Source of the DNA: Lachnospiraceae bacterium
GTDB lineage: Bacteria > Bacillota > Clostridia > Lachnospirales > Lachnospiraceae
Reading direction: 5' to 3'
Length of the DNA stretch: 40,009 nucleotides
Assembly: GCA_017518185.1 (NCBI GenBank)
Contig: JAFWWB010000056.1
Location: forward strand, 1 to 40,009
Shown: positions 1-40,009 of the stretch, in pieces
Layout of the letters: every line of letters starts with the position of its first letter
How positions within the stretch are numbered: the stretch's first letter is position 1
Notes under the pieces: generated by a model
The model's database searches: none
What the model was told of the DNA's origin: nothing
What the model saw: only the letters and a program-made list of their open reading frames with translations
Position numbers and translations under genes: made by a program

Positions 1-1114
1 CCTCCTGCATATCCTTTATCTCCACGCCGTCCTTTGCGATTACCTGGATTATGGGCAGATCGAACTTCTTTGCGAAGGCAAAGTCCCTGTCGTCATGGGC
101 GGGCACGCACATGATGGCGCCGGTACCGTAATCGGCAAGTACATAATCGGAAAGCCAGATAGGCACCTTTGCCCCGTTCATCGGGTTGATGGCATAGCTT
201 CCGGTGAACACGCCGGTCTTTTCCTTATCCTGAAGACGGTCCACATTCGACTTTGTGGAAGCCTTATAAATGTAATCCTCTACAGCCGCGCGGGTCTCAT
301 CGGTAGCAAGGCCCTTCGCCAGCTTATGCTCGGGAGCAAGCACCATGAAGGTGGCTCCGTAAAGGGTATCGGGTCTGGTGGTATATACGGTGATGGCCTC
401 GTCGCGGCCGTCGATCTTAAACTCCACCTCGGCGCCGTAGGAACGGCCTATCCACTCGGTCTGCATCTTCTTGACCTTCTCGGGCCAGTCCAGCTTGTCG
501 AGATCGTCCAGAAGCCTGTCGGCATAGGCAGTGATCTTAAGCATCCACTGCTTAAGGTTCTTCTTTGTAACCTCGGTATGGCAGCGCTCGCACTTGCCGT
601 CCACGACCTCCTCATTTGCAAGGCCGGTCTTACAGGAAGGACACCAGTTGATGGGCATCTCCTTCTCATAGGCAAGGCCCTTCTCGAACATCTTGACGAA
701 TATCCACTGGGTCCATCTGTAGAATTCGGGATCGGTGGTGTTCACCTCCCTGTCCCAGTCATATATGGCCGCGATCTGTTTGATCTGGCGCTTGATATTT
801 GCCACATTCGAAGCGGTGGACACCGCAGGATGCACACCGTTCTTTATGGCGTAGTTCTCCGCCGGAAGGCCGAAGGCATCCCAGCCCATGGGATGAATGA
901 GGTAATAGCCGTTCAGCAGCTTGTAGCGGCTCCATACGTCGCTTATGACATAGCCCCTCCAGTGACCCACGTGAAGGCCGGATCCCGAAGGATAGGGGAA
1001 CATGTCGAGGCAGTAGTATTTGGGCTTTTTGCCGTCATCCACGTTCACGGGATGCTCTTCCCAGTACTTCCTCCATTTCTCTTCTATTTCTCTGTGATTG
1101 TACTTAACAGCCAT
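1..1114 (-). CDS. leuS: Leucyl-tRNA synthetase, N-terminal part (cut by window edge)
   Basis: Class I aminoacyl-tRNA synthetase that charges tRNA-Leu in the cytoplasm. About 371 codons are visible, reading left from ATG at 1114. The HIGH-type signature appears as a [13 protein letters not shown] run followed by [14 protein letters not shown], both typical of bacterial LeuS, then a Zn-ribbon (NWCPSCKTG, then CERCH) at the start of the editing insertion, and [11 protein letters not shown] in the editing domain. The KMSKS half lies outside the window. The start is supported by AGAGGATGAG upstream and by the normal LeuS N-terminus ([14 protein letters not shown]). It has its own promoter at 1176-1205, separated from the upstream cyclase gene by a terminator. 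No T-box leader is present between promoter and start, which leaves only about 55 nt. Confidence 0.95.
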
Positions 1115-1144
1115 TTTCTCATCCTCTTTTTTCTACATAATAAT

Positions 1145-1174
1145 AGAACCGTATGTACGGGTACATACGGCTCT
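1145..1174. promoter_or_regulatory. Long palindrome at the leuS transcription start
   Basis: A 14-bp inverted repeat with a 2-bp centre: CCGTATGTAC, GG, GTACATACGG, extended outward by AGAA/CTCT with one G:T mismatch. It begins at about +1 of the leuS promoter and occupies most of the short leader. As DNA it could be a repressor operator; as RNA it would be a strong 5' hairpin. Flanking ATAATAAT/ATTATTAT tracts could lengthen the stem. I do not recognise the site as belonging to a known regulator. Confidence 0.7.
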
Positions 1175-1175
1175 A

Positions 1176-1205
1176 ATTATATTATTATTGGTAGCAGCTT
1201 GTCAA
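1176..1205 (-). promoter_or_regulatory. Consensus sigma-A promoter of leuS
   Basis: On the minus strand TTGACA (1205-1200) and TATAAT (1181-1176) are both perfect consensus hexamers with an 18-bp spacer. The start point would fall near 1169, giving a leader of about 55 nt before the leuS ATG. Confidence 0.85.
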
Positions 1206-1260
1206 ATACAATCGAATCAAGCCCTCCCCCTGGGGGGCGCTGCGTGCCTTTTTATACAGC

Positions 1261-1298
1261 AAAACCGCCGGAGTGGGTTCTGATCCCACAGCTCCGGC
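1261..1298 (-). terminator. Rho-independent terminator after the diguanylate cyclase gene
   Basis: On the minus strand the stem GCCGGAG...CTCCGGC, with inner TGGG/CCCA pairing, is followed by GGTTTTGC. It starts about 25 nt past the stop of the 1323-2687 gene and closes the EF-G-like/EAL/GGDEF operon before leuS. Confidence 0.75.
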
Positions 1299-1322
1299 AG
1301 TACAGGTGTTTCTTCGGAATAT

Positions 1323-2687
1323 TTATCTCGTTCTCAGTACCAGCTCCATCATCCTTCCGAAATACAGAAGATCCGAGATATCCGATTCGGATGGTCTGTT
1401 TGAGCTGTTCTGGTAGTTCATGAATATCACGTATCCGGGAATACGGGACTCCGTCATATGGTACATCAGGTAAAAACGGAGCTTGTTCGCCTCCATATAA
1501 TCCCGTACCACGGTCTTTTTCAGATCCGTATAGGTTTCCGTTGCCTGCAGCAGCATGTTATTTTCGTTGTACATATCCTGCGGGACTTCACTCAGGAAGG
1601 GGAAGGAACGCAGGAATATCTTCGAACCGCTTTCCACGCTGTCATCACGGCATACACCATAGTGGGATTCGGTATTGTTCTCGTTGATCACATGGATCTC
1701 GTCCATATTGTAGGCGTTCAGCATATCCGTGAGCGCCACGTCTACATTGGTCTTATCCGACATCAGGAATTTATCCATCAGATCGAGCATCAGGCTTTTC
1801 TTCTCTTTCTCGGTATATACATGCCTGGGCGCAGCTGCCTGTATGTCTTCCTCCTTGCCGCGTATGGCTGCATGGACCTCGGGAGTATATATGACATATC
1901 TGTTCCTGCCCTTTTCCTTTGCACGGTAGAGCAGCTTATCTGTCAGTGTGAAGAGCTCCTCATAATCATCCGAATAATCGGGATACAGCGTAACGCCAAC
2001 GGATAAGGTGATATGCAGGGCATCCTCCATGGCAGCGTACTTCTGCTCCACGGAATCCTTCAGCTCGTTCATTATCTCACGAAGCCTGGGGCGCTGGTTG
2101 ACCTTATCCAGGACTATCATGAACTCATCACCGCCGATGCGGCCGACCCGTCCGTTGGAACCGATTATGTCGCGTATCATATGCGCCACATCGATGATCA
2201 CCTCGTCGCCCTTTTTATGTCCCAGGGTATCGTTGACTCTTTTGAAATGATCGATATCCACCAGTGCAAAATAGAAGCCCTTTCCCGGCTCTTCCACCAT
2301 TTTCTGTGCATATCCGGTGATGGTCTCCTTATTCAAAAGCCCTGTCATCACATCAAAGGATGCAGACGGGCCCACACTCTTAAAGGACTGGATATCAGAC
2401 AGTTCAGCTATTATCTGCTTGCTGTCATCGTCTGTTTTCTGTATATTTGCGGCTATCCAGTTCAGTTTTCCTCTGGCCGTACGTATACGGAAGCAGCAGA
2501 GATTGCCGCTGCCGGGCTCCAGCGCGAACAGCGTATTCTTCATAAGGAGAAGATCCTGGGGCGGGATCACGTCATCCATGCAGCGCGGCATAGGCTGCCC
2601 CACATAATCAAAGAACTTAGGTTCTGCCTTGACAATGTTAAGCTGGTTATCGAGAAGCAGTTGAAATTTTTTCAGATCCTGATCCAT
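1323..2687 (-). CDS. Diguanylate cyclase (GGDEF) with PAS-like N-terminus and extra C-terminal domain
   Basis: Makes the second messenger c-di-GMP from two GTP. Residues about 1-105 look like a degenerate PAS sensor fold without a membrane segment, so the protein is cytosolic. The GGDEF domain starts at DVMTGLLNK (112-120), keeps the metal-binding VDIDHFKRVND (143-153) and the intact GGDEF signature (185-189), and ends near residue 275 with AKEKGRNRYVIY. The RxxD inhibitory site that normally precedes GGDEF is absent (the stretch is GSNGRVGR), so product inhibition is probably missing. Residues about 285-454 form a further domain, perhaps GAF-like, that I cannot name. Last gene of an operon, 43 bp after the GGDEF-EAL gene; ATG preceded by GAGGTG. 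Confidence 0.9.
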   Translation of the reverse strand: MDQDLKKFQLLLDNQLNIVKAEPKFFDYVGQPMPRCMDDVIPPQDLLLMKNTLFALEPGSGNLCCFRIRTARGKLNWIAANIQKTDDDSKQIIAELSDIQSFKSVGPSASFDVMTGLLNKETITGYAQKMVEEPGKGFYFALVDIDHFKRVNDTLGHKKGDEVIIDVAHMIRDIIGSNGRVGRIGGDEFMIVLDKVNQRPRLREIMNELKDSVEQKYAAMEDALHITLSVGVTLYPDYSDDYEELFTLTDKLLYRAKEKGRNRYVIYTPEVHAAIRGKEEDIQAAAPRHVYTEKEKKSLMLDLMDKFLMSDKTNVDVALTDMLNAYNMDEIHVINENNTESHYGVCRDDSVESGSKIFLRSFPFLSEVPQDMYNENNMLLQATETYTDLKKTVVRDYMEANKLRFYLMYHMTESRIPGYVIFMNYQNSSNRPSESDISDLLYFGRMMELVLRTR

Positions 2688-2730
2688 ACATACACCTCAA
2701 ACACTGATGCCTGACGGCTTTTACGATATA

Positions 2731-4785
2731 TTAAGCCGAATACTTTCTTTCGAAATCCCTTACAGGGATGGGCTTGGAGAAGTAGAAGCCCTGGAATACT
2801 CTGCAGCCAAGCCCGGAAAGCATGGAAAGCTGGCGCTCTGTCTCGACGCCTTCGGTGATAACACCCATGTCCAGATCCCTTGCCATGCTTATGATATGGT
2901 TGAGTATGACCTCAGCCCTCTTTTCCTGCTCTGTCTTTGCCAGAAAGGCCCGGTCGATCTTCAGCACATTGGCGTGCACATCCTTGAGCAGATTAAGCGA
3001 TGAATAGCCGCTGCCGAAATCATCTATCTCCACCATGAAACCGGCCTTCTGGAGCCTGTCTACAAGCTCAATGGCCGCATTTGGATCCGCCATGACCGCT
3101 GTCTCGGTGATCTCCAGATTAAGACGGTCCGGAGACACCCCGTATCTGGTGAGAAGATCAGTAAACTCCTTCTCTATATCCAGATTGGCTATATCCCTGG
3201 GTGAGATATTGACGGAAAGCCGCATTTTATCAAGCTTTGTCCCCGTCCAGTCACGGAGCTGCTTTACTGTCTGCTCCCAGATGTATTTATCCACTTCGTG
3301 GATCATATTCGCCTTCTCAAGGACACCGATGAACTTCTCGGGAGGGATGACTCCCTGCTCGGGATGTACCCAACGGGCCAGTGCCTCCGCGGAAAGCGGG
3401 CGCCCGAACCTGTCGTTCTGGGACTGCAGATATATGTGAAGCTGTCCCGTACGGATGGCTTCTTCTATGCTGTTTACTATCTCATTCTCATAAAGGGCGT
3501 TCAGTATGATGTCATTGCCGTATTCCGCAAAGCTAACGGGCCGGTCTCCCTTTATGGACTTCATAGCCATCTTGGCCCTGTCGCACATTATGGAGATATC
3601 ATCCCGACGGTACTTCATGGTATACATGCCGAACTGGAGATGGAGCTTATAGAGATTGTTACCGAAGCGGTCCGAAATATCCATGGCCTTTTTCCGGTAT
3701 CTGTCTTCGTCAAAATGCTCCGGCTCCGTGAGTATTATGAAATTATCGTTGAAGATCCTGCCGTACACATCCCCGTTGCCGGAAAGCTCCCTGCACATGG
3801 CGGCAACGGCCTTAAGCACCTCATTTCCCTTATCGATGCCGAAGAGCTGGTTGACCAGCTTGAAGTCCTTTATATTTATACGGATCAGCAGATGGGGAGA
3901 GTCATGACGCGCGAGATGCTCGGTAGCCTTTTCCTTAAAGCCCTCCCAGTTATATATGCCGGTGACATTATCCATAATGTCCCTGAAATGCGTGACCTCC
4001 GCGCCTGCCGCCAGGGGTGTTATGTCTGTAAAGGAAAAATAGCTGCCCAGAGGGCTGGAATCTGAATTTTTTATCTCGAAATACTGGACATCGACCGACT
4101 TTATCTCGCTGCCGTTGAAGAACTGCCTTACCCATCGGCCTCCCCGCTTTTCGTGCAGGTTTAAGTCTATCCAGCTGTCCAGAAAGGACTTCATCTCATC
4201 CAGGTCATTCTTGATCCTGAAAAGCCTGAATGCCGATTCATTGGAATAAATACAATCCCCTTTGGGGTTAAAACAGACCACGCCGGTGTCTGTCCGGTGT
4301 CCGGCGGCTTCAGTCAGTATACGTATGGCCTTTTCATTCTCAATGCTCTGGGCCTCGTATCCGAAACGTTCATCCGCCCTTTCGGAAGGTGCCGGCAGCA
4401 GTTCCTCACTGCTTATGGACTCATCCGACAAAACTTTTATGAACTCAAGACAGCAGGATCTTGCCCTGCCCTCCTCGTCCTTCATCATAACGGGAACGGA
4501 AACTATGCGGCAGGCATCGCCGTCAATGCTTTCCGTTTTCTCCTGTATGCGCCCGCTCATGGCTGCCTTATAGCTCGAGCAGTCCCAGCAGCGCTCCTCC
4601 CTGCCCCATACCTCATAACAGAAATCACACCCGGGGCCGGGCTGAAAAGCCCAATCCCGGATGTCTCCTTCAGCCTTGAGGACCCGGCACTCTCCCGGAT
4701 CCACAAGGCGGGTTATATCGTACAGCCCGGACACAGCGTCCATTATACTTTCGAGCTGTTTTGAGGTAAATATGGGTGTACTCAA
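2731..4785 (-). CDS. GGDEF-EAL protein: c-di-GMP phosphodiesterase with degenerate GGDEF and Cys-cluster sensor
   Basis: Predicted to hydrolyse c-di-GMP. The EAL domain (about 435-680) has every catalytic element I can check: EAL (467-469), N526, E558, the DDFGSGYSSL loop (588 on), K609, E645 and Q665. The GGDEF domain (about 270-430) has FNDNF where GGDEF should be (345-349), so it cannot be a cyclase and may only bind GTP. The N-terminus (about 10-120) carries four cysteines, C53, C56, C66 and C69, in a CxxC-x9-CxxC arrangement before a PAS-like region (about 150-260). This could bind Zn or an Fe-S cluster. No membrane segment. The start is TTG at 4785, two bases after the stop of the EF-G-like gene, with AAGGAAG inside that gene's end as ribosome-binding site: tight translational coupling. 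Confidence 0.9.
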   Translation of the reverse strand: MSTPIFTSKQLESIMDAVSGLYDITRLVDPGECRVLKAEGDIRDWAFQPGPGCDFCYEVWGREERCWDCSSYKAAMSGRIQEKTESIDGDACRIVSVPVMMKDEEGRARSCCLEFIKVLSDESISSEELLPAPSERADERFGYEAQSIENEKAIRILTEAAGHRTDTGVVCFNPKGDCIYSNESAFRLFRIKNDLDEMKSFLDSWIDLNLHEKRGGRWVRQFFNGSEIKSVDVQYFEIKNSDSSPLGSYFSFTDITPLAAGAEVTHFRDIMDNVTGIYNWEGFKEKATEHLARHDSPHLLIRINIKDFKLVNQLFGIDKGNEVLKAVAAMCRELSGNGDVYGRIFNDNFIILTEPEHFDEDRYRKKAMDISDRFGNNLYKLHLQFGMYTMKYRRDDISIMCDRAKMAMKSIKGDRPVSFAEYGNDIILNALYENEIVNSIEEAIRTGQLHIYLQSQNDRFGRPLSAEALARWVHPEQGVIPPEKFIGVLEKANMIHEVDKYIWEQTVKQLRDWTGTKLDKMRLSVNISPRDIANLDIEKEFTDLLTRYGVSPDRLNLEITETAVMADPNAAIELVDRLQKAGFMVEIDDFGSGYSSLNLLKDVHANVLKIDRAFLAKTEQEKRAEVILNHIISMARDLDMGVITEGVETERQLSMLSGLGCRVFQGFYFSKPIPVRDFERKYSA

Positions 4786-4787
4786 GA

Positions 4788-6881
4788 TCAGTCTTCCTTG
4801 TTATTCTCCGCGACTGCGTCAGCTCTTGCGGCAACCTCCTTCTCCTGTACATCGGAGGGTGCCTGCTCGTAACGCACGAATTCATAGGAATAATCACCGC
4901 GGCCGCCCGTCATGGAACGGAGCACGGTATTGTAGCCGTAGAGGCAGCTCATGGGGATCTCGGCTTCAACGGTCTGCTTGCCGGCCCCCGTAGGGTTCAT
5001 GCCCAGGACGCGGCCGCGGCGCTTGTTGAGGTCGCCCATAACATCGCCGGTGAACTGGTCGGGAACCACCACTTTAAGAGTAGCGATAGGCTCCAGCAGA
5101 ACGGGCCCGGCTTCCATGAAACCTTTCTTGAAGGCCTGGATGGTCGCCATCTTGAAGGCCATTTCCGAAGAGTCTACGGGGTGATAGGATCCGTCGTAAA
5201 GTATGCCCTTAACGCCTACGACGGGATATGCTGCAAGAGGTCCCCTGAGAACCGATTCCTGCATACCCTTTTCCACTGCGGGGAAGTAGTTCTTCGGAAC
5301 GGATCCGCCGACCACTTCCTGCTCAAATACATAAGGTGTCTCAAGGTCGCCGCTGGGCTCGAAGCGCATCTTAACATGTCCGTACTGGCCGTGGCCGCCG
5401 GACTGCTTCTTATACTTGTATTCCACGTCGCTCTTCTTCTTTATGGTCTCCTTATAAGCGATCTTGGGCTGAACCAGCTCTATCTCAACCTTATACTCCT
5501 CCTTGAGCCTGGAGGCGATGACATCGAGATGCAGGTCTCCCATGCCGTAGAGCAGAGTCTGGCGGTTCTCACCGTCATTCACCACCTTCATGGTCTGGTC
5601 CTCATGCCCTATCTTCTGAAGAGCCTGGGAAAGCTTGTCGATATCAGCCTTGTTCTTGGCCTTATAGCGCATGTAGGTATAAGGCTTGGAAAGCTCGGCC
5701 TTACCGTATTCAATGGTATTTGCCTTGGTGGAGAGCGTATTGCCTGTCCTGGCGGCAGTAAGCTTTGCTAGGGCGCCTATATCGCCTGCATGAAGCTCCT
5801 TTACCTCGGTAGCCTTGCCGCCCGTGAGGATGTAGAGCTTGCTTATCTTCTCTTCTATGTCCTTATCCTTATTGTAGATCATGTCGTCGGGCTTGAAAAC
5901 GCCGCTCATTATCTTGATAAGGGAGTACTTGCCGATGAAAGGATCCACGATGGTCTTCCTGATGTAGGCGCTCTTTGCCTTTGAGAAATCGTAATCTGCC
6001 TGGAATATCTCATTGTTCTTAAGGGAAATGCCGGCCACCTTCTTGTTGAGAGGGCTGGGCATGAGCTTGACTATATCATCCAGCAGGGCGTAGGTACCCT
6101 GGCAGAGTATATTGGAACCCATGGAGATGGGAACTATATCGCAGGAGTTAACGGAGATCTTGAGAGCTGCACGGACCTCATCCTCGGAGAAGGTCTCGCC
6201 GCCGAAATACCTGTCCATCATATCCTCACTGGTCTCGGCCACGGCCTCCATAAGGGAATCGTGATAGGTTTCAAGATATTCCTTACTGTAATCCGGCATA
6301 TCCATGTCAGTGACATCCTTGCCCTGCCACTTCTGGGCCTTCTGGCTTATAACGTTCACATAGCCCACGAATTTCTCATTCTCACGGATGGGGAAATGAA
6401 GGGGCGCAATCTTCTTGCCGTATTTTTCTGTAAGGTCATCCACCACCTTACGGAAGGATGCGTTGTCCACGTCCATATCGGTGACATAGAACATACGGGG
6501 GAGCTTGTTCTTTTCGCAGAGATCCCACGCTCTCTCGGTGCCGGCTTCAACGCCCGCCTTGCCGGATACGACGATAACCGCCGCGTCCGCTGCCGATGCA
6601 GCTTCTTCAGCCTCTCCTACGAAATCGAACATACCGGGAGTATCCAGTATATTGATCTTGCAGCCTTCCCACTCCAGGGGGATCACAGACGCAGATATGG
6701 ATATCTGGCGCTTCTGCTCCTCCTTGCCGTAATCGGAAATGGTATTCTTGTCTTCCGTGCGGCCCATACGGGATGTAAGCCCCGCCAGATAAGCCATGGA
6801 CTCCGCAAGTGCGGTCTTTCCGGCACCGCTGTGCCCCAGTAATACCACGTTCCTGATCTTGTCAGTAGTATAGACGTTCAT
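4788..6881 (-). CDS. Elongation factor G-like GTPase (EF-G2 type)
   Basis: Paralogue of translation elongation factor G, 697 residues, with the five-domain EF-G layout (G domain, then the KQSGGHGQYGHVKMRF-type domain IV and a C-terminal domain V). G1 is GHSGAGKT (16-23), the effector region includes SDYGKEEQKRQISI, and G3 is DTPG (80-83). The guanine-specificity motif G4, normally NKxD, reads TDMD (134-137), so base recognition may be altered. Start chosen at ATG 6881, where GGAGG sits 8 nt upstream and the protein begins MNVYTTDKIRNV; an in-frame start 20 codons earlier gives a non-family tail. Own promoter at 6970-6998 with a TGCACAA repeat in the leader. First gene of the operon with the EAL and GGDEF genes. 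Whether it acts in translocation, ribosome rescue or protection is not shown by sequence. Confidence 0.9.
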   Translation of the reverse strand: MNVYTTDKIRNVVLLGHSGAGKTALAESMAYLAGLTSRMGRTEDKNTISDYGKEEQKRQISISASVIPLEWEGCKINILDTPGMFDFVGEAEEAASAADAAVIVVSGKAGVEAGTERAWDLCEKNKLPRMFYVTDMDVDNASFRKVVDDLTEKYGKKIAPLHFPIRENEKFVGYVNVISQKAQKWQGKDVTDMDMPDYSKEYLETYHDSLMEAVAETSEDMMDRYFGGETFSEDEVRAALKISVNSCDIVPISMGSNILCQGTYALLDDIVKLMPSPLNKKVAGISLKNNEIFQADYDFSKAKSAYIRKTIVDPFIGKYSLIKIMSGVFKPDDMIYNKDKDIEEKISKLYILTGGKATEVKELHAGDIGALAKLTAARTGNTLSTKANTIEYGKAELSKPYTYMRYKAKNKADIDKLSQALQKIGHEDQTMKVVNDGENRQTLLYGMGDLHLDVIASRLKEEYKVEIELVQPKIAYKETIKKKSDVEYKYKKQSGGHGQYGHVKMRFEPSGDLETPYVFEQEVVGGSVPKNYFPAVEKGMQESVLRGPLAAYPVVGVKGILYDGSYHPVDSSEMAFKMATIQAFKKGFMEAGPVLLEPIATLKVVVPDQFTGDVMGDLNKRRGRVLGMNPTGAGKQTVEAEIPMSCLYGYNTVLRSMTGGRGDYSYEFVRYEQAPSDVQEKEVAARADAVAENNKED

Positions 6882-6906
6882 CCCGTAACCTCCAAAATGT
6901 ATTATT

Positions 6907-6951
6907 TTGTGCAGCATTTTTGTATATCTTGCACAAATCACGACTTGTGCA
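6907..6951. promoter_or_regulatory. Three TTGTGCA/TGCACAA half-sites between efg2 and tyrA
   Basis: The 7-mer TTGTGCA occurs at 6907-6913 and 6945-6951 and its complement TGCACAA at 6930-6936. The latter two form an inverted repeat with an 8-bp centre. All lie in the transcribed leader of the EF-G-like gene, so they may be an operator for a dimeric regulator or an RNA hairpin. Regulator unknown. Confidence 0.5.
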
Positions 6952-6969
6952 CCCGCACATTTATGGATA

Positions 6970-6998
6970 TTTTATCAGAGTATTCATATTAAGGCAAG
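6970..6998 (-). promoter_or_regulatory. Promoter of the EF-G-like/EAL/GGDEF operon
   Basis: Minus strand TTGCCT (6998-6993), 17-bp spacer, TAAAAT (6975-6970). Start point near 6963, giving an 82-nt leader. Confidence 0.6.
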
Positions 6999-7014
6999 CT
7001 GTTTTTTCGGTTCT

Positions 7015-7042
7015 TGTCCCATTCCTGCAAATAAGCTATAAT
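7015..7042 (+). promoter_or_regulatory. Promoter of tyrA
   Basis: TTGTCC (7015-7020), 16-bp spacer, TATAAT (7037-7042), with the ATG about 30 bp downstream. Diverges from the EF-G-like operon promoter, the two -35 boxes being under 20 bp apart. Confidence 0.65.
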
Positions 7043-7072
7043 GATATCGATAAAACCAGAAAGGCTGAAATA

Positions 7073-7924
7073 ATGAACGATAAGAAAATATTTTTCATAG
7101 GCCTGGGCCTGATCGGTGGCTCGGTTGCTAAGGGACTCCGGATGCTCTATCCCGGAGCCCGCATCACTGCATGGACCAGACACAGGGACCGTATCGAAGC
7201 GGCTGTTTCCGACGGGACCCTCAATGATATCGAGACGGATATGATAAAAGCTGCGTCAGATGCTGATGTGATCTACCTATGCGCCCCCACTGTCCGGAAT
7301 ATCGAAAATCTCAGGGCCATCGCTCCTCATATACGCCCCGATGCCCTGATAACGGACGTAGGCTCGGTCAAGAGCGATATCTCGGCCTGCGCTGAGGAGC
7401 TGAAGCTCTCAAAACAGTTCCTGGGCGGACATCCTATGTGCGGCAAGGAAAAAGTGGGCTATGAATACGCCGACGCCGCTCTTCTGAAAAACGCATATTA
7501 TATACTGACGCCTTCAAAAGAAACGGAGCAGCGCCATATCGATATGATGACTTCAGTTGTAAAAGCCCTGGGAGCCATACCCAAGCTGGCGGAACCCGCC
7601 TATCATGATCTGGCGGCTGCCGCGATCAGCCACGTTCCGCATCTGGCCGCGGCCGGTCTCGTAGAGCTGGTACGTACCAATGACAACGGCGACGGCTTCA
7701 TGAGGACCATAGCCGCCGGCGGCTTTAAGGATACCACACGTATCGCTTCCTCCGATCCCGCCATGTGGGAGAACATCTGCCGCAGCAATACCGAAAGCAT
7801 CCACCTTATGCTGCGCAAGTTCATAGACATACTGGAGAACACCGATAAAGATCTGATTGAGGGAAATTTTGACAGGATAAACGCGCTCTTTGCCGAAAAC
7901 GGCCCTTACAGGTTGACCATGTAA
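7073..7924 (+). CDS. tyrA: Prephenate dehydrogenase
   Basis: NAD(P)-dependent oxidative decarboxylation of prephenate to 4-hydroxyphenylpyruvate in tyrosine synthesis; cytoplasmic. 283 residues. The Rossmann nucleotide-binding loop GLGLIGGSVA is at about residues 9-18, followed by TDVGSVK and the family signature GGHPMCGKEKVGYEYA around 118-133, and a helical C-terminal half with HDLAAAAISHVPH. There is no C-terminal ACT regulatory domain, so tyrosine feedback through that domain is not expected. Start at ATG 7073: upstream in-frame codons belong to the promoter region, and the family begins right before the Rossmann strand. It stands alone on the plus strand with its own promoter; aromatic-pathway partners are not in the window. 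Confidence 0.93.
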   Translation: MNDKKIFFIGLGLIGGSVAKGLRMLYPGARITAWTRHRDRIEAAVSDGTLNDIETDMIKAASDADVIYLCAPTVRNIENLRAIAPHIRPDALITDVGSVKSDISACAEELKLSKQFLGGHPMCGKEKVGYEYADAALLKNAYYILTPSKETEQRHIDMMTSVVKALGAIPKLAEPAYHDLAAAAISHVPHLAAAGLVELVRTNDNGDGFMRTIAAGGFKDTTRIASSDPAMWENICRSNTESIHLMLRKFIDILENTDKDLIEGNFDRINALFAENGPYRLTM

Positions 7925-7983
7925 AGCAGCGGCTTTTCGAGGTTGTATGCTAAAAAATCAGGAAAGCAAGCTTTTTTACTGTC

Positions 7984-8012
7984 TTGATGCGGCTTACATA
8001 ATATGATATAAT
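7984..8012 (+). promoter_or_regulatory. Promoter of the pyrE-like gene
   Basis: TTGATG (7984-7989), 17-bp spacer, TATAAT (8007-8012). The start point would be near 8019, leaving a leader of about 55 nt that contains a hairpin at 8026-8047. Confidence 0.7.
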
Positions 8013-8025
8013 AATTATGTTTAGT

Positions 8026-8047
8026 GCGGGATCCGTGACGGTCCCGT
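8026..8047 (+). other. 5' leader hairpin of the pyrE-like transcript
   Basis: CGGGA (8027-8031) pairs with TCCCG (8042-8046), with an inner CCG/CGG pair and a small loop. It starts within about ten nt of the predicted transcript end and lies 14 nt upstream of the GGGGG ribosome-binding site. There is no U-tract after it, so it is not a terminator; it may stabilise the mRNA 5' end. Confidence 0.45.
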
Positions 8048-8073
8048 ATAATAAGATCAAGGGGGTTACAGAG

Positions 8074-8712
8074 ATGCAGGATTACAAAAAGATCGATTAT
8101 GCCAAGAACAAGGACGTGGTGCTCCGTTATGTTCCCGGACATTTCATCACGCCCCATTCCCATGTCAACTACTACATGGACCTCAGTGACATGAAGGCAA
8201 GGCAACGCGAGGCAAGGGCTACCGGCGAGGAGCTGGCTGAGCTCTATCTGGCATCGGATATAATCGATACCATACTCTGCCTCGACCACATGGAGGTCGT
8301 GGGCAGCTATATGGCCAACAAGCTTACCAAGGCCGGCATCATCTCCGCAAACAGTCACAAGACCATGTACATCACCAGCCCCGAGTTCAACACCAGCGGC
8401 CAGATGATGTTCCGCGAGAACATCGTGCATATGATAAAGGGCAAGAAGGTGCTGGTACTTGCGGATACCGCCACCACCGGCGGCACCCTTAAGAGCGCTC
8501 TGGGCACTCTCCGTTTCTATCAGGGTTCTGTCGTAGGCATAGCAGCCATTTATTCCGTGGCGCCCCAGATAGAAGGTATCGAGATCCGTTCCCTCTATTC
8601 ACTTAAGGATCTGGGGGATTACGCAAGCTTTGCTCCCGAGGACTGCCCCATGTGTAAGGCGGGCACTCCCGTGGACGCCATCTGTAACGGTTTCGGATAT
8701 TCAACCCTGTAA
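8074..8712 (+). CDS. pyrE: Orotate phosphoribosyltransferase-like protein
   Basis: Type I phosphoribosyltransferase fold, most similar to the clostridial OPRT-like group that transfers PRPP ribose-phosphate to orotate in pyrimidine synthesis. 212 residues. The PRPP loop appears as VLVLADTATTGGTL (about 127-140); the usual two acidic residues are reduced to one Asp, so the loop is slightly divergent. The C-terminus has CPMCKAG followed by DAICNGFGYS, a Cys pair and tail I associate with this clostridial subgroup. Start at ATG 8074, 8 nt after GGGGG; an earlier ATG at 8017 lies at the predicted transcript start and is discarded. Single-gene unit with own promoter and terminator. Substrate could be another nucleobase; the gene name is by family resemblance. 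Confidence 0.75.
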   Translation: MQDYKKIDYAKNKDVVLRYVPGHFITPHSHVNYYMDLSDMKARQREARATGEELAELYLASDIIDTILCLDHMEVVGSYMANKLTKAGIISANSHKTMYITSPEFNTSGQMMFRENIVHMIKGKKVLVLADTATTGGTLKSALGTLRFYQGSVVGIAAIYSVAPQIEGIEIRSLYSLKDLGDYASFAPEDCPMCKAGTPVDAICNGFGYSTL

Positions 8713-8732
8713 TAAAAAATCTGACAGCATTT

Positions 8733-8765
8733 AAAAAGAGCCTGCATCCGGCAGGCTCTTTTCTT
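8733..8765. terminator. Bidirectional terminator
   Basis: Stem GAGCCTGC / GCAGGCTC with a 5-nt loop, flanked by AAAAA on the left and TTTTCTTT on the right, so it can stop the pyrE-like transcript on plus and the 8782-9733 module on minus. Confidence 0.9.
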
Positions 8766-8781
8766 TATATGACATCCGTTT

Positions 8782-9147
8782 TTATGCTATGACTACAGCT
8801 CTTTTGGAAAGGGCAAGACGCTGCGACTTTGATAAGAGCACTGCAGTCTCGCTCCCGTGTATCTCGGAATGATACGGATTCTTCCCGGAAGGAAAGTACC
8901 TGACTATTGCTCCTGTGGCAAGGCAATGCTTTACGTAAAGATATATGATCCTGCCGGAAAACTTTTTTCGCATATCACATACCACTTCCATATCAGGCCT
9001 GTGATCCCCTCTGTCTACCGAAAGCCCTTTAGGATCGGCAAATGCAGCCGAAGACAGCGATCCGTCCCTGCGCCAGAACATGGACATCTTCTCAGGCGGA
9101 TAGACTGCACGGTAGAGTTTTTCGCTGAGTTTAAATCTGTCATCCAT
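8782..9147 (-). CDS. Small unrecognised protein, partner of the Phd/YefM-like gene
   Basis: 121 residues, soluble, no signal peptide or membrane segment. I cannot name the family. Visible features are a KLYRAVYP segment near the N-terminus, then LSSAAFADPKGLSVDR, a basic central part (MRKKFSGRI), and a C-terminal PYHSEIHG with two histidines. Start chosen at ATG 9147: GGATAGG lies 8 nt upstream, better than the GTG three codons earlier. It overlaps the upstream gene by 8 bp, so the pair is translationally coupled. Position as second gene after a Phd/YefM-like protein behind a palindromic promoter suggests a toxin-antitoxin-like role, but nothing in the sequence identifies an enzymatic activity. 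Confidence 0.75.
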   Translation of the reverse strand: MDDRFKLSEKLYRAVYPPEKMSMFWRRDGSLSSAAFADPKGLSVDRGDHRPDMEVVCDMRKKFSGRIIYLYVKHCLATGAIVRYFPSGKNPYHSEIHGSETAVLLSKSQRLALSKRAVVIA

Positions 9148-9733
9148 AGAATGCACCTATCCTTTCGTTAAGTATCGAAGCATCAAAGGGAAGAGTTTCA
9201 AAGCTCTCCATCCCCTGATACGGAGCTATGAATATCTCTACCGTATCTTCCTCTCCTATTTCCAACTCCATATGATCATGTCTCGAATTATCAAATTCAA
9301 GCTGTATGGTCTGAAGGGCCGTGGGAAAGATCTCGGGCTGGATGCGCAGCTTCCTGATCAGCTCTGTCACCTTATCTATAAGGGCTGCCGGAAATGCCGG
9401 AGCACCGTTTCCGTTCCAGTCCTCCTTAAGATCAGCTATCTGATCCAGTCTCCGCAGATTATCGGCCAAAATCCCATCGGAACGGTTGTCATTTTCTCCC
9501 TGTACAGCTTTCTCTGTCTTCTGTCTGCCGTCCCTTGTGATCTGACCCATCTTACCGGCATAAGCAGATACACGGGCCAGCTGACACAGGCGGTTGTACT
9601 CCTGTTCGGACAGGATAACAACATTTTTATTCTGTTTTCTCGGAACGATGATGATCTGTCCCTCAAAGGCAGCATCAAAGTATTTTTTTATATTGCTCCT
9701 GATATCTGCCTGTTTTGCCAGTGTCATATTCAT
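9140..9733 (-). CDS. Phd/YefM-like protein fused to an uncharacterised domain
   Basis: 197 residues. The first 60 resemble Phd/YefM antitoxins: a short strand-helix (LAKQADIRSNIKKYFDAAFE), then a strand with IIIVPRK, then VVILSEQEYNRLCQL, the DNA-binding and dimerising fold. After a polar linker (about 60-95) comes a domain starting DLKEDWNGNGAPAFP and containing a helix and beta strands (LQTIQLEFD, MELEIGEED), which I cannot assign. Start chosen at ATG 9733, where GAGGG sits 8 nt upstream; two earlier in-frame ATGs lack this. Own consensus promoter (9781-9809) overlapped by a palindrome (9760-9777), as expected for autorepression. First gene of a two-gene unit. Confidence 0.8.
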   Translation of the reverse strand: MNMTLAKQADIRSNIKKYFDAAFEGQIIIVPRKQNKNVVILSEQEYNRLCQLARVSAYAGKMGQITRDGRQKTEKAVQGENDNRSDGILADNLRRLDQIADLKEDWNGNGAPAFPAALIDKVTELIRKLRIQPEIFPTALQTIQLEFDNSRHDHMELEIGEEDTVEIFIAPYQGMESFETLPFDASILNERIGAFYG

Positions 9734-9759
9734 AGCCGCATCCCTCATGTACTTCATAT

Positions 9760-9777
9760 GGTACTTATTTAAGTACC
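9760..9777. promoter_or_regulatory. Palindromic operator at the start of the Phd/YefM-like module
   Basis: GGTACTTATTTAAGTACC: perfect 8-bp arms around a TT centre, covering the predicted transcription start of the 9140-9733 gene. A further GTACTT half-site lies at 9749-9754. Position and symmetry fit autoregulation by the Phd/YefM-like product. Confidence 0.8.
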
Positions 9778-9780
9778 TTT

Positions 9781-9809
9781 ATCATACTCTTTTTGTTCTT
9801 GTATGTCAA
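9781..9809 (-). promoter_or_regulatory. Promoter of the Phd/YefM-like module
   Basis: Minus strand TTGACA (9809-9804), 17-bp spacer, TATGAT (9786-9781). Near-perfect sigma-A promoter with start near 9774, inside the palindrome. Confidence 0.85.
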
Positions 9810-9822
9810 TATTTTTTTACAA

Positions 9823-9856
9823 AACAAAAAAAACGGCCTGCACAGGCACGGCCGTC
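9823..9856 (-). terminator. Terminator after the degV pair
   Basis: Minus strand stem ACGGCC / GGCCGT with an inner TGC/GCA pair, followed by eight T. Lies 31 nt past the stop of the 9887-10753 gene and immediately before the next promoter. Confidence 0.85.
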
Positions 9857-9886
9857 TTAGTTACTGATCTTGATGATACTGTTATC

Positions 9887-10753
9887 TCACACTCCCGGAT
9901 GAAGCGCTATACCGGCTCCGGCCGCATTGGGTCCTGTATGGCAGGCAACGCTTAAGGAGAGCATGTCATAGAAGGTCTCTATCCCGGGAAAAGCCTCCTG
10001 TACTTCCTTCCTCCAGTTTTCTGCATCCACGGGATCCAGGAAGGAGCCTGCGCAGCCTATTATGAGCTGTGAATCATCATAAGAAGAGTAATTCTTCTCA
10101 CGCTCCTCCTTTATGGAGCTTATCACCGCAGCCCTGGCTTTTTCGATACCTCGCAGCTTCTGGTGGGTATCGAACTGCTCACCTCTGGTAACGAGTACGG
10201 GTTTGATATTCAGGATACCGCCGAGCATTGCGGCTGCCGGCGTGATCCTGCCGGTGCGTTTGAAATACTCCAGGCTTTCAACCGTAAGATATACACAGGA
10301 CTTATACGCATCATCCTCAAGCCGCTTTTTGATCTCCGCGGCGGATGCGCCCTCACCGGCAAGCCTGCAGGCCAGAGCTACCGACTGGCGCTGTGTCACG
10401 GAAATACGGTGGTTATCCGCCACCTCCACACAGCCGTCATAATCCTCTGCCAGCATGAGTGCCGACTGGCAGGAGCCTGAAAGCCCGCTGCTCATGGGAA
10501 TATAGATAAGCTGCTCCGCACTGTCCAGCACCAGTTCCCAGAGATCCATGATGGATCCGGGGGAAGGCTGTGAGCTGCTCACCTTTCTGCCATTCATCAA
10601 TGCGTCAAAAAACTGCTCAGGCGTGATGTCTTCATTTTCGTAGTAGGTATGATCATCGATGATGACGGGCATGGGAACCACATGTATCCCCATCCTTCTG
10701 GCCTCTTCTCCGAAGATGCCGCTGTTCGAATCAGTTACTACCGCAGTTTTCAT
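9887..10753 (-). CDS. DegV family protein (fatty-acid binding)
   Basis: DegV/FakB-type proteins bind a fatty acid and can present it to a fatty-acid kinase for phosphorylation. 288 residues, full length. The N-terminus has the family pattern TDSNSGI (8-14), then QPSPGSIMDL, an ISVTQRQ segment, the FKRTGRI loop and a C-terminal CHTGPNAAGAGI, matching the HxGPG region that lines the ligand site. Begins at ATG 10753, where TGATG joins it to the stop of the other degV gene, so the two are coupled. Terminator follows at 9823-9856. The cognate kinase gene is not in the window. Confidence 0.92.
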   Translation of the reverse strand: MKTAVVTDSNSGIFGEEARRMGIHVVPMPVIIDDHTYYENEDITPEQFFDALMNGRKVSSSQPSPGSIMDLWELVLDSAEQLIYIPMSSGLSGSCQSALMLAEDYDGCVEVADNHRISVTQRQSVALACRLAGEGASAAEIKKRLEDDAYKSCVYLTVESLEYFKRTGRITPAAAMLGGILNIKPVLVTRGEQFDTHQKLRGIEKARAAVISSIKEEREKNYSSYDDSQLIIGCAGSFLDPVDAENWRKEVQEAFPGIETFYDMLSLSVACHTGPNAAGAGIALHPGV

Positions 10754-11640
10754 CAGTTAACCCGCTCTTCCCCCCAGAAAAACAGTGCTACTGTTCCGGG
10801 GCCTGTATGTGCGCCGATAAGGTTGCCTATATAGTTGATGACGACCTTACCCTTCAGATTGGGGAAACGCTCCTCGATAAGATCCGCTACGGCTCTTGCA
10901 TCCTCGTAGCAGGCAGATTGTGTTATCAGACACTTCCCGTCATAATCACGGCCTTTGTCGGCCTTTTCTTCCATGATCTCAACGATACGATTGATGACCT
11001 TCTTCTTTGTACGGATCTTTTCCCTGGGGATCAGTCTTCCCATGAAGTCAACATTGAGCAGCGGGCAGATGTTCAGCATATTTCCCACAAAGCCTGCGGT
11101 CTTTGAGACCCTGCCGCCCCTGATATAGAAGGTAAGATCCGTGGAGAAGAACCAGTGGTTCAGCTGCTTCTTGTGTATCTCGGCAAAGTGATAGACCTCA
11201 TCGATACTCTTACCGGAATCCCTGAGGTCGGCAAGCGTTTCCATCAGAAGACCGTAGCCCCCGCTTGCTGCCAGTGAATCGACTATGTAAAGCTTTCTGT
11301 CCGGATATTTCTCACTCAGCAGGTCCTTTGCAAGCTTGGCGGAATTAATGGTGCCGGAAAGTCCCGAGGAAAGCGTAAGATGCAGCACATCCTTCCCTTC
11401 CTTGAGAAAACCTTCGAAATAGGACTCAAATTCCTCGGCGTTGACCTGTGAGGTCTTGGTGGATTCACCCTCTGCCATTCGCCTGTAGAATTCCGGATAG
11501 GGCACTGTCTGTCCCAGATCATCCAGATACTCAACGCCATTCAGTTCAAAATGAAACGGGATGTAGGAGATGTTTCTCTCCTTCATATGCTCCGCCGTAA
11601 GATCAGCCGCCGAACAGCAGCTTAATACAAAATCACTCAT
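10753..11640 (-). CDS. DegV family protein, second copy
   Basis: Same family as the adjacent downstream gene: N-terminal SCCSAADL, then QVNAEEFESYF, SSGLSGTINSA (the Thr/Ser-Gly loop contacting the carboxylate), FYIRGGRVSK and C-terminal IGAHTGPGTVALFF. Two starts are possible. ATG 11640 (295 residues) fits the family N-terminus and has AGGAG 8 nt upstream; GTG 11694 (313 residues) has GAGGGGG and would add 18 residues. I chose the former. Promoter at 11724-11752. The two copies are clearly diverged, so they probably bind different acyl chains. Confidence 0.9.
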   Translation of the reverse strand: MSDFVLSCCSAADLTAEHMKERNISYIPFHFELNGVEYLDDLGQTVPYPEFYRRMAEGESTKTSQVNAEEFESYFEGFLKEGKDVLHLTLSSGLSGTINSAKLAKDLLSEKYPDRKLYIVDSLAASGGYGLLMETLADLRDSGKSIDEVYHFAEIHKKQLNHWFFSTDLTFYIRGGRVSKTAGFVGNMLNICPLLNVDFMGRLIPREKIRTKKKVINRIVEIMEEKADKGRDYDGKCLITQSACYEDARAVADLIEERFPNLKGKVVINYIGNLIGAHTGPGTVALFFWGEERVN

Positions 11641-11723
11641 ATCCGCTCTCCTGTTATCACTTGCAAGTATTTCACCTATGGTGTATTCAGCCACCTCGTT
11701 TACCCCCTCATAAAAACGTCACG

Positions 11724-11752
11724 ATTATACCACAACAATACCCATACCGCAA
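11724..11752 (-). promoter_or_regulatory. Promoter of the degV pair
   Basis: Minus strand TTGCGG (11752-11747), 17-bp spacer, TATAAT (11729-11724). It lies in the 71-bp gap after the giant CAP gene; no terminator is visible there, so read-through from the giants is also possible. Confidence 0.7.
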
Positions 11753-11765
11753 GATATAGTGTTTC

Positions 11766-14700
11766 TTACACCGCCGGCCTTTTGGCTATCTTAAAGCTTA
11801 TGGTCTTTACGCCGCAATAATTGCCCTTTCCCCTGACAGTGACCTTCGCTGTGCCGGCTTTAACGTTATTGATGTAGCCGGTGATCTCAAAGCCTTCGTC
11901 AGGTACCTTAACGCCGCCTATGGTCAGGCTGATATCCTCGTTTGACGGGCAGATCACGCTGCCGCTGTATACCCTGTCGGAAACAGCCGCGCTTGCTTTT
12001 GATATATCCTGGGCGCCTACGGTGAAATAAACCTTGGTACTTCCGCTGTAGCTGGATTTCTCCGTTGCACTCAGTTCTATCATGAGCACAGTTCCGGCAG
12101 GTATGATATCCGTAGGCCGCACGGTCATTCCGGCGGTACGTATAAGCTCGGAAGGCTTGTCGCTCTGCTTTACAAGGACTGTTGCACTGTAAGCGATCGA
12201 ATAATCCTTTTCATAATCGCTGCCGGCGGAAAGCTTCTTGCCGTTCAGATCCGTCAGCACAGGTTTACTCTTATATACATTCGCCTTTCCGCTGTAGACC
12301 ACATCAGGAGCATAACCGGTCACGTTTGAGAGTGCCTGCTTTTCTATCTCGAAGCAAAGGCCGTCGATCTTTCCGGTATATCCGCCCTTTCCGCGTATGG
12401 TGATCTTAGGAGCCTTGGAAAATTCCCCGAAACTCCTTCCCGCAGGCAGACTGAAGGGTGCCTTGTTATTGCTGTATTTAACGGTAAAGTCCGTACCCTG
12501 TATAAGCTTTCTGCCTCCCACCGTAAGAGTGACCGCCGGTGTTGCCCCGCCCTTTGCATATACGGTCTTTACAGCATATTCCACCGTACCGCCGGCTATG
12601 GAAGTCTTGTTTATCTTAAAGGTCTTTGTCACCTTTCCGGAAAAGCCTGACGCAGCAATACCGGTGATGGTGACCTTGCCCTTTCCGGTCTTGATATTGG
12701 CTCCGTATTCAAGGGTATAATCCGTACCTTCTTTAAGTACGGTGCCGTTATATCTTACGGTCACATCAGGCCTGATCTGAGAACCGGTATAAGCCTGATC
12801 GGCTATCTGATCTATCACCAGGCCTTTCTTTACTTCGGTTCCCTTTATATTAAAGCTGATATGCTTTTCGCCTACGCTGTGTCCGTCTTTTGCACTGAGC
12901 ACCAGTACAGCCTTGCCTGCGGAATCACCGTTTATGATACGGGAATCAAAGTCCGCATCCGTAAGGACGGTGGAGCCTGCCTTTACCTGGGGCACGCTGC
13001 CGTTCTTATCCTTAAGCTGGGCTATGGTCTTGTAGTATCCCGCTCCCATATAAGGCTGGGCAGGGATGCTCACCTTTGCCTTGGAAAGATCCGGTCTGTC
13101 TGCCGCCAGTATGGTAAAGCTGAAGCTGTTGCTTCCCTTGTAGCTGCCGATACCGGAAATATTTACGGTATATCTTCCGGGAGCGGACTGGGTTGCCGCG
13201 GAATCCATCGAGTAATCCGTTCCGTTCTTAAGGGTTCTGCCATCAACCTTTACGACGGGCTTTGCGCTCTGAACAGCACCCTTATCTTTCAGATTTACCG
13301 GAGCTATGACGGCGCTTCCAAGATCAGCCTGCGCTATTTCAAAGTACACGGTCTTCTGCCCGGTATAATTACCCTTGAACTTAAACACAGCTTCTGCGTT
13401 TTTCGAAGCATTCTTGTTGTTCTTATAGCTTAAGCTGTAATCAGTCTTGAGTTTAAGCATCGTGCTGTGGCAATAGACCACGTAGCCTGCAGGTTTCTGT
13501 GCCTTGCCGTTGTATACAGGAGTCTTAACATCCACTGAGGAGATCCATATACCTTCAGGCAGTTCTTCGGGAGAAGCGTAGCCGTAGCTGTCGCGGTCCT
13601 CGACACGGACATCTCCCCAGTCCTCGGCTATAAAGCTGAAGCTCCTGGATGCCTCGGGGCTTTCCATACGCTTGTCGCCGTCAAGCTTATATGCAACAGC
13701 CTTCACGGTCAGATCTTTGTCTATGCCAAAGGGCGCTGTGTAGATCTTTCCGTGCTCCTTGTCGGGGTAGCTTCCGTCCAGAGTATACCTTATCTCGGCA
13801 TCGGGCGTATTGCATTTTATGAAGATACGGCCGTTCTTATCAAGTGCATCACCATCGGCGGTGATCACAGGTGCTTCCAGTGAGTTTATATAATCCACAT
13901 TAATGATGCATGCCGCATAAGCTTCCTTATTATCTTCGGAACGCACTATGACCTTAGTGCTGCCCGCGCCTACAGCCTTTACCAGACCTGTCTTGCTGAC
14001 AGTCGCAACATAGGTATCCTCACTCTCAAAGCTGACATTTTTGTTATCCGCATTTTCGGGCAGAACTTTCCAGCCCAGTTGAAGGGTTTCGTTCTTTTCG
14101 AGATTTGCGGAGCTCTTATCCAGTTCTACCGACTTCACGTGTACCCTTACGTGTATATTATAAGCGAATTCCTTAACTGTGCCTCCTATGCTGACGGTGG
14201 CAGTGAGCACAGTATCCTCTTCCTTTGCCACGGTAAGCTTCGTCTTATCGGAATTGATAGCTCCGAATTCGGGATCTGCAAGGCTCCAGGTCACATTTTC
14301 CTTTAAATCTACTTTAACAGGGAACTCTTTATCATTGGGTTCATGCCCGTTGTATTTAACGGTGGCAGTAAATACAGGCAGAGTGAGCTTATCGCCGTTA
14401 TTGCAGGAGATCATCTTTTTTACATCTTTATCTGATCTGATGGTCACGGATGTAATCTTTTCCGTAAGACAGCTTATAGTCACATCTCTTTCGCTGTCAT
14501 CTGCCTTTTCATCCATGCCCCCCAGCTGAGCGCCGGCAAGCTCAAGCACCCAGTAATCAGTTCCGTTAAACACTACATGTCCAAGAGCACCGCGTATATA
14601 ATCGCTGTCCGTGAGCGCTGCGCTGGTCTTCCAGCTGTTAACGGCTTCTTCTGCAGTTTTGACACCTTTTGCTATCAGTTCCTTCCTGGTTTTGATCTCT

Positions 14701-17264
14701 TTATCCAGTACTACCTTATATGCTGTATCCCAGGATGAACCGTCAGGTCTGTATTCGGCGCTGTATCTCACGGCTATCTCGGCAGCTCTGAACTTTGCAA
14801 TCTTTTCAAGGCCGCCGTCCGCCTGGATCTCGGTCTTTCCTGCCGCCTTACGTATGCTGTTGATCGAAGCAACACCCTTTCTCGCCTCTGTCTGTCCGTA
14901 TTTGACGGTAATGGTCATATCAGAAGTCTCTGAAGCCTTGGTAACTTCAACTTCGCATACCGCTTCAACATTGCTGCAGGTGGAGCTTACGGTGATCTTG
15001 CATTTACCCTCGGCCACAGCAGTGACAAGTCCGGTTGTGGAAACTGTCGCGATCTTTGTATTGCTGCTGTTGTAGCTCACGCTGTCATCCGCGCCCTCGG
15101 GAGAAACAGTAAAGCTTATCTGTTTTTTACTGCCCTTCTGGATGCTCAGTTTGTCCTTCTTGAGGGTGATGCTCTGGGGCAGCACCTTGGATGAGATATC
15201 ATAGCTGAGTTTGGTTGTCTTGCCGTTATAGACTACATCTGCAGTGAGCCTGGCGCTGCCGGTCTTCTTTGCGGTGATCTTTCCGGCGCTTATGTCTGCA
15301 AGAGAGGTATCGCTGAGTGTCCAGCTGAAGGCATCCAGATGTGCCTTCTTCGCGCTTCCCTTTACGGTGACCTGTGCGGTGACCGAAGGAAGATCAGCTG
15401 CCACGCCCGGAACAAGATTAAGAGTGCTGCCGTTTGCCGGATCCACAGCCACTTCCTTTTTGGTTATATCGGACTTAAGCACAGCGACCGGAACGATCTG
15501 TGCCCCGTCCTTTGAAGGTTTTGCGGTCGTACCGCTCTTTGTATCGGAAAACTCCGCTACCCATATGTACTTTCCGTCGTATATGCCATAGGAGAAACCG
15601 GCATATTTCATATCAGTATCCAGAAGGACCGCGCTGCTCTTGGAAGACAGGGCGACTACGGCGCCGCCTGCAGTGTTGCAGCTGGAATCACTTGAAACAA
15701 AGCATTCCTTAAAGCTGCCTTCAAGCCCGGAGAATACGGTAGTATAATTCCTGCCGTCAGGCCTTGTAGTGCTTGCATTTATACCCAGCTCCGCCGCACG
15801 GATCATAGCCTTTTCAGTCAGGCCGTAGTCTATCGTGAGAGCCTCCGCTCCCGCGTCGCTCCTTCTTAAGTTTATCGCTGCAAGAAGTTTTTCTGCTTCG
15901 GTCTGGTCGTAAACTACATCTATATCCACCGCTTCGGTGTCAGGCAGGACTTCTTCTTCTCCGCCGCCTTCTACCTTTACCGGATAGCTGAAATTCTTTG
16001 AAGTACCGTTAAAATTTACCTTGCAGGAAGCTGTCGTGCTGCCGCTCTTCAAAAACTTCAGTTTTCCGTCAATAACTGCAGCTACAGAGGTATCGGTAAC
16101 AGTCCAGCTGACGTCGGTAACTGGGAACTGTATGTCCATATTCTTTCCGAAAGCGTTCTCTATGGTGAGCTTTCCGTTGAATGCCGGAAGATCAGCGGTC
16201 TCTCCGGCTTTTGCTGAGATTTCAGTACCGTCTGCAACTTCAGCCGTAGGTCCCGTAAGCGATCTTATAGTGTCTAGATTCTTCGATATCTCAACTACAA
16301 CCTGAGTGCCGGAAGTGCCGACATCTGTCTTTGCTGCTCCTGAATTGTCGTAACCGAAATCCTGTACCCAGTATTCATAACCCTTATATTTTACATGGGC
16401 GATACCTATGGTCTTCAGGCCACTGCTGAGCATATTTCTTCTATGGCCCTGTCCGCTGTAGTTTTCATTGGTCTCAAGCCAGCCGTCATATACCTGCGCA
16501 GCAGTCGTGTAGCTGTTATAGCCGATAGCGATGTTCTCACCACTCACGTAAGAAGACGCCGTATAACACATAGTTCCGTTCGGTCTTTCATGATCAAACG
16601 AAAAGATAAGCTCCGCTGCCCTCTGCATAGCCGCTTTTTCCAGCTCATAATCATAAGTCAGAGCACTGAGCTGGAGATTTTCCTTCTTGGTGCTGTTGTC
16701 ACTGTTCCAGTACCATGCAGTTCCGCTTGTCCTGTATTCATTGATCATGGCAAGCATGGACCTTGCGCCTTCCTGGTCGAAGGTTACTGTGACAGGGATA
16801 TCAATACAGCCTTCAGAGGCGGCGACAACCTCTATTTCTTCATCCGGATCATATAAAAATGCTTCCCCGAGTAATGTATTACCATCAGAAGAGTCGTTTC
16901 CGATAAGCTTTTCTTCCTCCTCTTCGGAAGCATCTTCTGATTCTTCACTCTCAGATTCTTCTTTCTGAGTATCCTTTTCTTCCGGCTCTTCAGTTTCCTC
17001 TTCCTCCGCTTCCCCGGCTTCTTCAGCTTCCTCCGCATCATTTTCGGAAGCTTCTTCCTCTTCCGCATCATCAGCCTCACAGCTATCCTCATACTCTTCC
17101 CCGGAGTATTCTTCATCCGGGCTTTCTTCAGCCTCTTCAAGATCTGCCTCTTCTGAAGCCGTCTCCTCCGCCGCAAAAACGTTTAAGGGAGAAGCCATCT
17201 CTCCCGCCAGCAGCGCCGCAGTCATAACGGCGCACAGCATCTTCCTTACTTTCATTTTTCTCAT
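11766..17264 (-). CDS. Giant secreted protein with three CAP domains, Big2 domains and C-terminal surface repeats
   Basis: 1832 residues. Signal peptide 1-31 (KMKVRKML, hydrophobic stretch, cleavage near VFA-AEE), then a Glu/Asp-rich segment (about 32-120). CAP/SCP domain 1 (about 160-305) keeps H224, the GENIAIGY box (E243) and GHRRNML (H274). Two more CAP-like domains (about 448-575 and 782-910) have lost the His/Glu boxes. Big2 Ig-like domains lie at about 692-775 and 1040-1122, a chitobiase-C-like segment at 1128-1210, and about seven degenerate repeats from 1238 to the end with the pattern Y-x-G, then GTDY, then GxYxG. No LPXTG or membrane anchor is visible, so attachment to the wall is unexplained. 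ATG 17264 follows AGGAGG. Lies 13 bp after the other giant, same operon. Role: exported surface or matrix protein; ligand unknown. Confidence 0.92.
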   Translation of the reverse strand: MRKMKVRKMLCAVMTAALLAGEMASPLNVFAAEETASEEADLEEAEESPDEEYSGEEYEDSCEADDAEEEEASENDAEEAEEAGEAEEEETEEPEEKDTQKEESESEESEDASEEEEEKLIGNDSSDGNTLLGEAFLYDPDEEIEVVAASEGCIDIPVTVTFDQEGARSMLAMINEYRTSGTAWYWNSDNSTKKENLQLSALTYDYELEKAAMQRAAELIFSFDHERPNGTMCYTASSYVSGENIAIGYNSYTTAAQVYDGWLETNENYSGQGHRRNMLSSGLKTIGIAHVKYKGYEYWVQDFGYDNSGAAKTDVGTSGTQVVVEISKNLDTIRSLTGPTAEVADGTEISAKAGETADLPAFNGKLTIENAFGKNMDIQFPVTDVSWTVTDTSVAAVIDGKLKFLKSGSTTASCKVNFNGTSKNFSYPVKVEGGGEEEVLPDTEAVDIDVVYDQTEAEKLLAAINLRRSDAGAEALTIDYGLTEKAMIRAAELGINASTTRPDGRNYTTVFSGLEGSFKECFVSSDSSCNTAGGAVVALSSKSSAVLLDTDMKYAGFSYGIYDGKYIWVAEFSDTKSGTTAKPSKDGAQIVPVAVLKSDITKKEVAVDPANGSTLNLVPGVAADLPSVTAQVTVKGSAKKAHLDAFSWTLSDTSLADISAGKITAKKTGSARLTADVVYNGKTTKLSYDISSKVLPQSITLKKDKLSIQKGSKKQISFTVSPEGADDSVSYNSSNTKIATVSTTGLVTAVAEGKCKITVSSTCSNVEAVCEVEVTKASETSDMTITVKYGQTEARKGVASINSIRKAAGKTEIQADGGLEKIAKFRAAEIAVRYSAEYRPDGSSWDTAYKVVLDKEIKTRKELIAKGVKTAEEAVNSWKTSAALTDSDYIRGALGHVVFNGTDYWVLELAGAQLGGMDEKADDSERDVTISCLTEKITSVTIRSDKDVKKMISCNNGDKLTLPVFTATVKYNGHEPNDKEFPVKVDLKENVTWSLADPEFGAINSDKTKLTVAKEEDTVLTATVSIGGTVKEFAYNIHVRVHVKSVELDKSSANLEKNETLQLGWKVLPENADNKNVSFESEDTYVATVSKTGLVKAVGAGSTKVIVRSEDNKEAYAACIINVDYINSLEAPVITADGDALDKNGRIFIKCNTPDAEIRYTLDGSYPDKEHGKIYTAPFGIDKDLTVKAVAYKLDGDKRMESPEASRSFSFIAEDWGDVRVEDRDSYGYASPEELPEGIWISSVDVKTPVYNGKAQKPAGYVVYCHSTMLKLKTDYSLSYKNNKNASKNAEAVFKFKGNYTGQKTVYFEIAQADLGSAVIAPVNLKDKGAVQSAKPVVKVDGRTLKNGTDYSMDSAATQSAPGRYTVNISGIGSYKGSNSFSFTILAADRPDLSKAKVSIPAQPYMGAGYYKTIAQLKDKNGSVPQVKAGSTVLTDADFDSRIINGDSAGKAVLVLSAKDGHSVGEKHISFNIKGTEVKKGLVIDQIADQAYTGSQIRPDVTVRYNGTVLKEGTDYTLEYGANIKTGKGKVTITGIAASGFSGKVTKTFKINKTSIAGGTVEYAVKTVYAKGGATPAVTLTVGGRKLIQGTDFTVKYSNNKAPFSLPAGRSFGEFSKAPKITIRGKGGYTGKIDGLCFEIEKQALSNVTGYAPDVVYSGKANVYKSKPVLTDLNGKKLSAGSDYEKDYSIAYSATVLVKQSDKPSELIRTAGMTVRPTDIIPAGTVLMIELSATEKSSYSGSTKVYFTVGAQDISKASAAVSDRVYSGSVICPSNEDISLTIGGVKVPDEGFEITGYINNVKAGTAKVTVRGKGNYCGVKTISFKIAKRPAV

Positions 17265-17277
17265 CTCTGACCTCCTT

Positions 17278-20200
17278 TTATTTCACAGCCTTAAGTTTAT
17301 TTCCGTTCTTTTCGATGCTCAGGGAATCTCCGTTTGCGGAGCTGAGGAAGAGAAGCTTATCCCCCTTATTTCCCTGATCGTCTTTGGCAAAGATATCACC
17401 CTTGAAGCTCTTCACCGCCTTTATGGTATCACCTGCCGCATAACGCAGCGGATTGCCGTTACTGTCCCTGAGTTCCAATATAAGGCTCTTTCCCTTATAG
17501 TAAACGCCGCCGTATCCGACGTTGAGCTGACGGGAGCATAGCAGACTCTCATCCGCATTTGACACGATCCCGTAAGCCTTTACGGAGCCGTTCACTGTAA
17601 CATTGCCTTTTACAGTGAACCATCCCGAGGTGGACACGCCATCCACAGTGGTGTTTTTCAGGCTGACTCCGTTGTTCTTTGCATTTATCTTAACGTTCTT
17701 TCCTCCCGAGGAGAGATGAACGCTGTCAAATGAGGTATAGCATCCGGGGCTTACAGTCTTTGTCGAACCGCAGTCTATCTCTTTCACGCCTTTTGATCCT
17801 GTAATGTAAAGCTGCCCCTTATTGAGTGCGGGTAATGTGAGCTTTTCCACGGTAATATCCTGATTGACATAGATAAAATATTGCTTTGTTTTGTCGGCCA
17901 TGGCAGCATAAGCACAGTCAAGATTCCTGTAATATCCCATGCTTATCCACTTTTCAGCCCCTCCTTCTTCGGGGACATCCCATCTCCACAGGCTGAGAGC
18001 TTCGGCGTTCTCTGCCTTAAGCTTGTTGCCGTAGAGAAAAGCATTCATCTGCCGGCCTTCGGAATCCTTATTGCTGACATAAACATTCGCTCCGTCAAAA
18101 GCCTTCCCGGTAACTTTAAGTATCTGTGTGCCGCCGGGAACAGCCGCACCGTTCTCATAGATTATCGTAAGCTTTCCGTTAACATTCTTAACAGCAGTCT
18201 TTTTAGCATTGTCCTTCCATACATAGACAGTGGCGTCACCCACGTCCGAAATATCAGTGGAACCTCCTGTATTCAGTCTTCCGTTGAACAGACTGACCCC
18301 GCTCAGCTTTTTGGATACAGTCAGCAGCTTATCCTTTGATACGTCGACAAGAGCGAAGTTTTTTAACGTTTCCGTCTTCACGGAGCCTTCGAGGATAAGC
18401 TCCGAACTCTTCGTCCCGCTGATAGTGCCTGCGGCTGCCAGATCTTTTTTTATAGTCACCCTTCTTCCTGCGGTCACCTTGACAGAAGGCTTCTTGGAGA
18501 CTGATGAACTCACTTTGCAGTCAAGTATCAGGTTGCAGTTGGCGGTTATCGTCGGGCTCTTCAGCCTGAGCTCACCGCCGGTGATCTTAATAGTGAAATC
18601 CCCCCTGGGAGTGCTCACGGCTTTCTGCTCATCAAGTACGCTGCCGATCTCAAAGACATATTCTTTTGCGGTACTTCCGTTCTTCTGCTCCTTCTGTATG
18701 GCCGCAAAAGCCTCTTTGAGCGTCGGGTATTGCCCGCCGGCGCCTATCGATATGCCCTCCGAAGCATCCTGGGCTTTCTCTTCTGCCTTTACATACACGG
18801 AATAAACGGCTCTGGTATTCTGGTACTTTATCGTAAGCTGCTGTGTGCCTGTCTTTGTATTATCATAGCCGCTCACCATATCCGCAGTAAGCGTGATGGT
18901 AACGATCCGGCCTTCCTGATAATACAGTTCAACTTTGCCTCCCGTGAGATCCAGCTCTTCACCGAGCACATACTCTGTTTTAGAGGGTACGACGATCACT
19001 ATGCCCTCCGGAAGGGCGTCACTTTCAGCAGAATCTTTGCAATTAACAGTACAGTTTTCAGGGATAGCCGCTTCGTTCTTAAGCACTGTATCCCACTGTT
19101 GTTTTGATCCGCCAAAGGATATGGAGGCAAGAGATGTGCAGCCGGCAAAGGCATCTTTATCGATAGAGAGCAGCGTACCGTGAAGCGTAACACTCTCCAA
19201 CGCGCTGCATCCGTAAAACATCTCGCTGCCTATGGCATCGACAGCGGACTGAACATAAACATTTTTTATCTTATTATCATTCTTGAATAAAGCCTTCCCG
19301 AGACCGGTCGTCCCGGATGGGATCGTGATATCGTCCGACAGTGAAAAAGTACTGCCAAATGCGCCGTCCCCAATAGATATGAGAGAATCTGGGAGCTTTA
19401 TGCTGTTTATTTTTGCGCAGTTGAATACCGCATAAGCACCTATCTGCTTTATACCCTCAGGAAAGACGAGCTTCGTGAGGTTTTTGTTATAAATAAACGC
19501 ATAAGCGCCAATCTTTTCGGTACCTGCGGGAATGCTGTACTCCCCTTCCCTGCAGTTCGGATAATAGACCAGGGTCTTTTTATCAGCAGTGAAGAGCACG
19601 CCGTCCACGGAACAGAAAGAACTGTTTCCCTCGGCAACACTGACCGAAGTGAATTTATTACCACGGACCATTCCGTATACATCTATGGCCGTGACCGAGA
19701 CCGGTATGGTGATGTCTCCGCCCTCGCCTCCGTAGGCGGTAAGTTTCCCGTTTACTATCGTAAACTCCTGCTTTTCCTTCCAGAGAGCGTAGAGCCGGAT
19801 ATCACTCTTTACAGGCGCTGAAAAATCATAAGCTTCCGTATAGTTTTCATCTGTATACCAGCCGCCGAAATCATATCCGTTCTTAACCGGATCCTCAGGC
19901 CTTACGGCTGTTTCACCCGCCTTAACGCTCTGCGGAGTGATATCGGAGCCTTCAAAGCTTACCGTATATACGGCAGTGCTCTCAAAACTGATCTTACAGC
20001 CTGCGGGGATGCCTGCCTCCGGCTTTTCCACAGCCTCCCACTGTTCCCTGCTTCCGGTAAAACAGATCTCGGCAAGAGCCGTCATTCCCGAAAAGGCATT
20101 TTTCTTTATCTCTTTAACGCCTGCGGGGATCGTAACTTTCGTTACAGCACTGCAGTTCTCAAAAGTGCGTTCATTTATCGTTGTGATACCGGTTCCCAAA

Positions 20201-22521
20201 ACTATGGAAGTAAGTTTACTATCACCGTTAAAGGCAGCCGCTCCGAGATTCGTAAGTCCGTCAGGAAGTACCAGTGCGCCTTCCGCCGATCCGTTATAAG
20301 CCAAAGCCCAGGAACCGATATACGAGACTGTCGAAGGTATGACCAGCTTTTTTAAACTGCCGTCATTAAGTATCCCCCAGGTGCCGATCCGCTTCAGTCC
20401 TTCCGGAAGGGAAAGCTCCTTGAGCGCCCCGGTATACATGATCGCGTAATCGCCTATCTCTTCGGTACCCGCCGGAACTGTATAAGAGCTATTCTTTGAC
20501 CCTCTGGGGTAAGCGATAAGCTTCTTTTTGTCTTTTGAAAACAGTACTCCGTCAACGGCGGTAAGGTCGTTATTGCCTTTTGCCACACTTATGGAAGTGA
20601 CGGTTTTATAAGTCCCGGCATTTTTGTTCAGGAAGCTGTTGGCGTCGATACTGCGTACATCGGCCGGTATGGTGATAGCACCGCCGTTTCCTGTATATGC
20701 AGTGAGAACTCCGTCCTCGATGATGAAATACTCATCCCCCCGCACGATCTGAGTCCAGCGGGCATAGAGCTGCAGATCCTTATAAAGATAATCCCCGAAG
20801 ACAAAGGGCGCAGCATAAGACGCATCCTCATAGAAACCGCCGAAACGGTATCCTGAGTTCTCCGGTATCTCCGGTCTTTCGGAAGGCATACCCCAGATAT
20901 ATTCCTGTGTTTTGAATGCAGGGCCGCTTCCGCTTTGATAGCTCAGCTTAACCTTCCTGCCCGCGTCGGTGACTATATCATTTTCCCTGTCGGGAAGCGT
21001 GATATCCCAGGATGCATATACATCCTGAGGTCTGTGGGCGTATGTTGTCGATTCGCTTTTTCCGTCCCCGCCAAAGGTGGCCTGGCTTTTATTATGCAGG
21101 TAGCTGTTCCAGTCTATATAGTCAGATTTTTTCTCACCTGTTTTTCCTTTGTTTTTGAATTCCGAACGGCAAAAACATTCCATCCAGCAGGTATCCTGAC
21201 AATACCAGTTCCCGTATAGCAGGACGTAATTATATGCGTGATAGTATTTCCATTCCTTTTTCCCTGTTTCCTTATTGTATTCTTCTTTCTTGTCGGAGAA
21301 AATGGTAACGGTGTCAACGCCTGCCATATTGCAGAAATATGTGGTAGCCATGGCGTATCCGGTACAGACACATTTCCTGTCACAGAGAGCTCCCGCTATA
21401 GTCTGGTTCCCGTAATCCCTGACCACCTCTCCGCTTGTGTTTTTCCGCTGCGCCCCTTTATCATCCAGGCTGGGTATCCAGCCGTATTCGATCACATGGT
21501 CGCATATAAGCTCAATGATCAGATTCTCTTTGTCGAGCGGCTCTTTGACGGCATTTATCTTCGGCATCCATTCAGCCGTGATGCTCTCTATCTCATCCCT
21601 GTAGCTGTTGATCCTGGCCCTGCTCCTGCATTCCCAGCTCACCGAGAAGCCTATCCAGTCATTTTTGTATATGGCGTCTTTTAAGAAGAAATATTTCGGA
21701 TTGGAGCGCAGAAAGACAAATATCACGCGCTCACGGCTGTCCTTGCCTATCTTTGTATTATCGTATGAAACATGCCCGAAACCGTACCTTTTGCAGCCGG
21801 TATCACTTTCCGTCCCAACCTCTGCAGGCTCGGCGGAACCGTAATAGAAGTCCTCACATTCAGCCTTTAATCCATCCCACAGCGTTTTTTCGTAACTGTT
21901 CAGCTGGTTGTAGAAATAAGCCGTACTGCTGTCATATTCGTTAAAGCCTGAGGCATCCCTGTCTGCGGCGATGCCTGTATCGTCACGCTGCTCTTCCCAT
22001 CTTTCCAGATAGGCTCCGGCTTCAGCATCTGAAAGCTCGATGATACGGTTGACATATACATCCGCATCGCTGTATTCGTTGAAGAAACCGGCATCTTCTT
22101 CCTGAAGCTCATCCTCTGATGCTTCTTCTTCCTCTTCTCCGGAAGTTTCTTCAGCCGCCTCTTCGGCCTCATCACTGCATTCTTCGCCGGCTTCTGCTGC
22201 TTCGATGCCGCTATACTCTTCCTCTTCTGCTTCTTCCTCGCAGGCTTCCTCTGCTTCTTCTGCATCTTCGGGAGCAGATTCCTCCTGTTGCTCCGCAACC
22301 CCTAGCCGGGGCGGCACCTTATCCGCTTCGCGGACAAGGTCAGCGTCATCTTCGCTTTCCTCTGCCTCATCCATGGACAGAGTCTCTTCTTCCGCAGCAT
22401 CTTCTGCCGCAAAAGCACTTAAGGGAGAGGTTACCTCTCCCGTTAAAAGCGCTGCCGTCAAAACGGCACATAATAACTTTTTGATCTTCAAATCCTTCAC
22501 CTGCACATGTCTGTATTGCAC
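17278..22521 (-). CDS. Giant secreted protein with transglutaminase-like, InlB-type and LRR_5 (BspA-like) repeats
   Basis: Up to 1747 residues. Signal peptide (about 11-38, KIKKLLCAVLTAALL, SAFA-AED) and a Glu-rich segment (about 39-145) closely resemble those of the neighbouring giant. A transglutaminase-like domain (about 300-450) has C386 (VCTGYA), H428 (HAYNYV) and D443 (NWYCQD), so the Cys-His-Asp triad is present. An InlB-type repeat (about 522-590), LRR_5 block (about 600-830), second InlB-type repeat (about 850-915) and second LRR_5 block (about 920-1165) follow, then an Ig-like segment and a beta-rich C-terminus that I cannot assign. No LPXTG. The start is uncertain: the longest frame opens at GTG 22521, only about 6 nt after the predicted transcript start; no downstream start codon has ideal Shine-Dalgarno spacing. 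Confidence 0.9.
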   Translation of the reverse strand: MQYRHVQVKDLKIKKLLCAVLTAALLTGEVTSPLSAFAAEDAAEEETLSMDEAEESEDDADLVREADKVPPRLGVAEQQEESAPEDAEEAEEACEEEAEEEEYSGIEAAEAGEECSDEAEEAAEETSGEEEEEASEDELQEEDAGFFNEYSDADVYVNRIIELSDAEAGAYLERWEEQRDDTGIAADRDASGFNEYDSSTAYFYNQLNSYEKTLWDGLKAECEDFYYGSAEPAEVGTESDTGCKRYGFGHVSYDNTKIGKDSRERVIFVFLRSNPKYFFLKDAIYKNDWIGFSVSWECRSRARINSYRDEIESITAEWMPKINAVKEPLDKENLIIELICDHVIEYGWIPSLDDKGAQRKNTSGEVVRDYGNQTIAGALCDRKCVCTGYAMATTYFCNMAGVDTVTIFSDKKEEYNKETGKKEWKYYHAYNYVLLYGNWYCQDTCWMECFCRSEFKNKGKTGEKKSDYIDWNSYLHNKSQATFGGDGKSESTTYAHRPQDVYASWDITLPDRENDIVTDAGRKVKLSYQSGSGPAFKTQEYIWGMPSERPEIPENSGYRFGGFYEDASYAAPFVFGDYLYKDLQLYARWTQIVRGDEYFIIEDGVLTAYTGNGGAITIPADVRSIDANSFLNKNAGTYKTVTSISVAKGNNDLTAVDGVLFSKDKKKLIAYPRGSKNSSYTVPAGTEEIGDYAIMYTGALKELSLPEGLKRIGTWGILNDGSLKKLVIPSTVSYIGSWALAYNGSAEGALVLPDGLTNLGAAAFNGDSKLTSIVLGTGITTINERTFENCSAVTKVTIPAGVKEIKKNAFSGMTALAEICFTGSREQWEAVEKPEAGIPAGCKISFESTAVYTVSFEGSDITPQSVKAGETAVRPEDPVKNGYDFGGWYTDENYTEAYDFSAPVKSDIRLYALWKEKQEFTIVNGKLTAYGGEGGDITIPVSVTAIDVYGMVRGNKFTSVSVAEGNSSFCSVDGVLFTADKKTLVYYPNCREGEYSIPAGTEKIGAYAFIYNKNLTKLVFPEGIKQIGAYAVFNCAKINSIKLPDSLISIGDGAFGSTFSLSDDITIPSGTTGLGKALFKNDNKIKNVYVQSAVDAIGSEMFYGCSALESVTLHGTLLSIDKDAFAGCTSLASISFGGSKQQWDTVLKNEAAIPENCTVNCKDSAESDALPEGIVIVVPSKTEYVLGEELDLTGGKVELYYQEGRIVTITLTADMVSGYDNTKTGTQQLTIKYQNTRAVYSVYVKAEEKAQDASEGISIGAGGQYPTLKEAFAAIQKEQKNGSTAKEYVFEIGSVLDEQKAVSTPRGDFTIKITGGELRLKSPTITANCNLILDCKVSSSVSKKPSVKVTAGRRVTIKKDLAAAGTISGTKSSELILEGSVKTETLKNFALVDVSKDKLLTVSKKLSGVSLFNGRLNTGGSTDISDVGDATVYVWKDNAKKTAVKNVNGKLTIIYENGAAVPGGTQILKVTGKAFDGANVYVSNKDSEGRQMNAFLYGNKLKAENAEALSLWRWDVPEEGGAEKWISMGYYRNLDCAYAAMADKTKQYFIYVNQDITVEKLTLPALNKGQLYITGSKGVKEIDCGSTKTVSPGCYTSFDSVHLSSGGKNVKINAKNNGVSLKNTTVDGVSTSGWFTVKGNVTVNGSVKAYGIVSNADESLLCSRQLNVGYGGVYYKGKSLILELRDSNGNPLRYAAGDTIKAVKSFKGDIFAKDDQGNKGDKLLFLSSANGDSLSIEKNGNKLKAVK

Positions 22522-22533
22522 AAAACCTCAAGG

Positions 22534-22562
22534 ATTATATCATATTTTTTGGTGATTATCAA
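22534..22562 (-). promoter_or_regulatory. Promoter of the two-giant operon
   Basis: Minus strand TTGATA (22562-22557), 17-bp spacer, TATAAT (22539-22534). Start near 22527. It drives the 17278-22521 gene and, through a 13-bp junction, the 11766-17264 gene. Confidence 0.75.
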
Positions 22563-22601
22563 TGAATTGTTTAAGGAAATCCCCTTTTTCTTTTTACACA
22601 G

Positions 22602-22826
22602 TTACCTTTGCTTACTCTTTTTTTCTATTGTTCGCATATCAGCTTTTGTAATGAATTCATAATCGGTTTTGAGGCCACATATTGAATGCAGATCATCTGT
22701 GAGCTTGTCACGGATATAAGTTGGCATATAGCCTTGCTCTTTAACATCTGCGAATTTCATGGACTTCAGTTTATCGAGGATTTCTTCACAAGTGTATTTG
22801 TTTTCCAGTTGTTTTTCTAGCTTCAA
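22602..22826 (-). pseudogene. C-terminal remnant of an insertion-sequence transposase
   Basis: About 74 codons, opening at TTG with no ribosome-binding site. The sequence (LEKQLENKYTCEEI, then FADVKEQGYMP, then LTDDLHSICGLKTDYEFITK) matches, from memory, the last 70 residues of clostridial DDE transposases of the IS1634/IS4 type. The catalytic core is missing: reading the same frame upstream meets TAA near 22863, and neither other frame continues the family. No terminal inverted repeats were found. A dead scrap left by deletion, located just upstream of the giant-operon promoter. The exact IS family is uncertain. Confidence 0.7.
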
Positions 22827-22922
22827 CGATTTCTGTTCATTCTGGTTTCCTGGAAAACATTATCTCTTTTACATTATCCGCAAGACTTATCATCTTTCTT
22901 CTCCCAAAACTTTTTTTGCGCA

Positions 22923-22950
22923 TTAAAACAGATCGTGTAAACACGATCCG
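22923..22950 (-). terminator. Terminator after the soluble MCP gene
   Basis: Minus strand stem GATCGTG / CACGATC with a TTTA loop, followed by TGTTTTAATG, about 28 nt past the MCP stop. Confidence 0.75.
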
Positions 22951-22977
22951 TTCCAACATTCATATAACTACGTCTGA

Positions 22978-23916
22978 TCAATTCTTTTCCTTGAGCATCG
23001 GAACGATCTGTGAAAGCATATTGTCAATATTCTCAAAGGCCACGCTCTTTCCCGTACCAAGATCGCTGGCTTTTTCGATATGCCTCATCAATTCGCCGTA
23101 ATCCCGCTCCATATGATCCAGTGACTGTTCGATATGGTTCAGTTCACTTCCTGCACTTTCTGCAGCTTCACTGATGCCGCGCTGTACATCTTCCACTCCG
23201 CGGGCCTTTTCTATGATCATATCGAAACTTCCGTATGCCTCATCCACTCCGGAGACACTGTTTTCCATCGCTTTCTGGGAGGCACGGATACTGTCGTTGA
23301 GCTTGTCGGTCCTGACCTCCGCATCCTCAAGGAATCCGCCGACTTCGCCTACCAGCTGCTTTATCTTATCGGCCAGGTCACGCACCTCCACGGCTACGAC
23401 AGCAAATCCCTTTCCCTGCTCTCCTGCTCTGGCAGCCTCAATGGATGCGTTCAGCGCAAGTATCGTAGTCTGATTGGCGATACCGATTATCTGCTTCATA
23501 CTGCCTTCTATCTTGCCGACAGATTCCTTCAGCTCGGCAAACATTCGTTCCATTTCCAAGAACTGTGCCTGAACATCCGCAGAACCTGTTTTTAACGCCT
23601 GCATCTTTCCCTGCGCTTCACCGACAGTGGAGATTATCTCCTGCTTCACTCCGTCAAACTGATCCGCGCTGCGTCCCACATTTTCAAACACTTCACTGAA
23701 AGAACTGACCTGGGCCTTCAGCTCCTCATTGCTCTTCATGATAACATCAAAGGAATCCTGTACCTCCTTTAACTGTACCAGCGAATCAACCTCATTATCC
23801 GCCAGCTGCTGCTGATAGGATTTGATATTCTTTACGATATACTCTACCGGATGGATGTCCAGCTTTTCTTCCACTGGGGCCGCAGGTATCTCTGTTTCCT
23901 TCTTTTTCCAGAACAT
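22978..23916 (-). CDS. Soluble methyl-accepting chemotaxis-type protein
   Basis: 312 residues, no membrane segment and no periplasmic domain, so it is a cytoplasmic chemoreceptor signalling unit. Coiled-coil heptads run through most of the length. The highly conserved hairpin tip that contacts CheA and CheW is present ([24 protein letters not shown] at about 142-165, followed by [15 protein letters not shown]). The N-terminal 40 residues start MFWKKKETE and are Pro/Glu-rich. ATG 23916 is preceded by AAAGGAGAG. It lies 42 bp downstream of the FIST gene in one transcript, suggesting the FIST protein supplies the sensory input this receptor lacks. Confidence 0.93.
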
Positions 23917-23958
23917 ATCATCTCTCCTTTACGTATTCTTGCGATGTTCTTTTCTTTA

Positions 23959-25017
23959 TCATTCAAAGACGACACAAGTCATGGACTGGTTTACGAACTG
24001 ACTGTTGTAATGTTCCCCGTATCCTACAAAACCGCAGAAATTATTCAGCGTTCCCATTCTGCTTAAATAATCATCCATATCCTTATTCTGACTGAAATAT
24101 ATATAACGGAACAGACAATTGACCGAAAATACCGCGGATATGTTTTTGAAATCCCTGCGTATCTTTGAGATGGTCTCCTCCGCTATCTGGCGGTAATCCC
24201 TTATCTCCAGCATCGTAAGCACATCCGAGTCGTTGACCTGGCGGAAACATGCCAGACCGTTACCCATTACTTCCTTTATGGATACGATGCAGACATCTTC
24301 CCCGTTAAGCTTCCCAAGAGGATTTTTAAATGTCTGGGTGGAGATATCTTTCTCAGGGATCTTAAGGATATCCATATATACCTGCTTTGCAGGCTTCCCG
24401 TTAAGTTCCCCGATATAATACTTTGAGCGGTCGGTCTTTGATGCTACAAGGCGGTAATTCGCTGTCATAGGCTGATAGATGTTTTCCTTATAGACCTCAA
24501 CCTTTCCGCTCAGATTGCGGATAATGGCAAATACACAGGCATCGGTATACACCTTACCATTGCAGGACACCTTGCCCTGATCGCCTGTTCCACCCATCAG
24601 CCTTACCCTCTTGCTCCCCAGATAGCTGTAGATGGTGGTGAGCATGCAGGCATCATTTCCGGTACAGAAATCTATGCATACGGTATCATTGCTGCCGGGA
24701 CGGACCTTTGATACAGCCGCTTCCACCCGTCCTATATACTTTGCAGGCATTACGGATACCTGTTCTATGACATCGGCAGCCGCTTCCACACCTTCGGTGT
24801 ATGCAGTCACGCCTACTCCCTTTTCCGTAACCTGACGGTCATAGCACATATCGACCACACCTATACTCGGTACTCCCGGATATAGTTCTTCAAGCTCCTC
24901 CACATGTTTATCAAACTGGTCGGGATTTGACATAAGTATCAGAAGTTTAGGCGAATTCAACCCCCGTACCGCCTCTGAAAGGTTCCCGGTCCTGCTAGCT
25001 CCATAGAATTGTTTCAT
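23959..25017 (-). CDS. FIST-domain sensory protein
   Basis: 352 residues. FIST_N and FIST_C domains bind small ligands in signal transduction. The N-terminal half contains GVTAYTEG and MGGTGDQGK; the C-terminal half has FSVNCLFRYIYF and the typical ending GFVGYGEHYNSQFVNQS before TCVVFE. No membrane segment or output domain is fused to it, so the output is presumably passed on through the MCP encoded 42 bp downstream. ATG 25017 has an excellent AAAGGAGG site. Own promoter at 25048-25075. Ligand not deducible; amino acids have been proposed for the family. Confidence 0.9.
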   Translation of the reverse strand: MKQFYGASRTGNLSEAVRGLNSPKLLILMSNPDQFDKHVEELEELYPGVPSIGVVDMCYDRQVTEKGVGVTAYTEGVEAAADVIEQVSVMPAKYIGRVEAAVSKVRPGSNDTVCIDFCTGNDACMLTTIYSYLGSKRVRLMGGTGDQGKVSCNGKVYTDACVFAIIRNLSGKVEVYKENIYQPMTANYRLVASKTDRSKYYIGELNGKPAKQVYMDILKIPEKDISTQTFKNPLGKLNGEDVCIVSIKEVMGNGLACFRQVNDSDVLTMLEIRDYRQIAEETISKIRRDFKNISAVFSVNCLFRYIYFSQNKDMDDYLSRMGTLNNFCGFVGYGEHYNSQFVNQSMTCVVFE

Positions 25018-25047
25018 ACCATACCTCCTTTATAACCCTTAATGTGG

Positions 25048-25075
25048 ATTTTACCAAAAAACCATCGTATTGCAA
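25048..25075 (-). promoter_or_regulatory. Promoter of the FIST-MCP unit
   Basis: Minus strand TTGCAA (25075-25070), 16-bp spacer, TAAAAT (25053-25048), followed after about 25 nt by the AAAGGAGG of the FIST gene. Confidence 0.55.
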
Positions 25076-25104
25076 CCTATTTTTGTTAATATTTTATAAT
25101 CAGC

Positions 25105-26139
25105 TTATATCAGCAGCATCGCATCTCCGAAGGAAAAGAATCTGTAGCGTTCCTTTACGGCTTCCTCATAGGCGGCAAGCACTCTCTCCCTTCCGGCAAA
25201 GGCCGAGACAAGCATAAGGAGCGTGGAGCCCGGCAGATGAAAATTGGTTATAAGGCCTTCGACGACCTTAAACTCATAGCCCGGGTAGATGAAGATATCC
25301 GTCTCCTTTGAACCGGAACATACCGTACCGTCATCATTGCTCATGCTCTCAAGTGTCCTTACGGAGGTGGTGCCGACGGCGATGACCCTTCTGCCCGACT
25401 TTTTTGCGGCGTTTATCCGCTCCGCCGCTTCGGCAGAGATCTCGCAATATTCCGTGTGCATATGATGTTCAAGTATGTTCTCGCATTTGACCGGCCTGAA
25501 GGTGCCGAGACCCACATGAAGGGTCACGAATACCGTCTCCACTCCCATTGCCCTGATCTTATCCAGCAGTTCGGGAGTAAAATGAAGTCCGGCTGTAGGC
25601 GCCGCGGCAGAACCCTCGCATCTGGCATACACTGTCTGATAACGCTCCCGCTCTTCCCTGGGAAGCTTATGTGTGATGTAGGGAGGCAGAGGCATCTCCC
25701 CAAGCTCGTTTAAAAGCTCCTCAAGTATGCCCTCATATTCCAGCTCTATGCGTCGGTTGCCCTCTTCAAGTATGTCCGTGACCCTGGCCTTCAGCTTTCC
25801 GTCCCCGAAGGAGATCACCGTACCGGGCTTAGCCTTCTTACCGGGGCGGGTCAGAACCTCCCAGCTACGGTCACCGAGCCTTTTTAACAGAAGAACCTCT
25901 ATGGCGGCACCGGTATCCTCCTTTACGCCCATAAGACGCGCAGGGATCACCCTGGTGTCGTTCAGCACAAGACAATCCCCCGGAGTAAGATACTCCGGGA
26001 GATCTGAAAAATGCCTGTGTGTGATCCCACCGTTTTCCCTATCAAAGACCAGGAGCCTTGAAGCGCTCCTGTCCGCTATGGGATCCTGGGCTATGAGCTC
26101 CTCGGGGAGCTCGTACATGTAATCGCTTGTCTTATACAT
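25105..26139 (-). CDS. queA: S-adenosylmethionine:tRNA ribosyltransferase-isomerase
   Basis: Transfers and isomerises the ribosyl moiety of SAM onto 7-aminomethyl-7-deazaguanine in tRNA to form epoxyqueuosine, a step of queuosine synthesis. 344 residues, the normal length. Conserved blocks: [11 protein letters not shown] near residue 60, [11 protein letters not shown] near 180, [13 protein letters not shown] near 208 and [16 protein letters not shown] near 300. ATG 26139 shares a base with the pheT stop (TAATG), so it is translated as part of the pheS-pheT-queA unit. Other queuosine genes (tgt, queG/H) are not in the window. Confidence 0.96.
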
Positions 26140-28559
26140 TATGATCTCAGCTCGATACCCATGGACTCAAGGCCGTTGAGTATCTTCTTCATTGCGGAAT
26201 TGACCTCGTCGTCGGAAAGTGTCTTGCTTATATCCCTGAAGGCAAGGGCATAGGCTATGGACTTAAAGCCCTCCTTTATCTGGTCGCCCTCGTAGATATC
26301 AAAGAGCTTCACGCTCTCCAGTATCTTTCCGCCCCTCTGACGTATCATCTTCTCGATATCGCCCGCAAGTACATCTGCGGGAGCTACCATGGAGATATCG
26401 CGGGTCACGGCAGGATACTTGGCTATGCCCGCATACCTGCGCTCAAAACCGGTGAAGGGAAGCATTGCGGGTATATCCAGCACAGCCACATACACTCTGG
26501 TCTTTATGGAATAATTTGCAGCCACCAGCGGATGGACCTCACCCAGATAGCCAACGCACTGATCTTTGTAGATCACTTTGGCCTGACGTCCGGGATGAAG
26601 GAACTTATAGCTGTCTCCCGGTACGTATTCTGCCCGCTCCCACATCCCAACTGCCTCGAACATGGTCTCGATCGCACCCTTCAGGCTGTAGAAATCGCCT
26701 TCTCCGTAGAAGCCAAGGGTCAGGGTCATGCGTTCATCCGGCAGCTTCTCAAGAGGAAGCTTCTCGGGAATATAGACATTGCCCATCTCATAGAGCTTCA
26801 CATTCTTGTTGCGCCTGTTGAAGTTCACGGAAAGGCTGGTGAGCATTCCGTTCAGGGAAAGGGTCCTCATTATGGAGAAATCCTCGCCCAGAGGGTTCGA
26901 TATGGTTATGGCGCTGCGCAGGGGATCATCCGCATCGAGCATGAGCTTATCGAATACCCTGGGGCTCTCGAAGGAATAGAACATGCCCTGTGAGAATCCG
27001 CAGTATTCAGCTGCGATGCGGAGCTTCTCCTCCACCCTCATGTGATAGGAAAGGCCCCCTTCCATACCTTCACCCGAAGGCAGGGTAACAGGTATATTGT
27101 CATAGCCGTAGAAACGCGCCACTTCCTCGGCGATATCCGCCTGGCCCAGCAGATCCTGACGGAAGCTGGGTATATGAAGGCTGTTATCGGCGCTGTCATA
27201 GCGGATCTCCAGCTTTTCGAAGTACTTAAGCATATCCTCTTTCGATACATCCGTGCCGAGAAGAGTATTGTACTTTTCGGGCATAAAGGGCAGCACCACC
27301 TCTTCCTTAAGAGGCTCGCACACATCCACGACACCGCCTACCACGGTACCGCAGCCCAGCTCCTCGATCAGATGGCAGGCACGGTTGATGGCCTCCAGTG
27401 CGTTTGCGGGATCCAGGCCCTTCTCGAACTTACCCGAAGCATCGGTACGGAGGCCGATGCGCTTTGCGCTCTTTCTGATATTGGGGCCGTTAAAGCAGGC
27501 AGACTCGAATACAACGGTGTTCACGCTGTCGGTTATCATGGAGTTCTCTCCGCCCATGATACCTGCTATACCGATCTGCTTCTCGCTGTCGCAGATCATA
27601 AGGACCTCGCCGTCCATGTTCCTGTCCTGTCCGTCCAGAGTACGGAAAACATCTCCGTCCTTTGCCCTCTGCACTATTATCTTCCTTCCCGCGATGGTAT
27701 CCAGGTCGAAAGCATGCATGGGCTGGCCGTACTCCTCCATCACGTAATTGGTGATATCCACCAGATTGTTGATGGGACGTATGCCGCTGGCAGCAAGCCT
27801 TCTCTGCATCCATTCCGGGGAAGGCCCGATCTTTATATCCTTTACCACTCTCGCACAGTATCTTGTGCAGAGATCCGTATCCTTTACCTCTACGGAGATA
27901 TAGTCGGAAGCCTTTTCATCGTTTCCGGCGCAGTCATTTTCGGGTGCTGCGAAAGGCAGTCCGAAGGTGGCTGCAGCTTCCCTTGCTATACCCAGTATCG
28001 AGTAGCAGTCTACCCTGTTGGAGGTTATCTCATACTCAAATACGGTATCGTGAAGACCCAGCGCCTCTATGGCATCATCGCCGGGTTTAAGGTCCCCTTT
28101 GAAGATATAGATGCCGTTCTCGGGCGCGTCGGGATAAAAGTTTTTGTCGCTTCCCAGTTCTTCTATGGAACACATCATGCCGAAGGATTCCACGCCCCTG
28201 AGCTTACCTGCCTTGATCTCTATACCGTCCTCGGGAAGAGGGCCGCCGTCATGGCCGCCTACAACCTTTCCGCCGTCAAGTACTACGGGGACAAGGGCTC
28301 CCACGGTCACATTGGGTGCACCGGTAACTATCTGGAGCTGTTCGCTTCCCACATCCACCTGGCAGACGATTAGCTTGTCAGCATCGGGATGCTTCTCTAT
28401 CGAGAGCACCTTACCCACAACTATCTTCTCCAGATTTTTATCCAGTCTCTTAAAACCCTCAACCTTTGTGCCTGACAGGGTCATCCTGTCGAAATACTCC
28501 TGATCACCGCATTCAAGGCCGGGTACATAGGCTTTTATCCATGATAAAGCAGAATTCAT
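26139..28559 (-). CDS. pheT: Phenylalanyl-tRNA synthetase beta subunit
   Basis: Beta subunit of the alpha2-beta2 synthetase that charges tRNA-Phe. 806 residues. Layout: EMAP-like tRNA-binding domain (about 40-150, [22 protein letters not shown]), B3/B4 editing region with [14 protein letters not shown] and [13 protein letters not shown]5 domain, catalytic-like core, and the C-terminal ferredoxin-fold anticodon-binding domain ([10 protein letters not shown], then [17 protein letters not shown]). Starts 18 bp after pheS; its end overlaps queA by one base. No T-box leader was found ahead of the operon. Confidence 0.97.
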
Positions 28560-28577
28560 CTTCTTCGTTCCTCCCTC

Positions 28578-29597
28578 TTAAAACTGATCCAGGAATCTCT
28601 GGTCGTTCTCGTACATAAGGCGCATGTCATCTATCTCATACTTGAGAAGGGCGATACGCTCAAGTCCAACGCCGAACGCGAAGCCCACGTATTCCTCGGG
28701 ATCGATGCCCCTCATGGTCAGCACCCTGGGATGCACCATGCCGCAGCCGAGTATCTCTATCCAGCCGCTGCCCTTGCAGAAACGGCAGCCGCTGCCTCCG
28801 CACTTGAAGCAGCTCACGTCCATCTCGGCGCTGGGCTCGGTGAACGGAAAGTGATGGGGACGGAACTTGGTCTTTGTATTCTCACCGAAAAGCTCTTTTG
28901 CGAACACATCCAGTGTTCCCTTCAGGTCTGCAAAGGTAACCTTTTTATCCACCACAAGTCCCTCTATCTGATGGAAGCAGGGGGAATGGGTGGCATCCAC
29001 CTCATCTGAACGGAACACCCTGCCGGGAGCGATCATGCGGATGGGAAGCTTGCCCTTCTGCATCTCACGTATCTGAACGGATGAGGTCTGGGTACGGAGA
29101 AGGAAATCCCCGCTGATATAAAAGGTATCCTGCTCATCCTTTGCGGGATGATCCGCAGGTATGTTAAGCGCTTCGAAGTTATAATAATCCTCTTCGATCT
29201 CGGGCCCGCTGACCACCTCATAGCCCAGGCCGATAAATATGCGCTCGACCTCTTCAAGAGCTATGGTGTTGGGGTGCTTGTGCCCGGGAACGGGACGCTT
29301 TGCGGGCAAAGTCACGTCGATGACCTCATGCTTTAAGCGCTCGTTCATTGCCGCTGTCTCAAGGGCGGTACCCGCCTGCTTCAGAAGCTCCTCGATGGCA
29401 GCCCTGGTCTCATTGACCATCTGTCCGAATTTCGGACGTTCTGCCTCGCTGACCTCCTTCATGGATTTGAGTACCGCTGTCAGCTCACCCTTTTTTCCGA
29501 GATAAGCCACGCGGATCTCGTTCAGCTTGTCAGGGGAGTTGCTCTCCCTGATCCGCTTAAGTGCCTCCTGCCGGATCTGTTCCAGTTTTTCTTTCAT
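28578..29597 (-). CDS. pheS: Phenylalanyl-tRNA synthetase alpha subunit
   Basis: Catalytic subunit of phenylalanyl-tRNA synthetase (class II). 339 residues: N-terminal coiled coil (1-90), then the aminoacylation core with LLRTQTSSVQIREM (motif 2 region), PGRVFRSDEVDATHSPCFHQIEG, and a Cys cluster CFKCGGSGCRFCKGSGW. Motif 3 is visible as GFAFGVGLERIALLKY. ATG 29597 has GGAG 9 nt upstream. The 175-bp upstream gap is almost wholly filled by a GC-rich hairpin repeat, with no clear promoter, so transcription may come from the TPR gene upstream or from within the repeat. Confidence 0.97.
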   Translation of the reverse strand: MKEKLEQIRQEALKRIRESNSPDKLNEIRVAYLGKKGELTAVLKSMKEVSEAERPKFGQMVNETRAAIEELLKQAGTALETAAMNERLKHEVIDVTLPAKRPVPGHKHPNTIALEEVERIFIGLGYEVVSGPEIEEDYYNFEALNIPADHPAKDEQDTFYISGDFLLRTQTSSVQIREMQKGKLPIRMIAPGRVFRSDEVDATHSPCFHQIEGLVVDKKVTFADLKGTLDVFAKELFGENTKTKFRPHHFPFTEPSAEMDVSCFKCGGSGCRFCKGSGWIEILGCGMVHPRVLTMRGIDPEEYVGFAFGVGLERIALLKYEIDDMRLMYENDQRFLDQF

Positions 29598-29618
29598 AGT
29601 TTGATGTCTCCTTTTTTA

Positions 29619-29766
29619 TAAGATCCCTCGGCTGCGTCCGCTTCGCGGACTCCGCTCGGGATGACATTTTCGTTCCATCAGAGCGCAGCGCCTGCCTTGT
29701 CATTCCGAGCGAGCGCAGCGCCTGCCTTGTCATTCCGAGCGAGCGCAGCGAGTCGAGGAATCTTTA
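29619..29766. repeat. GC-rich inverted-repeat element, copy A, with internal duplication
   Basis: Read on the minus strand it begins AAAGATTCCTCGACTCG and ends CCGAGGGATCTTATA; inner motifs GCTCGGAATGACA and TGTCATCCCGAGCG pair with each other. It can fold into one long hairpin and shares termini with copy B at 34568-34683. A 30-bp unit (CCTGCCTTGT + CATTCCGAGC + GAGCGCAGCG) is duplicated head to tail at 29691-29720 and 29721-29750, with a partial third copy before. It starts just after the stop of the TPR gene. Looks like a MITE- or REP-like element; no ORF inside. Confidence 0.8.
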
Positions 29767-29771
29767 TATTA

Positions 29772-31283
29772 TTATTTTTTCGGTTCCGCCGGTATAGAGC
29801 CTGTAAGGCTCCTGTCTATGTCCATGGTGCCTGTAAAGTCCACCAGTCCTATCTGCAGTGTACTGTCTCCCAGAAGCGCCGCAAAAAGAGGCGAGAGCTT
29901 CTGGTTATCCACACTCTCAAGCGACGCCTCTACCCGTATGGGCGTTCCGTCCGCCAGGGAAAGATAGCGTGTCGCCTTAACCTTTATGGCGGAGAAGATC
30001 ATCACGGGTTCTTCCAGAGCCAGCATATCCGGAATTATCTTTACGTAATCATTTCCGTCGCGTATCTCACTGACTATGCGGCACTCTTCTCCTCCCGCGG
30101 TTCCGAGCCCCACATCCTCTCCGCTGGAAGCTATATTCTTATAATCCGATACCATAAGCTCCACGGTATCCTTAAGGCTCTGGCCGTAAAGTATATCATC
30201 GTGCCAGCCGCTGTCATCCCAGCGCAGATACCTGTATACGTCATTGCCCTTCTGTATCAGCAGTATGTCTCCGCTGGAGCCCATGGTCTTTCCGAATACA
30301 TCACAGCCGAAGGAATAGCATACAAAGAGCTGTTCCTTATCGGCATCATAGTCAAATTCAACCTCCGCATCAACGGGGACCACCACTGACAGACCCAGCA
30401 TTCCCGCGCTGCACTTGAGCACCGCATTTCCTTTAGCAGTAAATGACCCCAGCTCCTCCTCCGGCTCTTCCGGATCCTTAAGCGCCTCAAGTCCTGCGAC
30501 AGCCTCTTCATTCTCCGGATCCAGCACGGTAACCTTGGTGTAGAGTATGCGGGCCATGGTCTTGTCTTCCCGTTCCACGGCCTCACCTGCCCGTCCGAGA
30601 TAAAGCTCGATGAGCCTGGTCTTAAATGAGGAAGTATCTGACATGACATTAAGGGGCTTATTGATCGCAGCCTCCAGCATATCACAGGCATCTTTCTGTT
30701 TCCCGTCAGCGAGCAGCGCTTCCACCAGACGTTCTGTGGTCTCCTTCCATATACGGGAGTCTTCGCTCAGATATTTATCATCTTCAGCCTCACCGATAAA
30801 GGCGGAGAGCTTCTCCTCAGGCAGGTTTTTTATCTCATCCATGACCCTGTCGTAAGATCCGTCGATATAGAAATCCCTCAGTCTTCCCTGGTAGAATTCC
30901 CATAAAAGACCTGCTATCTCCTTATCCCCGGTCTTCTCAAGGCCTTTTTCCAGGATCTTGATGCCTTTCCCGAATTCTTTTTCATCCTTGTAGATCCCTC
31001 CTATTGAAAGATAGGCGTCCACGTCTTTGTCATCCCTGTCCAGTATCTTGTAATAAAGCTCGATGGCCGCGTCTGACTTGCCCTTTTCAAGCTTATTCTC
31101 CGCCATATGCCTGCGTATCCAGATATAGGAGGAGTCATTCTCAAATACAAAGAACCAGGTCAGCAGCCCGATAAGAGCTGCCACAACAACGCAGATAAGT
31201 ATGATGATTATCTTTTTTCCTCTGTTTTCCTCCGGTACGCGGCTCCGCTCCGGATCCGGGAACTCTTCGTGTTTCTTTTTCAT
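29772..31283 (-). CDS. Membrane-anchored TPR protein of unknown function
   Basis: 503 residues. A short charged cytoplasmic tail (1-22, ending RGKK) is followed by one membrane segment (about 24-47, IIIILICVVVAALIGLLTWFFVF), placing the rest outside. Residues about 55-275 contain TPR-like helical pairs (AIELYYKILDRDDKDVDAYLSIGGIY is typical). From about 285 the protein is beta-rich (KGNAVLKCSAGMLGL, then DVYRYLRWDD) with no domain I recognise. ATG 31283 lies 4 bp after the mscS stop, so it is co-translated with the channel and the branching-enzyme-like gene. Possibly a cell-envelope assembly factor, but this is a guess from topology. Confidence 0.8.
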   Translation of the reverse strand: MKKKHEEFPDPERSRVPEENRGKKIIIILICVVVAALIGLLTWFFVFENDSSYIWIRRHMAENKLEKGKSDAAIELYYKILDRDDKDVDAYLSIGGIYKDEKEFGKGIKILEKGLEKTGDKEIAGLLWEFYQGRLRDFYIDGSYDRVMDEIKNLPEEKLSAFIGEAEDDKYLSEDSRIWKETTERLVEALLADGKQKDACDMLEAAINKPLNVMSDTSSFKTRLIELYLGRAGEAVEREDKTMARILYTKVTVLDPENEEAVAGLEALKDPEEPEEELGSFTAKGNAVLKCSAGMLGLSVVVPVDAEVEFDYDADKEQLFVCYSFGCDVFGKTMGSSGDILLIQKGNDVYRYLRWDDSGWHDDILYGQSLKDTVELMVSDYKNIASSGEDVGLGTAGGEECRIVSEIRDGNDYVKIIPDMLALEEPVMIFSAIKVKATRYLSLADGTPIRVEASLESVDNQKLSPLFAALLGDSTLQIGLVDFTGTMDIDRSLTGSIPAEPKK

Positions 31284-31286
31284 CTT

Positions 31287-32183
31287 TTATACCGTATGCA
31301 CATCCAGCTGGGGGAAAGGTATCTCTATGCCGTTAGCTTCAAAGCTGGCCTTGATCCTTTCCGTGTAATTCCACTTAACGTCGAAATAATCCTCGTTCTT
31401 TACATAGGCTCTGATGCCCACCGTCACCTGGGAAGAATCCAGGGAATCCACATAGACCACCACGCCCTCCTTGGAGAGTATGCGCTCGTCCTCCTTTGCT
31501 GCTTCACGCATGAGTTCCTTTGCTTTTGCCACATCGGAACCATAGGAAATGCCGTAGAGCAGGATGAGCCTGCGCCGGGGTGTCTCGTTCACGTTGGTAA
31601 GCGAAGTATTTGCCAGTGTTCCGTTAGGAAGCACCACCGTCTTTTCGTCTATGGTCCTGAGCTTAGTATAGAAAAGCCCTATCTCAGTAACCGTCCCTTC
31701 GTTTCCCTTGCTGTCCTCGATGATATAATCACCTATCTTGAAGGGCTTCAGGATAAGGAGCAGCACACCGCCGGTGATATTGGAAAGGCTGCCCTGCATT
31801 GCCAGGGCGATGGTCACGCCTGCGCTGGTGAACACAGCCAGGAAGGAGGTGGTCTCCACCCCGAAATATGAGGCTATCCACACGAAGAGCAGTCCGTAGA
31901 GAGCAACCTTAACGAGTGAATCCAGAAAGCCCTGTATCCCCAGGTCTACCCTGGCCTTTTCAAGGGACTTCCGTATAACCTTCCTGAGTATGTTTATCAG
32001 CTTGCTTCCGATAAAGAGTATTATCAGAGCAACGATAAGCCTTATGCCGAAGGCTATGAGCTTCTCCGGCAGGCCTTTCATAAAGCTCTGGAAGGCAGTC
32101 AGGTTCTCGTTTACTTCAACGAGTCCGGTTTCCGCCGCCTTTACCAGTACATTTTCCGATGCGGTATCAAGACTTATGCTCAT
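31287..32183 (-). CDS. mscS: Small-conductance mechanosensitive channel (MscS family)
   Basis: Homoheptameric membrane channel that opens on hypo-osmotic stress. 298 residues, the short MscS type. Three membrane segments: about 35-60 (LIAFGIRLIVALIILFIG), about 85-107, and TM3 about 110-150 with the Gly/Ala-rich pore helix (GVTIALAMQGSLSNITGGVLLL). The beta domain follows (GDYIIEDSKGNEGTVTEIGLFYT, then VVLPNGTLANTSLTNV). Starts at ATG 32183 with a 4-bp ATGA overlap on the preceding gene. Confidence 0.94.
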   Translation of the reverse strand: MSISLDTASENVLVKAAETGLVEVNENLTAFQSFMKGLPEKLIAFGIRLIVALIILFIGSKLINILRKVIRKSLEKARVDLGIQGFLDSLVKVALYGLLFVWIASYFGVETTSFLAVFTSAGVTIALAMQGSLSNITGGVLLLILKPFKIGDYIIEDSKGNEGTVTEIGLFYTKLRTIDEKTVVLPNGTLANTSLTNVNETPRRRLILLYGISYGSDVAKAKELMREAAKEDERILSKEGVVVYVDSLDSSQVTVGIRAYVKNEDYFDVKWNYTERIKASFEANGIEIPFPQLDVHTV

Positions 32184-34549
32184 TCTTTCTTACCGGCTGC
32201 CTTTTCAGCAGCTGCCAGTCTCTTGTCAAGTTCTTCCTTAAGCTCAGCCCTTATTCGGCTTCGCTCCTCATGAAGCTTCTTCCGGGCCTTTTCCTCTTCC
32301 CTGAGCTTCTTTTCACGCTCCTTGCGGCGCCTGTCTATCTCGGCTTTTTCTTCACCGCTGTAGGGTATGTACTGGTAGATCTGCATTGAAAGAGGCGCAA
32401 GCGTGAGCTTTACATGTCTCTGATCCCCTTCCCTTGCAGCAGCCGTAGGACCGTCTGCCGGGCCGCTCAGTACGCTTGAGAAGACCATCCTGTACTTTCC
32501 GTCTTCAGGAACTCTTATCTCGTATTTCTCATATTCCTTATTTGCAAAATTGAATACGCAGAGCAGATAGGCCTTTGCGTCCTTTCTTGCGAAAGCCAGG
32601 ACATTATCCTCTGCCGCATCCTCAAGCAGCCATTCGAAGCCCTCCGCATCGTCGTCACCGGCATAAAGCGCGGGATACTTTGCATAAAACGCATTGAGCG
32701 CCTTTATATAGGCCCTGAACACCTCGGTGGAAAGCTCAGCCTTCTCTGTGACATTGCTTAAGTCAAGCTGTTCAAAGGCAGCCCTGTCTGCATATTCCTG
32801 TCCTGCGATAATGGATTTCTTTCCGGTATGAAGCATCTGCATTCCGAAGAAGAGCTTTAAGTTCGCCCACTTCTCACTCTCATTTCCGAACATGCGCTCA
32901 TAAAGCCCGCCCTGTCCGAAATTGATATTGACCTGTCCAAGAGGCATGATGTAATGCTCGCAGTACTGGTAAACCGAACTGTTGGTGAGCTGGTTATGGA
33001 AGGATCTTCTGGAAATGGGATCCCTTGAAAGATAATCTATGAGCTCACCGGTAAAGTGATAATCGGTGACATAGTCAAAGCCCAGGCCGCCGTTATCAAA
33101 CCCTGTAACATTGGCGAATTCACCTCTCATGGAGGTTATTGAAAGTACCTTCTCCTTATGGAGCATGGTGTTCATCTCCCTGAAGAAGGAGATCGCCTCC
33201 AGATGCTCCACGCTGCCGTAAAGATTTGTCACCCACTCACCGGGCTGTCTGTAATAATCCAGATAGAGTATCGCAGAAAGCTCAAGGGTGTTGAAACCGT
33301 CTATATGATATACCTCATGCCAGAAATTAAGGGCCGAGAGCAGGTAGGTCCAAACCTCGGGCCTGGAGAAATCGAACATGAGCTGTCCGGTCCTGGGATC
33401 CCTCCCCCTTCTGGGGTCAGCGTATTCGTAAAGGGCAGTTCCGTCAAAGCCCCCGAGGCCGTAGGAAACATTGGAAAAATCCGCAGGAGGCCACTCGAGC
33501 AGGACTCCCAGGCCTGCCTTGTGGAAGGCATCTATGAGGCACATGTAATCCTTAGGCTTTCCGAAACGTGAAGTGGCCGCAAAGAAGAAAGCGGTATGAT
33601 AGCCTTCGTCCGCATCCTCCGGATACTCCATGAGGGGCAGCAGCTCCACATGGGTATAGCCCATATTCTTTATATATGACGCGAGGGCAGACGCTTCGGT
33701 CTTATTCCCGGGAAGACCGTTTCCCAGCCTTGATACAGGCAGGGTATAAATGCTCATGGGTGACTTGTGAAGATCGTCTTTCTTTTTATCCATCCAGGCG
33801 CTGTCACCCCATTTATAATTTGCCGCCTGCGTGACCACGCTGTTGCACTCAGGCGCAGTCTGCTGGTAAAAGCTGTAGGGATCGGCTTTCTTCACAAGGT
33901 TTCCGCCCTTCATCAGCACCTCATAGGAATAAAGCTCCCCTTCCTCTATACCGGGAATAAAGAGCTCGAATATCCCGCTCTCCTCCAGACGGTTCATGGG
34001 ATTCTCCAGACCGTTCCAGGAATTGAAGGCGCCTATGACCGATACCCTTCTGGCTTCGGGAGCCCATACCCTGAAGACGCAGCCTCGCACGCCGGCCACG
34101 GTCTTCTTGTGGCAGCCCATATATTCGTAAGCCTTTCTCTCCGCTCCGGAGGAGAAACGCTTTTCTTCCGCATCGGTAAGGAGAACGCATGTGTTATAAA
34201 GCTCTCTTATATCGCGGCTTACGGTCTCCTTCTTTTTGCCCTCGGAGGGAACCGGGTAGGTCACATGATAACGGTAGTCAGTCCTGTTGGTGCCGGGAAG
34301 CAGCGCCGCAAAAAAGCCTGCCTCGTCAGCCATTTCCATGGGGACCTCTTCCTTTACGGTCTTGCCCTTGCCGCTGTCAGCCGCATCGATATAAAGAGTT
34401 GCGGCCGCTGCCCCGGGAAAGAACGCCTGCACCAGGGTCTGCCTGCCGGAGTTCTTCGCTCCCAGGAATTTTCCCGGATGGTCGCACTCTCCGTAGACCA
34501 CCTCTTCGATGGCCGCCCAGTCCATTAATGAATACAGTTTCTTGTTCAT
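32180..34549 (-). CDS. GH13_9 (glycogen branching enzyme-like) protein lacking catalytic residues
   Basis: 789 residues with GlgB layout: N1-type domain (about 23-100, HPGKFLGA and QAFFPGAAAATLYI), CBM48-like domain (about 155-235), (beta/alpha)8 barrel (about 260-615) and a C-terminal beta domain to about 730. The scaffold is well kept (VELLPLMEYPEDAD, HIDG, LYLDYYRQPGEWVTNLYG), but key residues are replaced. The nucleophile Asp of RVD is L422 (HIDGFNTLEL); the acid/base Glu of AEES is S473/M474 (ITSMRGEF); the HD of region IV is Q539-V540 (PLGQVN); the region I His is D357 (EWPPADF). It is therefore probably a glucan-binding pseudoenzyme. A charged helix (about 733-789) follows. Start at ATG 34549, GGAGG upstream; the longer frame is repeat-derived. 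Confidence 0.85.
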   Translation of the reverse strand: MNKKLYSLMDWAAIEEVVYGECDHPGKFLGAKNSGRQTLVQAFFPGAAAATLYIDAADSGKGKTVKEEVPMEMADEAGFFAALLPGTNRTDYRYHVTYPVPSEGKKKETVSRDIRELYNTCVLLTDAEEKRFSSGAERKAYEYMGCHKKTVAGVRGCVFRVWAPEARRVSVIGAFNSWNGLENPMNRLEESGIFELFIPGIEEGELYSYEVLMKGGNLVKKADPYSFYQQTAPECNSVVTQAANYKWGDSAWMDKKKDDLHKSPMSIYTLPVSRLGNGLPGNKTEASALASYIKNMGYTHVELLPLMEYPEDADEGYHTAFFFAATSRFGKPKDYMCLIDAFHKAGLGVLLEWPPADFSNVSYGLGGFDGTALYEYADPRRGRDPRTGQLMFDFSRPEVWTYLLSALNFWHEVYHIDGFNTLELSAILYLDYYRQPGEWVTNLYGSVEHLEAISFFREMNTMLHKEKVLSITSMRGEFANVTGFDNGGLGFDYVTDYHFTGELIDYLSRDPISRRSFHNQLTNSSVYQYCEHYIMPLGQVNINFGQGGLYERMFGNESEKWANLKLFFGMQMLHTGKKSIIAGQEYADRAAFEQLDLSNVTEKAELSTEVFRAYIKALNAFYAKYPALYAGDDDAEGFEWLLEDAAEDNVLAFARKDAKAYLLCVFNFANKEYEKYEIRVPEDGKYRMVFSSVLSGPADGPTAAAREGDQRHVKLTLAPLSMQIYQYIPYSGEEKAEIDRRRKEREKKLREEEKARKKLHEERSRIRAELKEELDKRLAAAEKAAGKKE

Positions 34550-34567
34550 ATGTAAACCCTCCAGTGT

Positions 34568-34683
34568 AAGATTCCTCGACTTCGTCCGCTCCGCGGACTG
34601 CGCTCGGAATGACATTATTCTCCGCTGTTTTGCTATGTCATTTCGAGCGGAGCGAGCAACGCGAGCGCAGTCGAGAAATCCTT
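34568..34683. repeat. GC-rich inverted-repeat element, copy B
   Basis: Minus strand: AAGGATTTCTCGACTGCG ... GCTCGAAATGACA, a short centre, then TGTCATTCCGAGCGCAG ... GTCGAGGAATCTTA. Same termini and inner ATGACA/TGTCAT pairing as copy A. It starts directly at the stop codon of the DUF1015 gene and ends 19 nt before the start of the branching-enzyme-like gene. It supplies an ATG (34615) that falsely extends that gene by 22 codons. Confidence 0.8.
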
Positions 34684-35914
34684 AAATCTCGTGTATGAAA
34701 AATCCGCTCCTCAGCTTCGGTTCAAACCAGGTGGACTTGGGAGGCATGAGCTCCCCTGCATCCGCCACCGCAAAAAGCTCCGCTATGGAAGTGGGATACA
34801 TGGCAAATGCTACTCCGCCCGCGGCTGCAGCCCTGTCGGACAGCTCCTTAAGCCCGCGTATACCGCCTATGAATTCTATCCTCTTGTCGGTCCTGGGATC
34901 CTCTATACCGAGTATGGGTCCCAGCACTCTGTCCTGCAGTATATATACGTCAAGTCCCTTAACGGGATCAGAGTTCTTAAACTTATCCTTAAGTTTGAGC
35001 CTCCACCAGCTGCCGTCCAGGAACATACCTGCCTCACCTTTTTCAGTGGGCTTGTAAGCAGCCTTTCCGTGAAGGTCCAGCTCATAGAACTCACTTATCT
35101 TATCCCTTAATACATCAGCTGTCATGCCGTTTAAGTCAAGCACCAGACGGTTGTAGTCCATTATCATAAGCTCCTCATCCGGGAAGATAACGGAAAGGAA
35201 GTAATTGTACTCCTCATCTCCCGTATGGGCGGGATTTGCCGCCCTGCGCTGCTGACCCACACGTACGGCTGACGCGCAGCGGTGATGTCCGTCCGCGATA
35301 TACAGAGGCATATCGGAAAACTCCCTGCTTATAACAGCCATATCCGCCTCGCTGTCTATGATGAAAGCGCGGTGTCTTATGCCGTCAGATGAGGTGATAT
35401 CATAAAGGGCCTCTCCCTGCTTTACCCGATCCGTAAGCTCCTTAAGAGCCGGCTTCTGCCTGTAGGCAAGGAAGATGGGGCCCGTCTGGGCGCTCAGTGT
35501 ATCCACGTGCCTGATACGGTCCTGCTCCTTGTCTGCCCTGGTATTCTCGTGCTTCTTGATGATGCCCTTCTCGTAATCTTCTATGGATGCGCAGCCTACT
35601 ATACCGGTCTGCACCCTGCCGTCCATGGTAAGCTCATAGATATAGAAGCATGGCTTTTTCTCCCTGATGAGGTCTCCGGCTTCTATACGTTTTCCGAGCA
35701 GCTCCGCCGCCTTTTCATAAACGCAGTCGGCATAGGTATCCACGCTGTCATCAAAGGAAGTCTCTGCCCTGTCTATAGCCAGGAAGGAACCGGGGTTCTT
35801 CTTAACCTCCGCCTTTGCCTCACTCCTGGAGTACACGTCATAGGGCAGCGCCGCAAAGCCTGCCGCCTTCTCCTTGATCGGTCTTAATGCTCTGAAAGGT
35901 CTTATATCAGCCAT
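34682..35914 (-). CDS. DUF1015 family protein
   Basis: 410 residues, full length for this conserved family of unknown function. Family blocks: RPFRALRP at the N-terminus, then LPYDVYSRSEA, KKHENTRADKEQDRIRH (about 118-134), YIADGHHRCASA (about 206-217), EFIGG and the closing MPPKSTWFEPKLRSGFF. Soluble, no signal peptide. In clostridia the family is often found near serA/serC, which are not seen here. ATG 35914 follows GAGAGGAGAG. The frame stays open 45 codons upstream to the stop of the next gene, but that extension has no family match. The biochemical role is not known to me. Confidence 0.93.
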   Translation of the reverse strand: MADIRPFRALRPIKEKAAGFAALPYDVYSRSEAKAEVKKNPGSFLAIDRAETSFDDSVDTYADCVYEKAAELLGKRIEAGDLIREKKPCFYIYELTMDGRVQTGIVGCASIEDYEKGIIKKHENTRADKEQDRIRHVDTLSAQTGPIFLAYRQKPALKELTDRVKQGEALYDITSSDGIRHRAFIIDSEADMAVISREFSDMPLYIADGHHRCASAVRVGQQRRAANPAHTGDEEYNYFLSVIFPDEELMIMDYNRLVLDLNGMTADVLRDKISEFYELDLHGKAAYKPTEKGEAGMFLDGSWWRLKLKDKFKNSDPVKGLDVYILQDRVLGPILGIEDPRTDKRIEFIGGIRGLKELSDRAAAAGGVAFAMYPTSIAELFAVADAGELMPPKSTWFEPKLRSGFFIHEI

Positions 35915-35941
35915 TTTCTCTCTCCTCTCTGCCTGATGATT

Positions 35942-35969
35942 TTTATATCAACTCCTACATCACTGTAAA
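35942..35969 (-). promoter_or_regulatory. Possible promoter of the DUF1015 gene
   Basis: Minus strand TTTACA (35969-35964), 16-bp spacer, TATAAA (35947-35942), about 28 bp before the ATG. Reasonable match but not consensus; the rest of the 140-bp gap shows no other signal. Confidence 0.45.
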
Positions 35970-36054
35970 AGAACACTCTGAAGCTGATTCTCGCATTCAT
36001 GGATGAAGACAGCTCGTCACATACTCTTACAAATCCCTCTATATCAGCAAAGCT

Positions 36055-36912
36055 CTACTCTATAACAGTTTTCTCGTTTCTGACACGATCCCCGGGTGTA
36101 TACGAATTCCATACTTCTTGTCCTGTTTCTTCAATATGTTTACACCAAAGCCCAATATAAGGAGACTCTACAAACCAGTCAATTATCTTCCGGGAAAAAA
36201 CATCGTCATAATGTGCGATATCATCATACACAATTGAATTGCTATACTCTCCAATCACATTAAATGTCCCCGAAAAAACATCTAAAACATCGGCATATTT
36301 TTTTGTTGTATATTTCGCCTCCCATATTTCCACGCCCCCTTCCGGGAGATTAATCCCATGTATACTTATATGCATATCTCTTTCAAACATATTATTCGGC
36401 AATGATTCAATTCTGACTTCTTTACACTCATGCACATTATTCTCAAATTCTCCTATCCATCCCTGTATAGCCTCAACTTCCTCATAAGAAGCTCTACCAA
36501 GATAATACACATCCGCTAATTCATCCCATATATCGTCCTGTATATCATGTTTACCATTTCCTTCTTCTTTACTCCAGTCGCAATAGAGATTTGCACAATA
36601 AACATTTCCATCATTGAACAAAAAACAATACCTGCAGTTTCCATAAAACCTTGATGGACCTTCTATCCCTGATTCAATACCATCATAATTGTAATCCCCA
36701 AGAACACAGTATATCAGGAGATTCTCGGTGTTCATCCCCGAAATTAAAGCAGGATCATCAACTGCTCTATATTCCTGTTCTTCTTTCCAATATACTTGTT
36801 TATCTTCTGGTACAACTTCTACAATATCATTTGAAACATCGCCATTTGAATTATATCCGCATCCTGACAGTAAAAGCACCATGGGAAAAAGCAAAGCTTT
36901 ATAATCTTCCAT
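36055..36912 (-). CDS. Putative lipoprotein of unknown function
   Basis: 285 residues from ATG 36912. The N-terminus MEDYKALLFPMVLLLSGCGYNSNG has a lipobox (LLSGC) at residues 15-19, so the mature protein would be lipid-anchored outside the membrane. The rest is acidic, rich in Tyr, Asn and Asp, with no domain I recognise. An earlier GTG (36975) adds 21 residues ahead of the signal and is less likely. The base composition is clearly AT-richer than the genes to the left, matching the subtilase upstream, from whose stop it is separated by 85 bp. Confidence 0.7.
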   Translation of the reverse strand: MEDYKALLFPMVLLLSGCGYNSNGDVSNDIVEVVPEDKQVYWKEEQEYRAVDDPALISGMNTENLLIYCVLGDYNYDGIESGIEGPSRFYGNCRYCFLFNDGNVYCANLYCDWSKEEGNGKHDIQDDIWDELADVYYLGRASYEEVEAIQGWIGEFENNVHECKEVRIESLPNNMFERDMHISIHGINLPEGGVEIWEAKYTTKKYADVLDVFSGTFNVIGEYSNSIVYDDIAHYDDVFSRKIIDWFVESPYIGLWCKHIEETGQEVWNSYTPGDRVRNEKTVIE

Positions 36913-36997
36913 ATTATACAGATTATTCCTTTCCGATGACCTCCATAATGTAGATTTATTGTTTCCTTGTACCACAAAAAAGTAACACCTCTCGGTT

Positions 36998-39900
36998 CTA
37001 TTCTTTCTCCATTATAACAAGATAATCTTTTCCGCCCGCAACAACCTGTATGTCCATATATCGAGTAAAATAACCTTCTTTTTCGATTTTGGCAGTATAC
37101 GCCCCTTGCGGTACATCAAAATCTACCCATCCTCTGACATATCCACCACCGCTACCATTAACCTCTATCACCGGGGCGCTAAAATCTGTTGCCCCCCAAC
37201 CATAATACAAACAGATTTTTGAATAATCTATATAATTTCCGTTCTCGTCTTCAACTTTGAATCTTACTCTTTGAATTGTATCATTTGAATATGGCTCAAG
37301 CTTGATATCAAGAAGATATTCTTTCCCTGCCTCTATTCCACCATGAAATATTCCCCTGTTTGATTGATACCAACCAACACTTGCAATTTTTCCTGCTGTA
37401 TTATTATAATCAACTAGTAAAAAATAGCAGCCCGGTTCAAGAGCGCAAATAACTTTGCCATTAATATCAGTTTTTACTTTTTTACAAAACGTATATGGAT
37501 CAACTGCTTCATACAGAAGTATAAATGACATAGTCATTTTCCCCACATCATCCATATGGCATACAAGTACATCCGCCCCCGAAATTGGAACATTGTTTAC
37601 GTCTGTTACACATAGAGCTAACACCCCAACATTTTGTTTTTTCTCCAAAACAACATCTTCACTTCGGGTTATTTCATAATTCACTACCTTTAGGTTTTCT
37701 ATATTTGCCTCCTCATATACGTCATTCCATAGAAATTTCAAATCGTATTTCCCGGATGGAAGAATCACCTCATAATTGCCTTCAGAATCGGTATAGACAC
37801 TGGTCAAATAATTACCATTAGAATAAACCTGCACTTCAGCATTATCAACAAATTCTTTAATAAGTTGTCCCGACGAATCTAATTTACCTGTATTATAGTA
37901 CACTACACCCATGATAAATCCATCAGCATTTCCATGTATTTCATTATAGTTATTTGCATAATTATTAGAAATGGTTTCTATTACCTTTGCAACATTTAGC
38001 ACGGGAATACCATCTACCCTCTGAGAATAACTATTAACAATATAATTTTTTATTTCCGTAGCCTTCAACTCGGGATATAAAGAATAAACCAAACCTGCAC
38101 ACCCTGCTACATAAGGGGCAGCCTGACTAGTGCCGTCCATCTCCATATAACCACCAATTACACTTGAAAAAATACCTTTTCCCGGGGCCAGAATATCCAC
38201 CCTACTTCCTCTCTCACTAAAAGGACATTGATTAAGCGAAATGCCTACTGTATTTTCACCATTTCTTATTACTTTATATTTCAACGCACCTACACAAACG
38301 ATATGGTCACGCAATCTTGAACTGTAGTTCAATTCGTTATTATACATTGCATCAGCATCCCGCAACCCAAAATTTTTAAACTCATAGAATGCATATGCAC
38401 CATCTTCATCTTTATACATATTTTTATATGTATGTCCGTCACTACATAAAAATTTATAATTATCCAACCAAGCTGCATTATAACCATATAATTCTGCACA
38501 ATAAAATCCGTTACCTATAGCCAATTCAAGATCTTTTGAATAAAGCCATGTATACGGGCTATAATTAGTTTCATCCACATCCCAATTTCCATTTCCTGCA
38601 CAAGAAACTATTAGGAAGTCATACCCTTTATCTAACAATCGCAATAATAAATCCTCAATTTCCAGACTTCTCTTCTGAAAACCAAGCAATACATTAGAGC
38701 AATTCAAACAATCCGCAACATCATTTCCTCGAAAAATAGCCGCTTTATCATTATAATTTGCCTGACTGTAATTAATGACTTTAACATTATTCCCAATCAA
38801 CAATGCAAAGCCACACTTTACTTTAAACAAATGATGTATCGATTCAGCCATCTGTTGATATGTTATTGTGGAGATATCAAAAGAACCATCACCTTTTTTA
38901 TAAATATCCTTACTACCATTTAATGAGAAACTATATAAATCACTTTTGATAGATATACCGCTTATCCCAACACCATTATTGAATCCGGCAGCAATTATTC
39001 CCGAAACGTGTGTACCATGATTTGAGGGAATATTATTCCAACATTTTTTATATTCTAAATCTTCATGATTATCATCAACCCCCTCATCTATCAAACCTAT
39101 TCTTACTGTTTTTAACCTACTTGTATCAACATCATCACTTGTGCAACTCTCATCTCGTATTATTTCAGCATTAATAAGTGCCCCCTCAAAATCTATTGCT
39201 TCTATCCCCCAATTATTTCCACTAGGATTATCTGTGTTCCATTCATCTCCCCAGTCAAAAAATGAACACTCATCAGTTTTATCTGAGGAATTAAAGCAAT
39301 TACTTGTTACTGATACATAGTTATATGAAACATGATCTACTAATTCTGACGTACTAAATGCCAAAAAAGCACTATTCAATTCTTCATTATTTAATTCATA
39401 AATTGACTCTATCTGATAATCACCTGTCAATTCAATTGCACCAACAATACGAAAATCGAACATATTTATCTGAGCTTCAAGTATATCTTTAGTAACGCCC
39501 TCATTAACTGTAAGCAGTAATTGATCTTTTACACAAAGCAATCCCTCGCAATTCAAAGTGAGTTCTTCATCATATTCAATATCTTTAAAATACACTTCCC
39601 CTATATCTTCAGTATATTCAGATGACGTTGTGTCCATATGTATAATAAATGGAGACGGATCCGGCTTCTTTATTCTATTCCAGACATCGACATTATCACT
39701 CGCCAAAACTTGAGTTACTGTCACATTCTGTATATAGGGGGCCCCAGTATCACAAAGAAATCCTATTGTCCAACTCCCCCCTATATCGATGTTTTGCGCA
39801 TATTCCGGATTACGAATAAAATAATGGTTGCCTTCGTGGCTCTCTATCGCTCCACCCCATAATTCAACAATGTCCAGCTCACTGTCAAACTCAATCATCC

Positions 39901-40009
39901 AGTCTTCAATTGCCGATTCTGATGTGTTCGTGATAATGATCTGCGCAATACCACCATTTTCCCACTCATCAGAAGAAAATAAACTCACCTCACATTCTGA
40001 TATATCCAC
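36998..40009 (-). CDS. Large subtilase with N-terminal CBM2-like domain and C-terminal CNA_B-like repeats (5' end outside window)
   Basis: 1003 residues visible; the reading frame is still open at the right edge (GTG at 40009 is probably internal). Positions count from the edge. A CBM2-like or cell-surface Ig-like domain (about 3-105, with W37, W51 and W80), a subtilase propeptide-like region (about 155-235), and an S8 serine peptidase domain with D308 (LIDEG), H331 (SNHGTHVSG), oxyanion N472 (SCAGN) and S628 (DGTSQAAPYVAG). Then three beta-sandwich repeats of the CNA_B/carboxypeptidase-regulatory type (about 700-775, 780-890, 895-1003). Presumably secreted; its signal peptide would be in the missing part. 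Substrate unknown. AT-rich like the lipoprotein gene next to it. Confidence 0.88.
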   Translation of the reverse strand: MDISECEVSLFSSDEWENGGIAQIIITNTSESAIEDWMIEFDSELDIVELWGGAIESHEGNHYFIRNPEYAQNIDIGGSWTIGFLCDTGAPYIQNVTVTQVLASDNVDVWNRIKKPDPSPFIIHMDTTSSEYTEDIGEVYFKDIEYDEELTLNCEGLLCVKDQLLLTVNEGVTKDILEAQINMFDFRIVGAIELTGDYQIESIYELNNEELNSAFLAFSTSELVDHVSYNYVSVTSNCFNSSDKTDECSFFDWGDEWNTDNPSGNNWGIEAIDFEGALINAEIIRDESCTSDDVDTSRLKTVRIGLIDEGVDDNHEDLEYKKCWNNIPSNHGTHVSGIIAAGFNNGVGISGISIKSDLYSFSLNGSKDIYKKGDGSFDISTITYQQMAESIHHLFKVKCGFALLIGNNVKVINYSQANYNDKAAIFRGNDVADCLNCSNVLLGFQKRSLEIEDLLLRLLDKGYDFLIVSCAGNGNWDVDETNYSPYTWLYSKDLELAIGNGFYCAELYGYNAAWLDNYKFLCSDGHTYKNMYKDEDGAYAFYEFKNFGLRDADAMYNNELNYSSRLRDHIVCVGALKYKVIRNGENTVGISLNQCPFSERGSRVDILAPGKGIFSSVIGGYMEMDGTSQAAPYVAGCAGLVYSLYPELKATEIKNYIVNSYSQRVDGIPVLNVAKVIETISNNYANNYNEIHGNADGFIMGVVYYNTGKLDSSGQLIKEFVDNAEVQVYSNGNYLTSVYTDSEGNYEVILPSGKYDLKFLWNDVYEEANIENLKVVNYEITRSEDVVLEKKQNVGVLALCVTDVNNVPISGADVLVCHMDDVGKMTMSFILLYEAVDPYTFCKKVKTDINGKVICALEPGCYFLLVDYNNTAGKIASVGWYQSNRGIFHGGIEAGKEYLLDIKLEPYSNDTIQRVRFKVEDENGNYIDYSKICLYYGWGATDFSAPVIEVNGSGGGYVRGWVDFDVPQGAYTAKIEKEGYFTRYMDIQVVAGGKDYLVIMEKE

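Follow-up and report, generated by a model that had tools for sequence, protein, structure and literature searches.

A full-length glycogen branching enzyme without its catalytic residues probably has a second, non-catalytic role in a rumen bacterium and its genus

Why would a bacterium keep an open gene for a glycogen branching enzyme (GlgB) whose catalytic residues have been replaced? The 40,009-nucleotide stretch of DNA analysed here (the window), from a rumen Lachnospiraceae bacterium, raises this question because it encodes such a protein (Table 1). Below, "dead" is shorthand for GlgB proteins that lack catalytic residues. The dead GlgB of this bacterium and its genus, and the recurrent loss in the family, probably reflect a second, non-catalytic job, since the residues are lost throughout the genus and repeatedly in related genera. 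Our main reading, to which we assign a probability of roughly 0.55, is that this is a Type-1 GlgB (GH13_9) without branching catalysis, kept for a non-catalytic job that its active ancestors already did.

Table 1. Features of the glgB locus, with positions in the window.
Feature	Position	Strand	Basis
TPR protein, N-terminal hydrophobic stretch	29772..31283	-	detected as a neighbour in 10/23 genus loci
MscS-type mechanosensitive channel gene, conserved downstream neighbour, 4-nt overlap with glgB stop	31287..32183	-	locus comparison
Type-1 GlgB homologue, 789 aa, predicted catalytically dead	32180..34549	-	ORF, Pfam, NCBIfam, PDB match, E. coli mapping
Charged C-terminal tail, residues 729-789, LKEELDKRL motif, single modelled helix 732-786	32183..32365	-	model, tail comparison
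C-terminal beta domain, residues 636-728, contains W640 (E. coli W628, glucan site VI)	32366..32644	-	Pfam, mapping
GH13 barrel, residues ~262-620, replaced catalytic residues D357/N420/L422/S473/Q539/V540	32690..33766	-	3k1d match, mapping
CBM48, residues 140-230, contains W178 (E. coli W159, glucan site IV)	33860..34132	-	Pfam, mapping
N1 domain, residues 31-117	34199..34459	-	GlgB_N 11-100, part-by-part identity
N-terminal arm, residues 1-30, MNKKLYxLMDWAxIEEVVYGECD...	34460..34549	-	alignment, part-by-part identity
DUF1015 gene, conserved upstream neighbour	34682..35914	-	locus comparison

The protein has the full branching-enzyme architecture that a preliminary description, made from this one sequence, had recognised. 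Its four Pfam domains, GlgB_N (residues 11-100), CBM_48 (144-226), Alpha-amylase and Alpha-amylase_C, all score above their cut-offs, as does the NCBIfam branching-enzyme model TIGR01515 (492.6; cut-off 463.95). Matches to PRK05402 and PRK12313, which also model GlgB, fell short of their cut-offs. These profiles place the protein in the GH13_9/GlgB sequence family, the subfamily number being taken from the preliminary description and PMC6243121 and not from a CAZy search (PMC papers are cited here from excerpts). Type-1 branching enzymes are defined by an N1 domain of about 100 residues before CBM48 (PMC6339891), and the position of GlgB_N ahead of CBM48 makes this protein one of them. The AlphaFold model (mean pLDDT 90) predicts a single helix for the charged C terminus, in line with the helix proposed earlier, and 50 of 50 among the Foldseek matches listed for it were branching enzymes. 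They include Faecalibacterium structures, for which our literature search found no paper. The best PDB sequence match, 3k1d, which we take to be M. tuberculosis GlgB, covers residues 15-691 with gap-free motifs. The start at 34549 is preceded by GGAGGG 7 nt upstream, and the N-terminus MNKKLY is shared by 29 of 30 aligned genus proteins, the exception (L026) lying at a contig start.

Branching enzymes use a triad of an Asp nucleophile, a Glu acid/base and an Asp stabiliser. When mapped onto E. coli K-12 GlgB (sequence from the genome record), the window protein has L422 for D405, S473 for E458, Q539 for H525, V540 for D526, D357 for H340 and N420 for R403. The triad of an active EC 2.4.1.18 enzyme is absent (L422, S473, V540), and the mapping agrees with the positions that the preliminary description gave for the nucleophile, acid/base, region IV His-Asp and region I His. 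Neither the 3k1d match nor the MAFFT alignments place an intact Asp/Glu/Asp at the active site; because the match and several such alignments are concordant, we rejected misaligned motifs. We extended the comparison to 33 orthologues (the window protein and those of 32 of 34 same-genus genomes). Asp occurs in 0/33 at the nucleophile column (L13 C6 T4 S4 Q2 N2 K1 M1) and in 0/33 at the D526 column, and Glu is found in 14/33 at the E458 column. We infer from these replacements that activity has been lost. That TIGR01515 passes such a protein as a branching enzyme is a warning for annotation.

Could the protein still be an enzyme, with altered chemistry and its nucleophile shifted by one residue to the acid at 423? 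This position is acidic in all 33 genus proteins (D28, E5) and in 8 of the family's 18 other dead proteins; among 102 intact proteins, 101 have Ala there and one has Ser. However, residue 423 lies directly before a modelled helix (424-428), and the other ten dead proteins carry Ser, Gly or Asn (nine) or Met (one). Ser, Gly and Asn are mostly helix-starting residues. A helix cap is therefore the better account of the acid at 423. With the acid/base Glu gone from 19/33 genus proteins and the region IV Asp from all 33, we consider a shifted nucleophile highly improbable.

The gene is widely retained. Of 34 same-genus genomes, 32 carry it, including all 27 that are at least 85% complete; the two in which it is missing are 81% and 67% complete. 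Frames are open in the 33 genus members. Eight of 16 pairs have dS<1, and their dN/dS of 0.030-0.083 is similar in magnitude to that of neighbouring genes; the other eight, with dS>1, are saturated, and we set their dN/dS (0.035-0.18) aside. A pseudogene or frameshift is rejected because the frames are open and dN/dS is low, and the earlier claim of an intact frame under selection holds. These codon comparisons show that purifying selection acts on the genus's dead GlgB. The preliminary description had also raised a separate dead clade, and one is found: all 33 orthologues lack the nucleophile, and the 15 placed in our tree group as a single clade.

Catalytic loss is not confined to this genus. 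We examined 120 loci from 117 genomes, selected out of at least 299 genomes (score decided nearly all of the first 20, and the remainder were taken by hand), and read the six residue states off a MAFFT alignment, scoring a D-to-E swap as loss. All six catalytic-site residues are kept at 102 loci, and at least one triad residue is lost at 18; since the loci were hand-picked, 18/120 describes a sample and not a census. Six of the 18 dead proteins lost a single triad residue (mildly in L190, D-to-E), so some may retain activity. A tree was built, with motif columns excluded, from 96 rows comprising 15 of the 33 genus proteins, 20 dead or partly dead proteins (the 18 loci plus L055 and L065), 56 of the 102 intact proteins and 5 outgroups. 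A single clade of all dead proteins was rejected (delta lnL 517). About 12 changes are needed, 8 of them forced by starred branches, in a quick tree method whose starred branches are less trustworthy with long rows and in which changes were counted and read as losses. End branches are mostly longer for dead proteins than for intact ones. The alignment and tree show that catalytic residues were lost several times in the family. Such recurrence was beyond the reach of the single sequence behind the preliminary description.

A separate short GlgB was found in 18 of the 18 other dead genomes, all with HRDEHD at the six sites (that of G067 is split over two frame pieces). The preliminary description had left room for a true glgB elsewhere in the window genome. 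It is present on contig C58, and C70 carries a third GlgB-like gene, the motifs being intact in both; glgA, glgD and two glgP genes are also above cut-off. These searches (cut-offs E<=1e-40 or E<=1e-60, depending on the search) show a separate intact-motif GlgB in every affected genome checked. No other GlgB was matched in 0/18 dead and 16/99 intact genomes; the direction is right for a tie between catalytic loss and a second GlgB, but the difference is not significant (Fisher p=0.13).

We compared protein parts between the 18 dead proteins and their nearest intact relatives, using 96 of the 102 intact proteins (all but L275-L279 and L282). Mean identity of dead to nearest intact, with intact to intact in brackets, was 0.56 (0.81) for the barrel, 0.65 (0.76) for CBM48, 0.59 (0.67) for the C domain, 0.67 (0.72) for the N-terminal arm, 0.49 (0.49) for N1 and 0.34 (0.35) for the tail. 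Within the genus, mean pairwise identity was 0.78 in the arm, the highest of the six parts, and 0.50 in the barrel, and the order is reversed among the 96 intact proteins (arm 0.56, barrel 0.73), a set that differs in breadth. After the loss, then, the barrel diverged while the arm and N1 changed at close to their normal pace. These identities show that constraint moved away from the barrel and towards the N-terminal arm and N1; the low barrel identity could also reflect plain relaxation.

If catalysis had simply decayed neutrally once a second GlgB appeared, the gene would be a drifting relic on its way out. The scatter of losses over the family, the longer end branches and the more diverged barrel would fit such decay. 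However, the low dN/dS in close pairs, the open frames, the retention of one clade in every genome at least 85% complete and an arm better conserved in the genus than among other genera's intact proteins (sets of different breadth) argue against it. For the genus, drift is difficult to defend even now, and we consider this reading quite unlikely.

The tail motif LKxELxxKI occurs in 26/33 genus proteins, 4/18 other dead proteins and 20/96 intact proteins, with shuffled-tail means of 0.1-0.3; the pattern was widened after the tails had been inspected, and the first, narrower one gave 26/33, 2/18 and 13/102. It marks a subset and is not universal. In L273, one of the four dead matches, it lies at the tail start. 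The tail is dispensable in places, since it measures 2-31 residues in four of the other 18 dead proteins. Many intact relatives have Lys/Ala-rich tails.

Glucan binding fits the residues that remain. The site IV Trp (E. coli W159, here W178) is kept in 28/33 genus members and lost in 5/33, and the site VI Trp (W628, here W640) is kept in 33/33; glycogen would thus still be bound via CBM48 and the C domain. The site I Trp (E. coli W586) is found in 100/102 intact, 10/18 other dead and 0/33 genus proteins, and the genus has also largely lost the aromatics at sites VII and VIII. Intact relatives, too, lack sites II, III, V and X of the E. coli enzyme. The dead groove might itself bind donor chains and, without touching the short GlgB, limit the branching which that enzyme carries out, as a competitive inhibitor or chain-length ruler. 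Such a groove would suit the Y300 position, aromatic in 33/33 genus members (Y26, F7), and the FDGTxLYE stretch, well conserved in the genus alignment, but it leaves the conserved N-terminal arm and the tail motif unexplained. We consider this alternative very unlikely.

The DUF1015-glgB-mscS locus is common to other Lachnospiraceae, including other genera with intact-motif GlgB. Among the 102 intact loci, 86 have glgB and mscS on the same strand, with a median gap of 8 bp, and mscS is present at 21 of 23 genus loci. Because intact glgB genes also have mscS beside them, the pairing does not depend on catalytic loss. From the ATGA at which glgB and the mscS-like gene overlap, and from the nearby TPR gene, the preliminary description had suggested a link between glycogen, turgor and envelope. 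The overlap stands and the DUF1015 and mscS neighbours are conserved, but the turgor and envelope link is weak: mscS also accompanies intact GlgB, and the TPR gene, detected next to glgB in 10/23 genus loci, is a local neighbour that we rejected as a conserved partner.

The same linkage bears on another alternative, a neofunctionalised pseudoenzyme with a role away from glycogen, whose fold would serve as a protein (or nucleic-acid) interaction platform, perhaps tied to mscS/DUF1015. The model for this is plant MKIP1, a branching enzyme that is inactive, carries a charged region and has put its CBM to a new use (PMC13172542). The strong glgB-mscS linkage, the Lys/Ala-rich tails of intact relatives and the loss of the site I Trp in the genus are consistent with such a platform. 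Yet 102/120 family loci retain the catalytic set, the Trp sites of CBM48 and the C domain largely persist, and mscS is missing at 2/23 genus loci and was detected in only 9/18 other dead loci (in stretches of limited length). We find a role away from glycogen rather unlikely.

We favour a non-catalytic job in glycogen metabolism. The second GlgB would cover branching, leaving the barrel chemistry free to be lost, and a platform role outside the barrel would then keep the gene. Glycogen would be held through the CBM48 and C-domain sites, and a partner may be bound by the N-terminal arm/N1 and the charged C-terminal helix. The likeliest partner would be the active short GlgB (Type-2, lacking N1) or a different enzyme of glycogen metabolism, and the dead GlgB might act as a scaffold or regulatory subunit that sets the place of branching. 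In a broader form, to which we give even odds, the Lachnospiraceae Type-1 GlgB would be a two-job protein whose platform of arm, N1 and charged tail keeps the gene through about 8-12 separate catalytic losses; the window genus would be the case, sampled in depth, of the platform only.

The nearest relatives, the long GlgB proteins of Lachnospiraceae, share the locus type, domains, N-terminal arm and charged tail, and differ in that most sampled loci keep all six catalytic-site residues. Butyrivibrio hungatei has a glgB2 of 824 aa (PMC5716241), which from its length would be of the same long type. By analogy, the closest precedents for a dead GlgB are plant ISA2 and MKIP1. ISA2 (GH13_11) is a non-catalytic GH13 paralogue whose catalytic residues, including the nucleophile, are replaced clade-wide, and which is kept by selection alongside an active paralogue (PMC12510319). 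The genus shows the same clade-wide loss under selection. However, ISA2 belongs to a debranching subfamily and its binding to ISA1 is experimental, whereas the dead GlgB is known from sequence and has arisen in several lineages. MKIP1 (Arabidopsis BE1, class III) combines CBM, barrel and C domain with a charged region, is under constraint and has two triad Asp residues replaced (PMC13172542). In contrast to the window protein, a bacterial GH13_9 member, it is a plant protein with ~30% identity to canonical branching enzymes that splices introns with MatK, and its charged region follows the CBM (PMC13172542). The charged insertion between CBM and barrel that marks class III is absent here, the modelled helix being C-terminal (732-786). 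Bacterial glycogen synthesis has a regulatory subunit in GlgD, the partner of GlgC (PMC10395257); GlgD is of another enzyme family and its partner is known. The window genome encodes glgD. Among the papers listed by our searches of the open-licence PMC literature we recognised no bacterial non-catalytic GlgB of this kind, which is no proof of absence in print.

If our reading is true, bacteria would have, in the dead GlgB, an equivalent of the non-catalytic GH13 proteins of plants. What the N1 domain does in bacterial GlgB is a matter not yet settled (PMC6339891). Here catalytic residues have been removed repeatedly with N1 and the arm left standing, and therefore mutants can separate both functions. 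A hidden function of Type-1 branching enzymes would thereby become testable.

The GlgB homologue of the window is encoded by an open frame on the minus strand that translates into 789 residues. Its ATG, at 34549, is preceded by a ribosome-binding site, and the MNKKLY start is common to 29 of 30 aligned proteins of the genus. The GlgB_N, CBM48, alpha-amylase and C-domain profiles and the general branching-enzyme model TIGR01515 all scored above cut-off; PRK05402 and PRK12313 fell below their own cut-offs. The AlphaFold model (pLDDT 90, pTM 0.87) contains a C-terminal helix of 55 residues, and its listed structure matches in the PDB were branching enzymes in 50 of 50 cases. The match to 3k1d, which we take to be M. 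tuberculosis GlgB, has a TM-score of 0.81 by query length, and the motifs align to it free of gaps. When the protein was aligned to E. coli K-12 GlgB, H340, R403, D405, E458, H525 and D526 corresponded to D, N, L, S, Q and V, bearing out the preliminary description, in which all catalytic residues were gone.

Orthologues (42-58% identity, search figures) were found in 32 of 34 other genomes of the genus; the two genomes in which none was found are 81% and 67% complete. Asp is present in neither the nucleophile column nor the D526 column of any of the 33 genus proteins, while 14 of them still have the acid/base Glu and 17 the His of region IV. From these columns we infer a stepwise loss of catalytic residues within the genus. 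For the eight close pairs whose dS was below 1, dN/dS ranged from 0.030 to 0.083, similar in magnitude to that of the flanking genes; this upholds the proposal that the intact frame is under selection. The separate dead clade that had been envisaged was also recovered, with the genus proteins forming one clade in a quick tree (SH-aLRT 100). Judged from its sequence, the window protein is a real, selected pseudoenzyme.

Across the family, we sampled 120 long-form loci from 117 genomes. All six residues are kept in 102 loci; the other 18 lack one or more of the three catalytic acids (by our reading of the states, two or more in 12, all three in 5 and one only in six). In the quick tree, these additional dead proteins are interspersed with intact ones. 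The tree has 12 changes, 8 of them forced by starred branches alone, in a count that takes in L055 and L065, both of them partly decayed. A single clade of the 18 dead proteins, L055 and 15 genus rows was rejected (517 log-likelihood units worse, p-AU 5e-105) in a test with the model's long-branch weaknesses, a bias that would rather pull dead proteins together.

The residue following the lost nucleophile is acidic in 33/33 genus proteins and 8/18 other dead proteins, versus Ala (101) or Ser (1) in the 102 intact proteins. It is thinkable from this pattern that the nucleophile moved by one residue. However, helix 424-428 of the model begins immediately after this site, which is Ser, Gly or Asn in nine of the ten dead proteins that lack the acid. 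We read the new acid as a structural repair.

A separate short GlgB with six intact residues is present in all 18 genomes that encode these other dead proteins, in one of them (G067) in two frame pieces. Of the 99 genomes whose long form is intact, 16 gave no further GlgB match at E<=1e-60; the difference (0/18 versus 16/99) is in the expected direction and not significant (p=0.13). The window's genome has two further GlgB-like genes with intact motifs, so a true glgB does exist elsewhere: a short Type-2 GlgB on contig C58 and a gene on contig C70. glgA, glgD and two glgP genes also scored above cut-off. The C70 gene (L034) is a third GlgB-like paralogue of ~626 aa with a C-domain match below cut-off; similar matches (39-43%) recur in other genomes of the family.

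When conservation of the neighbourhood was checked, it held for DUF1015, upstream in 23/23 genus loci read, and for mscS, downstream in 21/23, but not for the TPR gene, detected in only 10/23. The DUF1015-glgB-mscS order also surrounds many Lachnospiraceae GlgB with intact motifs: among the 102 intact loci sampled, glgB is followed by a same-strand mscS in 86, at a median gap of 8 bp, and a same-strand DUF1015 gene was found in 36. Therefore, the window protein is best read as an orthologue, by position, of an active Type-1 enzyme and not as a paralogue of recent origin. glgB and mscS form a tight pair across the family sample.

Features of the window
Feature	Coordinates	Remark
two DegV-family genes	9887-11694	adjacent
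CAP plus Big_2 giant protein	11766-17264	1832 aa; adjoins 17278-22521
BspA-type LRR plus Flg_new and Big_3 giant protein	17278-22521	1747 aa
MCP signalling domain protein and FIST-domain protein	22978-25017	adjacent genes; possible sensory pair
repeat-like stretch	around 29661	
mscS	31287-32183	
dead glgB	32180-34549	minus strand
repeat-like stretch	34570-34690	
subtilase	36998-40009	N-terminal CBM2 and carboxypeptidase-regulatory-like domain

Intergenic stretches such as 'ctcgactgcgctcg...gctccgctcgaaatgaca' resemble a dispersed repeat, and one lengthens the ORF upstream of its likely start.

Constraint has shifted in the dead proteins. Among 96 intact proteins the barrel is best conserved (mean pairwise identity 0.73; arm, residues 1-30, 0.56), versus 0.50 for the barrel and 0.78 for the arm in the dead genus. 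For the 18 other dead proteins, we compared identity to the nearest intact protein with that between intact neighbours. The barrel fell to 0.56 versus 0.81, CBM48 (0.65/0.76) and the C domain (0.59/0.67) dropped less, and the arm (0.67/0.72), N1 (0.49/0.49) and tail (0.34/0.35) changed little or not at all. Using the E. coli glucan-site list in Table 1 of PMC10254366, the CBM48 Trp W178 is kept in 28/33 genus proteins and the C-domain Trp W640, which may be structural, in 33/33; the site I Trp is present in 100/102 intact and 0/33 genus proteins. Lys- or Glu/Lys-rich tails occur in many proteins, dead and intact alike. The motif LKxELxxKI, a pattern chosen after viewing the tails, occurs in 26/33 genus, 4/18 other dead and 20/96 intact proteins (shuffles 0.1-0.3). 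Many C-terminal tails of Type-1 GlgB in the family are Lys/Ala-rich, histone H1-like by our description, or coiled-coil-like, and tail length varies strongly between genera (0 to 270 residues).

These patterns suggest that the window protein would lack branching activity, probably retains glucan binding, and may bind a putative protein partner through its arm, N1 and tail, acting in glycogen branching as a scaffold or regulator. Because N1 has been linked to chain transfer (PMC6339891) and the backup short GlgB lacks N1, it is an attractive idea that a separate protein might supply a putative N1 platform. There are plant precedents: ISA2, a GH13 paralogue without catalytic residues, is kept as a subunit and affects glucan structure (PMC12510319), and MKIP1 is a dead branching enzyme recruited away from glucans to another role (PMC13172542). 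The available portions of PMC11046441, PMC10395257 and PMC4236520 treat glgB duplication or multiple copies and make no mention of a non-catalytic bacterial GlgB clade; the first mentions one chlamydial fusion of GlgA and GlgB whose branching domain is inactive. The dead GlgB is a new bacterial variant of a kind already known, and its surprising part is the recurrent catalytic loss.
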